The notes under the pieces were generated by a model. It saw only the letters and a list, made by a program, of their open reading frames with translations. It ran no database searches and was not told where the DNA came from. From positions 1 through 64,000 of the IMG/VR virus record IMGVR_UViG_3300046450_001953: a stretch of 64,000 bases of DNA, one strand, 5' to 3'. Made by a program: the position numbers and the translations under genes. This document shows positions 1 through 64,000 of the stretch, piece after piece. Position 1 is the first letter of the stretch. Each line of letters opens with the position of its first letter. This DNA is from a virus.

Positions 1-324
1 AACACAATCACCTTCAACCAGTTTATCCTTTATCCAATAAGCACATCCGTTTGTATTTGGACTCGTAGCAACAACTCCCACATTATGTTGTTTGCATAAC
101 TTTAGGTTGACCGAATCAACTCCGTGGCCTCTGTGTACAACCCACTCAAGGTTCGGATACTTGTCAAGTGTGGTCTTACCCACTTTACTAAACTTGGTTG
201 ATATTACCTTAATGTCTTGAGTTGGGATACCGTCTGCTTTCTGCATTGCTCCGAGGATGTGAGCATTTGGAATAAACTTCTCTATGTCAAGCAGATCAGA
301 TTTATCTTTTATTAAGGTATTCAT
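1..324 (-). CDS. D-isomer-specific 2-hydroxyacid dehydrogenase, N-terminal part (partial)
   Basis: The frame is open from an ATG at 324 to the window edge (108 codons), so only the amino-terminal part is visible. The stretch [18 protein letters not shown], followed by a cysteine-containing helix and then [11 protein letters not shown], has the pattern of the N-terminal substrate domain of D-3-phosphoglycerate/2-hydroxyacid dehydrogenases, where a 'G-x-G-x-D-x-[VI]-[DN]' turn is followed by 'GI.V.n.P..n'. The Rossmann NAD domain would lie outside the window. It is the last visible gene of the minus-strand sugar cassette, so the enzyme may reduce a keto acid used in a sugar modification, but that is inference. 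A perfect TATAAT (334-339, minus sense) lies just upstream without a good -35. Confidence 0.55.
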
Positions 325-379
325 ATATAAACTATTATACTAACTGAATCCTAACTAAATATCAAGACTATAATATAAT

Positions 380-2026
380 TTAAGCAAGTTGGATAACTTT
401 TATTCTCTCAGATACATGACCGAGACTTCGTTGAAGATATTCGGGTGGTACTTTGTTTTCGACAAACAACTCGTTGAAGTATTTGTCTAGGGTATCTTGT
501 TCATTCTTTAAATAGTCTGTGTGGCAACCCTGTTGAAAAGTCTTTTTGGGTCGCCACAGAAGTTCATCTGAAATCTCTCCTTCAAATGCCTTACGCAAAA
601 CATACTTCATTATGTTTCCCTTGCCGTCTGCTTCATCTCTGTATCTGGTTGGAATCCTCAAACCGAAATCAATAACTTCCTTGTTTAGAAACGGAGTTCT
701 TAACTCAACCTTGCCACCATACATCATTGCCTTGTTGGTTCTGATAAGATTATTCTTATGAAGGTTGTTGATGAGGTTGACTCGTTTTTGATGCCACGCA
801 AGTGGGTCAGGCCAACAGAATCGTTTGACGTCTCCATAACTTGCAAAGATTTCATCTGCTCCTTCTCCACCGAATACTACTTTGTATCCTTTGTCTCGGA
901 TTTCCCATGCTAAAAATAACTGAGCAACGGCAGGAGATACTTGCGTCCACTTATGAGTTTCCGAGGCCCAAATGCTTTCTTTTAGCTTATTTTGAATATC
1001 CTCTTTGCTTACATTTATTTCGTGTAGTTTAACACCAAGTTCTTTGGCTGCTATTTTAGCATAATACAAATCATCTTTTAATGTCTGCTTTCGTTCCGAA
1101 GTTACGTTTACTACAAATGCTTCAATGTTGGGGTTCTTCTTTTTTAAAAGATACGTAATAATGGTGCTATCGATTCCACCACTTAAAATTGTACATATCG
1201 GTGTATCACTTATGAGTTCGTCATCAACTGCCTTTTCCAAACGTTTTCTGAACTCAGTTGCATAATAGTCGATTCCTTTGTCCTCACCTTCAAATAATTT
1301 TAAATCTGTTTCCGAACGAGTATATAGTGTTGGGTTCTCCGGATTGAAGTCTGGTTTGAAATCGTTCCACCTTTTAATTTCGCAATTAACTGCACCAATT
1401 AAGTTTTCGGAAACCGTTACAATTGTTCCTGGTTCTACAACCTTTATTTTCTCTTCCTTACCTTTGGGTGGTTTGCGACTTCTATCTACATTGTAAAATT
1501 TATATTTATTGTTGGTTGTCTGAATTCCCTTTACTTCACTTGAGAATAATATTTTATCATTCTCAAACGTATAATACAGAGGTAATCTTCCGATGAAATC
1601 TCTACCAAGTGTCACTTCATTTCTTTCCACATCATAAAACGCAAAGCAAAACATCCCATCCAGGTTCGGCATTGCGGCCTCAATGTTATCACGATTATCT
1701 ATTAAATAGTATAACAACAACTCCGAATCACTTCGTTCAGTCTTGAAGTTGTATTTCTTTCTTAATTTTGTATTAAACTTTCTAAAGAATGGTTTCCACA
1801 TTTCTCCATTGAATGCTAATACAAACTTTTCATCGTCTGAAATCAATGGTTGATTTGCTGACTCACCTAAGTCTTGTATTGATAGACGATTGTGACTCAT
1901 ATAAAAATCATTTTTCTCAAAATGAAATATAATGTTTCCATCCGTTCCTCTATGCATAATAGATACAAGCCCCTGCTTTACATCTTGTATGTCTTTGATA
2001 TTGTTTCCTCCTAGTATTCCGCACAT
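380..2026 (-). CDS. asnB: Asparagine synthase (glutamine-hydrolysing) family amidotransferase
   Basis: The 548-residue product has the AsnB size (E. coli about 554). It starts MCGILGG, so Cys2 is available as the class II glutaminase nucleophile, and a FNGEMW motif near residue 73 fits the glutamine-binding loop. The synthetase half carries the PP-loop SGGIDST near residue 281, which binds ATP. The family uses glutamine and ATP to amidate a carboxylate; AsnB itself makes asparagine, while relatives in polysaccharide clusters amidate uronic acids. Here it sits beside a UDP-sugar dehydrogenase, an epimerase and a nucleotidyltransferase, so a sugar-amidating role is plausible but unproven. A sigma70-like promoter lies directly upstream (2052-2079). 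The insert around residues 185-250 is longer than I expect for AsnB. Confidence 0.9.
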   Translation of the reverse strand: MCGILGGNNIKDIQDVKQGLVSIMHRGTDGNIIFHFEKNDFYMSHNRLSIQDLGESANQPLISDDEKFVLAFNGEMWKPFFRKFNTKLRKKYNFKTERSDSELLLYYLIDNRDNIEAAMPNLDGMFCFAFYDVERNEVTLGRDFIGRLPLYYTFENDKILFSSEVKGIQTTNNKYKFYNVDRSRKPPKGKEEKIKVVEPGTIVTVSENLIGAVNCEIKRWNDFKPDFNPENPTLYTRSETDLKLFEGEDKGIDYYATEFRKRLEKAVDDELISDTPICTILSGGIDSTIITYLLKKKNPNIEAFVVNVTSERKQTLKDDLYYAKIAAKELGVKLHEINVSKEDIQNKLKESIWASETHKWTQVSPAVAQLFLAWEIRDKGYKVVFGGEGADEIFASYGDVKRFCWPDPLAWHQKRVNLINNLHKNNLIRTNKAMMYGGKVELRTPFLNKEVIDFGLRIPTRYRDEADGKGNIMKYVLRKAFEGEISDELLWRPKKTFQQGCHTDYLKNEQDTLDKYFNELFVENKVPPEYLQRSLGHVSERIKVIQLA

Positions 2027-2051
2027 AATATAACCTCGATTGTTAGGCTAA

Positions 2052-2079
2052 AGTATAGCAGAATTAGGCTATAAGTCAA
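2052..2079 (-). promoter_or_regulatory. Sigma70-like promoter for asnB
   Basis: On the minus strand TTGACT (2074-2079) is followed after 16 bases by TATACT (2052-2057); each hexamer matches the consensus at five of six positions. The predicted transcript would start near 2045, about 20 bases before the ATG at 2026. This suggests recognition by host RNA polymerase, that is early or moron-type expression. Confidence 0.6.
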
Positions 2080-2092
2080 CGGTTCAACCGTT
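2078..2092. repeat. Perfect 7-bp inverted repeat after the epimerase gene
   Basis: AACGGTT-C-AACCGTT is a near-zero-loop palindrome that begins at the stop codon of the epimerase gene and overlaps the -35 box of the asnB promoter. It lacks a clean T run on the minus strand, so it is at best a weak terminator. It could equally be an operator that controls asnB. Confidence 0.35.
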
Positions 2093-2994
2093 TATTTCTT
2101 GATAAGATTAACAATATAATCTTCCAACTTGATGTTTGCTTCCCATCCGAGGTGCTGATAGGTAAGTGAGGGTATTGCTTTTCCGTAAAATCGTTCTCCT
2201 CGTCTTTCGGGAATCATCACGTGCGTATGGTTGAACATCTTTGCTACATCGATAATCTTATGTGATATTCCTGTGCCGAGTGGGTATTCATCCTGCCTTC
2301 CTTTCTCTGCCGCCAGCACCACACCACTTACAATGTCATTGATATGAGTAAAGTCTCTTGATTGTTCTCCCGATTCTACAACCGTAAGTGGTTCACCATT
2401 AGAGTATTGTTCTTCAAAGATTCCAATGACGGTTGCATAATCCCCAGTTCTAACTTGACCAGGACCATAAGCATTGTAGAAATAGGTTATCTCGTATTTC
2501 AAATCAAACCAAGTTGAATAGTTCTTTATCAACTCAACCATCTTTGATTTCATCCAAGCATAGGGTGAAAGGTTCTCGTCCTTTCCGTCATTGCCGAACT
2601 TGCTTGAACTTGCACTATAAATTAACTTTGCCTTTTTTGCTATACAATAATCAAGAACCACCTTTGTTCCTTGCATATTGTAGTCCCAGCATTTATCGAA
2701 ACAACCAAAACTCGTTACGATTCGCGAGAACTCACCAAAATGAAAAACAACATCTGGTTCATATGCATCTGCTATATCCACCTTGGTGTTGTTAATGTCA
2801 AGTTTTTTTGCGACAAGATTACGAGTATCCTTGTCAATATAGGTAACCCGATTGGATTTGACATGGTTGCTCTTAAGACCACTACTGTAATTGTCAATGG
2901 AAACGATTTCTACACCCTTGTATTTTCTAAGGAGTTTTCTTATGAGTGCAGTTCCTACGAATCCTGCGCCCCCTGTTATTAAAACTTTTTCCAC
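2092..2994 (-). CDS. NAD-dependent epimerase/dehydratase (extended SDR)
   Basis: The 300-residue product has the glycine-rich NAD loop GGAGFVG near its N terminus, a YAWMK sequence fitting the catalytic Tyr-x3-Lys, and the later motifs FYNAYGPGQ and SRDFTHINDIV typical of sugar-nucleotide epimerases/dehydratases. Such enzymes epimerise or dehydrate NDP-sugars in the cytosol. The start is a GTG at 2994 with an AGGA six bases upstream. It overlaps the end of the upstream nucleotidyltransferase gene by 16 bases, so the two are translationally coupled. Substrate cannot be read from sequence: UDP-glucose-4-epimerase-like and ADP-heptose-epimerase-like roles are both possible, the latter suggested only by the RfaE2-like neighbour. 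Confidence 0.85.
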   Translation of the reverse strand: MEKVLITGGAGFVGTALIRKLLRKYKGVEIVSIDNYSSGLKSNHVKSNRVTYIDKDTRNLVAKKLDINNTKVDIADAYEPDVVFHFGEFSRIVTSFGCFDKCWDYNMQGTKVVLDYCIAKKAKLIYSASSSKFGNDGKDENLSPYAWMKSKMVELIKNYSTWFDLKYEITYFYNAYGPGQVRTGDYATVIGIFEEQYSNGEPLTVVESGEQSRDFTHINDIVSGVVLAAEKGRQDEYPLGTGISHKIIDVAKMFNHTHVMIPERRGERFYGKAIPSLTYQHLGWEANIKLEDYIVNLIKK

Positions 2995-3404
2995 TTCACT
3001 TCCTTTAATCCTGTTAAGTCGGATGAACTTCTTATCTTGTCGCCGAGACCATCAACCATTTCTATTCCATGTTTCTTACACACAACACTTTCGGGAACTT
3101 CACCCGTGCTTCTGTCTCCACCATTTGCGAAGATGTCGGGTTTAATTGCATCAAGAGAAGCACACACACTTTTGTCTTGGTCAATGCTGAGAAATCCTTC
3201 ATCAACGATACCAAGTGCTTCTACAATTTTGACTCTATCTGCTTCATCCATAAATGGTTTGCCTTTTTTAAGAACGCATTGATTATTGTTGTTTACAATA
3301 ACAACAAGACGGTCACCAAGTTTCTTTGCCATTTCTAAATACTCTAAATGTCCTACATGAATTGGGTCAAAGTATCCACTAACTGCTACAACTTTATCTG
3401 CCAT
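2979..3404 (-). CDS. RfaE2/TagD-like nucleotidyltransferase
   Basis: The 141-residue single-domain protein begins MADKVVAVSGYFDPIHVGHL. The HVGH sequence is the HxGH signature of the cytidylyltransferase-like superfamily, and FANGGDRS resembles the second nucleotide-binding motif of RfaE2/HldE C-terminal domains. Length fits glycerol-3-phosphate cytidylyltransferase (TagD, about 130) and the heptose-1-phosphate adenylyltransferase domain. It should join CTP or ATP to a phosphorylated sugar or polyol, giving an activated donor. It is coupled to the downstream epimerase and follows a ManC-type cupin gene, so it belongs to the sugar-activation part of the cassette. The exact nucleotide and sugar are unknown. 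Confidence 0.8.
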   Translation of the reverse strand: MADKVVAVSGYFDPIHVGHLEYLEMAKKLGDRLVVIVNNNNQCVLKKGKPFMDEADRVKIVEALGIVDEGFLSIDQDKSVCASLDAIKPDIFANGGDRSTGEVPESVVCKKHGIEMVDGLGDKIRSSSDLTGLKEVKWKKF

Positions 3405-3409
3405 ATTAT

Positions 3410-3763
3410 TTATTTTCTTTCGTAATCGTCTTGTACTCTGACGATATCATCTTCACCAAAATAAGTTCCTGTTTGAACTTCCACTAAAATCATATCTTCT
3501 GTATCACCTGGGTTTGCCATGCGGTGCTTTGCTCCAAGTGGAATCAAAACAGTTTCACCTGGTTTGTAATCTTTAGTCACATCATCCAAAGTTATTCTTG
3601 CAACACCACTAACAACCGTCCAGGCTTCTTGTCGTTTGTGATGATACTGATAACTAAGTCGTTGTCCTGGTTTCACATAGATACGTTTAACTTTGCAGTA
3701 ATCTGCATCCAATAGGATTTCGTAATTTCCCCAAGGTCTAATGCTTTCGTCTGTTTCACTCAT
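3410..3763 (-). CDS. Cupin, mannose-6-phosphate isomerase type II (ManC C-terminal) family
   Basis: The product matches the C-terminal cupin of bifunctional ManC/AlgA enzymes: RPWGNYE, VKRIYVKPGQRLSYQYHHKR, EAWTVVSG and a second metal-binding strand near GAKHRM. The histidines of YHHKR and the later KHR are expected metal ligands. Alone, such cupins act as sugar-phosphate isomerases or bind sugars. An earlier ATG at 3778 adds MGIKI. I prefer 3763 because GGGGA lies eight bases before it and it avoids overlapping the upstream gene, though either start is possible. The stop is five bases before the nucleotidyltransferase gene, so they form one operon. Confidence 0.8.
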   Translation of the reverse strand: MSETDESIRPWGNYEILLDADYCKVKRIYVKPGQRLSYQYHHKRQEAWTVVSGVARITLDDVTKDYKPGETVLIPLGAKHRMANPGDTEDMILVEVQTGTYFGEDDIVRVQDDYERK

Positions 3764-3768
3764 AATTT

Positions 3769-4020
3769 TTATCCCCATCTGTCAGACAAATCTTGAGAAG
3801 AAATGTCAGACTTATTATCTACTTTTTTAATCTCCAAGTCAAGTTCCAATGTATCAATGATACCATTTGCGGTGTTTACCAAATCTTCACATACTTGTTT
3901 TGGGTTTGACCACAATTTCAAATCATGCATCATGGTAATGTCATCTCCAATTCCGTATGTACGGAAATCAAATTTCAGAACTATCTGATCGTTTTCTATT
4001 TTAACATCTGATAACTTCAT
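3769..4020 (-). CDS. Small hypothetical protein
   Basis: An 83-residue acidic protein of unknown function, starting MKLSDVKIENDQIVLKF. The first half looks like two or three beta strands and the second half (residues about 35-68) like amphipathic helix. There is no signal peptide, membrane segment or metal motif. It lies between the DHH phosphoesterase gene and the cupin gene on the same strand with short spacing, so it is probably expressed with them. A TATATTTAAT sequence lies a few bases upstream in sense orientation. Confidence 0.6.
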   Translation of the reverse strand: MKLSDVKIENDQIVLKFDFRTYGIGDDITMMHDLKLWSNPKQVCEDLVNTANGIIDTLELDLEIKKVDNKSDISSQDLSDRWG

Positions 4021-4054
4021 ATAATTAAATATAGTAAATGATTACATTCCGTGT

Positions 4055-5008
4055 TTAACTTCCATATACTTCTTCAAATTTTTCAATGAAGTTATTTAAC
4101 TCCGACTTGGGGAGTTCGTTTACTCCAGCTGCTTTCTCCCGACCACCACCAGTTGGGAACTGCAATGCAAGTTTACTTGCTCCGTATGGATTTGTTTTTG
4201 GTGAACGAATGCTTATGCGGTAGTTTCCACCACCCACCGATGTTAGTATGGCAAATGCCTCATCGGGACTATCGGTTGTTTGTTGGTTGCTATAAATACC
4301 CGAGTAACGAATGGATGCTCTTGTGTTTGGTAACAAGATAACTTTACCGGTTTCAGATTCATGTAAAATTTCGGAAGAACTTAATTCTGCTTCGTCTGAT
4401 TTCATGTGTGTATGAATCTTGTTGTATGTTTCTGATTTGATTCTGTACTCAAACGGAGACTCATACTCTTTTAAATCAATATATACGTCCTTCGGGTGGG
4501 CAGTTAAATCCAATTCCTCGTTACCATATCCGTTATAGTTTAGTGTTTCACCAACTTCCTTTAATTTGCTCATGGTGATTTCATCAAAACACGGATTGAA
4601 TTTATCTGCTTGTTCGTGGAGGTTGTCGCCGTACATTCCGCATATTGTCCACGGACGATACAGACCATTCAAATACTCATCAACCAAGGTGTTTGTGCAA
4701 CAATTTGGGTCAGTGTCTACCTTGATACTAAAGTTATCTCCTAGTTCCGTTTCTCCCGGTTCGTGGTGGTCAAACCACTTAACATAATTTCCGTTATCCA
4801 AGGTTGGTTTTATATAGTCTTCGTTGGAGAGCAGAGATATGTCAAACACAGTAAACACCGAATCTTTGACATCTATGCAATGACGCAATAATTTTACGTC
4901 ACGTTTCACTCCAGTAAACAACTTGGTGTCTCTGGGGTAATGCATTCTATACTGATGTAAACTTATGATCCCATCCGCATCACCATTAAAGAAGTCGTAG
5001 TAATCCAT
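4055..5008 (-). CDS. DHH-family phosphoesterase
   Basis: The 317-residue protein shows the DHH motif series: FNGDADGI near the N terminus, FDIS near residue 64, and WFDHHEPGE near residue 98, which together bind the metals. A C-terminal DHHA1-like substrate domain ends with GGGREKAAGV. In most DHHA1 domains this motif is GGGH, so the usual histidine is replaced by arginine. The family cleaves phosphodiester or phosphoanhydride bonds in nanoRNA, pAp, cyclic dinucleotides or single-stranded DNA (RecJ). The size resembles NrnA-type enzymes rather than RecJ. Its gene starts three bases after the UDP-sugar dehydrogenase stop. Whether it serves RNA turnover or second-messenger degradation cannot be told. 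Confidence 0.8.
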   Translation of the reverse strand: MDYYDFFNGDADGIISLHQYRMHYPRDTKLFTGVKRDVKLLRHCIDVKDSVFTVFDISLLSNEDYIKPTLDNGNYVKWFDHHEPGETELGDNFSIKVDTDPNCCTNTLVDEYLNGLYRPWTICGMYGDNLHEQADKFNPCFDEITMSKLKEVGETLNYNGYGNEELDLTAHPKDVYIDLKEYESPFEYRIKSETYNKIHTHMKSDEAELSSSEILHESETGKVILLPNTRASIRYSGIYSNQQTTDSPDEAFAILTSVGGGNYRISIRSPKTNPYGASKLALQFPTGGGREKAAGVNELPKSELNNFIEKFEEVYGS

Positions 5009-5011
5009 GAG

Positions 5012-5887
5012 TTACTTGGTTTTCTTTTTAGTTTTTGTTTTTTTGGTTTCCGCGGAAACTGCACGACCTTTGTCGGCTGTCCAATCCTTCTCTGGCCGGT
5101 CGATTTCCTCGTTTCTTTTGATTACCGCATCGAGTATCGGGGTTTCTATTCCACACCCCGAGGCCACGACTGCGAGTGCGTTGGTGTCTTTTGGAAAACA
5201 AGTTCCACCGAAACCCCGCTTTCCGTCATGTCCTGGTACTTTAGTGTGTCCTGTTCCTATTCGTTTGTCCTGTGTTGCTATACACCGAACGTTCTCGTAA
5301 TCAATATCTAGTTCTGAGCATATAGATTCAAGTTCATTGAAGAACCCAACCTTAACACTAAGAAATACGTTTTTCAAATACTTTATCATCTCTGCCTCGG
5401 TAGGTTTGCACTGAATGATGTTCTTGTTCACCACAGACCCACCACCTTCGTTATATGCAAGTTCAAACATACGTTTCATTTTCTCATACAGAAAAGGATC
5501 AGTTGAACCGAGAATCCATTGGTCACAATTCTTGAAGTCATCTTTCCAATTCTTTTCGGTTAAAAATTCCGGCATAAATGCTACGTCAAGTTCTTCGGAT
5601 GTTCCGGGAGGAACTGTTGAACGGAGAACAATATACTTGCTATCATCGATCTCCTGTATCTCTTCACAAACCGCACGAACAATATCAACATTACAACTTC
5701 CGTCTTTATTCATTGGTGTCGGAACTGCAACGAAAATAATTTCGGACTCCTCCACAAATGTTTCAATATCCAGTGTCTTTGGATCTCTCTTTTCGGGAAC
5801 GACGTCCCATACCAATACTTCTACATATGGGCTAAGCAATGTCATCGCATGACCCACGAACCCGTTACCAACAACTCCAATCTTCAT
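5012..5887 (-). CDS. UDP-glucose/GDP-mannose dehydrogenase family protein, short form
   Basis: The product begins MKIGVVGNGFVGHAM, a Rossmann NAD-binding loop, has VAVPTPMNKDG near residue 55 and GFGGTCFPKDTNAL with the catalytic cysteine near residue 230. The family oxidises UDP-hexoses to uronic acids with two NAD. At 291 residues it lacks most of the C-terminal UDP-binding domain of full-length enzymes (about 390-450) and ends in a Lys/Thr-rich tail (KKTKTKKKTK). I chose the ATG at 5887 because GGAG lies ten bases upstream; a TTG at 5896 would add three residues. The product would be a uronic acid donor for the cassette, if the shortened protein is active. Confidence 0.85.
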   Translation of the reverse strand: MKIGVVGNGFVGHAMTLLSPYVEVLVWDVVPEKRDPKTLDIETFVEESEIIFVAVPTPMNKDGSCNVDIVRAVCEEIQEIDDSKYIVLRSTVPPGTSEELDVAFMPEFLTEKNWKDDFKNCDQWILGSTDPFLYEKMKRMFELAYNEGGGSVVNKNIIQCKPTEAEMIKYLKNVFLSVKVGFFNELESICSELDIDYENVRCIATQDKRIGTGHTKVPGHDGKRGFGGTCFPKDTNALAVVASGCGIETPILDAVIKRNEEIDRPEKDWTADKGRAVSAETKKTKTKKKTK

Positions 5888-5930
5888 AAAACACAATCTC
5901 CATAAATTTAAGTGTAATATAACCTTTTAT

Positions 5931-5940
5931 TATAAATATA
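5931..5940 (-). promoter_or_regulatory. TATATTTATA motif upstream of the dehydrogenase gene
   Basis: In minus-strand sense TATATTTATA lies 43 bases before the ATG at 5887. The same ten-mer, in sense orientation, precedes several other genes in the window (see findings). There is no convincing -35 box here. Confidence 0.3.
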
Positions 5941-5952
5941 ACAAAGGTGGGT

Positions 5953-6570
5953 TTATTTATGTGTTTTAACTTGATATCTGCGAATTAACCAGAAAATGTA
6001 TACGGCAAACTTGGGTACTCTAAATATAACACCGGGCCCATTGACCTTGGGAGTTTCTGAATACAACCTCCTTGAAATTAGTTGTTTCCACCAAGATACA
6101 TTCTTAAACTTGCAATTTGAAATCAATATGTTTTTTGTTTTGGGTAGGTTGTCCACATCATAGTCACTCCAATTCCCCAAGTCGACAAACGCACCGTCTA
6201 TAATCGTGCGGAAATCGTTAATAAAAACACAATCAACAATCTTAATGTCATCAACCATACATTTAATGGTAAAGTGGTGCTTGGTGTTTTTTGAAATAAA
6301 CTTACACTTGAGAAATGTAATATTCCCCCCACGAACTATATCAACACAATCCTCAAACCCACCAATGATTGTGCTGTTCTTCACTATAACATCGTGACAG
6401 TATGATAATTTCAGACCTTCTGCAACGGGACCTGCATCAATGGTGCAATTTTCTATTAGGATGCTTTGTTTCGGCATTCCCGGTCTCCACATAAATCCAA
6501 GAGCATTACTGGCTTTCCCTCGGGTAATATCACCTTTAAAAGTTTTACCTTTTATTGTGATGTGTTTCAC
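5953..6570 (-). CDS. Right-handed beta-helix (pectate-lyase-like) protein
   Basis: The 205-residue protein consists of short repeated strands such as SILIENCTIDAG, DVIVKNSTIIGG, NITFLKCKF, DIKIVDCVF and NILISNCKF. This asparagine/cysteine ladder pattern is typical of right-handed beta-helices of the pectate-lyase/parallel-beta-helix superfamily. Such folds cleave, epimerise or bind polysaccharide. No clear catalytic constellation is visible, so the activity is open. There is no signal peptide. The ATG at 6570 overlaps the stop of the lipoprotein gene by four bases. Its place inside a sugar cassette suggests a carbohydrate substrate. Confidence 0.65.
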   Translation of the reverse strand: MKHITIKGKTFKGDITRGKASNALGFMWRPGMPKQSILIENCTIDAGPVAEGLKLSYCHDVIVKNSTIIGGFEDCVDIVRGGNITFLKCKFISKNTKHHFTIKCMVDDIKIVDCVFINDFRTIIDGAFVDLGNWSDYDVDNLPKTKNILISNCKFKNVSWWKQLISRRLYSETPKVNGPGVIFRVPKFAVYIFWLIRRYQVKTHK

Positions 6571-7373
6571 TTGAAGTTTCTTTTGATTCTATCTATTGCA
6601 GATTTATCGGATGTGTTGGTGGAATTTCCTAATGAAGAACCAAAAATATTAAGAATTTCACTTTTGCTAAGTTTTTTATCATCATCAACTGAACGAATTT
6701 TTTCCTTGGCATCGTGGACTCCTTTGATAATGTTTGATGTCATTTTACTACTTGTTATTCCAACCCAACCTATTAATCCAGGTAACTTACCAACTAACCA
6801 AGCAAGTATTTGGCCAAAAACTGGTATCAATGCAGGTCCTGCTATAACGCATATTGCAACTGCTCCAAGCAATCCGAATGTTCCTGTTAACCACATCCAT
6901 AACGAAGAGAAAAATCCATCTTTATCTTCCTGTGCTTTTAATTCACCAAGACTTATTAGTTTTTCTTCGGTATCTTTTAGGTCGTGTCCTAATAATTCTT
7001 TTCGTCTGCTTAACTTAATAACATCGGTATCTCTGTCGGTTAAGTTTTCAATAGCAACTTCGTTGCTTGATATAACATCTTCTATGTGAATCTTGTCACC
7101 TGGTTGTGGGAGTCCCACAATTTCTTGTGCTTTTTGTGCTAGGTTAAGTGCAACCAAATCTTCTTTTGATTTATCTTTTGATAAAGATAACGCATCAACT
7201 GTTCCCGATACAAATGCTTTTGTGTGACGATTTAATTCTCCTTCCTTTCTGTCAATTTCTCCGGCAATCTCTTGTCGTTGTTCTTTCAGACCCCATGATA
7301 CGTTAAAGCACCCGGTCGAAAATAAAACGGTGGAGAGCAGGAGTGAGCAAACTACTATTTTTTTAACTTCCAT
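6567..7373 (-). CDS. Putative lipoprotein with hydrophobic segment
   Basis: From the ATG at 7373 the product starts MEVKKIVVCSLLLSTVLFSTGC, a lipoprotein signal peptide with lipobox FSTGC at residues 18-22. A charged, helix-rich region follows. About residues 160-205 form a strongly hydrophobic Gly/Ala/Pro-rich stretch (WMWLTGTFGLLGAVAICVIAG and onward) that could cross or hairpin into a membrane. The C terminus is basic. An upstream in-frame start at 7427 would bury the signal peptide, so I reject it. The gene overlaps the upstream glycosyltransferase gene by 11 bases. It could be an envelope protein for superinfection exclusion or lysis, but no family is recognised. Confidence 0.65.
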   Translation of the reverse strand: MEVKKIVVCSLLLSTVLFSTGCFNVSWGLKEQRQEIAGEIDRKEGELNRHTKAFVSGTVDALSLSKDKSKEDLVALNLAQKAQEIVGLPQPGDKIHIEDVISSNEVAIENLTDRDTDVIKLSRRKELLGHDLKDTEEKLISLGELKAQEDKDGFFSSLWMWLTGTFGLLGAVAICVIAGPALIPVFGQILAWLVGKLPGLIGWVGITSSKMTSNIIKGVHDAKEKIRSVDDDKKLSKSEILNIFGSSLGNSTNTSDKSAIDRIKRNFK

Positions 7374-8247
7374 TGTTATTATATATATTGGACTGAATTC
7401 TTTTTTTAAAAAAACTAAGTTCGTCATAAAATATACTATTGCAGTTATCTCTGAAGTTAATGTTATTTTTAAAAAACAAACGATTCTTTTTAATTAAGGT
7501 TCGGTCTTCACACACCACCCACCCACTTTGTATGTATTGTGTTACATTCCAACCCAATCTCTTTAGGTGCTTGCAACACTCCATCATGAATGTGTCATCG
7601 GGCCCGTACCCAACAAACTTGGACGGAATTCCGATCAACTTTGCGAGTTTAGATGATATGCACGTAAACCACCCACCTGCCCACTTAAATGTACTAAGTT
7701 TGGTTAACTTACAACATCCATATGTTTCAGATGAATAGTGTTCTGGTATTATAGTGTCACAAAACCTAAGTGGTTGTTTGATGAAACGTTCATTGACTAA
7801 ACAATCCCACGTGGTGTCCCACAACCGGACGCACTGTGGGGTTAGTATAAAATAGTCTTGTTGTTCATGTAACTTAGTTGCGTTGATCAGTGTAGACATT
7901 AAGAGGTCTGAGTGGAAGTGCAAATCAGAATCTATAAAAATTAACATATCTTCATCCGATGATTCGTTAATACACGTTCGTCTGTGTTCGTTAACCCCCG
8001 CAATGTTTGTGTCTAGATTTATAGTCGGAATTACATTTAGGTCACTGTATGAGTTTATCTTTTTAAACTCATATGTGATTTCTGCGCGGGGATCATTAAT
8101 AACACACACATCCTCATTTAGATTCAGGCAACTCAAAATCTGCACCTCACACACATCCACGACAAGCTCGGTGGTATTTAACTGATGAATTACTCGTTTG
8201 TATTCAATCAGTTCGTGTGGGAATATGTGTATAATGATTTTTATCAT
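7363..8247 (-). CDS. Glycosyltransferase, GT2/galactosyltransferase-like
   Basis: The 294-residue protein contains MLIFIDSDLHFHSDLL near residue 90, a D-x-D-type metal/nucleotide-sugar motif, and GYGPDDTFMMECCKHL near residue 215, which resembles the C-terminal '[WY]G.eD.d...R' acceptor/catalytic motif of GT-A galactosyltransferases. It should transfer a sugar from an NDP-sugar, probably in the cytosol; no membrane segment is seen. It overlaps the upstream 750-residue glycosyltransferase gene by four bases (ATGA) and the lipoprotein gene by 11 bases, so it lies in the middle of a coupled operon. Confidence 0.75.
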   Translation of the reverse strand: MIKIIIHIFPHELIEYKRVIHQLNTTELVVDVCEVQILSCLNLNEDVCVINDPRAEITYEFKKINSYSDLNVIPTINLDTNIAGVNEHRRTCINESSDEDMLIFIDSDLHFHSDLLMSTLINATKLHEQQDYFILTPQCVRLWDTTWDCLVNERFIKQPLRFCDTIIPEHYSSETYGCCKLTKLSTFKWAGGWFTCISSKLAKLIGIPSKFVGYGPDDTFMMECCKHLKRLGWNVTQYIQSGWVVCEDRTLIKKNRLFFKNNINFRDNCNSIFYDELSFFKKRIQSNIYNNNGS

Positions 8248-10496
8248 TTTAATAGGTGGTGGAATGCCCGACTTACCATGAACTCCTCTCCCTCGATGGA
8301 TCGTTTCATGTTGTTTAGTATTTGTGAGTAATAGTTAACTGGGTGCTTATAAATCTCGTTTCGGGTTACTATAAAGTTTCCACTTTTTAGATACATTCTT
8401 CTGTGATCATATTCGTGTTTTGTGTTTTCTTTCCACCAAATCCGCATAGATTTATAGTTTTTAACTATGGTGTGTTGGTCTATTGCTATTTTTGTATATT
8501 CACCGACTATTGGTTGTGTTGACCTCACCTCGGATATATTATCTATTACATTGTTTAATATGCGGACATAATCTTTGTTTCCAATACCCTCGTTAACAAA
8601 TATACAATACTCAGGAAGTTCTTTGTAAAACATAACTATGAAACTTAAATAAATTCCATATATACCCATACCAGCAGAATGTGTATGCGAGTTGATACTC
8701 GGACGGCCGGATGTGTCCACCACCACCTTGCACTTGGAAGAAACTCGTTCAATTGAAAACTTTTTTTCAGAACACTTACCAACAACTATTACATGGTTGC
8801 TGTTCTTATTTAGTTTAAAGTTTTTTAGTTTCCGTGGTGTATAGTTTGATATGAGTGAGTGTGTGGTTTCTTTTACAAACTTTAAATTTTTTGTTGTGGA
8901 CATCTGATATACCGTGTCCGCGTTTGTAATCTCGGCAGGGGTTAAGTGGGAATCCTCATCTCTCTCTGAGAAGTACATTTTTATTGCTTTCTCAAGTTTC
9001 GTGTTCGTAAGTTCATATAATCCGGTATTCGTTTTTATTAAATCGTGTGTTGGGTTAAATGCACACTTCTTGATTATGTTTTCTCGTGTTCTATATTTTC
9101 GGTTATTAATAGTTCCGTGTGGATGTACCTTGATTTCCACATTGGCATACCCGACACCGTATTGCAGTTGTTTGTTTCTAAGTGACCACTCTTTAAATGA
9201 ATTGAAGAAATCTTGTGTGGTGTTGATAAAAAATCTATCATTTTTAATCAGTTCCAAGTTATCCGGATTACAATACATTCCAAGAAGATTTGCGATGTCA
9301 CCTGCACCCACTATGGCCTTATCAAACAATAAATTCTGTTCCAAGAAGCTGCGGTGGTAACAATATCCATATCCAGGTTCACCTTGTCTGGCCAGTATAC
9401 CATCTAAGTCAGTCCGTGAGTTTCCCGTGAAGTAATAGCAAGTTGACATCTTTTCATTTTCTAAACATTGCGTGATATCCTTGGTAGACTTTTTAAATAT
9501 TTGAGATACTCCATAGAACTCAGCCGAACGAGTAATGTGTTCTAACCAATCGTTTGTTAAAAATTCTATGTCAGCGTCAACCCACATGATGTATTCATAA
9601 TTTTCTTTCAAGAGGTGGGTTATTCCTGCGTTTAGTAGTGATTCTTTTTGCCAATACACAGAATTACATTTCAGTGAAATTGTATTGTCTGAGAAGTTGT
9701 TAATTCGGTATGATGATGAATCTGTGTATGCCTCTACTACAAGTGGGGTGACTCCACACGATTTTAGGTGGTCTATGAATTTGATAAAATTAATGAACTT
9801 GCTTGTATAATTGCATGGGTTAAAGTAGCAACACACGATACCCACACGGGAATCACTTACAAGTTTTTTCTTCAGTTCTCTGTATTTTAAGTTATTTCTT
9901 ATTTGGTTTTGTAATTCTTTGGTGTGTGTTAGGTAATGACCACTGGTCTCTGATAATTTTTTCATGCCACGATGACCGTGTATCTGTTCATGCACCGAAC
10001 CAACCCAACTTAATCGTTTTGAATTTTTATATATCCGACCTTGATAATCAGGAAAGTTAAGTCTCCCATCACGCTCTTCACGACAACCCCATTCCTTTAT
10101 TATTTTTGGTGTTATTCCCGTTATGTAATTACATCTGGGTAACGCAAAGAGCTCTATGTTGGGATTTGTTTTTAATATAACTTTCAGTTGCTTTAATAGT
10201 TTACTGGACGGAATTTCATCTGCATCTATATTGAATATGTAGTCTCCCTTGCATATATCAAAAAATAGATTTTTATGAGATGCGTAGTCACCGAGTAACT
10301 TTTTTGACACAAGTGTGTCTGCTCTGAGTAGTTGCTTCTTGGTAACTTCGTTTGTGGCAAAGTCATTTATTATTACAATCTCATCTATATCATCTTTATG
10401 TAACTTAATAGCATCTAATAAATCCGCTAAAGATTGGGTTTCGTCCTTTACGCATATAGCATAGCTGATTTTAAGTCTTGGATGCATTGAAGTCAT
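8244..10496 (-). CDS. Multidomain glycosyltransferase (two GT-A domains plus a third region)
   Basis: This 750-residue protein has at least three parts. Residues 1-220 look like a GT2 domain: ISYAICVKDE, EIVIINDFAT and FNIDADEIPS with a DxD. Residues about 220-480 form a second GT-like domain, starting VGIVCCYFNP and containing YIMWVDADIEF. Residues about 570-750 hold CKVVVDTSGRPS, AGMGIYGIYLSF and YCIFVNEGIGNK, resembling DUF3431-type glycosyltransferase-like proteins. It may add two or three sugars in sequence, as multidomain phage and capsule transferases do. It overlaps the next gene by ATGA and the upstream gene by 26 bases (17 if Met4 is used). Confidence 0.7.
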   Translation of the reverse strand: MTSMHPRLKISYAICVKDETQSLADLLDAIKLHKDDIDEIVIINDFATNEVTKKQLLRADTLVSKKLLGDYASHKNLFFDICKGDYIFNIDADEIPSSKLLKQLKVILKTNPNIELFALPRCNYITGITPKIIKEWGCREERDGRLNFPDYQGRIYKNSKRLSWVGSVHEQIHGHRGMKKLSETSGHYLTHTKELQNQIRNNLKYRELKKKLVSDSRVGIVCCYFNPCNYTSKFINFIKFIDHLKSCGVTPLVVEAYTDSSSYRINNFSDNTISLKCNSVYWQKESLLNAGITHLLKENYEYIMWVDADIEFLTNDWLEHITRSAEFYGVSQIFKKSTKDITQCLENEKMSTCYYFTGNSRTDLDGILARQGEPGYGYCYHRSFLEQNLLFDKAIVGAGDIANLLGMYCNPDNLELIKNDRFFINTTQDFFNSFKEWSLRNKQLQYGVGYANVEIKVHPHGTINNRKYRTRENIIKKCAFNPTHDLIKTNTGLYELTNTKLEKAIKMYFSERDEDSHLTPAEITNADTVYQMSTTKNLKFVKETTHSLISNYTPRKLKNFKLNKNSNHVIVVGKCSEKKFSIERVSSKCKVVVDTSGRPSINSHTHSAGMGIYGIYLSFIVMFYKELPEYCIFVNEGIGNKDYVRILNNVIDNISEVRSTQPIVGEYTKIAIDQHTIVKNYKSMRIWWKENTKHEYDHRRMYLKSGNFIVTRNEIYKHPVNYYSQILNNMKRSIEGEEFMVSRAFHHLLK

Positions 10497-11169
10497 CGTT
10501 GGTTTGGTCTGTGTTTGGTGACTCTGAGTAGTTTTCTAGATCTTCTAAGATTTCATAAAATGAGGCCATACTTCCAAATCTTTCGTTTATCAACTTTTTG
10601 AACCGAGCATTATTCAGTGTCCCAATGTCACTTTTTAAAATCTCGTTTAATATTCTACGACTACGGGCAATCCCCACCAAGGTTTCGTCTTTATCAATTA
10701 ATACCGGTTTTTTTGTGGTGTTATCAAACAACCGCAACTGTCTCCAATTCAACATATAACACGTGGGTTGTTTTATTTCGTACAATTTATATGTGCGGTA
10801 GCAATCATACTCCAATAGATTTGGTTTTATATATTTAACATAAAATGTCTTGGGTCGGTCAATTAACTGAGAAAACGGACCTTTTATTTCATACTTTCGT
10901 TTTATCAACGACAAAGTATCCTTTATTATTACCCTTTTTAAAAATACATATAACTTATCATGTGGAATGTGTTCTAGATTTAGACCATGTAATAACATAC
11001 CCCCACCTTTATTGAACTTTCCCAAAATTAAAACCAAACGATTTATCCGTCTCCTCGTAGTTTCTGATCTATATCTGAATGAAACTATATGGCCCGGTTC
11101 AAGTTTATTCCTTGATATTGCCAAAGTACCACCAATCAATTTCTGTAAATACTTAGCATAGTAACTCAT
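10471..11169 (-). CDS. Conserved phage-type hypothetical protein
   Basis: The 232-residue basic protein begins MSYYAKYLQKLIGG and has a compact beta-rich segment, EPGHIVSFRYRSE...RLVLILG...LLHGLNLEHIP, near residues 24-85. I associate this pattern with hypothetical proteins of large T4-like phages but know no function; an SH3/KOW-like nucleic-acid or protein-binding fold is a guess. The C terminus is acidic and low in complexity (NYSESPNTDQTNDDFNASKT). It lies between glycosyltransferase genes on the same strand and overlaps the 750-residue transferase gene. An ATATTTATA lies 14 bases before its ATG in sense orientation. Confidence 0.55.
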   Translation of the reverse strand: MSYYAKYLQKLIGGTLAISRNKLEPGHIVSFRYRSETTRRRINRLVLILGKFNKGGGMLLHGLNLEHIPHDKLYVFLKRVIIKDTLSLIKRKYEIKGPFSQLIDRPKTFYVKYIKPNLLEYDCYRTYKLYEIKQPTCYMLNWRQLRLFDNTTKKPVLIDKDETLVGIARSRRILNEILKSDIGTLNNARFKKLINERFGSMASFYEILEDLENYSESPNTDQTNDDFNASKT

Positions 11170-11181
11170 AACATAATAATA

Positions 11182-12360
11182 TTATAAATATGAGTCTAAT
11201 AGTTGTTTGTACTTATTGAATATAGAATTCTTGTTATATTTTGATGTGAGCTGCTTGGAGATTTCTTGAATTTCCAATTGATATTTTTCTATTTCTGAAA
11301 AGACATCCAGTATTTTTGTAGACGCACTGCTTGTATCTACATCAAACCAATTCCCACCTTTAATGAAACTACCATCTACCTCGGGATTTTCTACCAACCT
11401 ACCACCGATGTGAAATAGATCGTTCGGTAAATAATCAAGTGGGCCTGACCAACTTGGTATTAGTATGGGTTTATTTGCAAGTATGGTTTCTAATATAGGG
11501 CGGCCGAAGCTTTCACCATGTGACATATTTAATCCACATTTTATTTTATCGTGACTGTATAGACTTTCCAACTGACCAGGTGTTAGGTTTCCGTGTAGTA
11601 GATATATACTCGGTGTTTTTATGTGAGAATCCTTGATAATAGTTTGAATGGATTTGTATATTTTAGTATAATCCGATTCACTAAAATTTCTATTATGGGT
11701 TTTTAGTACAAGTGCGGGTTTCTCGTCAATATCCTTAAATGCATGAATGAATGTTCTGATTAACGTATCAACATTCTTTCTGTCTGTGGTGTGATCCAGA
11801 TCCCATGCTCCGTTGTACAAATAGCAAAACTCTTCATCAACCCCCTCCATAAAGTCAGAAACACTACGTGAGTCATGTGTGGTAGTTGGTTGTGATGTAT
11901 AGTATACACACTCTGGTATTATGTTTATCGAAGTCTGCGCCGGAATACTATGATGGGAATAACTATCCTCTAATGTTGTTTTGCTGAACTCAGACGAAAC
12001 AATGACTTGATCCATTTTATTACAACCATGTAAGAAGGAATCGTGACACAATGTAGACTCCACCACCGCACTAATTCCAATATTATGCCTTCCTATCTTT
12101 TTAAACTCAGACGGAGAACCAAGTTTTATATACACATGGATATCACTCACATCGTCATCGGTTAGTTGTTTATTAAAGATTCTAGTTATATCCGAATCAT
12201 TGAATTTCATAGACTTTTGGGATGTTCCCCACCGAGAGTCTACAAAGTATATATCAAACTCAGAATCCATCTTAATTAAATAAGATGCAATTTCACGTGC
12301 GTGTTCACCACATCCTGATAGTGATGTAATGGGTGACTCAAAGACGAGTAAGTTTTTCAT
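11182..12360 (-). CDS. Glycosyltransferase, GT4-like (GT-B fold)
   Basis: The 392-residue product begins MKNLLVFESPITSLSGCGEHA. Its C-terminal half has HGESFGRPILETILANKPIL, matching the E-x7-E motif of GT4/GT-B retaining transferases (the ESFG.P..E pattern), preceded by a TPGQLESLYSH helix. Such enzymes take NDP-sugars and build polysaccharide or protein-linked glycans. The start is the ATG at 12360, which overlaps the stop of the neighbouring GT4 gene by four bases, so these two paralogous-looking transferases are made together and may act on successive residues. Confidence 0.8.
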   Translation of the reverse strand: MKNLLVFESPITSLSGCGEHAREIASYLIKMDSEFDIYFVDSRWGTSQKSMKFNDSDITRIFNKQLTDDDVSDIHVYIKLGSPSEFKKIGRHNIGISAVVESTLCHDSFLHGCNKMDQVIVSSEFSKTTLEDSYSHHSIPAQTSINIIPECVYYTSQPTTTHDSRSVSDFMEGVDEEFCYLYNGAWDLDHTTDRKNVDTLIRTFIHAFKDIDEKPALVLKTHNRNFSESDYTKIYKSIQTIIKDSHIKTPSIYLLHGNLTPGQLESLYSHDKIKCGLNMSHGESFGRPILETILANKPILIPSWSGPLDYLPNDLFHIGGRLVENPEVDGSFIKGGNWFDVDTSSASTKILDVFSEIEKYQLEIQEISKQLTSKYNKNSIFNKYKQLLDSYL

Positions 12361-13616
12361 TCCACGAATACCTTTGTAAATTTAAATTGGTCTCTGGGTG
12401 TAAACGTCTCTATTGTATGATGTATACCTTGGCCAATGGATTTACACATTTGTCTGGTTGTAAATTTATTAGTTTCCAAAAAATTGTCAGAATCACTCAT
12501 GTCAATGTCACCACAAGAAATCCGTGAATACATTTGGCCAATGGCCGCCGATATATCAATGGATGAGCATATATCCGAATATATATACGGAGTTTTCTGC
12601 GTACCAGATAATAAGCGAATCGTGGGTTCTATCTTTTCTGCCCATCGTTTATCATATTGGTCCTTTAACCCCCCTGTGTGTGATATTATTATAGGAGTTT
12701 TCGCAGCGACTGATTCAAGGGTTGCTAAACCAAACCCCTCGGCCGATGCAACATTTATAGTGCAATGTGCCAGGTTGTACATATTATTTAAAACGGACTC
12801 GGTGACCGTTTCACTTGATAGAAATACGGGTAAGTCGGGAAATAAATCATCAAGCAAGCAATTTATGTCGGGACCAGTCGGTGAGTCTGGGTTGGTGTGC
12901 AATAACAAAGCAACTCCTCCCTTATCACACTCGGATACGGAATTTTCGTAGAATACAGAAAACCCCTCAATTAAATTTGCAAGTTGTTTACGTGATGTGT
13001 TAGCATTATTACAGAACAAAACAAACTTATAGTCTTGACCAAGGAAATCTATTCTATTGTGTATTATTTGTTTATCGGGTTGTTGATGATATATTTTTGT
13101 ATTAACTCCGTGAGGTACAAGTGTGTAGTTTGTATGCTCTGGACATATTTTTTCAATACATTTTTTTGTAGTAATGCTTATACATCCAACCCAGTCGCAA
13201 CTATTGTATATTGATTTTAAAAACTTTGGATATGGGTCGTTGTCCCACACATGATAATATAATAATGGACAAACGGTTCTAACTTCATGTTCTATTTCAA
13301 ATAACCAACCATAACGATGTGGGTCCGTCATAATAACCACCGCGTCAGGTGATTCCATAAGCAATGTGCTTCTAAGTTGATCAGCTGAAGAATATCCGTT
13401 AGTTTCATGTAATCGGACCGATGAGTTGGTATGACCTGTAATTTTTGATACAGATTCGGATACATCTACTATACTTGGATTTGTTCGTGATTTCCCACAC
13501 GCAAGTTGCACGAAATCGAAGTCAGATACTAAATGAAGTATGATTTGTTTTAAGATGTTTGCCACACCGGTCGTGTGACGTATATCGTCCCCAATTAATA
13601 AAATCTTATTTTTCAA
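12357..13616 (-). CDS. Glycosyltransferase, GT4-like (GT-B fold)
   Basis: The 419-residue protein has the N-terminal Rossmann start KNKILLIGDDIRHTTGVANIL and the C-terminal SAEGFGLATLESVAAKTPII, the canonical GT4 E-x7-E region, followed by a glycine-rich loop (HTGGLKDQYD). The only usable start is TTG at 13616, because nearby ATG and GTG codons run into stops; the Shine-Dalgarno match is weak. A sigma70-like promoter lies upstream at 13623-13651. With the adjoining 392-residue transferase it forms a two-gene translationally coupled unit. Substrate is unknown. Confidence 0.8.
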   Translation of the reverse strand: MKNKILLIGDDIRHTTGVANILKQIILHLVSDFDFVQLACGKSRTNPSIVDVSESVSKITGHTNSSVRLHETNGYSSADQLRSTLLMESPDAVVIMTDPHRYGWLFEIEHEVRTVCPLLYYHVWDNDPYPKFLKSIYNSCDWVGCISITTKKCIEKICPEHTNYTLVPHGVNTKIYHQQPDKQIIHNRIDFLGQDYKFVLFCNNANTSRKQLANLIEGFSVFYENSVSECDKGGVALLLHTNPDSPTGPDINCLLDDLFPDLPVFLSSETVTESVLNNMYNLAHCTINVASAEGFGLATLESVAAKTPIIISHTGGLKDQYDKRWAEKIEPTIRLLSGTQKTPYIYSDICSSIDISAAIGQMYSRISCGDIDMSDSDNFLETNKFTTRQMCKSIGQGIHHTIETFTPRDQFKFTKVFVE

Positions 13617-13622
13617 ACACTC

Positions 13623-13651
13623 ATACTATTAAACAAAATAATATAAGTCAA
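13623..13651 (-). promoter_or_regulatory. Sigma70-like promoter before the GT4 pair
   Basis: On the minus strand TTGACT (13646-13651) is followed after 17 bases by TAGTAT (13623-13628). The first hexamer matches at five positions, the second at four. The TTGACTTAT start is identical to the asnB promoter. If used, the transcript would begin almost at the TTG start codon. Confidence 0.4.
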
Positions 13652-13656
13652 CTATT

Positions 13657-13854
13657 TTAATACTTCGGGTCGTTCTCAAATATTTTCACAGCATCAAGTT
13701 TCTTTTCAAACGAGTCATCGTTTAAGTATTTTTCAATTGCCCGATTGACAAGCTTTTGCAGAGTCATTTGGGAATCAATTGTTTTCAACTTAAACTTGGA
13801 GTAGTTTTCAGAAAGCACCTTAACGGTAGTTAACTTGTAGTTTGCATCATTCAT
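13657..13854 (-). CDS. Small ribbon-helix-helix-like protein
   Basis: The 65-residue protein begins MNDANYKLTTVKVLSENYSKF. The order is a short beta strand (LTTVKV), a helix, a turn, and a second helix (TLQKLVNRAIEKYLND), which is the layout of ribbon-helix-helix DNA-binding proteins and antitoxins. There is no toxin gene next to it, so a transcription-factor role within the phage is more likely than a toxin-antitoxin one. A TATATTTAT (13860-13868, minus sense) lies six bases before the ATG. The assignment rests only on pattern. Confidence 0.5.
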   Translation of the reverse strand: MNDANYKLTTVKVLSENYSKFKLKTIDSQMTLQKLVNRAIEKYLNDDSFEKKLDAVKIFENDPKY

Positions 13855-13916
13855 TGTAAATAAATATACACAAGCTCAAAAAAAAATTATAAAAACTATA
13901 AAAACTTTGGGATACA

Positions 13917-14276
13917 TTAGGATTCACTTGTCCACTTCGGTGGAGTTAGTGGACATTTGCTAGTTGCAAGTAACAACTTACCACTACTGCACCCACATTT
14001 TGCACACTTAGCTATTTTTGTTTTTTTAAACTCTCGCCAATACTCACACCCTCTACATATTGATAATCGTCTATTCCATTGCTCACTTGTTACAACGGGA
14101 CGTCCAGCTCGTTGCCAATCAACAAGAGCCCTCGTTAAATTATTAGCCAAATCAACAAACCCGGTGGGTTTATCTGAAGTTGGTTGATTATCTGGTTCTG
14201 GGTGATGTGGTTGGGGTGAGTTTGTTGCGCCCTCATCATCAAGTTTCTTGTATCTTTTGAAAAATCGTTTTGTCAT
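13917..14276 (-). CDS. Small zinc-ribbon-like hypothetical protein
   Basis: The 119-residue protein has a basic start (MTKRFFKRYKKLDD), a Pro/His/Asp-rich linker (residues about 18-38) and a cysteine cluster near the C terminus: CRGCEYW, then CAKCGC about 16 residues later and CPLTPP at the end. Five to six cysteines in CxxC pairs suggest a zinc ribbon. It starts 38 bases from the divergent plus-strand gene. Small phage zinc ribbons often bind nucleic acid or RNA polymerase, but nothing here identifies a target. Confidence 0.55.
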   Translation of the reverse strand: MTKRFFKRYKKLDDEGATNSPQPHHPEPDNQPTSDKPTGFVDLANNLTRALVDWQRAGRPVVTSEQWNRRLSICRGCEYWREFKKTKIAKCAKCGCSSGKLLLATSKCPLTPPKWTSES

Positions 14277-14314
14277 TTCTAAATAATATTATTGTTTTAA
14301 ATATACTTATAGAT
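14277..14314. promoter_or_regulatory. Divergent intergenic region with overlapping TATA-type motifs
   Basis: These 38 bases separate the whole minus-strand cassette from the plus-strand block. They contain TATACTTATA (14302-14311) in plus sense just before the ATG at 14315, and GTATATTTAAA in minus sense over the same bases. Both resemble the recurrent TATATTTATA motif. No -35 boxes are evident. The extreme AT content and position suggest a bidirectional promoter or operator. Confidence 0.35.
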
Positions 14315-14629
14315 ATGGGTAATAAAGTTTTTAAAATTCCAAATGATAACCAAATTCTAAAAAAAGATATTGCAAAACGGAAATCAGTATATATGTTACA
14401 TGTATACGAATGTTTCAAGCAAATAACAGAAGACGGCATACCCAGCAAGATAAATGTATTTAGTTTTAATGACACTAATTTGGAAGTCATCATAAAAAAA
14501 GAAAGTTATACAGTTAATTTGAAAAACCTCATAAAATATTTTACTGATATTGAAGAATATGAAATCTGTACAGTACTATCGAATAAGCTTAAAGCGCTTA
14601 ATAAAAACAGTAATAATAAAGACTTATAA
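14315..14629 (+). CDS. Small hypothetical protein
   Basis: The 104-residue protein begins MGNKVFKIPNDNQILKKDIA and is rich in Lys, Asn and Ile. The middle (FSFNDTNLEVIIKKESYTVNLKNL) looks like beta strands followed by a helix that ends in a Lys/Asn-rich tail. I choose the ATG at 14315; an in-frame ATG at 14270 overlaps the divergent gene. It is the first plus-strand gene, directly before phoH, and may be regulatory, but no family is recognised. A 7-bp inverted repeat (CTTATAA...TTATAAG) follows the gene without a T run. Confidence 0.5.
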   Translation: MGNKVFKIPNDNQILKKDIAKRKSVYMLHVYECFKQITEDGIPSKINVFSFNDTNLEVIIKKESYTVNLKNLIKYFTDIEEYEICTVLSNKLKALNKNSNNKDL

Positions 14630-14670
14630 GTTATAACACACTTTATAAGCCATAACGCGGAGAAAACACG

Positions 14671-15420
14671 ATGTCAAGGAAAAAAACAAAAACGGTAAAC
14701 AAGAATCTCTTGGCTAATGCCCACATTGAATCAGAAATTCACGGCAACCAACTAGCCAGACCAATAAAGGTAAAGGCAAACAAACCGTTCACAGACAAGC
14801 AAAAGCACTTCATCTCTATAGTTATGGACGAGGAGACTAAGCTTATATTTGTAGACGGACCGGCCGGTACGGCAAAAACATGGCTAAGTGTGTATTGCGG
14901 ACTGCAACTATTCCAAGAAAGTATAATAGAAGAAATGATATATGTAAGAAGTGCAGTTGAAAGCTCCGACTCGAAACTTGGATTTTTACCGGGAGCTCAA
15001 GATGATAAAATGGCCCCGTATCTAGAACCATTTAAAGATAAACTAGAAGAATTACTTGATCCAATAGATATTAAATATTTACAAGAAGAAGAACGGATAT
15101 ATGGGATTCCTGTAGGTTTTCTCCGTGGTGCAAGTTGGGAAAACAAGTTTATTCTAGTAGACGAGGCACAGAACCTATCTGAAAAGGAATTAATAACCAT
15201 TATGACCCGTATAGGTGAAAAGTGTAAAGTATTTATATGTGGAGATGCCATGCAAAGTGATATTGGCAACCGCAGTGGGTTTAACAATATTCTGGATTTA
15301 TTTCACGATGAGGTGTCAAAAACACACGGAATACAGACATTTAAGTTCACAGAAGACGATATTGTACGCAGTCAATTGGTAAAATTTATAATTACTAAGT
15401 TAAAAAGTTTGTCGAAATAA
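14671..15420 (+). CDS. phoH: PhoH-like ATPase
   Basis: The 249-residue product carries VDGPAGTAKTWLSVY near residue 61 (Walker A, GPAGTAKT) and FILVDEAQNLSEKEL near residue 155 (Walker B, VDEAQN), followed by FICGDAMQSD, the PhoH/RNA-helicase-like sensor motif. This is the standard size for marine phage PhoH. The protein is an ATPase linked to phosphate starvation in bacteria and, in family members, to RNA binding or cleavage. The start ATG has GGAG nine bases upstream. It begins the plus-strand block and has no visible Pho box. Confidence 0.92.
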   Translation: MSRKKTKTVNKNLLANAHIESEIHGNQLARPIKVKANKPFTDKQKHFISIVMDEETKLIFVDGPAGTAKTWLSVYCGLQLFQESIIEEMIYVRSAVESSDSKLGFLPGAQDDKMAPYLEPFKDKLEELLDPIDIKYLQEEERIYGIPVGFLRGASWENKFILVDEAQNLSEKELITIMTRIGEKCKVFICGDAMQSDIGNRSGFNNILDLFHDEVSKTHGIQTFKFTEDDIVRSQLVKFIITKLKSLSK

Positions 15421-15447
15421 TATTTATATATCATATAAGAATATATG

Positions 15448-15457
15448 TATATTTATA
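15448..15457 (+). promoter_or_regulatory. TATATTTATA motif before the structural gene at 15485
   Basis: This sense-orientation TATATTTATA lies 27 bases before the ATG at 15485, in a 64-base AT-rich gap after phoH. No -35 match is present at 16-18 bases. It is one of the recurrent motifs discussed in the findings. Confidence 0.3.
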
Positions 15458-15484
15458 GATTCAGTAGATCTCCCCACTTTACCA

Positions 15485-17362
15485 ATGGCTAACCAGAAAA
15501 TAACCGACCTAAATAGATTAAACAAACTTGAACCAGAAGATTTGTTTATTGTGGTGGATACAGACTCCAAATCTAATTCAGCATCACCCACCGGAGAGAC
15601 CAAAGGAATATCCGCAACATCACTTGCCTTGGAACTAACCAAGATAGCAAATAACGAAGTTGGTATTGATTTTAAAAACCTACGAGACGTGCCCGATACC
15701 TACGAAGAAAATCGTGGTGGTTATATCAAAATAAGAAACGATGGATCGGGCATCGAATTTACAGACTCACCAGGAGCCTCCGAACAATCATTTGCAGGAA
15801 ACTATTTACAAACCCATGTTAATGGTGAATTACAAACATATGAAGTTGGTGACATTTTATATGCATCGAGTTCAAATAAATTTGCCAAAGCAACAAGTAC
15901 ATCCCTAGACGAAGCTGAGGCCGTGGGTATTATCCGCAAGGTAAAGCTCTCGGAGAATAGCACACAAAAAAATCCACTAATTGAAAAATTCAGTTTAGTG
16001 TTTAATGGTTTCATAAGTTGGGAGTGGGACGAAGAAACTATTGGTGGTCCACTTTCTATTGAAAAACGACCCATTGACCCCAACGATACCCAGATGACCA
16101 GAATTTATAAAAATCAATTATTAATTCCTGGGTTGACATATTTTCTGGGCACGCGTGGCACTCTTATTGAATTTGACCCCAGTGATTTTCTCCAAGATGC
16201 AGTTGTAGTCTCCAAACCCATGTTGATTGCATCTTCCAAAACATCAGGTGTTCTTGTAAACTATCGTGGGTTGGTATGCAACTCAGATGAACAGGCCTCG
16301 AAGTTTGTTGTATATGAACCATCCGCATGTAATAGCATAAAGACAGGTGATGTACTTCGGATCAAGCGATCATCCGTCCGCACGAAAATTGATAACTTTA
16401 CTACCACATCAACATATGACACCTCACTTATAGAAGAATCCGTGTTACCAAACTTCCTCGGTCGGGAAAGTGGAACTACACAATATGCGTTATGTAACTC
16501 AGCTGCTCAGATGAAACTCACAGGTGACGATGCTCCCGTTGAAGACGATAATTATGGATGTGATATGTTGGGTATTGTAATAAACTCAACTAGTGACTTT
16601 TTTGAAATACAAACCAGTGGCATGGTTGAATTCGCACCGCCTTCATACGAGGCCCGACTCACCACCGAAAACGACAACGGTACCAAGACGACCCGCACCG
16701 AAACCCATGTACTCGACCAACTATTTTTAACTGGGTACACCTATTATATAGAATCGTTCCCAATCAACGCAGACCAATTGGCTGCCACGAACCAAACAAC
16801 GGAACTTAGAAACTCTATCTATGACTACTCGGCCGAGGAAATCGGTGGTTATATTATGAAAGAAAATACACTGATTACCACGAAGCTAAAACCATTGATG
16901 AACGGGACCTCCCCATTTAGGAACACAGCCGCAATCAGTCCGTTTTCACGATCACATACTTCAGGTCAGGTCTTGGCGTATGCAAAACCGGCATTTTATG
17001 CGGTGTCACCAACCAAGATACTTATACTTAATCAACAAGCATATCCAAATCCAAAGGATGCTTGTAATTCAATTGACCCCACAAGTGGGAGTCCGTGTAC
17101 ACCACACAGACAACGACATGAACAGAGTTTCACCGTAAACCGCAGTAGGTTATTTACTGGTCAAACCGAACTTGAGAGTTTTTCAAGTAAGTTTCTAAAT
17201 GTTGCTTGGCCAAGTGCGAGTACACACGATAAAAGCATAATAACCTTTATATTTGAATACACACAGGACGGAGAGCAACACGAACAATTTGAATCACATG
17301 AGTATGTAAAAATGGATGCAACCGATGGTTCATTTTGGACATATGTAAGGAAAATTTCATAA
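15485..17362 (+). CDS. Virion structural protein, fibre-like N terminus
   Basis: The 625-residue protein starts MANQKITDLNRLNKLEPEDLFIVVDT and soon has SPTGETKGI, a head pattern I associate with phage tail-fibre and appendage proteins that describe themselves as 'KITDL...L...DLF.VVD'. The rest is Ser/Thr/Asn-rich beta structure with no enzyme motif and no membrane segment. It is followed, with a TAATG overlap, by two further virion-type genes, so the three probably form one appendage. The C-terminal segment (residues about 580-620) reads like a beta sandwich. Assignment as a structural protein is firm in style, but exact position on the virion is unknown. Confidence 0.6.
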   Translation: MANQKITDLNRLNKLEPEDLFIVVDTDSKSNSASPTGETKGISATSLALELTKIANNEVGIDFKNLRDVPDTYEENRGGYIKIRNDGSGIEFTDSPGASEQSFAGNYLQTHVNGELQTYEVGDILYASSSNKFAKATSTSLDEAEAVGIIRKVKLSENSTQKNPLIEKFSLVFNGFISWEWDEETIGGPLSIEKRPIDPNDTQMTRIYKNQLLIPGLTYFLGTRGTLIEFDPSDFLQDAVVVSKPMLIASSKTSGVLVNYRGLVCNSDEQASKFVVYEPSACNSIKTGDVLRIKRSSVRTKIDNFTTTSTYDTSLIEESVLPNFLGRESGTTQYALCNSAAQMKLTGDDAPVEDDNYGCDMLGIVINSTSDFFEIQTSGMVEFAPPSYEARLTTENDNGTKTTRTETHVLDQLFLTGYTYYIESFPINADQLAATNQTTELRNSIYDYSAEEIGGYIMKENTLITTKLKPLMNGTSPFRNTAAISPFSRSHTSGQVLAYAKPAFYAVSPTKILILNQQAYPNPKDACNSIDPTSGSPCTPHRQRHEQSFTVNRSRLFTGQTELESFSSKFLNVAWPSASTHDKSIITFIFEYTQDGEQHEQFESHEYVKMDATDGSFWTYVRKIS

Positions 17363-17757
17363 TGGGATCACTATACGACATAGGAAATTTTAGGTATAAG
17401 CATTTTACCTTCTATTCATGCAAACAAACAGACGGAGGTGATTCGTGCGCTGGGTCTCCTCCAATTAGCATCGATGCCGAAGGAAATGAGGTGGACGAAA
17501 TAATAAACTTTCTGGATAGAACCTGGCCACACAAAGGTCTTTTTATAGGGGATAGTTCAGAGGGTGACTATAGTTTTGTTACATATGTATCCCAAACCGC
17601 AGAGAAACTTGAGGTGGACCAGATATACATATACAAACGAGTTAGGGCAATCAATGTGGCAGGTAGTTCAAGCACAGAAACAAAGTATCATCTGGTTTGG
17701 GAACGGGTAATAGACCCTGTCAAATCACTTAAACCAGGAATAACACAGAATATTTAA
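17362..17757 (+). CDS. Small virion-associated hypothetical protein
   Basis: The 131-residue protein begins MGSLYDIGNFRYKHFTFYSC. The ATG at 17362 overlaps the preceding stop (TAATG), which I prefer to an earlier in-frame ATG at 17335 inside the upstream gene. It is beta-rich, with a single compact domain containing EKLEVDQIYIYKRVRAINVAG, and ends near ITQNI. No known family is seen. The coupled position between two large fibre-like genes suggests a small fibre or chaperone component. Confidence 0.6.
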   Translation: MGSLYDIGNFRYKHFTFYSCKQTDGGDSCAGSPPISIDAEGNEVDEIINFLDRTWPHKGLFIGDSSEGDYSFVTYVSQTAEKLEVDQIYIYKRVRAINVAGSSSTETKYHLVWERVIDPVKSLKPGITQNI

Positions 17758-17767
17758 GGAAACGGTT

Positions 17768-19924
17768 ATGTCAAATTCAGCATTTAATATGTCAAAGTGT
17801 GGTTCGGGTGGAGGATCTGGATCATCATGTAATTCAACCGGGTGGACAGAAATACAACCCACAGACGGCAACGACATCACTGTTGTGTCAACGGACAAAT
17901 TACGAGAAGCACTCCGGGAGATTTACTTGGAAGACAAGCAAGACCACATAACTCAAGTCGCAGACATCGTAAAGTTGGTATACGATTGCCCAAAGGAAGG
18001 TGACGCAGTATTTTACAACGCAACTAAGGGTGGTTATGATTTAGCATCTGCTGAGATTGACAATTCAAACTACTTTAAGGATCCAGAACACTTAATCGAA
18101 TCTCTTGCGATAGTAGAGAAGGTCAGAGTTACTTGCCAAGACGGCCAAGATGTCCCCGACGCCGGATATACCGCAAAGGTGGTATTTTTCGGCAAGATAA
18201 CATTTTCAGAGGACTCTCCTGAGTTAGATCCGGGTATGGTATATTATCTTGCGAATCAAACGGCCATACTGAATACCGCAGGATCCAAGTTCAAACCAGT
18301 CGGGTCAAATGCGGTTCATGCGTTTTTTGAACCTACAATCAGCAAACCATTGTTTGTATCCACCGGAACACACACCGCAATAGTGACAAACTACCGACCG
18401 TTAACGGGTTCACCGACAGGTGGACGTGAAATACTAGAGGAATATAGTCTAAGAATCGATCCCCATGTCTATAACGACTCAGATGGAAACTTCATCTCCA
18501 CGGGATGGAAAATCAGAGTTGATAACACAGGTACCGTTTCGAGTCGCAACCACTTGCTTCTTCAAATTGAGTACAACAAACTTGAGGGCCCTCAATCTAC
18601 ATCACATGAGCAGCTAATAGGATCTGAAACATATGTGCATCACATTGATATCGGAATTCTGCATAACGAAGCTGAGGCGGGAGTAAAGGATGATGACGAA
18701 ATTGAATACTTCAAAATAATTGACTTCAACAAAGCCTCCACCGAGTATTGTACAGGGATAGGTGAAGTTTCTGTAAAACTCAAGGTCATAACACAATCTA
18801 CTGCAAATATAAATATTAAAGATAAGTTAGCTTCCCCCGAGGTTCTTCTTACAAATGCCGATGATATAAAGGCAAGTAGAATAGTACCAACACTTGAGTG
18901 GAGAGGTAGTTGTGCAGACAACCTTGACAATGACAACGACATATTTGTTAAAGGGAATCAAAAGCACTCCGATATAGAATATGAAGAAGGTTCGGTGTTT
19001 GAAGTAAAACTGGTAAACTCAGTAATCGACGCAGTTGGTGGAGATGACCAATATCAATTTAAGGTAGAGATGCCGTACAACATAGGATTCAAGGTGGATG
19101 CTCTGATTGAAAACTCCCAAGGAGAATATGAATCAGACCCCGAGTGGAGTCCTATTACAAATTCATTCGGACTTTCACTGCCAGACAAGGAACTCATAGA
19201 AATCATACCAGTTTCCTCGGCCGGCACTACGATAGTGGAAAAGAATCTTCGTATTTCTGCAACAAAAATTAATGGCGATGAACTACCCGACACACACTGG
19301 GCAAACATTTATTCGGCCACAAAACTTAGTAACAATCGTGTACTTTGTCTTTCAAACTCATGTTGCATTGACGAATACGAACAATTTATACCAGAGAATT
19401 CAAACTCTATTGACAAATCGATTACATCAATATTAACCGATGGAGACTCCGCACTTATTAACAACAAGGATGGCGCAACATTCCATAGCAAGGGAGTAAA
19501 TAGACCATCTTGGTCAGGGTCTAAATCATCAACAGGAACTGCAATGGGACTGTCATGGAAGAATTGCAGAGAAAATACGATATTCTGCTACCCACCGACC
19601 AACCAAGGGACTACCGCATCCTTCATGACAATTTACGCAGACGAGGCCCGAGTCATAACGGATATAGTAACACATGAGAAGGTGGATAACGAATCGCAGT
19701 TTTATGACCCACGATACACTCTCATGGAAATAGGCGCACAAAACACACTTGATGGCCACCATGTTAGACTAACGGTAAACTCGGGTTCATCGGTGGTAGG
19801 TGCAAAAGAAACTTGTTATGTATTTAAGTTCAACGGAAGTAATCTTGGGACCCACTTCACACTGGAAGAATTAAGGCAACTTGATCCATCTTTTTCGGAA
19901 CGGGAAATACAAAGTTCTGAGTAA
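17768..19924 (+). CDS. Virion structural protein with C-terminal WKNF domain
   Basis: The 718-residue protein begins MSNSAFNMSKCGSGGGSGSS, a Gly/Ser-rich head, followed by TDKLREALREIYLEDKQDH and extended beta-rich regions. Its last 120 residues (DNA 19544-19885) are the domain shared with two giant proteins: LSWKNCRENTIFCYP, ASFMTIYADEAR, EIGAQNTLDGHHVRLT and GTHFTLEELRQL. The domain is preceded by an AxFHSKGVN lead-in that also precedes the other copies. The stop overlaps the following glycosyltransferase gene by one base (TAATGA). It is probably a fibre or decoration protein. Confidence 0.65.
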   Translation: MSNSAFNMSKCGSGGGSGSSCNSTGWTEIQPTDGNDITVVSTDKLREALREIYLEDKQDHITQVADIVKLVYDCPKEGDAVFYNATKGGYDLASAEIDNSNYFKDPEHLIESLAIVEKVRVTCQDGQDVPDAGYTAKVVFFGKITFSEDSPELDPGMVYYLANQTAILNTAGSKFKPVGSNAVHAFFEPTISKPLFVSTGTHTAIVTNYRPLTGSPTGGREILEEYSLRIDPHVYNDSDGNFISTGWKIRVDNTGTVSSRNHLLLQIEYNKLEGPQSTSHEQLIGSETYVHHIDIGILHNEAEAGVKDDDEIEYFKIIDFNKASTEYCTGIGEVSVKLKVITQSTANINIKDKLASPEVLLTNADDIKASRIVPTLEWRGSCADNLDNDNDIFVKGNQKHSDIEYEEGSVFEVKLVNSVIDAVGGDDQYQFKVEMPYNIGFKVDALIENSQGEYESDPEWSPITNSFGLSLPDKELIEIIPVSSAGTTIVEKNLRISATKINGDELPDTHWANIYSATKLSNNRVLCLSNSCCIDEYEQFIPENSNSIDKSITSILTDGDSALINNKDGATFHSKGVNRPSWSGSKSSTGTAMGLSWKNCRENTIFCYPPTNQGTTASFMTIYADEARVITDIVTHEKVDNESQFYDPRYTLMEIGAQNTLDGHHVRLTVNSGSSVVGAKETCYVFKFNGSNLGTHFTLEELRQLDPSFSEREIQSSE
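19544..19885 (+). repeat. WKNF domain copy in the 718-residue protein
   Basis: This is one of ten copies of a roughly 100-residue domain with core LSWKNxRENxxFxYP...FMTIYxxEA...AEIGAQxTLNG..VRLxxN...GTHFTLxEL. It is the most diverged copy, with Cys substitutions at KNCREN and IFCYP and a longer loop after DEAR. Others lie at 36880-37212 and 51241-54858. Confidence 0.85.
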
Positions 19925-20646
19925 TGAGCATTGGTATTGTAATACCAACTTACAAACTCTGCAAGTATAGGTTAGAAAACCTTGCATTCAACCTCCGCCA
20001 CATGGTTGCATCGGGAATTCCCAACATCTATGTGGTTGAACAACTCTCCGAAGATGAATCGGTAAGACGCGTCCTAGAATCCTTTCCCCGTGTTCGTTAT
20101 ATCACCAAATCTATCGAAGGGGGGGTATTTAATAAGTCTAAGTTGATTAACTACTCAGTAAATGAATTGCAGTTTGAGTATATATGGATATATGATGTTG
20201 ATGTATTTATGGATACCAAGTTTGTAATCCGTAGTATACCCGACTCAGTTGATGTAGTTCGTCCGTTTGAGAAGATAATAATGCTAAATGAAACCGAATC
20301 AGAAAAACTTAAACGCACCGATTTGATATATTTGGATAAACGAAGTTATGACGGATATAATAGCTTTGGTAAGTTTTCACTTATACTAAAACGAGACATA
20401 TTTGAAAAAGTTGGAGGATACGATGAAACTTTCCAAGGTTGGGGATTTCAAGACTTGGATTTAACTCAACGCATACCCAATGGTTGCTATGAGGGGTATA
20501 TGACTAACACTGGATTCCATATGTGGCATCCCCGGCCATCAACTGAATTTTATCAAACAAACAAGACCTCGTTTACAAAACGGCACTCCGGTGTAACTAA
20601 ACCACCAAGAAAAAAGAAAAAAAAGAATTTGCTTGATAGTTTCTAA
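19924..20646 (+). CDS. Glycosyltransferase family 2 / galactosyltransferase-like
   Basis: The 240-residue product begins MSIGIVIPTYKLCKYRLENL, a GT2 opening. It has YIWIYDVDVFMDTKF near residue 80 (DVD metal motif) and FEKVGGYDETFQGWGFQDLD near residue 160, the GYDE.F.GWG.ED motif of galactosyltransferase-like GT-A enzymes, followed by GFHMWHPRPS. The tail is very basic (PPRKKKKKNLL). It is translationally coupled to the virion gene before it, so it may glycosylate that structural protein. Confidence 0.82.
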   Translation: MSIGIVIPTYKLCKYRLENLAFNLRHMVASGIPNIYVVEQLSEDESVRRVLESFPRVRYITKSIEGGVFNKSKLINYSVNELQFEYIWIYDVDVFMDTKFVIRSIPDSVDVVRPFEKIIMLNETESEKLKRTDLIYLDKRSYDGYNSFGKFSLILKRDIFEKVGGYDETFQGWGFQDLDLTQRIPNGCYEGYMTNTGFHMWHPRPSTEFYQTNKTSFTKRHSGVTKPPRKKKKKNLLDSF

Positions 20647-20668
20647 AAATATATATATTATATATTAT

Positions 20669-21340
20669 ATGAAAAATTATACGGAATCTCAACTTGAAGA
20701 AAACTACAAGCAGTTTTTAGACTTTATTGAAAAAACCTTTACGGGTGAACGGCAGGAAAAGCTGCTGTATATGTATGGAACTGATGATGGGTGTCTAGGT
20801 CTTCGTGCGTTAACATCACCCGCAAGTAGCATAGATAGGTTTCACAACGCATACGATGGTGGTTATATTGACCACGTCCTTGGGGTATGTAAGACCGTAA
20901 GGGGAGTCAAGGTCTTATTGCAGAGCATAGGGGCCCACATCGACTTCACCGATGACGAAATGATGTTCGCTGCATTCAACCACGACTTAGGAAAACTTGG
21001 GACACCCGATGGGGAACAATATGTACACAACGAAAGTGAGTGGCATAGAAAAAACCAGGGCAAGTTATACAACATCAACCCAGACATTCACTGGATGACC
21101 GTTACAGATAGGTCGGTCTGGTTACTTCAACACTTTGATATTAAAATAACCGAAAAGGAATTCATCGGGATCAAGTTATCCGATGGTATGTATGATGACT
21201 CAAATATTCAGTACCTAAAATCCTTTTCAAAAGAGGTCGGACTAAAGACCGAACTACCCAGAGTAATTCATTGGGCAGACCACATGACCTGTCTTGCAGA
21301 GAAGTCAACTATGGATGATATTATGAAGTTCACTCCATAA
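20669..21340 (+). CDS. HD-domain metal-dependent phosphohydrolase
   Basis: From the ATG at 20669 the product has 223 residues. HNAYDGGYIDHVLGV supplies the first histidines, AAFNHDLGKLG is the HD doublet with the DLGK context, NESEWHRKNQG follows, and RVIHWADHMTCLAEK near the C terminus provides the last Asp. These are the H...HD...D ligands of HD phosphohydrolases, which hydrolyse nucleotides, cyclic nucleotides or phosphates. Substrate is unknown; phage HD proteins often serve nucleotide metabolism. There is no Shine-Dalgarno match in the AT-only leader, so initiation may be leaderless or atypical. Confidence 0.78.
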   Translation: MKNYTESQLEENYKQFLDFIEKTFTGERQEKLLYMYGTDDGCLGLRALTSPASSIDRFHNAYDGGYIDHVLGVCKTVRGVKVLLQSIGAHIDFTDDEMMFAAFNHDLGKLGTPDGEQYVHNESEWHRKNQGKLYNINPDIHWMTVTDRSVWLLQHFDIKITEKEFIGIKLSDGMYDDSNIQYLKSFSKEVGLKTELPRVIHWADHMTCLAEKSTMDDIMKFTP

Positions 21341-21343
21341 AAT

Positions 21344-21372
21344 TTGACATATTTAGGTTTATATAGTATATT
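21344..21372 (+). promoter_or_regulatory. Strong sigma70-like promoter for hsp20
   Basis: TTGACA (21344-21349) and TATATT (21367-21372) are separated by exactly 17 bases. The -35 is a perfect match and the -10 has one mismatch. The -10 is the start of a TATATTTATA motif. Predicted transcription begins near 21379 and leaves a leader of about 73 bases before the ATG at 21452. Confidence 0.7.
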
Positions 21373-21383
21373 TATATTATAGA

Positions 21384-21404
21384 GCAACGCTCAATTGAGG
21401 TTGC
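21384..21404 (+). promoter_or_regulatory. Leader hairpin in the hsp20 mRNA
   Basis: GCAAC-g-CTC-AATT-GAG-GTTGC can fold with two stem segments, one bulged G and a four-base loop. A second small hairpin (GGTT-CAT-AACC, 21425-21435) lies just before the AGGA at 21441-21444. The leader is unusually long for this window. An RNA thermometer, as in bacterial hsp20 leaders, is possible, but AGGA is not clearly hidden in either stem. Confidence 0.35.
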
Positions 21405-21451
21405 TTGCTGGATGCCCACATCGGGGTTCATAACCATAACAGGACATAATA

Positions 21452-21946
21452 ATGAAAAAGTATATAGGAAAATCCACCGGAGCCGGATTTAATAAACAGG
21501 TTCCCAATTTAAGAGATGAATTTTTAACACCATTCGACTCGTTGTTTGACAAAGTAGTCAATCAGGCATTTCCAACATTCAGTCAAGAGTTTGGGGTGAA
21601 TTTCTTCGGAAATAGTTCATACCCCCGTGTAAATGTTGCCGACTTAAAGAACGAAGTTCTTATTGAGGCCGAAATTGCGGGTCTTAGCAAAGACGATGTC
21701 TCGGTTGAATATGCAGACGGAATGCTCACCATCTCGGGTGACAAAAAAACTGAACTTGATGACGCAGATATAAGATATGTTTACAAGGAGTTAAAGAGAT
21801 CTTCTTTCAAACGTTCGTTTCGAGTTGATGAAGTGACCCTTGATGTAGAAAATATTACTGCAAAATTTGACAACGGAATATTGAATGTCATTATCCCAAA
21901 GAAAGAAGTTATTGAAACCAAGTCAAAAAAGGTAAAAATCCTTTAA
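21452..21946 (+). CDS. hsp20: Small heat shock protein, Hsp20/alpha-crystallin
   Basis: The 164-residue protein has the alpha-crystallin domain from about residue 54 (YPRVNVADLKNEVLIEAEIA) through GLSKDDVSVEYADGMLTISG to the family motif near residues 138-152 (FDNGILNVIIPKKE), where G-I-L sits in the A-x-x-x-G-V-L position. It is a cytosolic holdase chaperone that in T4-like marine phages is thought to help capsid or scaffold folding. It is transcribed alone: a promoter lies upstream and an intrinsic terminator immediately downstream. Confidence 0.95.
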   Translation: MKKYIGKSTGAGFNKQVPNLRDEFLTPFDSLFDKVVNQAFPTFSQEFGVNFFGNSSYPRVNVADLKNEVLIEAEIAGLSKDDVSVEYADGMLTISGDKKTELDDADIRYVYKELKRSSFKRSFRVDEVTLDVENITAKFDNGILNVIIPKKEVIETKSKKVKIL

Positions 21947-21973
21947 ACTTGGTTAAAAATACTTCAATAATTC

Positions 21974-22003
21974 AAGAGGGTACAAACTTTACCTTCTTTT
22001 TTT
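21974..22003 (+). terminator. Intrinsic terminator after hsp20
   Basis: The left arm (21974-21982) pairs with 21990-21998 through about nine base pairs, including one G-T wobble, around a seven-base loop (CAAACTT). It runs straight into a T tract ending at 22003. It makes hsp20 a single-gene unit. Confidence 0.75.
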
Positions 22004-22013
22004 ATAATTATAT

Positions 22014-22022
22014 TATATTTAT
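22014..22022 (+). promoter_or_regulatory. TATATTTAT motif before the membrane protein gene
   Basis: This sense TATATTTAT lies 49 bases before the ATG at 22072, just past the hsp20 terminator, where a new promoter is expected. There is no good -35 box. The gene has a clear AGGAG Shine-Dalgarno. Confidence 0.4.
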
Positions 22023-22071
22023 CTAAGAGTGCGACGAATGTGTAAAGCTTAACTAGGAGATATATATTATT

Positions 22072-23172
22072 ATGAAGATGTTTACGGCAATTTTAGGCCT
22101 TTTGGCCCTTGCGGTTGCAGGAACCGCAGCTTTCTTTTCGGTGTGGGGTATTAGTTTATTATTCGCAGGAGCATCCATTGCCGCGATGATAATGGCAGGT
22201 GTACTTGAAGCAGGAAAGTTGGTGATGACATCGTTTCTGTATCGTTATTGGGAAAGAATCCCAAAGTTGTTGCGAATATATTCTACCGTGGCGGTGGTAA
22301 CTCTAGTTGCTATCACCTCACTTGGTATTTATGGGTTTTTAAGTGACGCATACGATGATACACGTGCAAAGGTTGAAATGCACGAACATACCATCACGCA
22401 GATAACAAAAGAGAACGCACACATTGAAGCAGAGATGGTATCCTTGAAAAGTTCATCAGCCACAGTTGACACAAAGTCCACCGAAACCATAGCAGGTTTC
22501 CAAAAGATATATGATGATTTTGTGTCAGACAGGCGATCAAGACAAGATTCCCTTGCAGACAGACATAAGTCAGATACCACATCCAGGTCGCTGAGAAGAC
22601 AACAACTATTGGATAGACTTGCCACATTGGATAAATCAAGAAGTGATCTTGAATCTTCCGGCGGGGGTATATTTTCAAGCAAGAAGAAAAAACTTGAAGA
22701 GTTGGCAAAGGCACAGGCACCAGAAAGAACCTCTACCGCAGAATCTATGAAGAACATTGATGAAGACGAGTCATCCGCAATAACTTCCTACGATGAACAA
22801 ATAAAGAAGATTGATGCGGAGATAGAGGCAGAGTATCAAGTGTTCGTTGGGAAGGTTAATTCCTTAAGAGATGAGTCTAATAAGATAGATAATACATCCG
22901 ATATTGAAGCAAACTATGCTAAGTTGCGAGCAAACGAGCAAAGAATTCTTGAGAATAAGGATGCAATTCGTGACACGGATATAGGAAGTTTTAAATTTAT
23001 AGCTCAGTCTTTTAATACACCATTGGATCAAGTGGTAAAGTGGTTTATCATCATAATAGTGGTAGTGTTTGACCCACTTGCAATTGCATTGGTGCTTGCA
23101 TATAACATTGCAAGTAGTGGACGGCTGACTCTTGGTGATGAGCCAGATGCTCCGAAAAAAAAAATTGGATAG
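22072..23172 (+). CDS. Membrane/coiled-coil protein, zero-frame product
   Basis: The 366-residue product has hydrophobic segments near residues 3-22, 25-50, 70-92 and 323-348. Between the third and fourth is a long charged helical region (residues about 95-320) rich in Glu, Lys, Ser and Asp that should form a coiled coil. An AGGAG lies about 14 bases before the ATG. The zero-frame ending PKKKIG comes from a run of ten A residues (23155-23164). In the -1 frame the protein would continue into a Pro/Thr-rich tail (see 23163-23852). I know no function; T4-like marine phages carry similar membrane-coiled-coil proteins near structural genes. Confidence 0.7.
23155..23164 (+). other. A10 slippery run
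   Basis: Ten consecutive A residues end the coding part of the 366-residue gene. In the zero frame a TAG follows three codons later (ATT GGA TAG). In the -1 frame the reading continues for 229 codons without a stop, and no start codon lies between the previous -1-frame stop (TGA, 23039-23041 class; nearest seen 23139-23141) and 23553. Runs of this length support ribosomal -1 slippage or RNA polymerase slippage. Confidence 0.6.
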
Positions 23173-23852
23173 ATAATCTTCCGTTTGCCGAGAGGTTTCA
23201 AGAAGAGAGTGAGTTCGTAGTAGACGAACCTACCGAAGTTACTCCAACTCCAACTCCGAGTCCAACTCCAACTCCAACTCCGAGTCCAACTCCAACTCCA
23301 ACTCCGAGTCCGAGTCCAACTCCAACTCCGAGTCCAAGTCCTACCCCGACTCCGAGTCCAACTCCTACCCCAACTCCGAGTCCAACTCCGAGTCCAACTC
23401 CAACTCCGAGTCCAAGTCCTACCCCGACCCCGACTCCGAGTCCAACTCCAACTCCGAGTCCAACTCCAACTCCGAGTCCAACTCCAACTCCGAGTCCAAC
23501 TCCAACTCCGAGTCCAACTCCAACTCCGAGTCCACTACCAACTCCTACCCCGGTGATTAAACCAACACCAACCGATGACAATGTTATATCAACACCCCTA
23601 TATGACACATCAGACACCGATCCAACTGATCCCGACTCTCGTGGTCCCTACTATGTACCTTGGAAAAAAACATCAATGGATTTGTATAATAAAATACACA
23701 GACCCGATGAGGACAGTAGTTATTGGGCAGAGACTCGTTACAAATCCCAAGACGGATATATATCAGGAAGCACACTCGGTAATGTGCCAACAAAGAATGA
23801 TAATACCAAAGAAAATTCCGATGATACCACGGACAAAAACGATAAAAAATAA
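23163..23852 (+). CDS. Frameshift-dependent Pro/Thr-rich extension of the membrane protein
   Basis: This frame opens within the A10 run and reads [20 protein letters not shown], then a tract of about 105 residues of TP and SP dipeptides (23238-23552), and ends with a 100-residue acidic C-terminal part containing [17 protein letters not shown]. It has no ATG, GTG or TTG until the GTG at 23553. The upstream codons are sensible protein, not random, so I read it as a -1 extension that gives a fusion of about 594 residues. Alternatives: a short protein starting at GTG 23553, or a single-base sequence error in the A run. The tail would project a stiff stalk from a membrane-bound or virion-bound coiled coil. 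Confidence 0.6.
23238..23552 (+). repeat. Tandem ACTCCA/AGTCCA-type repeat coding TP/SP stalk
   Basis: These 315 bases are built almost only of ACT, AGT and ACC codons alternating with CCA, CCG and CCT, in irregular 12-18 base units (for example ACTCCAACTCCGAGTCCA). All units are multiples of three, so the frame is kept whatever the copy number. Similar TP-rich linkers occur in both giant proteins (43815-44010, 50955-51030). Confidence 0.9.
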
Positions 23853-23868
23853 CTATTGTTGTTTTATG

Positions 23869-23897
23869 TTGACATATAAATAATAATATGTGATAGT
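23869..23897 (+). promoter_or_regulatory. TTGACA box overlapping a TATAAATA box
   Basis: TTGACA (23869-23874) is directly followed by TATAAATA (23875-23882), a T4-type late-promoter octamer. A weak -10 (GATAGT, 23892-23897) lies 17 bases after the -35. The ATG at 23905 follows. Either a host-type or a gp55-type promoter could be read here. Confidence 0.4.
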
Positions 23898-23904
23898 AGT
23901 AAGT

Positions 23905-24195
23905 ATGTTTAGTATACAATTCGACCCAACTCTTTTATCTTATGGATTTATTATATATACACTAGTTCTGTGTATTGGTGTATACATTTTAGTTAATTTA
24001 TATAGAAAGGTAAAAATATATGAAAACTGGTCACTTGGTATACGAGAGCAAATAGAGAAACTTCAACGAGATGTAAAGGAGATAGATGTCCGTGAAATCT
24101 TCAAAAGTGATGATGATGTGGGGTTTATATATGGTGACATATCGGACATAATAAAAAACATTGATCACGGGGTTAACCCAGAAAATACAAAATGA
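23905..24195 (+). CDS. Small single-pass membrane protein
   Basis: From the ATG at 23905 the 96-residue product begins MFSIQFDPTLLSYGF, has one hydrophobic segment (about residues 11-34, IIYTLVLCIGVYILV) and a cytoplasmic helical tail with EKLQRDVKEIDVREIF. An in-frame GTG at 23890 would add five residues. It overlaps the gp55 gene by four bases, so the two are coupled. The function is unknown. Confidence 0.6.
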   Translation: MFSIQFDPTLLSYGFIIYTLVLCIGVYILVNLYRKVKIYENWSLGIREQIEKLQRDVKEIDVREIFKSDDDVGFIYGDISDIIKNIDHGVNPENTK

Positions 24196-24914
24196 ACGAT
24201 CAAATAAAGAAAAAAAGAAAAAAGAAATCAAAAATATATTTTGGAAAAGATACTGAAAACGCAATAATTGAATATAATAAAACCGAGTGTGTAGATAAAA
24301 GAAATCAGATATATAATGAGGGCATATCATATGCGTTTGATAAACTAGCTGAGAATATATTAAATACATTTAAGTTTTCGTATTTTCAATGTAGTCACAT
24401 GGAGGTACAACAAGAGGTTGTTAGTAACTTGGTAAGTCAGATACATAAATATAAACCAGACAACGGCAAGGCATTTTCATACTTCAGTATCATTGCAAAG
24501 AATTTTTTAATATTATATAACAATGGTAATTATAGAAAATTCAAGAAACATGTGAGTGTGGATGACGAAGAGAGTCCAAATGTAGATTTGGAGTTAAGTT
24601 CACTTCCCACAAATCCTACGAACAAAAAGGAAATATCCGAGTTTTTTAAACTTATGCTTAATTATTGGGACGGCAATATAGAAAAGTTTTTCAAAAAAGA
24701 AGCTGAATTAAAAATCGCATATGCAGTCCTAGAGATATTTAGAAATTCTGATAGAATAGAAAACTTTAATAAAAAGGCCCTGTACCTATATATCCGTGAG
24801 ATGACAAATTGTAAAACTCAAAATATTACAAAGGTTGTCAATAAGATGAAGGATATGCAAAAGAAAATTCAAGTTGAGTATAAGGAAACCGGTGATGTAA
24901 AAAATGATTATTAG
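24192..24914 (+). CDS. gp55: Late-transcription sigma factor, gp55-like
   Basis: The 240-residue protein is basic at the N terminus (KKKRKKKSKIYFGKDTENAI) and contains HKYKPDNGKAFSYFSIIAKNFL, which resembles the sigma region 2 helix retained in T4 gp55 and its marine homologues, after a helix pair around EVQQEVVSNLVSQI. gp55 replaces host sigma on RNA polymerase and recognises TATAAATA late promoters. It lacks a -35-binding region 4, as expected. Candidate target boxes lie at 46009, 48141 and 48155. The gene overlaps the membrane protein gene before it. Confidence 0.8.
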   Translation: MNDQIKKKRKKKSKIYFGKDTENAIIEYNKTECVDKRNQIYNEGISYAFDKLAENILNTFKFSYFQCSHMEVQQEVVSNLVSQIHKYKPDNGKAFSYFSIIAKNFLILYNNGNYRKFKKHVSVDDEESPNVDLELSSLPTNPTNKKEISEFFKLMLNYWDGNIEKFFKKEAELKIAYAVLEIFRNSDRIENFNKKALYLYIREMTNCKTQNITKVVNKMKDMQKKIQVEYKETGDVKNDY

Positions 24915-24953
24915 TAACTTCTATAAAAAATATGTATATTCATATTTATATTT

Positions 24954-25367
24954 ATGGACACTGATAAAGAAATTTTCGCCGGAAAAACATTTGCATCATT
25001 AGCAAAGGATATATATTTTAACTCATCAAGGAAATCAGCACAGATCGATCAACTAATCAAGGATCTGAGGCAGATGATAAAGGATGCAGGAAGTGCAACC
25101 GTCATCGCCCCCATGATAAAGGATTATATAGATGTGTCTATTAAAAACGATGATCAACTGGTTAAATTGTCAGCCGTCTTACAGAGATATCTGAGTGGTG
25201 GTGCTGGGGGTGACCCTTCGGCCGATGGAGCGGGTTCTGGGTTAACCGATTCCGAAAAAGAAGAACTACTTAATAGTGTAAAACTGGAAGTAGACGAACT
25301 TAAAAAAGCAGAGTCTGAAATTATTGTTGACCTAGATAGTTTGCAAAAAAAGAAGAGCAATAAATAA
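24954..25367 (+). CDS. Baseplate-region hypothetical protein
   Basis: The 137-residue protein begins MDTDKEIFAGKTFASLAKDI and contains a helical DQLIKDLRQMIKDAG segment, a Gly/Ala-rich linker (residues about 83-97) and a Glu/Lys-rich C-terminal helix. Its stop is immediately followed by the ATG of the gp5-like gene. I recall related helical proteins in the same place in marine T4-like phages but no function. The ATG sits inside an AT-only leader (TATATTTATG) without a Shine-Dalgarno sequence. Confidence 0.6.
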   Translation: MDTDKEIFAGKTFASLAKDIYFNSSRKSAQIDQLIKDLRQMIKDAGSATVIAPMIKDYIDVSIKNDDQLVKLSAVLQRYLSGGAGGDPSADGAGSGLTDSEKEELLNSVKLEVDELKKAESEIIVDLDSLQKKKSNK

Positions 25368-26459
25368 ATGGCGTATACAACCAAACAAACTAAGACGAAT
25401 ACCCGTGAAACTTTAAAAAGTGAGCTCACCACATCTCGTAAGTCTCACTTAACCAAACCAGATGCAAGTTTTTTCTATGAACTTGAGGCCGCCGTGGTAG
25501 TTGATGTTATTCGCGACGAAACACACCCCGTCTTTACGGCAATGGGTCCAATATCACCGACCGTGGAGCGATCAACCTGGCCAGACGGATATAACAACCC
25601 CAACACACCAGACTATTCTTGGATAGGTCGTGCCAGGGTCAGATTGATAAATAGTCAAGAACAGACCCCCGTTGACCACCTTGATTGGGTAACTCCGGGA
25701 GAAACCGGTATAGTTGAATATCCACTTGTAAATGAAGTTGTCATAATTTCACGTTATATGGGTAGATTTTATTATACCCGTAGATTAAACTCTCGGAATT
25801 TTATTAATAATAGTGCAGACTTCCAACACGAACATAGATACGGGATGCAAAACGGAGTAACGGCCGAAACAAGTCCTGGATCACTATCAGGTGCACTAAA
25901 TAAATCAGATCTGTGGCCTGACACAAACCAGTATGGTGGTTCTGACGGCTCCAAACCATACTTAGGAAAATACTTCAAGGCAAACAACAAGGTTCGACCT
26001 CTGAAACACTTTGAGGGGGATACGATTATTCAAAGTAGACATGGAAGTAGTATAAGGTTCGGGTGCTTCGAAAACGATCCGTCAATTGATGTTGGAACTG
26101 ACCTCGGATACGGGGAGTCCTATGCCGACAATTTGGGAAACCCCAGTATATTGATTAGAAATCGTCAACGTAAAACAACAGAACCAGAAAAAGCATTTCA
26201 ATATAATATACTGGAACACATAAATGAAGATGGGGGTTCTATTGAACTTACATCCGGCCGAACTGTTTCAAAGTTCGTGTCAACAGTAACTCACACATAT
26301 GATAATGTAAGTTATCCGAGACGTGGTTGTGTTTACAAAACATTTGGAGGTCTGGAATATTTACGACAAAGCAAGGTGGGTATTGGAAGTGATCCAAACT
26401 ATGTACGAGTTGACTCTGCTACACGAATCGCAAGACCAGGTGAGGGAAGAATTAATTAG
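25368..26459 (+). CDS. gp5: Baseplate hub protein, gp5-like (OB-fold type)
   Basis: The 363-residue protein has an N-terminal segment near residues 40-140 (IGRARVRLIN, TGIVEYPLVNEVVIISRYMG, FYYTRRLN) with the pattern of the OB domain of phage gp5/VgrG-type hub proteins, and later FEGDTIIQSRHGSSIRFGCF, NPSILIRNRQR and EDGGSIELTS, the beta-helix-type spike repeats. It lacks the lysozyme domain of T4 gp5, as in other marine T4-likes. It would form the central hub and spike. Gene order here (hub, spike partner, gp25, gp6) supports the call. Confidence 0.7.
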   Translation: MAYTTKQTKTNTRETLKSELTTSRKSHLTKPDASFFYELEAAVVVDVIRDETHPVFTAMGPISPTVERSTWPDGYNNPNTPDYSWIGRARVRLINSQEQTPVDHLDWVTPGETGIVEYPLVNEVVIISRYMGRFYYTRRLNSRNFINNSADFQHEHRYGMQNGVTAETSPGSLSGALNKSDLWPDTNQYGGSDGSKPYLGKYFKANNKVRPLKHFEGDTIIQSRHGSSIRFGCFENDPSIDVGTDLGYGESYADNLGNPSILIRNRQRKTTEPEKAFQYNILEHINEDGGSIELTSGRTVSKFVSTVTHTYDNVSYPRRGCVYKTFGGLEYLRQSKVGIGSDPNYVRVDSATRIARPGEGRIN

Positions 26460-26461
26460 AT

Positions 26462-29152
26462 ATGTCAAAGAAAACTTCAGATTGTAAATCGTGTGAAGAG
26501 AACCGCAACAACTCTCTTCCGCAACGAGATGTAGCATCATATGCATCCTCGGGAAACATATCAGGTGCACTCACCGCATCCTTCGGTCTTGCGGTAGACC
26601 CCAATACGGCCGGCAAACTAGGAACTCGTCTTGGTGGCAAACCTGCTGGACAACTAATGTCGTTTATAGAAACTCCGGGTAGCAACAAACAAAAGAGATC
26701 AATGTCAGACACTCAGAAAAAGAAACATTTAATCAACTCGGTTGGGTTGGGAAATTTTTCATTAAATTCTACATTTGAGTCCGGCCTCGTCAGTTCTATT
26801 TCCGGAGCAAGAGGAGAGTCTTCGGGATTTCTGGGTAACAACAAGACAGGTGCATCGTTAATGGCCGCATCTGCTCTTGGTATTGATGTTCCGGGTGGAG
26901 ATATGCTCGGCATAGGCCCTGGTGATTCTTCGATGTTTAAGGTATTTAAGTTGGCTGCATTTGGACTAAAACTTTTGTGTGCGGGCCTAAAAGGAACTAA
27001 GCGGGGCCCTGGAGGATATAACTCGGATACAGAAGAGTCACTAGGTTTATTGTTGACCCTTGGTATAAATTTAGATTTATTTGATAGACTAAAGTCAATA
27101 TTTGACAAACTGAAAAATCTTAAATTTAATTTTTCAAGTTTTGATTTGGGTGACCTAAATATAGCAAATGTTTTATTTAACTTGTGTGATTGGGTGGAAA
27201 ACATGGAATATGGTTCGAATACAATTGATACCTTTAGAAAATCCTTTGCCGGTGGTTTGACGAACAAGGCCCTGACTGAGTCGGTTGGTAAGAAGTTAAT
27301 AGGGGCCGGCACATACGACACACACGCCAGAAATGACTTCGGGTTTGACCAACAATTTAAATCAATCGCAGGTGACATTGGTGCGTTAAAGTGTGATGCA
27401 TGTAATTTAGGAAAAACCGATATAATCATTGCCCAAGGAAACAAAGATTTGGTTAACCTTGAGTTTGATGCAAGGACGGGGCTGCAAAGAGAAACCGGCT
27501 GGGACAAGAACACCACAACCAAAACACCAATTTCTGAAGGGGAGATCAATAAAATATCAGACACAGAGAAATCTCCGTTTAACCAACCCGTCACACAAAA
27601 AGAAATTGATGAGTATGTTCCCTCTGCGTCAGAGCAGTCCGTGTTAAAGGATTTATCCTCACGAGAAAAAAAGAGTTTTATTAAAGAAAATGTCCGTGCT
27701 AAAAAACAAATAGAGCAAATGAAGTCGAAACGGAAATCGTCTACCAAACCCAAACTTGGTGTAGCAGACAACTTAACAAAACCTGTCCTCGCCGGAGCAG
27801 ACACACTTCAAGTAAATGATCCAACGCAGTTTTGGGAAGGGTCCTGGTCAGTGCTTGACGAAGGAACGGCCGCTGAAGAATGCATCGAGAGAGATGGGTA
27901 TGGTTCACTAAAACTTAAAAATCCACTCCAAAAAAATCATGCAGCGGGTTCGACACTGTCACCCCCGTCCTTAGATTGCCAATTGTCAAGTGATATAAAA
28001 TCTGATTATTCTAAAAAATCAATATCTACGCAAGTAGATGATATAAAGAATAAAGTAGACACCCCATCCGCGGATACAATAACCAAACCAAATATTAAAT
28101 CCGTAGAAGACCACCTCGGCATAAAAAAAGAAGAACAGCTGGCACAAATAGAATCATCCATGTCGGAAATGAAGACTAAACTTCCAACTGAACAAATGTC
28201 AACCAAGTTCGGTAAGAAACCAACAACAAGTTCAGATCTTCAATCTCAAATAAAAAACGATGCCAAGGCTTCCCACGATTTTACGGAATCAACGAGCAAA
28301 CAGATTGGAACTCCGGGAGTTTCATATGAAACGGAAAACAAAAGTATAGTTTATGACACGTATACTGACGAAGATGGTAGTATAAAAGAAGATACCTATG
28401 AACAAAATGAAAATAAAGAGTTTGAAAAAACTAAAAGCAAAACAAAATTTAAGAAACCAGTGGGAGGTCCACCCGCCGCAGAAGATGCGGATGAAGTAAC
28501 CTCGTTTCACACAGGAGAAACTATTACGAAAGAAGAATTAAAAGGAACTGTCCTTGAAGGTGCGGACTTAAATGCAGTGAGTTTATTACACCCCAACGAT
28601 CTTGAGAATTTAAAAGACACAGAGGAGGTTAACAAAGTACTTGCTGATGCAGACAAAGTCCATACCGAAAAATTTGAAACGGAGATAGAAAAGACGGAAA
28701 ACAAGGTACTGGAACAACAGAGTGGTGGAATAATATTCGGAGTGCAACTTCCCACGACATTAAACGGTAATCAAATCGTAATGAACTCGGAGAGGATACT
28801 AATTTCAGCAAAGACACAAGAAATGGGTTTATTTTCCAAGAGAAAGTTTTTTATTACAACGGATGATGAGATAACAATGAATTGCAAGCAACGATTTGTT
28901 GTAAAATCAGACCGTCATGCATCGTTTGAAGCACCAACTGTACATTTGGGTCTATACACCACAAGAAACCACCCAACACTAAAAGGAGATTGTACAAAGT
29001 GGTGGTTGGACGATTTATGCGATTGGTTGGCCGGCCATTCACACAATGACCCCTACGTAACGACAGGAACTCCGGTTCAACAGGGAAGCTTAGCAGCTTT
29101 AAAAGCAAGAACCCCAACTTTATTGAGTGAACGGATATTTATATCTGGATAG
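26462..29152 (+). CDS. Large baseplate/spike-associated structural protein
   Basis: The 896-residue protein has a Cys-containing head (SDCKSCEENR), an Ala/Gly/Ser-rich N-terminal third with hydrophobic helices, a long Lys/Glu-rich disordered or helical middle (residues about 350-740), and a beta-helix-like C terminus: GNQIVMNSERILISAK, KRKFFITTDDEITMN, RFVVKSDRHASFEAP. That end resembles the C-terminal repeats of gp5 spikes. It starts two bases after the gp5-like stop. I see no enzyme motif. It may be the second spike or hub subunit, or a tape-measure-like linker. Confidence 0.6.
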   Translation: MSKKTSDCKSCEENRNNSLPQRDVASYASSGNISGALTASFGLAVDPNTAGKLGTRLGGKPAGQLMSFIETPGSNKQKRSMSDTQKKKHLINSVGLGNFSLNSTFESGLVSSISGARGESSGFLGNNKTGASLMAASALGIDVPGGDMLGIGPGDSSMFKVFKLAAFGLKLLCAGLKGTKRGPGGYNSDTEESLGLLLTLGINLDLFDRLKSIFDKLKNLKFNFSSFDLGDLNIANVLFNLCDWVENMEYGSNTIDTFRKSFAGGLTNKALTESVGKKLIGAGTYDTHARNDFGFDQQFKSIAGDIGALKCDACNLGKTDIIIAQGNKDLVNLEFDARTGLQRETGWDKNTTTKTPISEGEINKISDTEKSPFNQPVTQKEIDEYVPSASEQSVLKDLSSREKKSFIKENVRAKKQIEQMKSKRKSSTKPKLGVADNLTKPVLAGADTLQVNDPTQFWEGSWSVLDEGTAAEECIERDGYGSLKLKNPLQKNHAAGSTLSPPSLDCQLSSDIKSDYSKKSISTQVDDIKNKVDTPSADTITKPNIKSVEDHLGIKKEEQLAQIESSMSEMKTKLPTEQMSTKFGKKPTTSSDLQSQIKNDAKASHDFTESTSKQIGTPGVSYETENKSIVYDTYTDEDGSIKEDTYEQNENKEFEKTKSKTKFKKPVGGPPAAEDADEVTSFHTGETITKEELKGTVLEGADLNAVSLLHPNDLENLKDTEEVNKVLADADKVHTEKFETEIEKTENKVLEQQSGGIIFGVQLPTTLNGNQIVMNSERILISAKTQEMGLFSKRKFFITTDDEITMNCKQRFVVKSDRHASFEAPTVHLGLYTTRNHPTLKGDCTKWWLDDLCDWLAGHSHNDPYVTTGTPVQQGSLAALKARTPTLLSERIFISG

Positions 29153-29167
29153 AAAGGTTATATATAC

Positions 29168-29581
29168 ATGAAAAAATTAGAATTAGTTAAAATAATAAGG
29201 TCCGCCGTTCGGCAGGAACTAAACGCGTCGTTACCCAAGATAGTGGCGGAAATATTATCATCGTCTCTCGGGCCCAATGAGTCCAGTCCAGTAGAACTTG
29301 TAAAAGAAGCTCTTCGGACTGAAACCAAGGTGTCTCCCGTAAAAAAGAAACCTGCGACCAAACGATATAGTAATCACGAAGCACTAAACCAAGTATTAAA
29401 CGAAACTGTGGGTGGAATTCCTACAGAGGGCCCACGGGTAGGTGAAGAACCCCAACTCACCGATCTCCAAGGTCAGGCGGTTGATGCCGACTCGTTGCCA
29501 GACCACCTAACAGCTGCACTAACACGAAACTACTCAGATGTTTTAAAATTAGTAGATAAAAAACGAGGAACGGTTGCATGA
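29168..29581 (+). CDS. Small baseplate-cluster hypothetical protein
   Basis: The 137-residue protein begins MKKLELVKIIRSAVRQELNAS, a helix, and continues Pro/Ser-rich, ending with TAALTRNYSDVLKLVDKKR. An AAGG lies ten bases before the ATG and its stop overlaps the gp25 start by four bases. The position between hub genes and gp25 suggests a baseplate assembly factor. No family is recognised. Confidence 0.6.
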   Translation: MKKLELVKIIRSAVRQELNASLPKIVAEILSSSLGPNESSPVELVKEALRTETKVSPVKKKPATKRYSNHEALNQVLNETVGGIPTEGPRVGEEPQLTDLQGQAVDADSLPDHLTAALTRNYSDVLKLVDKKRGTVA

Positions 29582-29964
29582 ACAGAGATGTTCCAGTAGG
29601 GATAATGCTTCCATATACCCGCGGCAACTCGGGTTACTTTCAACAGACATATTCCGACATCGAGCGCGCTCACACAAATCTAAAAATGTTATTAATGACT
29701 GCAAAGGGTGAGCGTCCCATGATGCCCACCTATGGAAGTGATTTAAGAAGTCTTTTATTTAATCCGGGTGAAGATGAGTATGATGGACTCCTGGTGGATG
29801 CGGTACATGAGGCAGCGGACAAATGGATGCCTGAGATATCAGTTATTTCGGTTAGTGTCGATAGAGAGATAGATACTGCACCAAACACCGCGGTTTTATA
29901 TATTACATTTATTATTTTATCAATTCCCGGATCACGGGAAGAACTTGAACTGGAGGTTTCATAA
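29578..29964 (+). CDS. gp25: Baseplate wedge protein gp25
   Basis: The 128-residue protein matches gp25/GpW family size and pattern: IMLPYTRGNSGYFQQTYS, then KMLLMTAKGERPMMPTYGSDLRSLLF, then a helix ADKWMPEISV with SVSVDREID. The ERPM.P.YGS..R..LF core is diagnostic. gp25 is part of the wedge core that links to gp6 and gp53. It is coupled to the genes on both sides. Confidence 0.93.
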   Translation: MNRDVPVGIMLPYTRGNSGYFQQTYSDIERAHTNLKMLLMTAKGERPMMPTYGSDLRSLLFNPGEDEYDGLLVDAVHEAADKWMPEISVISVSVDREIDTAPNTAVLYITFIILSIPGSREELELEVS

Positions 29965-29965
29965 A

Positions 29966-31936
29966 ATGGCCAATGATTTATATACAAATTCTGGTGTGGG
30001 TGGAAAAGATATAAATTACACAGGTAAGGACTTCAATTCCTTTCGTGAGAATTTAATAGAATATGCCAAGTCGTACTATTCATCCACATATAAAGATTTC
30101 AGTGAAAACTCATCCGGTATGATGTTTATAGAACTGGCCAGCTATGTGGGAGATGTTCTGTCCTACTATATTGATCATCAGTTCAAAGAGGGGTTTCTAC
30201 AATATTCATCCGAACGAAAAAATATAATCAACCTTGCAAACTATCTGGGGTATAAGATAAGAACTTCGGTGGCCGCAACAACCGAAATTGAAGTGTTTCA
30301 ACTGGTTCCGTCAAAAATAGGAAAATCCTCCCATGCCGAACCCGACTTTAGGTTTGCATTAAACATACAGGAAGGCCTCGAGATTTCATCAAGTGATGGC
30401 CAGTCCCCTCCGTTTAGAACAACTAAGCAAATAAATTTTAACGAAACGACTGACTTTTCTCCGCGGGAGGTGAGTGTATATGAAAGAGACGACGTCGGCC
30501 AACCAACGTTTTACTTGCTCAAAAAGACTGCACTTGCAAGTGCAGGAACACTACAAACCAAGACGGTAACTGTTGGTGAATCAAGTGAGTTTTATGAAGT
30601 CACCCTCTCCGACACGAATGTAATAGAGGTCTTGTCGGTAACAGACTCCGATGGAAATATATATTATGAAGTCCCCTATCTGGCTCAGGACACGGTTCCA
30701 GTAGAAGAATCAAATAATTACAAAAACAACCCCATTTATTCAAAATTTGCCGATTCGGTCCCCCACATACTTAGATACATAAAAACATCTCGTAGATTCA
30801 TAACAATTGTAAACCCCGACAATACAACTACACTGGAGTTTGGTGCTGGTAGTGATAAGTTCGATGACGAAATAATAATTCCCAGTATAAATAATTTGGG
30901 AAAGACTTTACACACATCAAAAAACTTTGAGAATGCCATAGATCCAAGCAACTTCCTCAAGTCGAATAGTTATGGTTCGGCCCCATCAAACACAAATTTA
31001 ACAATTAAATATTATGTGGGTGGTGGAATTGAGTCAAATATCTCAGCAAATACACTAAATACAATTCAATCAGTAGTTTTCTCAGAAAGTACCGAGTATC
31101 TAGACATATCCGAAAGAAAAGCATTTGATACAATAAAAAGTAGTCTCCGTGTAAACAACCCACTTCCTGGTATAGGTGGTAAATCGGCCGAGACGGATGA
31201 AGAAATCAGACAAAACGGACTCGCTTCATTTTCATCACAACAACGTGCAGTCACTCGGGATGACTATGTAATCCGGGCAATGTCAATGCCCCCCAAATTT
31301 GGAAGCATTGCCAAGGCGTATGTTTCCAAGGATGGAATACTTGACACCCGATCCCAGACTAATATTTTCAAGCAAGCATTTGCCGATGATGCGAAAGTCA
31401 CTCCTAATGGAATGAATGTGGTTTATGGAGAACTCAACAACCCACTTGCTATCAATTTATATGTATTGTCATATGATAACAACAAATACTTAATTCCCCC
31501 CAACGAACTTATTCTTAAGAACCTAAAGACTTATCTAAGTAAATACAGAATACTCACAGATGGTGTTAATATAACAAACGCATTCATCATAAACTTTGGT
31601 ATTAATTTTGAAATATCAACATTTCACAATTTTAACAAAAAAGAAGTATTGCTTAACTGCATCACGCAACTTTCTGATTTGTTTACTATTGATAAAATTT
31701 CAATAATGCAACCCATAGAAATTGGTGAAATTGAATTGACATTATCAAATGTTGCAGGTGTACGGTCGGTTGTTGATGTTGAGGTTATAAATCGTAATAT
31801 AGAAGATGGGGAATATTCTGAAAACGAGTATGACATCACAGGAGCAACTGTTGGAAAAACAATATACCCATCTATGGACCCGTCCATATTTGAGTTAAAA
31901 TATCCCGACAGAGATATAACTGGGAGAGTAATATAA
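29966..31936 (+). CDS. gp6: Baseplate wedge protein gp6 (baseplate J family)
   Basis: The product is 656 residues from the ATG at 29966; an upstream start at 29945 would overlap gp25. N-terminal FIELASYVGDVLSYYID and NIINLANYLGYKIR are the usual J-family opening, and QQRAVTRDDYVIRAMSMPPKFGSIAKAYV is the conserved core motif near residue 430. The C terminus has VEVINRNIEDG. gp6 forms the ring of the baseplate inner wedge. The stop overlaps the next start (TAATG). Confidence 0.93.
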   Translation: MANDLYTNSGVGGKDINYTGKDFNSFRENLIEYAKSYYSSTYKDFSENSSGMMFIELASYVGDVLSYYIDHQFKEGFLQYSSERKNIINLANYLGYKIRTSVAATTEIEVFQLVPSKIGKSSHAEPDFRFALNIQEGLEISSSDGQSPPFRTTKQINFNETTDFSPREVSVYERDDVGQPTFYLLKKTALASAGTLQTKTVTVGESSEFYEVTLSDTNVIEVLSVTDSDGNIYYEVPYLAQDTVPVEESNNYKNNPIYSKFADSVPHILRYIKTSRRFITIVNPDNTTTLEFGAGSDKFDDEIIIPSINNLGKTLHTSKNFENAIDPSNFLKSNSYGSAPSNTNLTIKYYVGGGIESNISANTLNTIQSVVFSESTEYLDISERKAFDTIKSSLRVNNPLPGIGGKSAETDEEIRQNGLASFSSQQRAVTRDDYVIRAMSMPPKFGSIAKAYVSKDGILDTRSQTNIFKQAFADDAKVTPNGMNVVYGELNNPLAINLYVLSYDNNKYLIPPNELILKNLKTYLSKYRILTDGVNITNAFIINFGINFEISTFHNFNKKEVLLNCITQLSDLFTIDKISIMQPIEIGEIELTLSNVAGVRSVVDVEVINRNIEDGEYSENEYDITGATVGKTIYPSMDPSIFELKYPDRDITGRVI

Positions 31937-33378
31937 TGATAAAGTTTATATATCCAGATAAAGATTGTACAATTTATAGCAACTCCACCCGACTAAATAC
32001 GGGTGCAGATGAGATTGTGGAAATAACGGCTGATTTCACCCCAACCCATGGACCAATCATATCAAGAACCCTCATCAGTTTCCAACAAGAAGATTTAGTA
32101 AAATTCAAAAAACTCGGTGCGAGGTTTGTTTTAAAACTCAAGGTGGTTAGTAGTCTTGAACTGGATCATGTATGCGAAATAGAAGCATATCCAGTTTCCG
32201 AGAGTTGGCAAGAGGGCAAAGGCCGATTCGCGGATGCCGAGCATACATATCCGGGTGCAACATGGATACATAGAAATGAAGCTCAGACGAGGTGGAGTGT
32301 TGACAAAGCAATTGAAATAGCCGGCGGTGGTGGTGCGTGGTTTTCGTCAGTTAAAAATACAGAATCTGGGGAAGATGTTACTATAAGTAAATCCCACAAA
32401 CTTAATAAGGTCACATCCGATGTGGAACTTGATATAACGACATTTGTACATTACTGGATCTCTGGTTCAATTGAGAACCACGGAATTTTATTAAAATTTA
32501 AAGATGATACAAAATCTAGATCAGGAAATATTAAGTTTTTCTCATCAAACACAAACACGATATATTCACCATATGTTGAGGTGGCGATATTTGATTATGA
32601 ATTTAATCCATATATTGAACAACCGGTGACAATTAAGTCCCTGACCCCCGATTCTCTTGATACTACGGGTTCTCTTGACACCGGTTCTCTTGATACTACG
32701 GGTTCTCTTGACACCGGTTCTCTTGATACTACGGGTTCTCTTGACACCGGTTCTCTTGATACTACGGGTTCTCTTGACACCGGTTCTCTTGATACGGGTT
32801 CTCTTGATACGGGTTCTCTTGATACTACGGGTTCTCTTGATACTACGGGTTCTCTTGACACCGGTTCTCTTGACACCGGTTCTCTTGATACGGGTTCTCT
32901 TGACACCGGTTCTCTTGATACGGGTTCTCTTGACACCGGTTCTCTTGATACTGGCTCTCTAGAGTCAACATCGGTGGAAACTATATTATCACCCGACTTA
33001 ATTCAACTGAACTCGGAAAATATATCAATGTCAATTGGTGATATTAAAAACAAATATCCAAAAAATCAAATAGAAAAAATGAGAGTGGGTATCCGGGATA
33101 TGTTTCCAAAAAAGAAGTTTTCCAACCGAATGAGATATGCTTCAAATAATTTTGTAGAGGAATCCCTATATTACTCCGTCAGAGATGCAGAAACTGAGGA
33201 GGTAATCATAGACCACTCTGAATATACAAAAATCTCATGTGATACCCAGGGGCATTACTTTATATTTGATTTCAGTTGCTTGAGTCGCGGCCGCCTGTAT
33301 AAATTTTTATTAAAATACCGAGGCCTCGGCGTAGAAAAGACATTCACAGACGATAGAACTTTTATGATAGTGAGTTAA
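31936..33378 (+). CDS. Virion fibre-like protein with SLDT(T)G repeats
   Basis: The 480-residue protein starts with a DNRLRE-like beta domain (residues about 1-215: KDCTIYSNSTRLNTGADEIV, ISRTLISFQ and an insert WQEGKGRFADAE). A tract of 19 tandem SLDTTG or SLDTG units follows (DNA 32653-32955), then a C-terminal domain of about 140 residues rich in Arg and Phe. The repeat should be an extended beta or flexible linker. The gene lies directly after gp6, so it is probably a peripheral baseplate protein. The nucleotide identity of the repeats suggests recent expansion. Confidence 0.65.
   Translation: MIKFIYPDKDCTIYSNSTRLNTGADEIVEITADFTPTHGPIISRTLISFQQEDLVKFKKLGARFVLKLKVVSSLELDHVCEIEAYPVSESWQEGKGRFADAEHTYPGATWIHRNEAQTRWSVDKAIEIAGGGGAWFSSVKNTESGEDVTISKSHKLNKVTSDVELDITTFVHYWISGSIENHGILLKFKDDTKSRSGNIKFFSSNTNTIYSPYVEVAIFDYEFNPYIEQPVTIKSLTPDSLDTTGSLDTGSLDTTGSLDTGSLDTTGSLDTGSLDTTGSLDTGSLDTGSLDTGSLDTTGSLDTTGSLDTGSLDTGSLDTGSLDTGSLDTGSLDTGSLDTGSLESTSVETILSPDLIQLNSENISMSIGDIKNKYPKNQIEKMRVGIRDMFPKKKFSNRMRYASNNFVEESLYYSVRDAETEEVIIDHSEYTKISCDTQGHYFIFDFSCLSRGRLYKFLLKYRGLGVEKTFTDDRTFMIVS
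32653..32955 (+). repeat. Minisatellite of 15/18-bp units encoding SLDTG/SLDTTG
   Basis: The 303 bases comprise 19 units: six of 18 bases (TCTCTTGATACTACGGGT) and thirteen of 15 bases (TCTCTTGACACCGGT or TCTCTTGATACGGGT), in partly alternating order. The first eight units form four copies of a 33-base pair. All sizes keep the frame. The reverse strand carries a spurious open frame. Confidence 0.92.
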
Positions 33379-33380
33379 TT

Positions 33381-33950
33381 ATGAACACCAACATCCCAAA
33401 TTACATAAAAGTATACGACCTAGATCAGTCCGATTTATTGGATGTGCTTGCGGGTGGAGATATAAATGAAAATATTGATTCCACTGGTAACCATATCATA
33501 GATGCCAGTAAAGACGACATCTCCAATTCTCTAATAAAAATAACACAATCTCGTATGGAGTTCGATGATGGTAAAATTGAACAAAACTATAACACAATGT
33601 TCACGGAATTCACAAACAACCTTCCGTCAGCGGACCTTGATTTAATGATTGAAGATGACATTCAGAGTGTAAGTGACAATCAACTTCGGAGAGAGGCCGT
33701 TCTGGAAACTCAGATTGATGAATTATCCAAGATTTTGGAACAGGAGGCACATCAGAACACTAAGGTAAAAGAAGATGCCGAGGAAACTTACAACGCCATG
33801 CGGGCCGTTATAATTGAGCAAAGAATTAAAAACAACGAAGGAAGCTCCGAATCCGACTTCACCGGTGCATTTCCGTTCTTACCAAAAGAAGCACCCTCGG
33901 CACCTGACACCTCATACGATCCCGCACCATTCGCGGCAAAACCTACATAA
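33381..33950 (+). CDS. Baseplate-cluster hypothetical protein with coiled coil
   Basis: The 189-residue acidic protein begins MNTNIPNYIKVYDLDQSDLL. Residues about 108-152 (EAVLETQIDELSKILEQEA through NAMRAVIIEQRIKN) should be coiled coil. The end is Pro/Ala-rich. The start ATG is three bases after the preceding stop. Position next to gp6 and the giant protein suggests a small wedge or connector component. I see no clear gp53 similarity. Confidence 0.55.
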   Translation: MNTNIPNYIKVYDLDQSDLLDVLAGGDINENIDSTGNHIIDASKDDISNSLIKITQSRMEFDDGKIEQNYNTMFTEFTNNLPSADLDLMIEDDIQSVSDNQLRREAVLETQIDELSKILEQEAHQNTKVKEDAEETYNAMRAVIIEQRIKNNEGSSESDFTGAFPFLPKEAPSAPDTSYDPAPFAAKPT

Positions 33951-33963
33951 AAAATAAAGGGTT

Positions 33964-36900
33964 ATGGAAACATTTTTTCAGCATACATACGCATCGAATG
34001 TAGATACCAAAACAAACTCTCTCCGTGGAAGTTTGATCCCAACCCAAGATTTTCAAAAAATTAGGGATGTTGAGCAACCTGGTATCAAGTTTGGTAAGAA
34101 CGCGAAGGATGTTATAGAATTTTCTGTGTTTTCCCCTCGGAATGAAATTTTCGGTTGGAAACTTGTAGAACAAGCACCCAACTATATAACTAAGCAGTTT
34201 TCGTATAAAACACCAGCAGGAGAACTTAATACCAGAACCATATCTTATTTAGATACCTTGTACCCAACAACATCCGACCGCGGTATTTTAATATCACCGA
34301 AACACGAACTAGGACAATTGGGTGTAACGCAGGGTGAATTTAAGATTAAAATATCATATAGAAATGATATAGTTGGTTCTTTTGATAATCCATATAAGTT
34401 TATAATAAAAGACATATCTAGTTCTAGAACTGAAATTCGTGCATTCCCCCAGTCATTAAAAACTACACAAAACCCAGATCAGGTAGCATTCAATTTTGAA
34501 TATAATAATTTTCTTAACAAACAAGTTGTAGTTGGTTCACTTGTGGACCGTGTCGGTGATTTATTGAAAACCGAGTTATTTACATCTGAATTAGAAACAA
34601 AGAAGTTTAGTAGTAACACATCCGACTACGACTCTTACATTAAAAAGATAGAGAAATCATTCTCCATATCAGAAATTGAACTTCTGAGGGAGTTGGATCA
34701 ACTTTATATTTCACTTAGTGATTTCTATAAAAATTTTATATTTGGTAGTTCTAATTCTGTATTTAACAAAGAAAAATTTTACTTAGAATATATAAATTCA
34801 ATTGACTTTACGTTGAATAACTTTTCACGTTTTTTACAAGAACCAAATGAAGATATAAAAGTATTCTATAAATATATGCTACTTCAAATGTTTGACTCTG
34901 CCTTGTTGGATAGTATTTTTTATGAGAAGTTCGATAAATATCTGGCCAATTTATTAAACTTAGGAAACGGAATAAGTGTACCGATTTTAAAATACACAAA
35001 TTATACGGACGAGTCACTTGGTAAAAGTGCCAACGATGTTCTTTTAATTAAGCTCCTCACTCCACTCGACGAAGCAATTACCGAGGAAACGCAGTTTTAC
35101 ATATCACAGAACTTATATTCAGATGATATTATTAAAAACATAATCCTCAGAACAACACCAGACGATTCATCCCGTACATTTAAGTTAAGAGGCCCGGATA
35201 TTTCTCAAAAAATAACAACCGACACCACAAAAAAATATACCCTACACGGAGATACAGATGGTCTGTTGGATGAAGACATGGGTTCGGCTGAAAAATATTT
35301 TAAGACAACAAACGATGAAGTGTCAAATCTTAATATAGACTACACGGATTTCAAAAATTTTGTAAAGTTTTCCTCCGCTCGTGCAAGGGTTGATAATTTT
35401 GTTTTAAAACTAACTAAAATTTCTAAAATAAAAACAAGAATAAACGACTATAATAGAAAAATAAACTCAATTGATAATAAACTATCTATGGGTGAGGTTG
35501 AAGAAACAACAGCACTGGATTCGATATCAGTAATGAGAACTGGTGATATTAAAAAACTATACTCTGAGATTTATGATATAATTTCAACATTTACACCATA
35601 CGAAAAATATTTGTATTATGATAGTAGTGAGACTTCCTGGCCTCGGGAAACATCGTTTAGTTTATATGGTTTTACAAACGCAGTTTCACCGGCAAATGGT
35701 GTGTATAAATTACGAATGCATAGGAAATATGATCTAGATAAAGTTTTTACAAACGAAGTAGACCGAGCATGGAAGATCCAGTGGGATTCACTTATAAGTA
35801 AGTGGCAACTCTTTAATGAAGAGCTGGGTTTTCATATATACTCAAATACACAAAATTTAAGCTCTGGGTTTACATCAAACGAATCCGACAATAAATCAGA
35901 GGAAACAACAAAGAATCACGTTGGATTTGATAGACAAGAATCTGCGTTTAGTAGAATCTACATAGATGCGGAGTATAAAGACAAAGTGGCTATTTTTCCA
36001 CCCGAACATATACCCACGGATATGAGTGACTTTAAGCAAACCGATGGGTTTGCTTGGTACAAGAAAACCGCGGCAGCTGCTGAGTTATATGACAAGCACA
36101 ATGACGATTCCTTGAGAAATAGCATTCCTGAGTTTTTGGTAAGAACAAATGAAAATGATGACTTTACTTCATTCTTAAACATGATAGGAGAGCAATTCGA
36201 TATTCTGCTCGTTTATATCGAGGCCATGACGGACATGGCAAGTGTAAGAAATTCATACTCAAAGGGAGTACCCAACCAACTTGTTTGGTTTGTAATGAAC
36301 TCATTCGGAGTTAAATTTACAGGACGAGCGGTAGATGAATTGTCAATCAGTAAAATCTTTGAAGAAAATAGAAATACCGTCTGGAGGAGAATATTAAACA
36401 ACCTGCCATATATTCTAAAAAGTTCGGGAACAGAAGAGTCACTTAGGGCGTTGTTTCGTTGTTATGGTATACCAGATTATCTATTTAGTATACGTGAATA
36501 TGGAGGTATGAGGCACGGCACAGACGCCACCGATGACGATGCTACATTTAGAATTGACACCCATGATTATGCACTTAAATTTACCGAACCCGACCAATAT
36601 ATAGAAGTTCCTCTGCAACCCGATAAAGTTAACGAGGGTGCGGTGTCAATTGAACTCCGTGTCAGTATTGATACTGACGTGTTTAAAACTGCCAAAGAAT
36701 ATACATCATTTAACCCGGTGGAAGCCGGTAAGATACCAAGCAACATGGGGTGGGAGAAACCAATTGATAAGATTATAGAAGAATCTGATTTTCTAATTGG
36801 AAGCAAACGACCAAGATTTTATAGCAAGAGAGAATCTGATAATTCATATATACACCCCGGATGGGATGTCAATTCCGACATAGCACTTTCTTGGAAAAAC

Positions 36901-39900
36901 TTCCGAGAGGGTGTGTCATTTTCTTATCCCAAAGTCGCGTCCGGTAATATACCCGCGTTTATGACAATTTATTCGGACGAGGCCAAGTTAGGAACGAATC
37001 ACGGAGATTCACGTGACTACGACCCCATACACACTCTTGCAGAAATTGGAGCTCAAGAAACTTTAAATGGTCAAGTGGTCCGGTTGTTATTTAACCAAGG
37101 ATTAAGTAATCACCAAAACACAGACAACAAGAGGAATCAGGATTTTTATATAGACTTCATGTTTCGGGGAACCACCGCAGGGGTTCACATGACGATATCC
37201 GAACTCAGAGAGGGTGGTTCACAAGAACTCCGGTTTCAGGGTTATTTCCCCATAATACACACCCCTGCGTGGGAGTTTGGTGTATACAGAGATGAGAATA
37301 ATTATCCCGATGAATACGGAAAATTTTATTTCAATTTGAACAATTCTGACGGAACCTGTATGTGTCCTTCAACTTTATCAAATCCCATTTATTTTGGTGA
37401 GAATAAAGAATATGATATTTTAATAACCAAGTCCTCAGAAGACCACCACAGGGATTCAGAATTGAAACTTGTGGTTAAGAGAGTTTATGACGCCGACATA
37501 TTGTTCGAGGACTCCAACTCGATTTTAATCTCAAGTTATTCAAGCAGACGAATTATGGAAACAGAAAAGTTTACACTTGGAAACTTCTATGAAGGTTCGT
37601 TTTTAGGAACACTTGATAGACTCCGGGTATACGCAGAAGAAATAAGTGAAAGTAGATTCACTAACCATATAAATCACAATCAGGGTTACGATATTGATGA
37701 TTCGTTGAATTTAAAGGATAACTTGATCGTTAAGGTTAATTTTGATTACCCATATGACATTCACGGTGATATAGACAGTCCGGGTAAGATTAAAAATTAT
37801 ATCTTGGACGATGACGAATCTTATATAAGTGCAGTCAACTTCACGACCACAGATTTCCCATATGATTTTACTGGAAAGAGCAGACGGGAACATACTCGGT
37901 TGCCAACCTTCGGAGCTCAGGTATTTAATAACAATAAAATAAGAATTGAAGAGCAAACTAAGATAGCACCCCTTAGTCCCTTCGGCCGCTCAACCAAGAA
38001 AGCAAAGGATAGACATTCAGTAGATACAAATTCACTTGGGGTCTATTTTAGTCCGTCTGATATAATTAACCGAGAGATTATACGATTTATGGGTAACTTT
38101 GATTTGGGTAATTTAATAGGTGACCCATCTGACACCCACGCAACTTCGTATAGAAAACTAGAGAGCTTCAAAAAAATATTTTTTGATAATGGATTTGGTA
38201 ATCTGGACATACAGAGATATTTTAATTTGATAAAGTCTTATATTGATCCATCTTTGTTTGAGAATATGGAAAAACTTATCCCTGCCCGAGCAAATCTTAT
38301 TTCTGGGTTGTTGGTAGAACCCACTTTGTTGGAGAGAAACAAAATCATACCACCTCGGATTAGTTCACATTCATGGATTGATGAGAAAAAGAAAAAAAAT
38401 AACAAGGAGTATGTAACTAATATTTTAAGTGTGAATTTTGACATATTGTCAACGAAGTCTAAAAATAAAAACATATCCAGTTTTGCAAACGAACGGAGTT
38501 ATATCAAGTCATCTGGTGATGATTTCAAGTTAATGCACGAAGCTAACATCAACTCTTATGATAAAAAACAGAGTTATACATACGACTACAATTTTGGTGG
38601 ATCGTTTATAGGAGAACATGAGTCGGATAAAACACGGGATGTCTTCGCTGTACATGGGTGTGTAGATATTAACAACACTCTATATAAGATTGAAAAGACC
38701 AAAACAATATTACAATTAGGTTCTGAGTATGGTGGTAGTCGGGTAGACTATGATGTGTTATTTAATGATGGAATACAGATAAGTGGATTCACCGATGGGA
38801 TGGAATCTGCCAATGGTGTATATGAGTTTAAACTTCGGGGCAGTTCTGGGTTACCTGTGTTTACAAACGAGACCAGAAAGTGGTGGGTTTTCTATTCTAA
38901 CTACATGGGTTCTTGGATAATTGCTTCGGATAATACTATTGGTGGTGGAAAGAAACTGGCCCTCGGAAAAACCAAAAATTATAAAAACTATACATGGATT
39001 TCCGGTAACAAACTTACAGATACTAACACAAAGACACCCGACTGGTTTAGCACCGGGTTTCGCCAATCACTCCCATCAGACAACCTCCCCGAAAAAAACA
39101 CAGACTACTTTGCCCGAGTAAATTTCATATCAACATATGACAGATTTATAGATGTAGACGCATATTTGCAAGGTTGGGTCAATGTGGAAATGGTCGGAAT
39201 ATATCAGGGTACATACACAGAACGAACGACTGACTCCACCACAAACACCATATCAGACAACGTCTACCCCAAAGATCAATATGTGTTCTCTGGATCCAAT
39301 GTGTATGCCTACCTTAACGGTACATTCAGAGGAAAGTTGCAAAACGGTTGGGTTGGTGGTGCAAGTGTCAATGAAACCGATGCAGATAAGGTTATCCGGA
39401 TAGTTGGTGAGTTCAATGGAGTTAAATACGAGTCGTGTGAAAACCCACATTACACATCGGGTAACATCAACTCACTTGTGAGTTTTGCCAATCGCGATAA
39501 ATTGGTTTTTGATTTTAGAAATTACGAAAGTGACACGGTTACATTTACACCCAAAGAATTTGATTCGGTTAATTTGGTTAAAATTCCAGAAGAACTGATC
39601 AGTAAAAATAAAATAGATTTTAAATTTCTAGGAGACTTCAAGGTAGAGTTATCGGGGACGTCCGACTCAGACAACTTTAGCAGTGGGGAGTATGCTAACA
39701 CTCATGTGTATCAGACCACAGACACATTTCACTCTCCTGTTATATATGAATGTGATGTGAAGTTCGGTATAAGCATGAAATCGTCTGCTATTCTAGATGC
39801 AATACCCCTTGCTCAGAATATTGCCTTCAAACCACAAAAGAAACACCTCTCCAAAAAAGTAAACAACTCAATCCTTGGTCTAAAGTTTTCCCCCAACGGT

Positions 39901-42900
39901 AAGATTGAGGGAGTGGAAATATTAAATGTAGGTGGGAATTTTGTACCCGGTTATATATACAACGAATCGGGTAAACAAGAAACAAACAAGATAGTTGATT
40001 TTATGTCTGATATAGAGTCTAATGTAAATACGGAGATTCTGAATTCAACTGTAGATACAATCCAGCATTATATAGATACCGACGTACACTTTGGAATTGT
40101 TGTGATTGGTGGAAGCACAACCGACTTTGATGTAGCACTTTTAGTCTTGTTTGAAAAGAATACTTCATTCACCAACAAGATATGTAGTAATTTAAACTTA
40201 AATAAAACAAGAACAACAAAAATTAAGGAAGCAGTTTCATTTGAAACAACTTCTATGCACGTAGGTAAACTCCCACAATACATAAAAGATATAGAAATAC
40301 TCACCTCGGGTCGTGGGTATGTGGGAACAGAGCAAGTCGTAATTGGAGGAACAAAACCAGACAATTGGAAAAGTTCATGGCCACAACGGGCCACCGTATC
40401 TGAGTTATTCATATTAGATGAAACAGATGGATCGATAGTTAGGGTGAACCCACACCACTATATGCTCACCGGAATAAATTGGTCATCCGATAACACTGTT
40501 ACGTTTTCATCTACACCAACGATAACTATAAATAAACCAGACTTGAGTGACGATGAAGATCAACCACTCCCCAAACTTGCCCACGCCCGATGCATCACCG
40601 GAGAACCTACTCCCTTGGTAAATGTTAATGTGGATATTTTAAATTTTGGAAATTTACAAGTTGGTGACGAGATCGGCCGACCGTTAGATTCCGGAACGTC
40701 TATGTTTTTTAAGACCCAGTCAATGCTTAGATATGACACCGGGTTGGTACACTCTAAGCAAGTAAACATTCAAACAACAGACCGACCAACCGACTCAAAA
40801 CTTGATATGTGCAGTGTAGTGTTGTTAACCAGCAATTCACTTACCGAATTTGAAGTTTATGTAGACACTAAATTAAAAGAGGTAATGCGAACGGATATGT
40901 GCGGAAACAACTCACCAGTCTCCTCAGATACCTATGACATCCAGGTATTAAATTTCGGCGAGGTCCACGAACCTGAACACGACATCACCTATATCAATAG
41001 TGGAGTCCCCGTGAATAATTTCTTTTTAATGACAAACGAATACGAGGAAGCTGAACTCCAAGGGAGTCTGGGCGATGATCAGTATGTAGATAAACTTTCC
41101 GCGGATTATACAAATAGAACTTCGACCGGGTTTCTTAGAATTTCTGGTTTTTATGGATTGGCCTCCTCCGCAAACGGTATGTATCAAATGAAAACCGATG
41201 TTGCATATTGTGATTCACCAAATACGAACAATCAAACACCAATTCCAACATATGTAAACGAAGGCATGGACTGGATTCTTGAATATGACGAACACACAGC
41301 CCACTGGGTTCTTAGGAATGTTAAAAACTTAAACTATATAGTATCAAGTACAAAATATATAGAAGATGGTTTCCTTGCCACCACCGATAATAATACTGGA
41401 TTTTTTAATGGAGATGAACTCATAATATTGGATGACTACACCGTTGATCGTAACGGGGTGGTCTTTGATGAGGATATGAATATAATCGGCCATGAGTTTC
41501 AACATGCAGATGTTAAGGTTCATAATCGGTTTAAGATCACCCCAAACAAACTATTTTTTGAACTTAACAAAGGAAAGTTTAATAACTTTTTGATTTGGAA
41601 ACTCAGAATTCAATCTCGCAAAAATGCTTCGTTTATATATGACATTCCTATTGTGTATATTAATACCGATTTTGAAGATGCATCCTTTTTAAGCAAATAT
41701 GATCAAGTGCAAACCCGACTAAAAACACTTAACATCATACAATACCAAGAAACCAGTATATGTGAGTTGAATTTCCAAAACGCAGTTGATTGGAAAATTT
41801 CAGTTCCTGAGACATCATATGGGGTTTTCTCCAATGATGTTGAAATTAAAACCCACGGAAAAACTTTATTGTCTGCGGGGGTGTGTACCAAACTGAAGTC
41901 GCACACCAATACGGCCGGTCCGTATTATTATGTGGGTGGTGATATAGTGAACAAGTTCAATTCTAAAATAATGTTCTCTGATTATTATTCTAATTGGAAA
42001 CTTGTATCGGGTAGTAATGAGGATACATTGCTTAGAAGCAAAAACTACCCCGCGGTGGGTATATACAAAACAACCACCAAAAACATAATAGGGGTGTGTA
42101 AATATGAAACCTATGGGTCTGAGTTGGTGGTTTCTGTGTCTAGGTTTGACCAAGAGTATTCTGATGCGAATGGTATATATCGAAGTGTCGGATATTTGTC
42201 CACGGGGGAGTATATGTTCCGAAACGAAAACAATTGGATATTTTTCACAACCAACAACGGAGACAACTGGACAATCCAAGACTCAACTAGGTATCCATCT
42301 TATATAATCAAAGAGGAAAACCAAGTATCTCAATCAGGAGTATACACAGATACATCGGGGTTGGTAAAGGTCTATGTTAATTTCGGAATTAAATTTGAAT
42401 TTGAGAATAGTAGGGATTTTATAGGAGTCAATACCGACAACCTAAAATTAACTAGTCAGACCAATAGTCTCATGGTGTATACTCCAACTGGGTTGGAAAA
42501 GACCAATGTAGATGATGTCTCCCTTGATATTAAATTTGAGTGCATATACGCACAGACCAAAACGGATTATTATCAAACCATACCATGTGAGTCCCGAGCC
42601 AGTCATTTAGACCTCAGTCGGTATGGTGATTTAATATTTAATTCAAACTTAGAGATAGTTAATAACGATGAAACTGAAGTATTGAGCATAGAACTTGTTT
42701 CATCCAAAACTGATAATTTAAATAAAGAGAATAGTTCTATGCAAGTTTTGCTCTCTGATGATATGATAAGCAACGGAGTTATTAATGAAGATTTTTATTC
42801 TAATAGATTTGATTCTAATAAAAAATACTACATAGATGATTTGGTATATTACAATACTAATATGTGGAAGTGTAAAAAAGAAACTCCTGACAACCGCAGT

Positions 42901-45105
42901 GTCGTACCGGGGGTCGATTTTGATCATGATAGATATTGGGTAACCAACGACTCAAACTATTTTGTTGATATGAAAATCTCCATGCAAACCTCCACGAAAA
43001 AAGAAACCTACAAAACAACCAAAATCATACAGAAGCACTCCAAGACATACAAAACACCATTTGTTGAATTTTTCGAATCCAGAAGTTCTATTGAGTCTGG
43101 TGTAGATTTACCGACTGAGTGTTTTATTAAAAAATCATATGATATTGAAAAAGAATATCAACCGCATGATATATCTGCAATTGGAACTGGGGCGGATGTA
43201 TTGGAATTCGGCCGACAAACAAAACATACAAACAACGGATATACAAGAAATACTAAAATTTCCGTAAACGGAGAAGACACCACTGTTAGCCAGTCGGGGT
43301 ATTTGTGTAAGAAGCCTGCGATTGTCAGAACCCCAAAACCCCGTCAAAATAGTGGAGGCGTGGAGTTTGGTGACTCATTTTGGTTCAATCAGGATAAAGC
43401 ACATTCTATAATAGAAACCAACACAGACTTAATGTTTGAGAAACCTGAAAATGACCCAATCGTTTCTTTTACATTTGAGGAGTACAACTTGGTAGATGAG
43501 GTCACACTTGTGGTAGACCGACTTGCAGGAGAACATATAACAGGTGCGAATGGAGAGTACACGAAGACAGATAGATCATATAATAATAATAATGTGTTTG
43601 TGAAGGGTGGGGTGTGGTTTATTTACAAAGATACATCTTGTTGGATATTAACAAATTCACAGAGCTTTGTAGACCCCGACACACTAAGTGCTTCTGATAG
43701 TGCATGGACTACTACGAATTCCGAACGAATTGATAGTGATTTAAACGGAAATCACGGAAGCAGTTCAGAGTTTATAAATGAACGAGGTGTGGTAGATGTT
43801 GTGTGCAAAACATCAATAACCCCCACCCCCGATCCCGAACCAACCCCAACTCCCGAACCAACCCCAACTCCCGAACCAACTCCAACCTCATGGGAGTCAC
43901 CATCCACACCCGTCCCAGTGCTGACCCCAACCCCCTCAACTGACATCGGAGTGACACCGACACCAACACACACACCAACCCCAGAACCCGAAGAACCTAC
44001 AACTACACCAGGTCCGTTTTTATTTGAATTTGATAACTATGCAATAACACGTGAACGATATGATCTATCAAACGAGGATTCCACACAAGTCGAGGCAAAA
44101 ATTAAAGAAGATTTGTTTAATACCAACTATAATGTTGACTCAATTGCAACCGTAGAGGATTTACTTGAAGACGAATCACTTCTTGGAAAAATACCCGACG
44201 AGATAAAAACATTTAATATAAAAGTGGCAAACTATGTAAAGTTGGTAGGAGGTGATATCAAAGAGGGTTCGGTATCTAGTTATGCTTGGAACCCAGACGG
44301 AATATTGAAAAACGGTACACATAGATCATTTTATATGTCAAAAAGGCAAGGAGGTCGCCAACACACGTATGATAACCAATATCAGTTTGATGAGTATGGA
44401 TATTATATAAAAAGTTGGTTTGGTCCCCGCAACGTATTGGTTAAACTAAAAAACCAAATTGAACGAGTTAAATACCCAACTGCAAGTTCTGGACTGCACG
44501 ATGGAATTTTAATTAAATGGAAAGCATCTCCCAATGCAGATTATGTTAGACTAGAAAAGAAGGTCGGTGAGGAATGGGAAACAGTAGAAGATAAATTATC
44601 TCAAGTATACTCAGTTTCTGGATACATGGATACTTCCACATCCGAATCTCAGAGTGTGGAATATAGAATTATCGCAGTTGGTTCATCAAAAACCGAAGCA
44701 AACTCGGACTCATTTTTTGGATGGAAACTTGGAATGCCAACAAAACCTTCTCATATAAGTGCTTCTTATATGGACTTTTCTGATAAAATAAAAGTTGATT
44801 GGGATGTTTCTGGTATGACAAATACATTTAATAAGACAGCCGATTTTACAATATTGAGATCAGAGACAAATAATTTTGACGAGTATTCCAAGTTCACAAC
44901 AATTGCCACAGGGGTAACTAAAACTCCATACTATGATATGTTCACCGAGTCAGATTTCGATGATAGGGTATATTGGTATATGGTTGTTGCAAACAACGCA
45001 AAATCCAATAACCTGAGTTCAAGTGAATATGAGGAAAAAAGTAACTGGTCAGATTCCGTGTCGGGCCGTCTAATCGAAGGTTTTAATTTCAGTCAGGAGG
45101 AATAA
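33964..45105 (+). CDS. Giant baseplate/adhesion protein, 3713 residues
   Basis: This is one uninterrupted ORF. The N terminus (residues 1-560) is helical and wedge-like. Near residues 782-850 is a segment ([20 protein letters not shown] and [16 protein letters not shown]) that I associate with tail or baseplate proteins. A LamG-like domain (about 875-1245) is interrupted by one WKNF domain (972-1083). Five NGxY...W modules lie near 568-628, 1609-1666, 2394-2464, 2725-2781 and 3183-3239. A TP-rich linker (about 3285-3350) leads to a C-terminal unit with [18 protein letters not shown] and two FnIII-like domains (3500-3710). It is likely a T4 gp7-like baseplate component enlarged with binding modules. 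Exact role is inferred. Confidence 0.7.
36880..37212 (+). repeat. WKNF domain copy inside a LamG-like domain
   Basis: The copy reads [45 protein letters not shown] and [21 protein letters not shown]. It splits a LamG-like domain between its strands DQYIEVPL...[13 protein letters not shown] (before) and [17 protein letters not shown]...[16 protein letters not shown] (after). The domain is therefore a transferable module. Confidence 0.8.
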
Positions 45106-45106
45106 T

Positions 45107-45997
45107 ATGAGCACTATTCATAAAATATTTTCAAAGACACCCGATACGGTCGATGGTGTCTTGTATAATGGAAAGATAGTAAATGCGGGTGATAATCGGA
45201 ATTTTAAAACTGCATTATTTTTTAATAATGAATCCACTAACATAGATAAACCCGTATCTTATGTTGATGTTAATTGTACCTCGTTCCGTTCAAATGAATT
45301 ATCTTTATCTTTGTGGATGTACCCAAAGAAGACCAGTTTACCAAATGCCCCCATATTTGTAAATGAGAATGAGAATAATTTTACAGGGGTGTTCTATAAC
45401 TGCGGTGAAAACGAAGGAGAACTTGGTGTGATGTGGAACGAAGACAAAAACAGCACTCCGACAAAAACTGGGATTTTAGTATCAGCTACTGGGTGGATAC
45501 ATTTGGTTTTTGTATTTAATGCAAATGGCAAGGTGAAATTGTTCGGCAATGGTGTTTATTTGAAGCAAATTGATTTGGGTAGGAGTCTTGATAAGGTAGA
45601 TTTCTCTGGGATGAAACTGGGTGGATTCTGCGGCTGGGTAGATGATTTTAATTTGTATACGGATAAATTAAAATACGGAGGGGTGAATGTCGGACAATCT
45701 GCTCTGCAAAATATTGCCTATTTGTTTAATATAAATCGCATAACTGGGGACTTGGTTACACCTGTCGACATTTCGTCAGAAGAAAATAACGAACCATTCT
45801 ACTACATACAACCTACAAAATACACGGATGCCTATAAAAATTACAAGTTACAGAAGATGTATAATCATGAGTATTATGAGGAAGAATCCTTGTATGAAAT
45901 TGACGACGATACTAATTCTGGTGAAAAGAGAGTGGCAGACGGTTCATTTAGAACATTTTTAGGAAAGATAGTGGATAATCCCCTCACAGATAAATAA
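45107..45997 (+). CDS. LamG/concanavalin-like virion protein
   Basis: The 296-residue protein has a LamG-type jelly roll: AALFF-like first strand (FKTALFFNNES), LSLWMYPKKTS, WIHLVFVFNANGKVKLFGNG, and a last strand GGFCGWVDDFNLYTDKL, spanning about residues 25-205. The C-terminal part is Tyr/Glu-rich. LamG domains bind glycans or proteins. A strong AGGAGG precedes the ATG, one base after the giant protein stop, so it is probably a stoichiometric partner or attached lectin. Confidence 0.75.
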   Translation: MSTIHKIFSKTPDTVDGVLYNGKIVNAGDNRNFKTALFFNNESTNIDKPVSYVDVNCTSFRSNELSLSLWMYPKKTSLPNAPIFVNENENNFTGVFYNCGENEGELGVMWNEDKNSTPTKTGILVSATGWIHLVFVFNANGKVKLFGNGVYLKQIDLGRSLDKVDFSGMKLGGFCGWVDDFNLYTDKLKYGGVNVGQSALQNIAYLFNINRITGDLVTPVDISSEENNEPFYYIQPTKYTDAYKNYKLQKMYNHEYYEEESLYEIDDDTNSGEKRVADGSFRTFLGKIVDNPLTDK

Positions 45998-46008
45998 AAA
46001 GTCTTATA

Positions 46009-46022
46009 TATAAATATTTATA
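46009..46022 (+). promoter_or_regulatory. T4-type late promoter box (TATAAATA)
   Basis: TATAAATATTTATA is a 14-base perfect palindrome whose first eight bases are the T4 late-promoter octamer in sense orientation, about 40 bases before the ATG at 46055. A gp55-like gene is in the window, so recognition is plausible. Because it is palindromic it also contains the TATTTATA complement. Confidence 0.5.
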
Positions 46023-46054
46023 TGAAATAATTCCCCAACCAAATATATATTACT

Positions 46055-46726
46055 ATGGGTTATTTAAATAATGAAACAATAACTGTTCATGCGGTTTTAA
46101 CGAGAAAGGGACGAGAACTCTTAGCATCTGAGAACGGATTGAACATCACAAGTTTTGCGCTTGCAGACGATGAAGTAGATTATACACTCTATGACCCCAA
46201 CCATCCAGAGGGGTCTCAATATTATGATTCTGCGTTAAGAAGCATACCTGTATTTGAACCACTCACAGATGAAACTCAGTGTTTGAAGTATAAACTTGTT
46301 ACATTGCCCCCTGGAACAGAATACATACCCACAATTAAACTGGGTCAACAGAATATTATTATTGATAAAACATATAATGGGGTGATAAATATTACACCAA
46401 CAACAGAACCTGTGTATAATACTACACTTGGATATACTGCGGTTTTGTCAAATAGAAATGTTGGAACACTGACGGGAACTGGACTAGATATTGAATCGTC
46501 TCAAACCGCATCTATATTTCTAGGTGACTCCTCAAGTGAAATGGCAACAACGGAAGTCGGATTTTCATTCACATTTAAACCAAATAAGAGCATAACAACG
46601 GATCAACGAGCAACCCTCACAATTATAGGAAACGAAAGTGGTGGTTCAACGTCAATTCCAGTTATAGTAACTGTGGTATCGTCTGATGAAAACTCCGAAC
46701 AAGATTTAATGAAAAATTTCCTATGA
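46055..46726 (+). CDS. Conserved virion-type protein
   Basis: The 223-residue protein begins MGYLNNETITVHAVLTRKGRELLAS and continues ITSFALADDEVDYTLYDPNHPEG, a head found in structural proteins of many large marine phages in my recollection; the function is unknown. Its second half is beta-rich and includes VGFSFTFKPNKSITTDQRATLTI, resembling an Ig-like sandwich (residues about 120-215). It overlaps the next gene by four bases (ATGA). It has no Shine-Dalgarno sequence. Confidence 0.6.
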   Translation: MGYLNNETITVHAVLTRKGRELLASENGLNITSFALADDEVDYTLYDPNHPEGSQYYDSALRSIPVFEPLTDETQCLKYKLVTLPPGTEYIPTIKLGQQNIIIDKTYNGVINITPTTEPVYNTTLGYTAVLSNRNVGTLTGTGLDIESSQTASIFLGDSSSEMATTEVGFSFTFKPNKSITTDQRATLTIIGNESGGSTSIPVIVTVVSSDENSEQDLMKNFL

Positions 46727-48132
46727 GCATATACAGAGAAATTGAAGAAACTGATAAAGTTTTCGGCCGAGTAAGAAAAGTCTCGGCCGGATTATTTTCC
46801 ACTGGGTTTGAGTTAACAGACTTTCACTTTGATAAAACTGAAATAAAAAGCAGTATATCGGGGTGGGTACAACCGGATATAGATAATACAGATAATCCGT
46901 CTGTTCATATTCAACCAGAGATAAATGAATTTGGTAATACAACCAACTATCCAACGGATAATTCTTCCGATGAGTCGGAAACCACTGAAATCAACAAAGA
47001 ACACTGGAACAATGTATCCTTTGGTGATTACTATGTAAATGTATATAACGAAGAAACATACAAGGATGGTGTTCCAAACGACAACTCGTCCTCTCAATTT
47101 TCAATATCATATGGAAATAAAAACGGATATGGTTCTTTAAACGAAAGTAAATCAACATCGGCAACACAGGCCGTATATAATCAATATAAAAATATCTTAT
47201 TGGGCCCTGGTGATTCTTCGTGGACATTTGCATTAGATTCTGCAACTGCCAATTTTAAAGACAGAGATTCTATTTATGTAATTAATTTTTCATCTGCAAA
47301 CTTAAAAGAAAAGTTTGATCCGGGTAATTTAGAATTTAGGTTGTCGGTAAAGCACGGTGATATAGTAGAAACCGAAACATTCAGAGATGATAGTAGATTC
47401 TCTTCATCAAATTCATCAAGAAATCCATCCACCGGAAAAGTTTATCAAATCGTGCGAGGTGCAATTGTAGACGAATTTAGTGAAGACGCTAGATACGCAA
47501 CCGGAACGGGGGAAGGTTCTGGGGAAGGTTTTGGATTCGCATATCCAGATTTGGGAATACTCATATTAAATCCATTTGCATTGTCATGTCATTTTGGAAC
47601 GAGGATTGAAGAACGGCTAGTTGAGTTGGGTAACTCTCAAGAAGCATCCACGAAAACCAACACAGGTCGTCAGTTATCTTGGTATGGTAATGTGGACCCG
47701 AGTGAGTCCAGTGATGAAGATGGTTCTTCGGACTTGAGATATGGAACGGAGAGGAATCACCAAAACTTTATGAAGTTATTTGGTGCAATTAAACGTGGCT
47801 CGTCTTTCAAGTCTCGGAGCACAGAATATGTTCCATCTAAGCATTACTTTATACGAGTTAAAAATACAGATTTTAATTATAGCAACAACCCGTCTTTTGT
47901 TTATGGTGGTAAAGAAGCAACGCAGCTACACGAAGAAGGAAACGGACCTAACCGAGATTATTGGGTTGGCCGACTAAGACACGAAGACTTCATAGATGAT
48001 CCGAAATCATATATAACAACCATCGGCCTGTACAATGGGGACAACGAACTCGTCGCGGTCGCGAAGCTGAGTGTTCCTGTTTTAAAAAGTTTTGATACCG
48101 AAACTCTTATCAAAGTTAAATTAGACTTTTAA
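46723..48132 (+). CDS. Virion structural protein
   Basis: The 469-residue protein is Ser/Asp/Asn-rich. It contains AVYNQYKNILLGPGDSSW, FAYPDLGILILNPFALS and ends with YITTIGLYNGDNELVAVAKL plus a final LIKVKLDF. The same C-terminal pattern (TTVGLYSGLELVMVAKL...INFLIKFDS) ends the 3275-residue protein, so both share a terminal module. It is coupled to the preceding gene. I know no exact role; it is probably a baseplate or appendage protein. Confidence 0.6.
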   Translation: MSIYREIEETDKVFGRVRKVSAGLFSTGFELTDFHFDKTEIKSSISGWVQPDIDNTDNPSVHIQPEINEFGNTTNYPTDNSSDESETTEINKEHWNNVSFGDYYVNVYNEETYKDGVPNDNSSSQFSISYGNKNGYGSLNESKSTSATQAVYNQYKNILLGPGDSSWTFALDSATANFKDRDSIYVINFSSANLKEKFDPGNLEFRLSVKHGDIVETETFRDDSRFSSSNSSRNPSTGKVYQIVRGAIVDEFSEDARYATGTGEGSGEGFGFAYPDLGILILNPFALSCHFGTRIEERLVELGNSQEASTKTNTGRQLSWYGNVDPSESSDEDGSSDLRYGTERNHQNFMKLFGAIKRGSSFKSRSTEYVPSKHYFIRVKNTDFNYSNNPSFVYGGKEATQLHEEGNGPNRDYWVGRLRHEDFIDDPKSYITTIGLYNGDNELVAVAKLSVPVLKSFDTETLIKVKLDF

Positions 48133-48140
48133 AGATAACG

Positions 48141-48162
48141 TATAAATATTTAGATATAAATA
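48141..48162 (+). promoter_or_regulatory. Tandem TATAAATA late-promoter boxes
   Basis: Two exact TATAAATA octamers (48141-48148 and 48155-48162) lie in sense orientation between the preceding stop and the GTG at 48175; a TATATTTATA follows at 48161-48170. The leader has no Shine-Dalgarno sequence. They would drive the 9.8-kb gene. Confidence 0.5.
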
Positions 48163-48174
48163 TATTTATATGTT

Positions 48175-51100
48175 GTGATAAAGATATTAAAATTATCAAA
48201 TAAGTCTGTTAGAAGATTTACCACCAACAAAGAGTGGAAGTATAGTACACTAAGTTCTGATGACTCGTTGGTACTTGAACAGGGTGACGATATACCAATA
48301 TTCCTAGATTCGGAGACTCAACTTGCAACCGAACAAAACAAAGCCGACTTTAAACTGAACATAACGCACGGTAAAAATATAAAGGGAACTTTCTTTTCCA
48401 AGGATAGTAAGTATTTTGATGAGAAAACTGAACCACTGAATTACGACGGGTCATATCAGAGGGTAGTGTACAATTCTATGAAGCACCTGTTCTACAATGA
48501 ATATGGTCTAGCTGGAAATATAAAATATGATAAGTACTACAAAAACCCACTGAATGTATTTGGGGGAGAGTCGGGAAAATACACACCCCTCGATTTTAAA
48601 TCAGACATAATTGGTCAAGACGATGATGGTGAACGTCGAGTTCTTGGTGACGAGGTAACTGTGTTGGAAATACCCACCCATGTGTTTGGTGAGAAGATCA
48701 AACCCACTTCGTTTAAGATAACTGATTATAGTTCTCCGTATGATGCAATAGAGATAACCGATGACGGAAACACAAATTTGGTAGTTGGTTCTAAGACATT
48801 CAATGAAATATCCGAAGTAGGTTTAAATAAATTTATAATTGCGGATACCGAAACTTCCTCGGCCGACAAAAAGATCAACATAGATTACACAGACTTAACC
48901 TATGGATATGTCGTAGCCTCTTCTGATGATTACTTTATATCCGGAGCCCCTATTTTAACAGACTCTCCCTCGGAACTTCAATCCGGCCGTGCGTCTTTGC
49001 ATAAGTACGATAAATCAACAAAGAGGTTTGAACTCTTGCGTGAATTCTATTGTCCGTTTACTCAAAGTGGTATTGCCCACGAAACGGCGAACGATAATTG
49101 TCAGTTCATATTAACTGAACTTGGAAATATTGTAACTTCTGAAAATTCATTAATAAATGATAGCTTTGGAAAATCCGTTGAGTTGTGTGGGGATATATGT
49201 GCAGTTGGATCACCCAACTCTCATATAACAGGAAGAAACAGTGACCAAGCAACTGGTCATATTTTTGTGTATGATAAAAACAAAGGCGGGTCTGATAATT
49301 GGGGGATAGTAAATGTGTTTGAGGGTGATCCGTCTTCCGAGTTTGGTACATCAATTTCGGTTGATGGTGATTACATGGTGGTCGGAGCTCCTAATTTAAA
49401 CGATGGTAACGGTGGAGTATATGTTTTTAAGAAAACGAAAAGAACCAAATCCCACCCGTGGATTAAGACATCAACCATATATGAATCATATAAGTGGAAC
49501 GATGTCATCAAAAAATATGAAGGCCTACCAAAACAAGATGATGAAGACTACATCAAGTATCTGCGTAGACGTGATGTTATAGTTTCTAAAAAAATATTAA
49601 AAAATAGAGAACATTTACAAGAAAAGAAAGACTTGGGGGAAATAACCGAAGAAGAATACATTGACAATTTAACTACACCCGATGATTACAGTCAAGTGTT
49701 CCCGTTTAACTATTTGTACTCCCACGGGGATGATTGTTCTGAGGTTGCTGGCATTGAAAATATGTGGTACAAACATCGGTATTGGAATGCAAAAACACAC
49801 CCAAGTGTAAAGTGCAAGATTTCGGAGGATAACAACTATTATCAAAAAGCAGTATGGCCCGGATATATTGCAGACGAGAATGATGGCAGTTATATACCAA
49901 ACCCCGATCACGAACAAAATAAAGAAAATAAGTGGGCGTATCGTTGGAAAGTTCAAAATGTTTCTGGTGATAACACATCCCTTGGGTTATTTGAAGAGGA
50001 TGAATTTGATTGCAACGATGAGGGTGTGTCTATGTTTTCGGGTCCAACTGTGAATACATTTGGAGATGCGAATAAGTATCCTGTGAATGAATATACAGAA
50101 TCCCCAACAGGATCACTTGGAGATACTACATTTGATTTGATTGGAATGGTTCTCCCACCAACTAAATCAATACGTCGTTTTGGTGAGAATGTGAAATTGA
50201 GGGGGGATAATTTATATACATCAAATCCATCTACATCAACACCACGTTGTTATGCATATAGTAAACAAACTAACAAGTATGGGTGTGAGGTGTGGGAACT
50301 AACGCATACGTTATCCGATACAGGAATGATGGGTCATTCTACAAAAGAACCAACACTAACTCCATCTATCAATTCCGTGTCAATCAATTATTATGATTCT
50401 TATGTTGAAGTTGAGTTGTGTCCATCTATTGAGGATTATGCTACATGGGTATGGAAGTTGGACAGTGCATTGGTTGACGAACACAAAACAACTGGATCAA
50501 AAAAGATAGTTGGTGGTTCTCGGGTTGAGAAGTGTGACTCAATTTGCCCCCGTGATATAAATTATTTATTTCATGCAAGATATGATAAAATCAACAACAA
50601 AGACGCAGGCCAGATTCCTTCAAATTACGGAACATCAACGGATTTAAAATTTGAGTTTTTCCCATCCTACATCAAGGTTGATACACTTAATGTAGATTAT
50701 GCCCACACCACCGACATGGGTGAAGTAAAAGTAATGTTTACAGTTGAATTATCAGAAACCAAGTCGTGGAAATATCAAATATCGGGCAATCCAATTATAC
50801 ATAATATGCTCGTCCAAAACGAAGGAGCAGTTACATCAGCTGAGTTTATCACATCACCTGGTGAATATACACTCACGGTATGGGCAATTGATTCCCCTGC
50901 ACCACCCACATCGAATTATTCTAGGGATAAACGATTTTTTCGGATACATGAACCAACTGCAACCCCAACCCCAACACACGCACAGACCCCAACCCCCATA
51001 CCAACAACCTCCACACCAGAACCAATCATAGTTGATCTCACACACCGAATCTCCGGTAGAGACCGATACATTCGGGACCACGACGATTGGGTTGACAGAT

Positions 51101-54100
51101 CACCGAAGACATCACCTAAGTTTTTCAGCAAAGCAAGACTTTCAAACTCATTCTATAAGATAGATTCAATCGGTTCTCCAACTTCAACCCCTGATACTAA
51201 CACAACCCCAACACCAGTCCCTGCGACAAACATCAGTCCAATTGGTTTGTCATGGAAAAACTTTAGAGAAAATATTTCATTTGTATACCCCAATGTCAAA
51301 GCAGGAACCAAACCTTCGTTTATGACAATATACTCGAATGCAGGAAAGACAAACGTTGGAAAATATGATCCGATACACACTGTTGCAGAAATCGGAGCAC
51401 AAGAAACATTAAACGGAGAATTGGTTCGTTTAATTTTCAACGTCGGCCAAGGTGAATCTGAGTTCTATTATGAGTTTTTGTTTATGGGTTCTGTTGAAGG
51501 AACACACTTCACTTTAAACGAACTCACAAATAAACTTGATTATCAATATACCTTACCTGCCAATTTAGGTAACCACATATCAATTTCATCCGCATCTTTT
51601 AGTGACACATTTCTTGATAATAAATCTAACGCCAAGTTCTTCAGTAAAGGTGAGACTGGATTGTCTTATGTAGATTCAAGTGCTGATGATAATACAATTG
51701 CATTGTCTTGGAAAAACTTCCGAGAGAATGTTTCGTTTTCGTATCCAAGTGTCAAAGCAGGAACAAAACCTTCGTTTATGACAATATATTCAAACGAAGC
51801 AAAAAACTCTGATGGTAGTTACAACCCAATTCACACTTTGGCTGAAGTCGGAGCTCAAGAGACATTAAATGGAAAGAAAGTTAGACTCACATTCAACACC
51901 GGATCTATCGGTGGTGATGAGTTTTACTATGAGTTTTTGTTTAGAGGTTCTGTTGAAGGGACTCACTTCACTTTAAATGAACTTAGGGATAAGTTTGATT
52001 ATGAATGCACACTTCCACCAAACCAAGGACATATCAAGTCTATTGCAGATGAGCAGTTTGATGACTTTTTATCGGCCCACGCAGCTGCAAAATTCTTTAG
52101 TAAAGGTGAAAATGAACTATCTTATGTAGAACCACACACAGACGATGATACACTTGGATTGTCGTGGAAAAACTTTAGGGAAAATGTTTCGTTTTCATAC
52201 CCAGCAGTAAAGGCCGGAACAAAACCCTCCTTTATGACCATCTATTCAAATGAAGCACGACAAGAAGACGGGGGTTATGATCCAATTTATACACTCGCAG
52301 AGATTGGTGCACAAGAAACTCTCAATGGAGAGACGGTTAGACTTACGTTTAATACAGGGTTTGTGGGTGGTGATGAGTTTTACTATGAGTTTATATTTAA
52401 AGGAACTCCAACGGGTACTCATTATACTTTAAGTGAGTTGAGAGATGTTGTAGACGATATGCCGGAACTTCCTGCGAACCTGGGAGTAATACGAAAGATA
52501 AGAGACTTTAGAACGAAAGATATTTTTAAGAAGTGCAGACAACCCAAGTTCTATTCCAAGGGTGAAAATGAATTGTCGTATGTGGATCCCTGGTCAACCA
52601 CCGGAACAATTGCGTTGTCTTGGAAAAACTTTCGGGAAAACATATCCTTTTCCTACCCACCTGTAAAGGCAGGAACCGAACCTTCCTTCATGGCAATTTA
52701 CTCAAATGAAGCAAAGCAAGATGATGGCAGTTATGACCCACTTTATATGCTTGCCGAGATAGGGGCTCAAGAAACACTCAATGGACAAACCGTAAAATTA
52801 ATCATAAACGCAGATAATTGCGAGGCCGACAAGACTAAATATTATGAGTTTATGTTCCGCGGATCGCATGAAGGCACTCACTATACTTTAAATGAACTTG
52901 TCACAGAACTTGACTACGACTGCACACTACCACCGAACATAGGAACTTACGTATCTATCGATGAATTCTCCGATGAGAATGCAAAGTTTTTTAGTAAAGG
53001 TGTGAATGCGTTGTCTTATGTAGAACCCTGGTCAGCTGCCGATACAATTGCATTGTCTTGGAAAAACTTCCGAGAGAATGTTTCGTTTTCGTATCCAAGT
53101 GTCAAAGCAGGAACAAAACCTTCGTTTATGACAATATATTCAAACGAAGCAAAAAACTCTGATGGTAGTTATGATTCTATGCACACACTTGCTGAAGTCG
53201 GAGCTCAAGAAACTCTCAATGGAGAGACCGTTAGACTTACTCTTAATACGGGGTCTGCTGGGGGTGCTGAAGTTTATTATGAGTTCATGTATATTGGTTC
53301 AATTGAAGGCACTCATTTTATATTGAATGAGTTAAAGGATAAGTTTGAGTATGACTGCACACTTCCACCAAACTTTGGAAGTTATGTTTCATCCGATGAT
53401 AAAAAATTCTTTAGTAAGGGTGTGGGAGGAATACCATATATAGAACCTTGGTCACCAACTGGTACTATGGCGGTGTCTTGGAAGAACTTCCAAGAGAATG
53501 TTTCATTCTCGTACCCAGCAGTCGACACCGGAACGGTAACAACGACCATGAGCATTTATTCTAACGATGCAAAGCAACCTACCGGCGGATATTCCCAATT
53601 AAAGATACTTGCTGAAATAGGTGCACAAGAAACTCTAAATGGAGAGAAGGTTAGACTTACTCTTAATACTGGGTCTGTTGGAGGTGATGAGTTTTACTAT
53701 GAGTTTATATTCAAGGGTTCTGAACTTGGTACACATTTTACATTAAACGAACTCAAAGATAAGTTTGAGTATGAGTGTACACTTCCACCAAACCTTGGTG
53801 GGTATGTAGAGTTGGGTGGTCTTGATTTTGAAGATTTCTTACTGAACAGGAGTGAGGCAAAGTTTTTTACAAAGACCCCGTACCAAGACTCGTATTCAGA
53901 ATCAACTCTTTCTGACGATACCATATCCTTGTCTTGGAAAAACTTCCGAGAGAATGTTTCGTTTTCGTATCCAATTGTCAAAGCTGGAACAAAACCTTCG
54001 TTTATGACGATCTATTCAAATGGAGCAAAATTAAAAGACGGTAGTTACGATCCACTTTATACCCTTGCAGAAATAGGCGCACAAGAAACCCTCAATGGTC

Positions 54101-57100
54101 AAAAGGTTAGACTTACTCTTAATACGGGGTCTGTGGGGGATGACGAATTTTATTATGAGTTTACGTTTGACGGAGATGTGGACGGAACACACTATACATT
54201 AAATGAACTTATCGACAGAGATGATGAACACTTTCAATTGAATCGTGGGACTCATTTGGAGAAGATCTATATCGATGCACTGAAACCCAATAAATCATCT
54301 CATATTCAAAAGCAGAGGATTGAGTTTGTTACAGAGCAATATGCTGAAAAACTAACAAGAGAATATACCGAGCAACTTATTGGAGTAAAGTCGTTTGGAT
54401 GCCTTCCGGCAAACAAAGGTACCCCGACAAAAAACAACATGTCCCGAGTACCTGATGATATGCTTCAAAGTGGAGCAGATGCCCAATGGTATTCACGGAA
54501 CGAAGACCTGTGGTATAAAGAAAATTCAAATCTTCAAAACGAGATTGAAATTAGTTGGAACAATGTTAGAGAAAATGTATCGTTTCACTACCCAACAAAG
54601 GTCGCGGGTGAAACCCCGATCACGATGAAAATTTATGCACCGAATCACAGACTGAAGCAAGCATTGCCTGCTTCTGGCCGAGACTCACAAGTACATATAC
54701 CAGACTATATACTCGCAGAGATAACTGCAACTGAAACCCTAAACGGAGAGGTTGTACGACTAACTTTTAATACTGGGATGGACACTGAGTTTTTCTACGA
54801 ATTCCTTTTTGACGGAACATCAGAAGGAACACAATATACACTCGATGAATTATCATGGAAACCATCCCCACGACTTAAAACACCGTTATTAATAAGGTCT
54901 CCTGAATTTGAACATTGTAAGATTAGAATTGATAAGGAATCTATTGGTTCTGGGTTTCATGTGTTACACTTGGCACTTGTGGATGCTAATAACATACCCA
55001 TTGACGATGAATCCACACTTGGATTTTTTAATAACCCCACATTGTATGACACGCAACCCAGACAGATGTTAGTTAACAAGACATTTAGGTATGGGGATAT
55101 AAAGTCGGAATTCGGAACTGCACTCGATGCTTCGGATGAGTATTTAATAATTGGAAACCCATCCGACAGAGAATACTCACCACTAAGTGACCAAAGAAAG
55201 GAATATGAAGCTGGTGCGGTTTTTGTATTTAGGTTGAGTTCAAGTGGTGGGATCGATTTTTTCAAAAAGGTATACGGAGAATCAGACTCTGAGGTATATT
55301 TTAATTTCAGATTTGGGTGTGATGTGTCCTTACTCGGAGACAACTTTTTAGTTGGAGGATATGCAGATGAGTATTCGGACATAAGTATAGTAGAGTCAGG
55401 TTCCGAAAAGAAAGTGGAGATAGAGGATTTTATCTTTGGTGCATCAAAATTTACAGATGACTCATATGCAACAACTGAAGTACTTATTACAAACTATCAA
55501 CACGACTTGAATTCAGAATTCGGTGATGTGGTCATTAAAATTGATATAGGTTCACTTGATATTGATAGAACTAAACTATCTGATATTGAAGTCCGAGCAG
55601 ATTTCATCGACACCGGCCGTGACACTATCCGAATAGAGGAAGTCCGTGGCCACGGTACAGATGGTATAAATGGTGTGTATGTGAAAATGAAGAACCCCAT
55701 TAATGTTAAAGATGGGTGTGATATAGAAGGTAGTGAGAGCAGCCGTGTTTATATGAGTAAGAACGGTTGGTCGATTTATTGGGAAGACATACGGGACACA
55801 TGGGTATTGACAGACACACCAAACACTTCGCATGAGTATCAAGAAACATTTGCGTGGAAAGATTACCACCGGGCATTTGACCTTTCTGTTGGTCTTGATG
55901 AGTTTGATATACTATCAACGGAGAATCTGTCTAAATTGTTTGAACTATATGAGGTTACGGACTCCACCCAAACCAACACATGGAAATCTCGAATACAGAA
56001 CGTATATCCAGAAAATAAACTTCTTTACATTGATTTGATTATTGAACTTGAATCAATTGGTACATTGGATATCACAGAAGATGTGGTAAAGAAGTTATTT
56101 AGTTTATATAGACTCCACTCGGTCAAGAGAATCGGTTCTGATATAGAGGCCCGGTGGTTGGGGTCTATGGAAACGACCAAGAGCATCTTACCAATAATAA
56201 ATGAACTAAACGCAGTTAATTCAATTTATGTGAATTTTGAGTTGCTAAAAAGAACTATTTTCGAATTATATAAGATTTCCGATGGTGATGTGATGATATC
56301 ATGGGCCAAGAGACTTGGGTATAATTACACATTGACTGATGTATTATCCGAAGTCAGACCCACGTACTATGACAAAATAAATAAACGGAACTTAAATATA
56401 TTATTCAAAATACATGGTGTACCCGTTGGGGAGTTCCGTGATAAATGGGAATCTCGTATAAATCTTGGGTTTTTATTGTGTGACGTATATAGTGAAATAA
56501 CTAATCGTAATACCATCAATTTCTCGATGTCATCCCAATCATCGTCGATGGATATGCCAACCAAATTCACACATGGGTTCGGTAGTTTGGAAAACTTAAA
56601 CATAAAGGTTACTTCTAACAACGACACCACCGGCCAGAACGGTTCACTTGCATGGGGAATATACCGAGACGAAACAAGAATAGTGGGCTCGCAGATTCAT
56701 ATATATGTTAATATGTTGGATAGTATAGACTTTCCAGATTCAATCATATTTGTCTATAATTCTATTAAGAATGCGGTTAATGGATACGCATATTATTATA
56801 GTATACATGAGGGTGAATGTAATCGTGTAAAAAGACTAAAAACGAACAAAGGAAAATATACGTGTAAAAAGCAATATGGTCACTCGGTTTCGTTGAGTAA
56901 GGATTTCCTATATATAGGTTCACCCATTCTTGGTAATTTTAATATAGATAACTTGGTGACATTTGGTTTCTCCCCGATTGTGTCGTTCGGAACTTCGGAT
57001 AAAATGTTTCTTGAATACGATGAAATTCATCCAAAATATATAAATGATTTGAATAAAAACGTAGTTGGTTCTGTTATATCATATGACCACTCTGCACTAC

Positions 57101-58002
57101 GAGATGATAAAAAATATTTTCTTGGGAATGTTTTTTACAAAAATGGAATTATATCACTTACTGATACTGATGGTTATTTCTCTAACATATTAACTAACAG
57201 TGGTTCGTCTGGGTTTGAATTGGAGTTTAAGTCAACTCAAACTTTATATGAAAATGAAATAGTGTGTAAAGTAGACCCACATGAATTCAATTTTAGTACA
57301 AACCCAACTTCATTGGTGGGTGGAAGCATTGAGTTTGATGTAAACGAAGATGGCAAATTTGACATCGCTGACGTGACTTATATATTCAAGTATATCATGG
57401 GAGGGTTGACGATTAGTGATGTGGACCAGCAACTCATAGATGAAGAAAACAAGTCAATCGCTGTAAGTGCCACATCTCGCAACTGGCCAACCGAAGACAT
57501 AGTTCTAACAGAATCCGAGGATGTTTTGTTAATGGATTTGTTTATGAACTCCGATTTGAATACGAATGGGCCCAACTATAATAGAATTGTTGCGAAACTA
57601 AAGAAAATGTATTCCGCAGGCGAATTTGATATAGATGGAGATGGTGTAACGTCGACAGCTGACGCAAAACTCTTAATGAGATATTTTATAGGAAGAACGG
57701 GTCTCCAACTTACCCGCGGGTTAGTAGATGGTTATGGGGATGCCACCCGATACAAATCAGCTGATATTATCGAGTATTTAAACGAGAAGACTGGAAAAAA
57801 CATAGGAAGACGCATACTGTCTGATTTTAGGGACTATGATGAAAACGACAAGAAAGACTCCCTTGGAAGTTATCTAGCACCGTATGCGACCACTGTGGGG
57901 TTGTATAGTGGTCTTGAGTTGGTTATGGTTGCTAAACTAGGCAAACCAATTAAGATACTTCCCAACTACCCTATAAACTTTTTGATAAAATTTGATAGTT
58001 AA
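48175..58002 (+). CDS. Giant modular virion protein, 3275 residues
   Basis: GTG start (an ATG at 48170 is closed by a stop). The head (residues 1-230) includes GDEVTVLEIPTHVFGEKIKP. FG-GAP-like propeller strands lie near 243-420 (FGKSVELCGDICAVGSPN, FGTSISVDGDYMVVGAPN), 2306-2402 and 2896-2926. A TP-rich linker (about 926-952) is followed by eight WKNF domains (1023-2228). An NGxY...W module lies near 2491-2552. Four helical repeats span 2583-2780. Two dockerin-like loops, DVNEDGKFDIAD (about 3055) and DIDGDGVTSTAD (about 3152), precede a C terminus shared with the previous gene's product. It is probably an adhesin or fibre. No catalytic motif is seen. Confidence 0.7.
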   Translation: MIKILKLSNKSVRRFTTNKEWKYSTLSSDDSLVLEQGDDIPIFLDSETQLATEQNKADFKLNITHGKNIKGTFFSKDSKYFDEKTEPLNYDGSYQRVVYNSMKHLFYNEYGLAGNIKYDKYYKNPLNVFGGESGKYTPLDFKSDIIGQDDDGERRVLGDEVTVLEIPTHVFGEKIKPTSFKITDYSSPYDAIEITDDGNTNLVVGSKTFNEISEVGLNKFIIADTETSSADKKINIDYTDLTYGYVVASSDDYFISGAPILTDSPSELQSGRASLHKYDKSTKRFELLREFYCPFTQSGIAHETANDNCQFILTELGNIVTSENSLINDSFGKSVELCGDICAVGSPNSHITGRNSDQATGHIFVYDKNKGGSDNWGIVNVFEGDPSSEFGTSISVDGDYMVVGAPNLNDGNGGVYVFKKTKRTKSHPWIKTSTIYESYKWNDVIKKYEGLPKQDDEDYIKYLRRRDVIVSKKILKNREHLQEKKDLGEITEEEYIDNLTTPDDYSQVFPFNYLYSHGDDCSEVAGIENMWYKHRYWNAKTHPSVKCKISEDNNYYQKAVWPGYIADENDGSYIPNPDHEQNKENKWAYRWKVQNVSGDNTSLGLFEEDEFDCNDEGVSMFSGPTVNTFGDANKYPVNEYTESPTGSLGDTTFDLIGMVLPPTKSIRRFGENVKLRGDNLYTSNPSTSTPRCYAYSKQTNKYGCEVWELTHTLSDTGMMGHSTKEPTLTPSINSVSINYYDSYVEVELCPSIEDYATWVWKLDSALVDEHKTTGSKKIVGGSRVEKCDSICPRDINYLFHARYDKINNKDAGQIPSNYGTSTDLKFEFFPSYIKVDTLNVDYAHTTDMGEVKVMFTVELSETKSWKYQISGNPIIHNMLVQNEGAVTSAEFITSPGEYTLTVWAIDSPAPPTSNYSRDKRFFRIHEPTATPTPTHAQTPTPIPTTSTPEPIIVDLTHRISGRDRYIRDHDDWVDRSPKTSPKFFSKARLSNSFYKIDSIGSPTSTPDTNTTPTPVPATNISPIGLSWKNFRENISFVYPNVKAGTKPSFMTIYSNAGKTNVGKYDPIHTVAEIGAQETLNGELVRLIFNVGQGESEFYYEFLFMGSVEGTHFTLNELTNKLDYQYTLPANLGNHISISSASFSDTFLDNKSNAKFFSKGETGLSYVDSSADDNTIALSWKNFRENVSFSYPSVKAGTKPSFMTIYSNEAKNSDGSYNPIHTLAEVGAQETLNGKKVRLTFNTGSIGGDEFYYEFLFRGSVEGTHFTLNELRDKFDYECTLPPNQGHIKSIADEQFDDFLSAHAAAKFFSKGENELSYVEPHTDDDTLGLSWKNFRENVSFSYPAVKAGTKPSFMTIYSNEARQEDGGYDPIYTLAEIGAQETLNGETVRLTFNTGFVGGDEFYYEFIFKGTPTGTHYTLSELRDVVDDMPELPANLGVIRKIRDFRTKDIFKKCRQPKFYSKGENELSYVDPWSTTGTIALSWKNFRENISFSYPPVKAGTEPSFMAIYSNEAKQDDGSYDPLYMLAEIGAQETLNGQTVKLIINADNCEADKTKYYEFMFRGSHEGTHYTLNELVTELDYDCTLPPNIGTYVSIDEFSDENAKFFSKGVNALSYVEPWSAADTIALSWKNFRENVSFSYPSVKAGTKPSFMTIYSNEAKNSDGSYDSMHTLAEVGAQETLNGETVRLTLNTGSAGGAEVYYEFMYIGSIEGTHFILNELKDKFEYDCTLPPNFGSYVSSDDKKFFSKGVGGIPYIEPWSPTGTMAVSWKNFQENVSFSYPAVDTGTVTTTMSIYSNDAKQPTGGYSQLKILAEIGAQETLNGEKVRLTLNTGSVGGDEFYYEFIFKGSELGTHFTLNELKDKFEYECTLPPNLGGYVELGGLDFEDFLLNRSEAKFFTKTPYQDSYSESTLSDDTISLSWKNFRENVSFSYPIVKAGTKPSFMTIYSNGAKLKDGSYDPLYTLAEIGAQETLNGQKVRLTLNTGSVGDDEFYYEFTFDGDVDGTHYTLNELIDRDDEHFQLNRGTHLEKIYIDALKPNKSSHIQKQRIEFVTEQYAEKLTREYTEQLIGVKSFGCLPANKGTPTKNNMSRVPDDMLQSGADAQWYSRNEDLWYKENSNLQNEIEISWNNVRENVSFHYPTKVAGETPITMKIYAPNHRLKQALPASGRDSQVHIPDYILAEITATETLNGEVVRLTFNTGMDTEFFYEFLFDGTSEGTQYTLDELSWKPSPRLKTPLLIRSPEFEHCKIRIDKESIGSGFHVLHLALVDANNIPIDDESTLGFFNNPTLYDTQPRQMLVNKTFRYGDIKSEFGTALDASDEYLIIGNPSDREYSPLSDQRKEYEAGAVFVFRLSSSGGIDFFKKVYGESDSEVYFNFRFGCDVSLLGDNFLVGGYADEYSDISIVESGSEKKVEIEDFIFGASKFTDDSYATTEVLITNYQHDLNSEFGDVVIKIDIGSLDIDRTKLSDIEVRADFIDTGRDTIRIEEVRGHGTDGINGVYVKMKNPINVKDGCDIEGSESSRVYMSKNGWSIYWEDIRDTWVLTDTPNTSHEYQETFAWKDYHRAFDLSVGLDEFDILSTENLSKLFELYEVTDSTQTNTWKSRIQNVYPENKLLYIDLIIELESIGTLDITEDVVKKLFSLYRLHSVKRIGSDIEARWLGSMETTKSILPIINELNAVNSIYVNFELLKRTIFELYKISDGDVMISWAKRLGYNYTLTDVLSEVRPTYYDKINKRNLNILFKIHGVPVGEFRDKWESRINLGFLLCDVYSEITNRNTINFSMSSQSSSMDMPTKFTHGFGSLENLNIKVTSNNDTTGQNGSLAWGIYRDETRIVGSQIHIYVNMLDSIDFPDSIIFVYNSIKNAVNGYAYYYSIHEGECNRVKRLKTNKGKYTCKKQYGHSVSLSKDFLYIGSPILGNFNIDNLVTFGFSPIVSFGTSDKMFLEYDEIHPKYINDLNKNVVGSVISYDHSALRDDKKYFLGNVFYKNGIISLTDTDGYFSNILTNSGSSGFELEFKSTQTLYENEIVCKVDPHEFNFSTNPTSLVGGSIEFDVNEDGKFDIADVTYIFKYIMGGLTISDVDQQLIDEENKSIAVSATSRNWPTEDIVLTESEDVLLMDLFMNSDLNTNGPNYNRIVAKLKKMYSAGEFDIDGDGVTSTADAKLLMRYFIGRTGLQLTRGLVDGYGDATRYKSADIIEYLNEKTGKNIGRRILSDFRDYDENDKKDSLGSYLAPYATTVGLYSGLELVMVAKLGKPIKILPNYPINFLIKFDS
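51241..54858 (+). repeat. Array of eight WKNF domains
   Basis: Copies begin near 51241, 51697, 52153, 52609, 53047, 53467, 53923 and 54544, each about 300 bases with spacers of about 120-320 bases. Every copy keeps SWxNxxENxSFxYP, an xMxIYxxxA stretch, a TLNG turn and GTxxxLxEL. A lead-in KFFSKGExxLSYV precedes most. Copy 6 (MAVSWKNFQENVSF) and copy 8 (ISWNNVRENVSF) are the most diverged. Copies 2 and 5 share 130 identical bases. Confidence 0.9.
57337..57696 (+). other. Dockerin-like double calcium-loop region
   Basis: Two EF-hand-like loops are encoded: DVNEDGKFDIAD followed by VTYIFKYIMGG, and DIDGDGVTSTAD followed by AKLLMRYFIGR. Positions 1, 3, 5 and 12 are acidic or Asn in both, and each is followed by the hydrophobic helix of type I dockerins. 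The two loops are about 97 residues apart, more than in classic dockerins. Confidence 0.7.
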
Positions 58003-58020
58003 ACAAAATTATCTTATATT
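57992..58020 (+). promoter_or_regulatory. Sigma70-like promoter for the 58069 gene
   Basis: TTGATA (57992-57997) and TATATT (58015-58020) are 17 bases apart; each hexamer has one mismatch. The -35 overlaps the 3' end of the giant gene. The -10 is part of TATATTTAT. Predicted leader is about 42 bases, ending in a GAGG Shine-Dalgarno. Confidence 0.6.
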
Positions 58021-58068
58021 TATGTAGAAGAACTTATAGAACTTAACTATTAACCGAGGAAAAATATT

Positions 58069-58671
58069 ATGGCCGCACCAGACCCAGCTGCATCAAACGC
58101 AAGAGCAGAAACACTTACCAATCCAGCAGGACGCTGGTCAATCAAACACGCCAAGGGCCTCGAAGATTTATACAAGAACGCCGCTGGAAGTATTTATACT
58201 TGCATGGGTGGTGGAAATCTACCTGGTGGAGCACAATCCCCTGGTTTGAATGAACAAATTGGTTCGGGTATGAATTGTTACGGCAAAACGCAAAGTTTCT
58301 TCGGATACGGCCGCGGCAATGATTCCAAAACCTCGGACGGAAAGAATCGTGGTGTTAAAGGTGGTGAAGGAACGGAAAACGTTGCCGGTAAAGGCAGAAA
58401 CCAAATACCAAGACAAAAGGGATCAATCGACATCAAGGGATTTACAACACACAGAGTACCAATGACAGACCATGATTACGGAGCAAATGCAGGTGCCGTT
58501 CAGTCTTTGGCCGAATCAAGTTGGTACACTACAGGCTTGACCTCAGCCACCGTAAAATATGGCACTTCGATGACAGGTCTTGACGGCCGTTCGGCCAGCA
58601 CCCGCGGTATCAACAGTGCCAGAAAGACGCATGACGCCAAGGGAATGGGTAATAGTTCCAACAAGTACTAA
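58069..58671 (+). CDS. Gly/Ser/Asn-rich hypothetical protein
   Basis: The 200-residue basic protein begins MAAPDPAASNARAETLTNPAG and contains glycine-rich low-complexity stretches (GRGNDSKTSDGKNRG, GGEGTENVAGKGRNQ) and a STRGINSARKTHDAKG end. It has no enzyme motif or membrane segment. It has its own sigma70-like promoter and a GAGG ribosome site (CCGAGGAAAAATATTATG), and its codon use looks optimised for expression (many GCA, GGT, AAC). It may be an abundant virion decoration or head protein, but nothing proves it. Confidence 0.6.
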   Translation: MAAPDPAASNARAETLTNPAGRWSIKHAKGLEDLYKNAAGSIYTCMGGGNLPGGAQSPGLNEQIGSGMNCYGKTQSFFGYGRGNDSKTSDGKNRGVKGGEGTENVAGKGRNQIPRQKGSIDIKGFTTHRVPMTDHDYGANAGAVQSLAESSWYTTGLTSATVKYGTSMTGLDGRSASTRGINSARKTHDAKGMGNSSNKY

Positions 58672-58714
58672 TTAAAGTCTTGCGTTTCTTGCGTTTGTGG
58701 CATAACATTAAGTT

Positions 58715-59236
58715 ATGCAAAAAAAATCATATTCCTTGGGACTTGATATAAGTTCAACGGTTGTTGGGTATTGTGTATCAACATCTAAGAAAAATATAAC
58801 TGAAGCAGGTTATATCGATATCCACAAAGAACCCACTATTAGGGACAAAGCACATAAAGTTGCCCAGACTCTGGAGAACTTGGATGGAGTTCCTGATATA
58901 ATAATCATTGAAGAAAGTTTAAGTGGTTTTGGTGGAGGACGAACGAGTCAGCAGACTATTGTAAAACTCGCAAAGTGCAACGCAGTAGTAAGTTATGTAG
59001 TTGAAGCAATTTATGAGTGTGATATTGAACACGTAAATGTATCCACTCTCAGAAAGGCCGTTTTCGGCAAAAGTCGTGAGAAGGATGTTGATAGCAAGCA
59101 GTTCGTACGTGAACAACTTGAGAATATGCTTGATTTATCTGAGTTTGTTGTCTATAATAGTAGAAAAAATTATGATAAAAAGAACTATGATATGTTGGAC
59201 GCGACCGTAGCATCTCTTTATCACTGGTATAAATAA
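58715..59236 (+). CDS. RuvC-like Holliday junction resolvase
   Basis: The 173-residue protein has the RNase H-fold layout of RuvC: LGLDISSTVVGYCV (first Asp), DIIIIEESLSGFGGGR (Glu after the fourth strand) and YDMLDATVASLYHWYK (C-terminal Asp). Length matches RuvC. It cleaves four-way junctions during phage recombination and packaging, in the role of T4 gp49. It lies upstream of the primase gene, with a five-base gap, in the replication block. Confidence 0.82.
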   Translation: MQKKSYSLGLDISSTVVGYCVSTSKKNITEAGYIDIHKEPTIRDKAHKVAQTLENLDGVPDIIIIEESLSGFGGGRTSQQTIVKLAKCNAVVSYVVEAIYECDIEHVNVSTLRKAVFGKSREKDVDSKQFVREQLENMLDLSEFVVYNSRKNYDKKNYDMLDATVASLYHWYK

Positions 59237-59240
59237 CACG

Positions 59241-60167
59241 ATGGGGATTTCCGAGCAGAAGTTGCTCACACTATTACAAAAAGTTCTAGGTGAGGGCAAA
59301 ATGGTTTCAAAAGATGAGGCAATGTTTGTGTGTCCGTTTTCCCACCACAGAAAACCCAAGTTGGCAGTAAATCTAACCACACAATATTGGCAAAGTTGGA
59401 TTGATACGAATGCCAAGGGAAGAAGCATCTATACGTTGTTTAAGAGGTTACAGGTTCCAAGCAATTATTTTGCGGAACTTTCCAAGATTGTAAAACTTCC
59501 CAAGAGCATGAAGTTGGCAGATACTGAAAAACAATACGTATCATTGCCTTATGAGTTTAAAAGATTAACCGAAACACATAAAGATTTTTCTTACACAAAG
59601 GCAATGAACTATTTGAAAAATCGTGGCATTAAGTCATATGACATTGAACGTTACGACATTGGATATTGTTCGGGTGGAGATTATGGTGGCAGAATTATTG
59701 TTCCGTCATTTGATGTGGATAACAAATTAAACTATTTTTTAGCAAGAGATTTTACTGGTTCCGCATATCTAAAATACAAAAACCCACCCGTTAGTAAGGA
59801 TGTTGTTGTATTTGAGAATCAAGTAGACTTCTCCGAACCACTTATTTTCTGCGAAGGAGTATTTGATGCAATTGCCATTCGCAGAAATGCGATTGCGTTG
59901 TTGGGAAAGAACATCCCAAGTAAATTAAAAATGCGACTGATAGAACATGGAGTAAAAGAAGTCAGTATTGTATTAGACAACGATGCCTATAAGAATGCAT
60001 TGGCCATGTCCGAGTCGTTGATGAACGACAACATCCAAGTTAGATTGATTAAAATGGGAAAAGAAGATGCCGCGGACTTGGGATTTAATAAGATTATTCA
60101 CAGACTCAAACATACAAATCTACTTGATTTTGGTGAATTAATGAAACAAAAATTATGCATGAACTAA
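59241..60167 (+). CDS. gp61: DNA primase, gp61/DnaG-like
   Basis: The 308-residue protein has an N-terminal zinc-finger-like segment (FVCPFSHHRKPKLAVN; Cys, His, His) and a C-terminal TOPRIM domain: LIFCEGVFDAIAIRR with the catalytic Glu near residue 208, then VSIVLDNDAYKNAL with the DxD. The middle, YDIGYCSGGDYGGRIIVPSFD, matches the DnaG core. It makes RNA primers on single-stranded DNA with a gp41-type helicase, which lies outside the window. Its stop overlaps the SbcD N-half gene by 13 bases. Confidence 0.88.
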   Translation: MGISEQKLLTLLQKVLGEGKMVSKDEAMFVCPFSHHRKPKLAVNLTTQYWQSWIDTNAKGRSIYTLFKRLQVPSNYFAELSKIVKLPKSMKLADTEKQYVSLPYEFKRLTETHKDFSYTKAMNYLKNRGIKSYDIERYDIGYCSGGDYGGRIIVPSFDVDNKLNYFLARDFTGSAYLKYKNPPVSKDVVVFENQVDFSEPLIFCEGVFDAIAIRRNAIALLGKNIPSKLKMRLIEHGVKEVSIVLDNDAYKNALAMSESLMNDNIQVRLIKMGKEDAADLGFNKIIHRLKHTNLLDFGELMKQKLCMN

Positions 60168-60859
60168 AATCTGATCTGAAGAATGTTGAGAAAGTATATC
60201 ATTTAGCAGACATTCACATAAGAAACGTAAAACGACACACCGAGTATGTAGGTGTATTTGAAAACTTTTACAACCAAGTAAAACAGGACAACTATGACAA
60301 CGCATTGATTTTCATTGGTGGGGATATTGCTCATGCCAAGACGGAAATGAGTCCTGAGTTAATTAAGCAAATTTCTTCATTTTTACGGGAGTGCTCCAAA
60401 TTACATCCAACAATCGTCATTGCGGGAAATCACGATTGTAATCTAAATAACCCAGACCGATTGGATGTTATATCTCCAATTATGGATATGATGGATGACG
60501 ATGATTTGTTCTATCTGAAGGATAGTGGGGTGTATAAAATCGGAGATGTTGCGTTTGGGGTATTTGGTATATTTGATGATCCGGCAGAATATGTCAACGG
60601 TCAAGATATTGACGATCCTGAGATCACAACAAAGATTGCAGTTTATCATGGTGCAGTAAAGAGAAGCATGACGGACATAGGATATGTCGTGATGGGTGGT
60701 GACATAGAATTGCCTATGTTCAGTGGATATGACATTGTTATGCTTGGGGACATCCACAAATATCAAGAATTACAAGAATACCAAACTGAACATAGATTCA
60801 TTTCAGAGAATGCGGTAGACGAGTATAAACTTGAAGGGTGGTATGTGGCAGATGAGTAG
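60155..60859 (+). CDS. SbcD/Mre11 (gp47-like) nuclease, N-terminal half of a split gene
   Basis: The 234-residue protein holds all calcineurin-like phosphoesterase motifs: LADIHIRN, FIGGDIAHAK, IAGNHDCN, AVYHGAV and MLGDIHKYQ. Full gp47/SbcD proteins are about 340-400 residues. Similarity stops after QELQEYQ (about 60783), followed by 20-odd unrelated residues and a stop. The missing C-terminal part, from VVVYSGSMIQQNHGE onward, is encoded from 61771, after a glycosyltransferase gene. All visible metal-binding motifs are in this half, so it could be a nuclease if it pairs with the C-half. It overlaps the primase gene and the GT9-like gene. Confidence 0.8.
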   Translation: MHELKSDLKNVEKVYHLADIHIRNVKRHTEYVGVFENFYNQVKQDNYDNALIFIGGDIAHAKTEMSPELIKQISSFLRECSKLHPTIVIAGNHDCNLNNPDRLDVISPIMDMMDDDDLFYLKDSGVYKIGDVAFGVFGIFDDPAEYVNGQDIDDPEITTKIAVYHGAVKRSMTDIGYVVMGGDIELPMFSGYDIVMLGDIHKYQELQEYQTEHRFISENAVDEYKLEGWYVADE

Positions 60860-61781
60860 AGTTTTAATTAGATGTAGGAATATTGAAATAGGAGATATTC
60901 TATTTGCAAGTAGTATTGCCAAAAAACTTAAGGAAGAAAATCCAGAATACTCAGTTGATTTTGATTTGAATTACTTGCAACCGATTGAACTACTTCAGAA
61001 TAATCCTTATATTGATAACGTTTATTACAAGGAGAGTGTTGGGCCATATGATGAAACATTTGAACTTACGGATGACCCCCGTACACTAGACCCATACAAA
61101 TCAGCAGTATCTCAGTTTCAACAAATGTGTAATATAAAAGATCCCGACGATACATTTGAAATTTTCACAAACACATCAGAAGACTATGCCATCGGCCGAA
61201 GCATGGGGGAGTTGATCAACATAGGTGAATGGCAACCTAACTTTATTAAAGTCTGTTATGTCATGGATTGGGAACGAAAGAGTTATTTGCTTTCTGAGGA
61301 AGAAGATGAACTCGCACCCGGATCTCCAACAGGAACTGGATCCGGAAGAAGTCCCCGGAAGTTAGATGATATATTGAAACCTTTATATAAACCAAATATC
61401 ATGTTGTTTGCAATTGGGATTGAATCCAAACTTTCCAAAGCATTCCCTAGTATAAATTCGTCAAGCAAGTTTTCATTCACCGCAAGTTTGATAAAAAACT
61501 CCAACTATGTCATAGGTCCTGAGGGATGTTTAACAAATATGTCGTCTGCACTCGGAGTTCCGACAATCATAACCACGGACTACATTCATCAGCTGATCAC
61601 CTCCAAAGGCTTGGAGTGGCCACAAGATGAAGCAGCTAATTTAAATAATTTAAAATGCAGGCCTCCGTTTCTGGGGCCCTGTCAATATTTCCCAAAAGCA
61701 AATCATGTTCATTTGAATCCTTTTTTAAGTGATACCAAGGTGGGTGAGAAAATTTTAGAAATTGTAACAGATGGAAGATAA
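60852..61781 (+). CDS. GT9/heptosyltransferase-like protein inserted in the sbcD/sbcC locus
   Basis: From the ATG at 60852 the product has 309 residues, starting MSRVLIRCRNIEIGDILFAS. Then LQNNPYIDNVYYKES and the late NSNYVIGPEGCLTNMSSALGVPTI follow the pattern of GT9 heptosyltransferases, which have GD...P near the start and a '...DSG..HLAAALG.P' loop, here altered to GPEGCLTNMSSALG. An acidic, Ser/Gly-rich loop lies near residues 145-175. Earlier in-frame starts (TTG 60831, ATG 60843) are possible but add residues before the Rossmann strand. It overlaps the SbcD N-half by eight bases and the downstream fusion by 11 bases, so all three are coupled. It may be a sugar transferase of the cassette type moved here. 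Confidence 0.7.
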   Translation: MSRVLIRCRNIEIGDILFASSIAKKLKEENPEYSVDFDLNYLQPIELLQNNPYIDNVYYKESVGPYDETFELTDDPRTLDPYKSAVSQFQQMCNIKDPDDTFEIFTNTSEDYAIGRSMGELINIGEWQPNFIKVCYVMDWERKSYLLSEEEDELAPGSPTGTGSGRSPRKLDDILKPLYKPNIMLFAIGIESKLSKAFPSINSSSKFSFTASLIKNSNYVIGPEGCLTNMSSALGVPTIITTDYIHQLITSKGLEWPQDEAANLNNLKCRPPFLGPCQYFPKANHVHLNPFLSDTKVGEKILEIVTDGR

Positions 61782-64000
61782 AACTACATATATAAAAGTT
61801 AAACGGCACAACGCAAACAAACCGGTTGTGGTCTATTCGGGAAGCATGATTCAACAGAATCATGGAGAAAAACCACATGGTCATGGATATGTGTTGTGGG
61901 ATTTACCTAAACGGAAACATACCCATCACGAAGTTCATAATGAATATGGATATTATACAATAGAAGTTAGAGATGGTGAATGTGTAAGTGACTTGACCCA
62001 ACTACCAAACAAAGCTAGATTGCGTGTTAAAGTCTATAACACAACGGCCACGGAAACCAAAGAGATTATCGCCGACATCCGCAAGAGAACAAGTATAAGT
62101 GACTTGAATGTTACACGATGCGATGCAATCTCCGAGGCAAAGAAGTATGATCGTGAGAATAAGTTTGATTTCGGTGATATATCCTTACTGCAGGTTCAAA
62201 ACGATTTGATAGAAGATTACCTCCGCAGAAACTTCGTGGTGGATGACGATCAAGTTAAAACTGCACTTGATATAAACAAAGAAGTAAATGGCAAGTTGAT
62301 TGTAAAGGAAGTCATTAGAAATTGTATATGGAAACCAAAGAAATTTGAATTTGGAAATATGTTTAGCTATGGACCTGACAATGTAGTTGATTTTACCAAT
62401 ATGAAAAGTGTCCTCGGTTTGTTTGCATCAAATGCTAGTGGTAAGAGTAGTGTGATGAGTGCGTTGAGTTTTTGCCTGTTTGACAAATGTGATAGAGCAT
62501 TCAAGGCCTCTCATGTACTCAATACATTAACTGATTCCTTTTATTGTAAACTTAATTTTGAGATTTCTGGGGTAAATTACTTTATAGATAGAACTGCATC
62601 CACTAAAAAGAATGGTGATGTAACAGTGACCGTTGATTTTTGGAAAATCGATAGTGAAGGAGACCGAGTTTCTTTAAACGGAGAGCAACGTTCGGGCACG
62701 AATGCGATGATCCGTGATCATGTTGGTTCATATGATGACTTTGTGCTTACTACATTAAGTTTACAAAACAACAATGCAATTTTCATAGATAAAAGTCAAA
62801 GTGAACGAAAAGATCTATTGGCTCAGTTTATGGGGATTGATACATTTGATCAATTACACACTACCGCATCGGAGGACATTAAAGAAATTAACGCACTGTT
62901 GAAAAGATTTAATCGTGAAGACTTCGATCAGACTCTGGACGCAATTCAGACAAAACTAGAGGAAGTAAACAACAACTACTCCACGCAGGACAATAAGACA
63001 AACATAGCACTATCTCAACAACAGAAGTTAAATAAACAACTTGCGGATACAAATTCTCAATTTAAGAACTGCACATTTGACGAGTCTTCGGTTGATATAG
63101 ATAAACTGGAGTTCAATAAGAAGAATTTGAAAGAACGACACGTGGTAGCAAATAATAACAGGGACGATGAATCTGATAGAAAGAAAAACCTCGCAACCAA
63201 ACGGAAAAAAAACTCAGTTGAACTTGTTGAACTTGCTGGGGTTGAAGAGAAGTATGTTAATGTGCTTAGAATTCGTGAGGATATAACGTTGGTTGAAAAG
63301 GATTTGGCAGTTTTGCGAACCTCTGTTAATGCAAAACTTGATAAACTGAAGCACTACGATAGTCACGAATATGACCCCAACTGTAAATTTTGCGTAAACA
63401 ACTCAAAGAACCTTATCGCGAGTGCAGCTCAAACGAAGGAGGAGTTGGACAAGGATAAAGCAGCTGCCGATGAGTTAGTAACTCAGAAAATCGCACTTTC
63501 CAAAACACTTGATGAATATAAAGATGTCGAATCCGACTATGGAAAGATGGGTGAGTTAAAAACAGAAACAACCCAACTTACTTATGCAGTTAATGAAGCA
63601 GATTCAAAAGTTCTTGCACTATCTTCTATGATAGAATCTCTTGAAAAGGATGTAGTTATCAACGACAAGAGCATCAAAGAATATTACGAATGTAAGGATA
63701 TTATTCTATTCAACAAGGAGTTGCAGATTCAAGTAGACGAACTTGAGGTAAACTTGTTAAAAGTAAACGGAACGGCAAATACAGAAACTGAAAAATTACA
63801 AACCTTGTTCGGTGAAGTTAAAATTATTGAAAAAGAACACGAAGACATCGTCGCATCAATAGAAGAAGCCAAGACATACGAAAGAAAAAAACGTGGTTAC
63901 GAGTTATATCTTGATGCAGTAAAACGAGATGGTATTTCATATGAACTTATATCCAAGACAATTCCAAGCATTGAAAGTGAAGTTAATAATATTCTTTCTC
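61771..64000 (+). CDS. SbcD C-terminal domain fused to SbcC/Rad50 (gp47C-gp46), partial
   Basis: The frame is open from ATG 61771 to the window end (743 codons). It starts with 16-odd unassigned residues, then VVVYSGSMIQQNHGEKPHGHGYVLWDL, the segment that normally follows the GDIH motif in SbcD, and a capping-like domain to about residue 185. It then reads directly into SbcC: FGNMFSYGPDNVVDF, Walker A ASNASGKSS near residue 220 (first Gly replaced by Ala), the Q-loop region LSLQNNNAIF, long coiled coils and the zinc hook CKFC (63382-63393). Mre11/Rad50 fusions are known in some viruses, but here the Mre11 half is broken. The C-terminal ATPase lobe lies outside the window. Confidence 0.85.
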   Translation, partial: MEDKTTYIKVKRHNANKPVVVYSGSMIQQNHGEKPHGHGYVLWDLPKRKHTHHEVHNEYGYYTIEVRDGECVSDLTQLPNKARLRVKVYNTTATETKEIIADIRKRTSISDLNVTRCDAISEAKKYDRENKFDFGDISLLQVQNDLIEDYLRRNFVVDDDQVKTALDINKEVNGKLIVKEVIRNCIWKPKKFEFGNMFSYGPDNVVDFTNMKSVLGLFASNASGKSSVMSALSFCLFDKCDRAFKASHVLNTLTDSFYCKLNFEISGVNYFIDRTASTKKNGDVTVTVDFWKIDSEGDRVSLNGEQRSGTNAMIRDHVGSYDDFVLTTLSLQNNNAIFIDKSQSERKDLLAQFMGIDTFDQLHTTASEDIKEINALLKRFNREDFDQTLDAIQTKLEEVNNNYSTQDNKTNIALSQQQKLNKQLADTNSQFKNCTFDESSVDIDKLEFNKKNLKERHVVANNNRDDESDRKKNLATKRKKNSVELVELAGVEEKYVNVLRIREDITLVEKDLAVLRTSVNAKLDKLKHYDSHEYDPNCKFCVNNSKNLIASAAQTKEELDKDKAAADELVTQKIALSKTLDEYKDVESDYGKMGELKTETTQLTYAVNEADSKVLALSSMIESLEKDVVINDKSIKEYYECKDIILFNKELQIQVDELEVNLLKVNGTANTETEKLQTLFGEVKIIEKEHEDIVASIEEAKTYERKKRGYELYLDAVKRDGISYELISKTIPSIESEVNNILS

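Follow-up and report, generated by a model that had tools for sequence, protein, structure and literature searches.

The window, i.e. the whole 64,000-nucleotide stretch of viral DNA analysed here, carries a replication and recombination block whose genes are all read from the plus strand. A RuvC-like resolvase gene (58715..59236; phrog_159, 6.1e-12) belongs to this block, and a DnaG-type primase gene (59241..60167), a neighbour also kept in the relatives that we label L003, L228 and L248, lies 5' of the N-terminal half of an SbcD/Mre11 gene and overlaps it by 13 bp. This N-half (60155..60859, 234 aa) is followed by a gene for a protein of predicted glycosyltransferase fold, hereafter G (60852..61781, 309 aa, with its start best read as the ATG at 60852), and then by the C-half, which starts at 61771 and holds the remainder of SbcD together with Rad50/SbcC. 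G overlaps the N-half by 8 bp and the C-half by 11 bp; these ORFs, coordinates and overlaps are as the original prediction had described them.

The N-half contains every phosphoesterase motif of SbcD through GDIH, as had been claimed (motifs I-V: ADIH, GGDIAH, GNHD, YHGA and GDIHK; phrog_100, 1.5e-13; Pfam Metallophos, 1.1e-7), and residues D19/H21, GD 56-57, GNHD 91-94, H165 and GDIHK 198-202 are invariant in alignment A2. The ORF had been thought to stop after GDIH; it does end soon afterwards, but only once a conserved 29-residue tail, QEYQTEHRFISENAVDEYKLEGWYVADE (60770..60856), has followed the break. Likewise, the C-half does resume at the next conserved SbcD segment, but behind a short new leader, MEDKTTYIKVKRHNANKP (61771..61824), which provides a start ahead of VVYSGS. 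The SbcD 3' part that opens the C-half (61825..62316) comprises the last core strands VVYSGSMIQQNHGE, which the N-half lacks, and a capping-like region. Thus, in the window the Mre11 fold, final core strands and capping domain included, is divided over two chains; a modelled fused homologue matches the Mre11/SbcD structures 3tho, 3qg5 and 6s6v (E 1.6e-12 to 3.8e-11). The continuation into SbcC proved correct (phrog_77, 3.5e-28): the Rad50/SbcC part (62317..64000 in the window, running on to 64371) has the Walker A motif NASGKSS and the CxxC zinc hook DPNCKFC, and the ABC signature region CSGMERF and Walker B FLVIDEG are found in the parent contig, where the C-half is complete (61771-64371, 866 aa).

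The description of the insert as "GT9-like" held for the modelled structure but not for profile searches, which gave no significant Pfam or PHROG match. The best PDB matches of the G model are GT9 proteins (3tov, 1.8e-10; 1psw, 1.6e-9) together with WaaF and WaaC (8.6e-8), at TM-scores of only about 0.5, and by sequence G has one PDB match, again GT9 3tov, at E 0.15. G is therefore a predicted GT-B protein of GT9 fold, with membership of the GT9 family unproven by profile, and would probably act as a glycosyltransferase. Among viral contigs G was located only in this slot, and searches of the phage collection, of bacterial genomes and of the remainder of the viral contigs gave no relatives of it.

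The window and nearly all of its relatives are metagenomic contigs, so one may ask whether the arrangement is an artefact of assembly. The same N-G-C order is present in 37 further viral contigs from many assemblies, diverged in sequence yet collinear, and this rules out an error at the join to the extent that we regard its probability as negligible. Gene decay can also be ruled out, since purifying selection is strong on each of the three genes (omega in close pairs of 0.02-0.07 for the N-half, 0.05-0.17 for G and 0.03-0.09 for the C-half). Within the N-half the tail is as constrained (omega 0.065) as codons 1-202 (0.063), and the leader of the C-half has an omega of 0.25. Purifying selection on both halves, the tail of the N-half included, is what one would expect if they work together.

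As the original prediction had proposed, a fusion gene was split: unbroken fusions are present in more than 100 relatives (106 distinct Mre11/Rad50 homologues), split copies nest among them, and the split is thus the derived state. No conserved sequence was lost, as had been claimed, and the point of interruption is a variable-length loop right after catalytic motif V. No relative was seen to encode the N-half as a whole, self-standing gene. In a core tree built without the loop region, four split lineages (the clade with G, L002, L248 and L110) sit among fused ones, requiring four changes. One may also consider the opposite polarity, in which the split is ancestral and fused genes arose later and many times. 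Counts of changes on a tree cannot separate gain from loss, and gp47 and gp46 are separate proteins in T4-type phages; that separation, however, runs between the two proteins and not within the nuclease, and the split forms branch at shallow, nested positions, with L248 close to the fused L233. We therefore consider an ancestral split highly improbable.

The same slot is occupied elsewhere by endonucleases of two different families. In L002, a 484-kb phage, it holds a gene for a PD-(D/E)XK zinc-finger endonuclease (ORF 5040-5957; TnsA-like PF08722, 5.8e-6; phrog_1271, 3.5e-15), so that an intron-less insertion breaks a gene which relatives have in one piece. In L248 a truncated remnant of a Vsr-like homing endonuclease (phrog_559, 2.4e-13; phrog_9084 "homing endonuclease", 2.1e-9) lies in a gene that relatives likewise keep uninterrupted; L002 and L248 are each a single assembly, and no relatives of the L002 N-half were found in IMG/VR. 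In all three of these split lineages, i.e. the clade with G, L002 and L248, the upstream half ends in a homologous tail of 25-30 residues made up of a strand plus a Y..GW motif. Although the comparison extends over only about 25 residues, none of 10000 shuffles was as good for L248 against L002, and 0-42 of 10000 were for the clade with G against either of them, with the shared LQEY left out. AU tests reject the three as one clade (p 1.9e-63) and also the clade with G plus L002 (p 0.015). The slot has thus been occupied independently in other lineages, and the tails are homologous though the trees reject a single origin. Homology between the C-half leaders of the clade with G and those of L002 and L248 was not significant.

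Two other readings of the tail were set aside. Extensions of tblastn matches hinted at a residual copy of the missing YSGS..GYVLWD segment, but the tail aligns in register with those of L002 and L248. As for Y..GW being an endonuclease motif, it had no Pfam match and only weak PHROG matches, to families of unknown function, and it was absent from loci with L002-like endonucleases.

These observations can be weighed against a simpler possibility, namely that the glycosyltransferase gene was inserted directly by illegitimate recombination, that endonucleases were not involved in this clade and that the tails are alike by convergence. L110, in which a small, unrelated ORF breaks the gene at this very site and no such tail is present, indicates that the site tolerates other insertions, and the G gene is restricted to this slot, where it never adjoins an endonuclease gene. 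Indeed, because no virus found carries both in the slot, a replacement of an endonuclease by G would be one for which no intermediate is seen. In contrast, the in-register similarity of the tails exceeds nearly all shuffles, and endonucleases fill the same slot in two other lineages. We consider direct insertion unlikely, though it deserves more weight than any other rival, and favour an origin in which the slot was first opened by homing endonucleases.

Phage replication genes are frequent targets of introns and inteins. Could the insert then be, or be part of, a self-splicing element, such that a continuous Mre11/Rad50 is still made? A spliced terminase transcript adjoining a homing endonuclease is known from phage ICP1 (PMC10448857), but L001, L002, L003, L030 and L110 gave no match to Rfam at E<=1, and G, overlapping both halves, leaves no non-coding space; moreover, conservation of the tail beyond the break as protein is unexpected for intron sequence. 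An intein is countered by the start codon and glycosyltransferase fold that G has of its own. Splicing is thus a very improbable explanation.

Within the clade with G, a group of marine viruses of bacteria, G alone is swapped between viruses. Between L029 and L015, identity is 91-97% in the N-half, falls to 58-71% over most of G (with one 100-base block at 87%) and is 92-94% again from the start of the C-half; dS is 0.26 for the N-half against 1.73 for G. The trees of the N-half and of G are in conflict (AU p 0.006), and the tree of the C-half alone does not reject the grouping of G (p 0.205).

Fused relatives lack a tail of this type, the exception being L228, in which an in-frame partial scar of it lies inside the fused gene. 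L228 and the near-identical L232 and L236 have a loop of 34 residues, compared with 11-18, and L228 looks like a scarred allele that has returned to the fused state. Its model, with pLDDT of about 71-78 and hence moderate confidence in this region, and made for the fused homologue only, places there a beta-hairpin (strands 208-216 and 219-228) whose tip, SK 217-218, coincides with the break. This bears on whether the halves have ceased to be one nuclease, the N-half becoming a free phosphoesterase and the C-half a Rad50-like protein with a separate role. Each half does have its own start and stop, but the last SbcD strands, without which the nuclease core is incomplete, are absent from the N-half and kept in the C-half, where a Rad50 acting independently would have no use for them; furthermore, the halves remain in one overlapping string of genes in 37 contigs, and L228 resembles a reversal. 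Separate roles are thus improbable, and we favour reassembly of the halves in trans.

The history that we consider on balance probable begins in large tailed phages, with Mre11 and Rad50 (SbcD-SbcC) fused in a single gene that has its slot in the variable loop after motif V. Homing endonucleases would have entered this slot in several lineages, giving rise to a genes-in-pieces allele: an upstream half with a short tail and stop, an inserted gene and a downstream half read from its own ATG, the tail with its strand and Y..GW motif travelling along with the allele. In the marine clade a GT9-type glycosyltransferase would have replaced the endonuclease as the now fixed resident, and recombination at the conserved flanks would have carried the allele with it from virus to virus. 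With overlaps of 8-14 bp, the three genes are probably translated in a coupled manner; Shine-Dalgarno sites ahead of them show no excess over background. The two products would reassemble as one nuclease-ATPase, with the tail and the leader together restoring, from two chains, a beta-hairpin that fused relatives form from one. A more far-reaching version, which we put forward tentatively and hold to be possible rather than probable, regards the slot allele as a mobile gene-splitting unit that brings its own adaptor tail, pairing with the restarted downstream half, so that the enzyme stays working whichever gene lies between and the passenger can be exchanged, be it a PD-(D/E)XK or Vsr-like endonuclease or the glycosyltransferase gene, which would now spread by means of its conserved flanks although it brings no nuclease.

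In either version an essential DNA-repair nuclease gene seems to serve now as a docking site with an exchangeable passenger, and its slot, apparently persisting after the endonuclease was gone, houses an ordinary, conserved and recombining enzyme gene. If so, it would illustrate how phages can convert the site where a parasite once inserted into a stable locus of exchangeable content, sheltered by an essential gene. The Mre11 nuclease core, here naturally made of two chains, would also allow the reassembly of split enzymes to be studied, and nature provides a matched set of forms for direct comparison (fused with a short loop, fused with a scarred loop, split by an endonuclease and split by a glycosyltransferase gene).

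The usual view of homing endonucleases that interrupt essential genes of phages is that of selfish insertions tolerated by the host enzyme. The division of nrdA-a/nrdA-b by mobE in Aeh1 was reportedly described by Friedrich et al. in 2007. According to PMC2988022 and PMC3653736, this Aeromonas phage gene is split without an intron and its two polypeptides form an active enzyme. The likeness is an intron-less insertion within a functional region of an essential phage gene, whereas the resident there is a homing endonuclease and here a glycosyltransferase fixed in 38 contigs, the split protein here is Mre11/Rad50, and three or more occupations of its slot share a tail. The T4 topoisomerase gene split by mobA and gene 43A/43B split in Aeromonas phages 25/44RR (PMC2988022) are likewise replication enzymes that function as separate polypeptides, and in 44RR a non-nuclease sequence occupies the break, but neither break holds a gene for a metabolic or surface-modifying enzyme. 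The single-polypeptide SbcD-SbcC fusions, i.e. Mimivirus R555 and phage or plasmid homologues, abundant in aquatic viruses, correspond to the unbroken form of the window gene, and PMC3175470 describes such fusions; a search of its text gave no mention of a split. In HEG-islands, endonuclease genes next to essential phage genes replace one another and alleles are exchanged between phages (PMC10448857), which resembles the slot endonucleases and allele exchange seen here; the difference is that a lone glycosyltransferase gene inside a split gene is exchanged, with no endonuclease left. Because its insert has a GT9 fold and is not an endonuclease, the window represents a variant of HEG-made genes-in-pieces rather than a member. 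Genes-in-pieces are already known; what appears to be new is that the resident is not a nuclease, that the split gene is Mre11 and that the slot was occupied repeatedly.

The Mre11/Rad50 gene at the end of the window lies in pieces, with a putative glycosyltransferase gene between them. As had been predicted, three overlapping ORFs occupy the plus strand: the upstream SbcD half, N (60155-60859; 234 aa), which matches the SbcD profile, the inserted gene G (60852-61781), which overlaps both neighbours, and the remainder, C (61771 onward), which matches the SbcC profile and is complete (866 aa, with Walker A, CxxC zinc hook, signature region and Walker B) in the 67,413-bp parent IMG/VR record. 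A family profile search with G gave no significant match; the best structural matches of its AlphaFold2 model (pLDDT 78.6, pTM 0.81) are GT9 structures, so the GT9-like label holds at the level of fold. Among loci of the GT clade, i.e. the window and its relatives with the N-G-C order, N is always 234 aa long, and the overlaps measure 8 bp (N/G) and 8-14 bp (G/C). Shine-Dalgarno-like sites precede N, G and C in 0/35, 5/36 and 1/36 cases (background 10%), and no excess was found upstream of the three genes at 60137-60155, 60834-60852 and 61753-61771, which suggests that their initiation is coupled or leader-independent.

The original prediction was of a split fusion, and relatives with an unbroken gene exist: we gathered 106 distinct fused Mre11/Rad50 proteins, including more distant relatives with a single ORF of about 1040-1070 aa, such as that of Microcystis phage Mel-JY01. 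In nearly all 106, a loop of 11-18 residues joins GDIH to the YxGS strand, and the gene is divided within this loop, past motif V but ahead of the last core strands (in T. maritima SbcD the equivalent junction lies between GHIHSFREIQ and IYPGS), so that the break is indeed clean, with no conserved sequence lost. An assembly error can be ruled out: although the data set consists mostly of metagenomic contigs, N and C flank G at 37/37 loci found with the G family, and the same order occurs in every one of 36 close viral contigs from a scan with C (identity 66-88%) that extends far enough. G was not found outside this slot in viral contigs, a phage collection or a one-per-species set of bacterial and archaeal genomes, and each of eight long contigs (78-170 kb) has one copy of it. 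In comparisons of close pairs, omega ranged over 0.02-0.07 (N), 0.05-0.17 (G) and 0.03-0.09 (C). Judging by the aquatic metagenomes that accompany it and by accession numbers, the clade is probably marine.

The slot has other occupants. In L002 (LR756508.1), a 484-kb phage, N terminates in SEYEVEEMVVEEDELEKYLNSGWKLDENLDDY and is followed by a 305-aa zinc-finger protein that carries a TnsA-like PD-(D/E)XK domain, and then C; in L248, the rest of whose family has a fused gene and a short loop (GDIHKPNQYLDEAKTIAYPGS), N terminates in TLQEYSYEELEIDEIDLDRYLKEGWECM, followed by 335 bp coding for what remains of a Vsr/EDxHD-like homing endonuclease, truncated and lacking a start codon, and then C (one assembly each). 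In L110, a 265-kb viral contig (6667-6989 for the split region), the Mre11 part stops right at GDIHKYQEF, without a tail (the N residues past the break), and a 102-aa coiled-coil ORF precedes the Rad50 part, probably an independent event at the same site. By eye, an ORF at L002:9291-10589 ends in a Hint/intein-like domain (GCFPPHSEVLV...FFVEGILFHN).

The tails of the GT clade, L002 and L248 align without gaps, and with the LQEY part left out their local and anchored scores were reached by only 0-42 and 0-1 of 10,000 shuffles. In a core tree built without the loop these lineages are widely separated, and AU tests rejected grouping all three (p 1.9e-63) or the GT clade with L002 alone (p 0.015). 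Purifying selection on the tail codons matches that on the nuclease core (omega 0.065 vs 0.063). On these comparisons the tail appears to move between lineages. For the leader, the new start of C, similarity reached significance in just two pairs, L248 with L002 and L248 with L228; the leader of the GT clade showed no significant similarity to these three. L228, a fused member of L248's family (three assemblies), has the loop QTLQEYSCEELVVNESKLTTKKIKHIKPAIKYSGS, apparently a scar of tail plus leader. In a model of its nuclease part (Mre11 fold; pLDDT 83, pTM 0.82) this loop forms a beta-hairpin (strands 208-216 and 219-228) whose tip, residues 217-218, is the division point of the split alleles. 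From this moderate-confidence model of a fused homologue, rather than of an N:C complex, we infer that tail and leader of split alleles pair across two chains as such a hairpin. At L233:8153-9119 a second endonuclease-like insertion was seen, here at the 3' end of the fused Mre11/Rad50 gene: an ORF of 268 aa with a zinc motif reads in frame into a displaced copy of the Rad50 C-terminus (53% identity to L228 residues 1008-1073), and the C-terminus of the main ORF is substituted.

G itself has been exchanged between viruses within the GT clade. Loci L029 and L015 share 91-97% identity in N, 58-71% over most of G (one 100-base block has 87%) and 92-94% from the start of C, with dS of 0.26, 1.73 and 0.78, respectively. 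Three loci (L030/L037/L039) form an outlying group in the N and C trees, and their G groups with that of L006/L009/L036 (78-80% identity), a grouping that the N tree rejects (p 0.006) and the C tree does not (p 0.205). Away from the split gene, two minus-strand glycosyltransferase genes at 11182-13616 (phrog_2170, 4.9e-18 and 4.3e-16) belong to a possible sugar cluster and would be consistent with a sugar-modifying lifestyle. The window also holds giant ORFs of 3713 aa (33964-45105) and 3275 aa (48175-58002), the latter with SWKNFRENVSFSYP repeated several times and segments resembling dockerins (DVNEDGKFDIADVTYIFKYIMGG) towards its C-terminus.

In the route we propose, an endonuclease would enter the slot, its allele would spread together with the tail, the glycosyltransferase would take the endonuclease's place in the marine clade, and GT alleles would later be swapped by recombination in the flanks; no intermediate of the replacement was observed. 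Neither a split Mre11/SbcD nor a non-nuclease resident of this type was found in titles, abstracts and selected passages of the non-subscription literature. We propose this route on the basis of known split, fusion and HEG precedents: Aeh1 nrdA-a/b is split by mobE with function kept, and T4 topoisomerase and the phage 25/44RR polymerase are split as well (PMC2988022, PMC3653736); fused Mre11/Rad50 proteins are known from aquatic viruses (PMC3175470), and so are HEG replacement and allele exchange near essential phage genes (PMC10448857).
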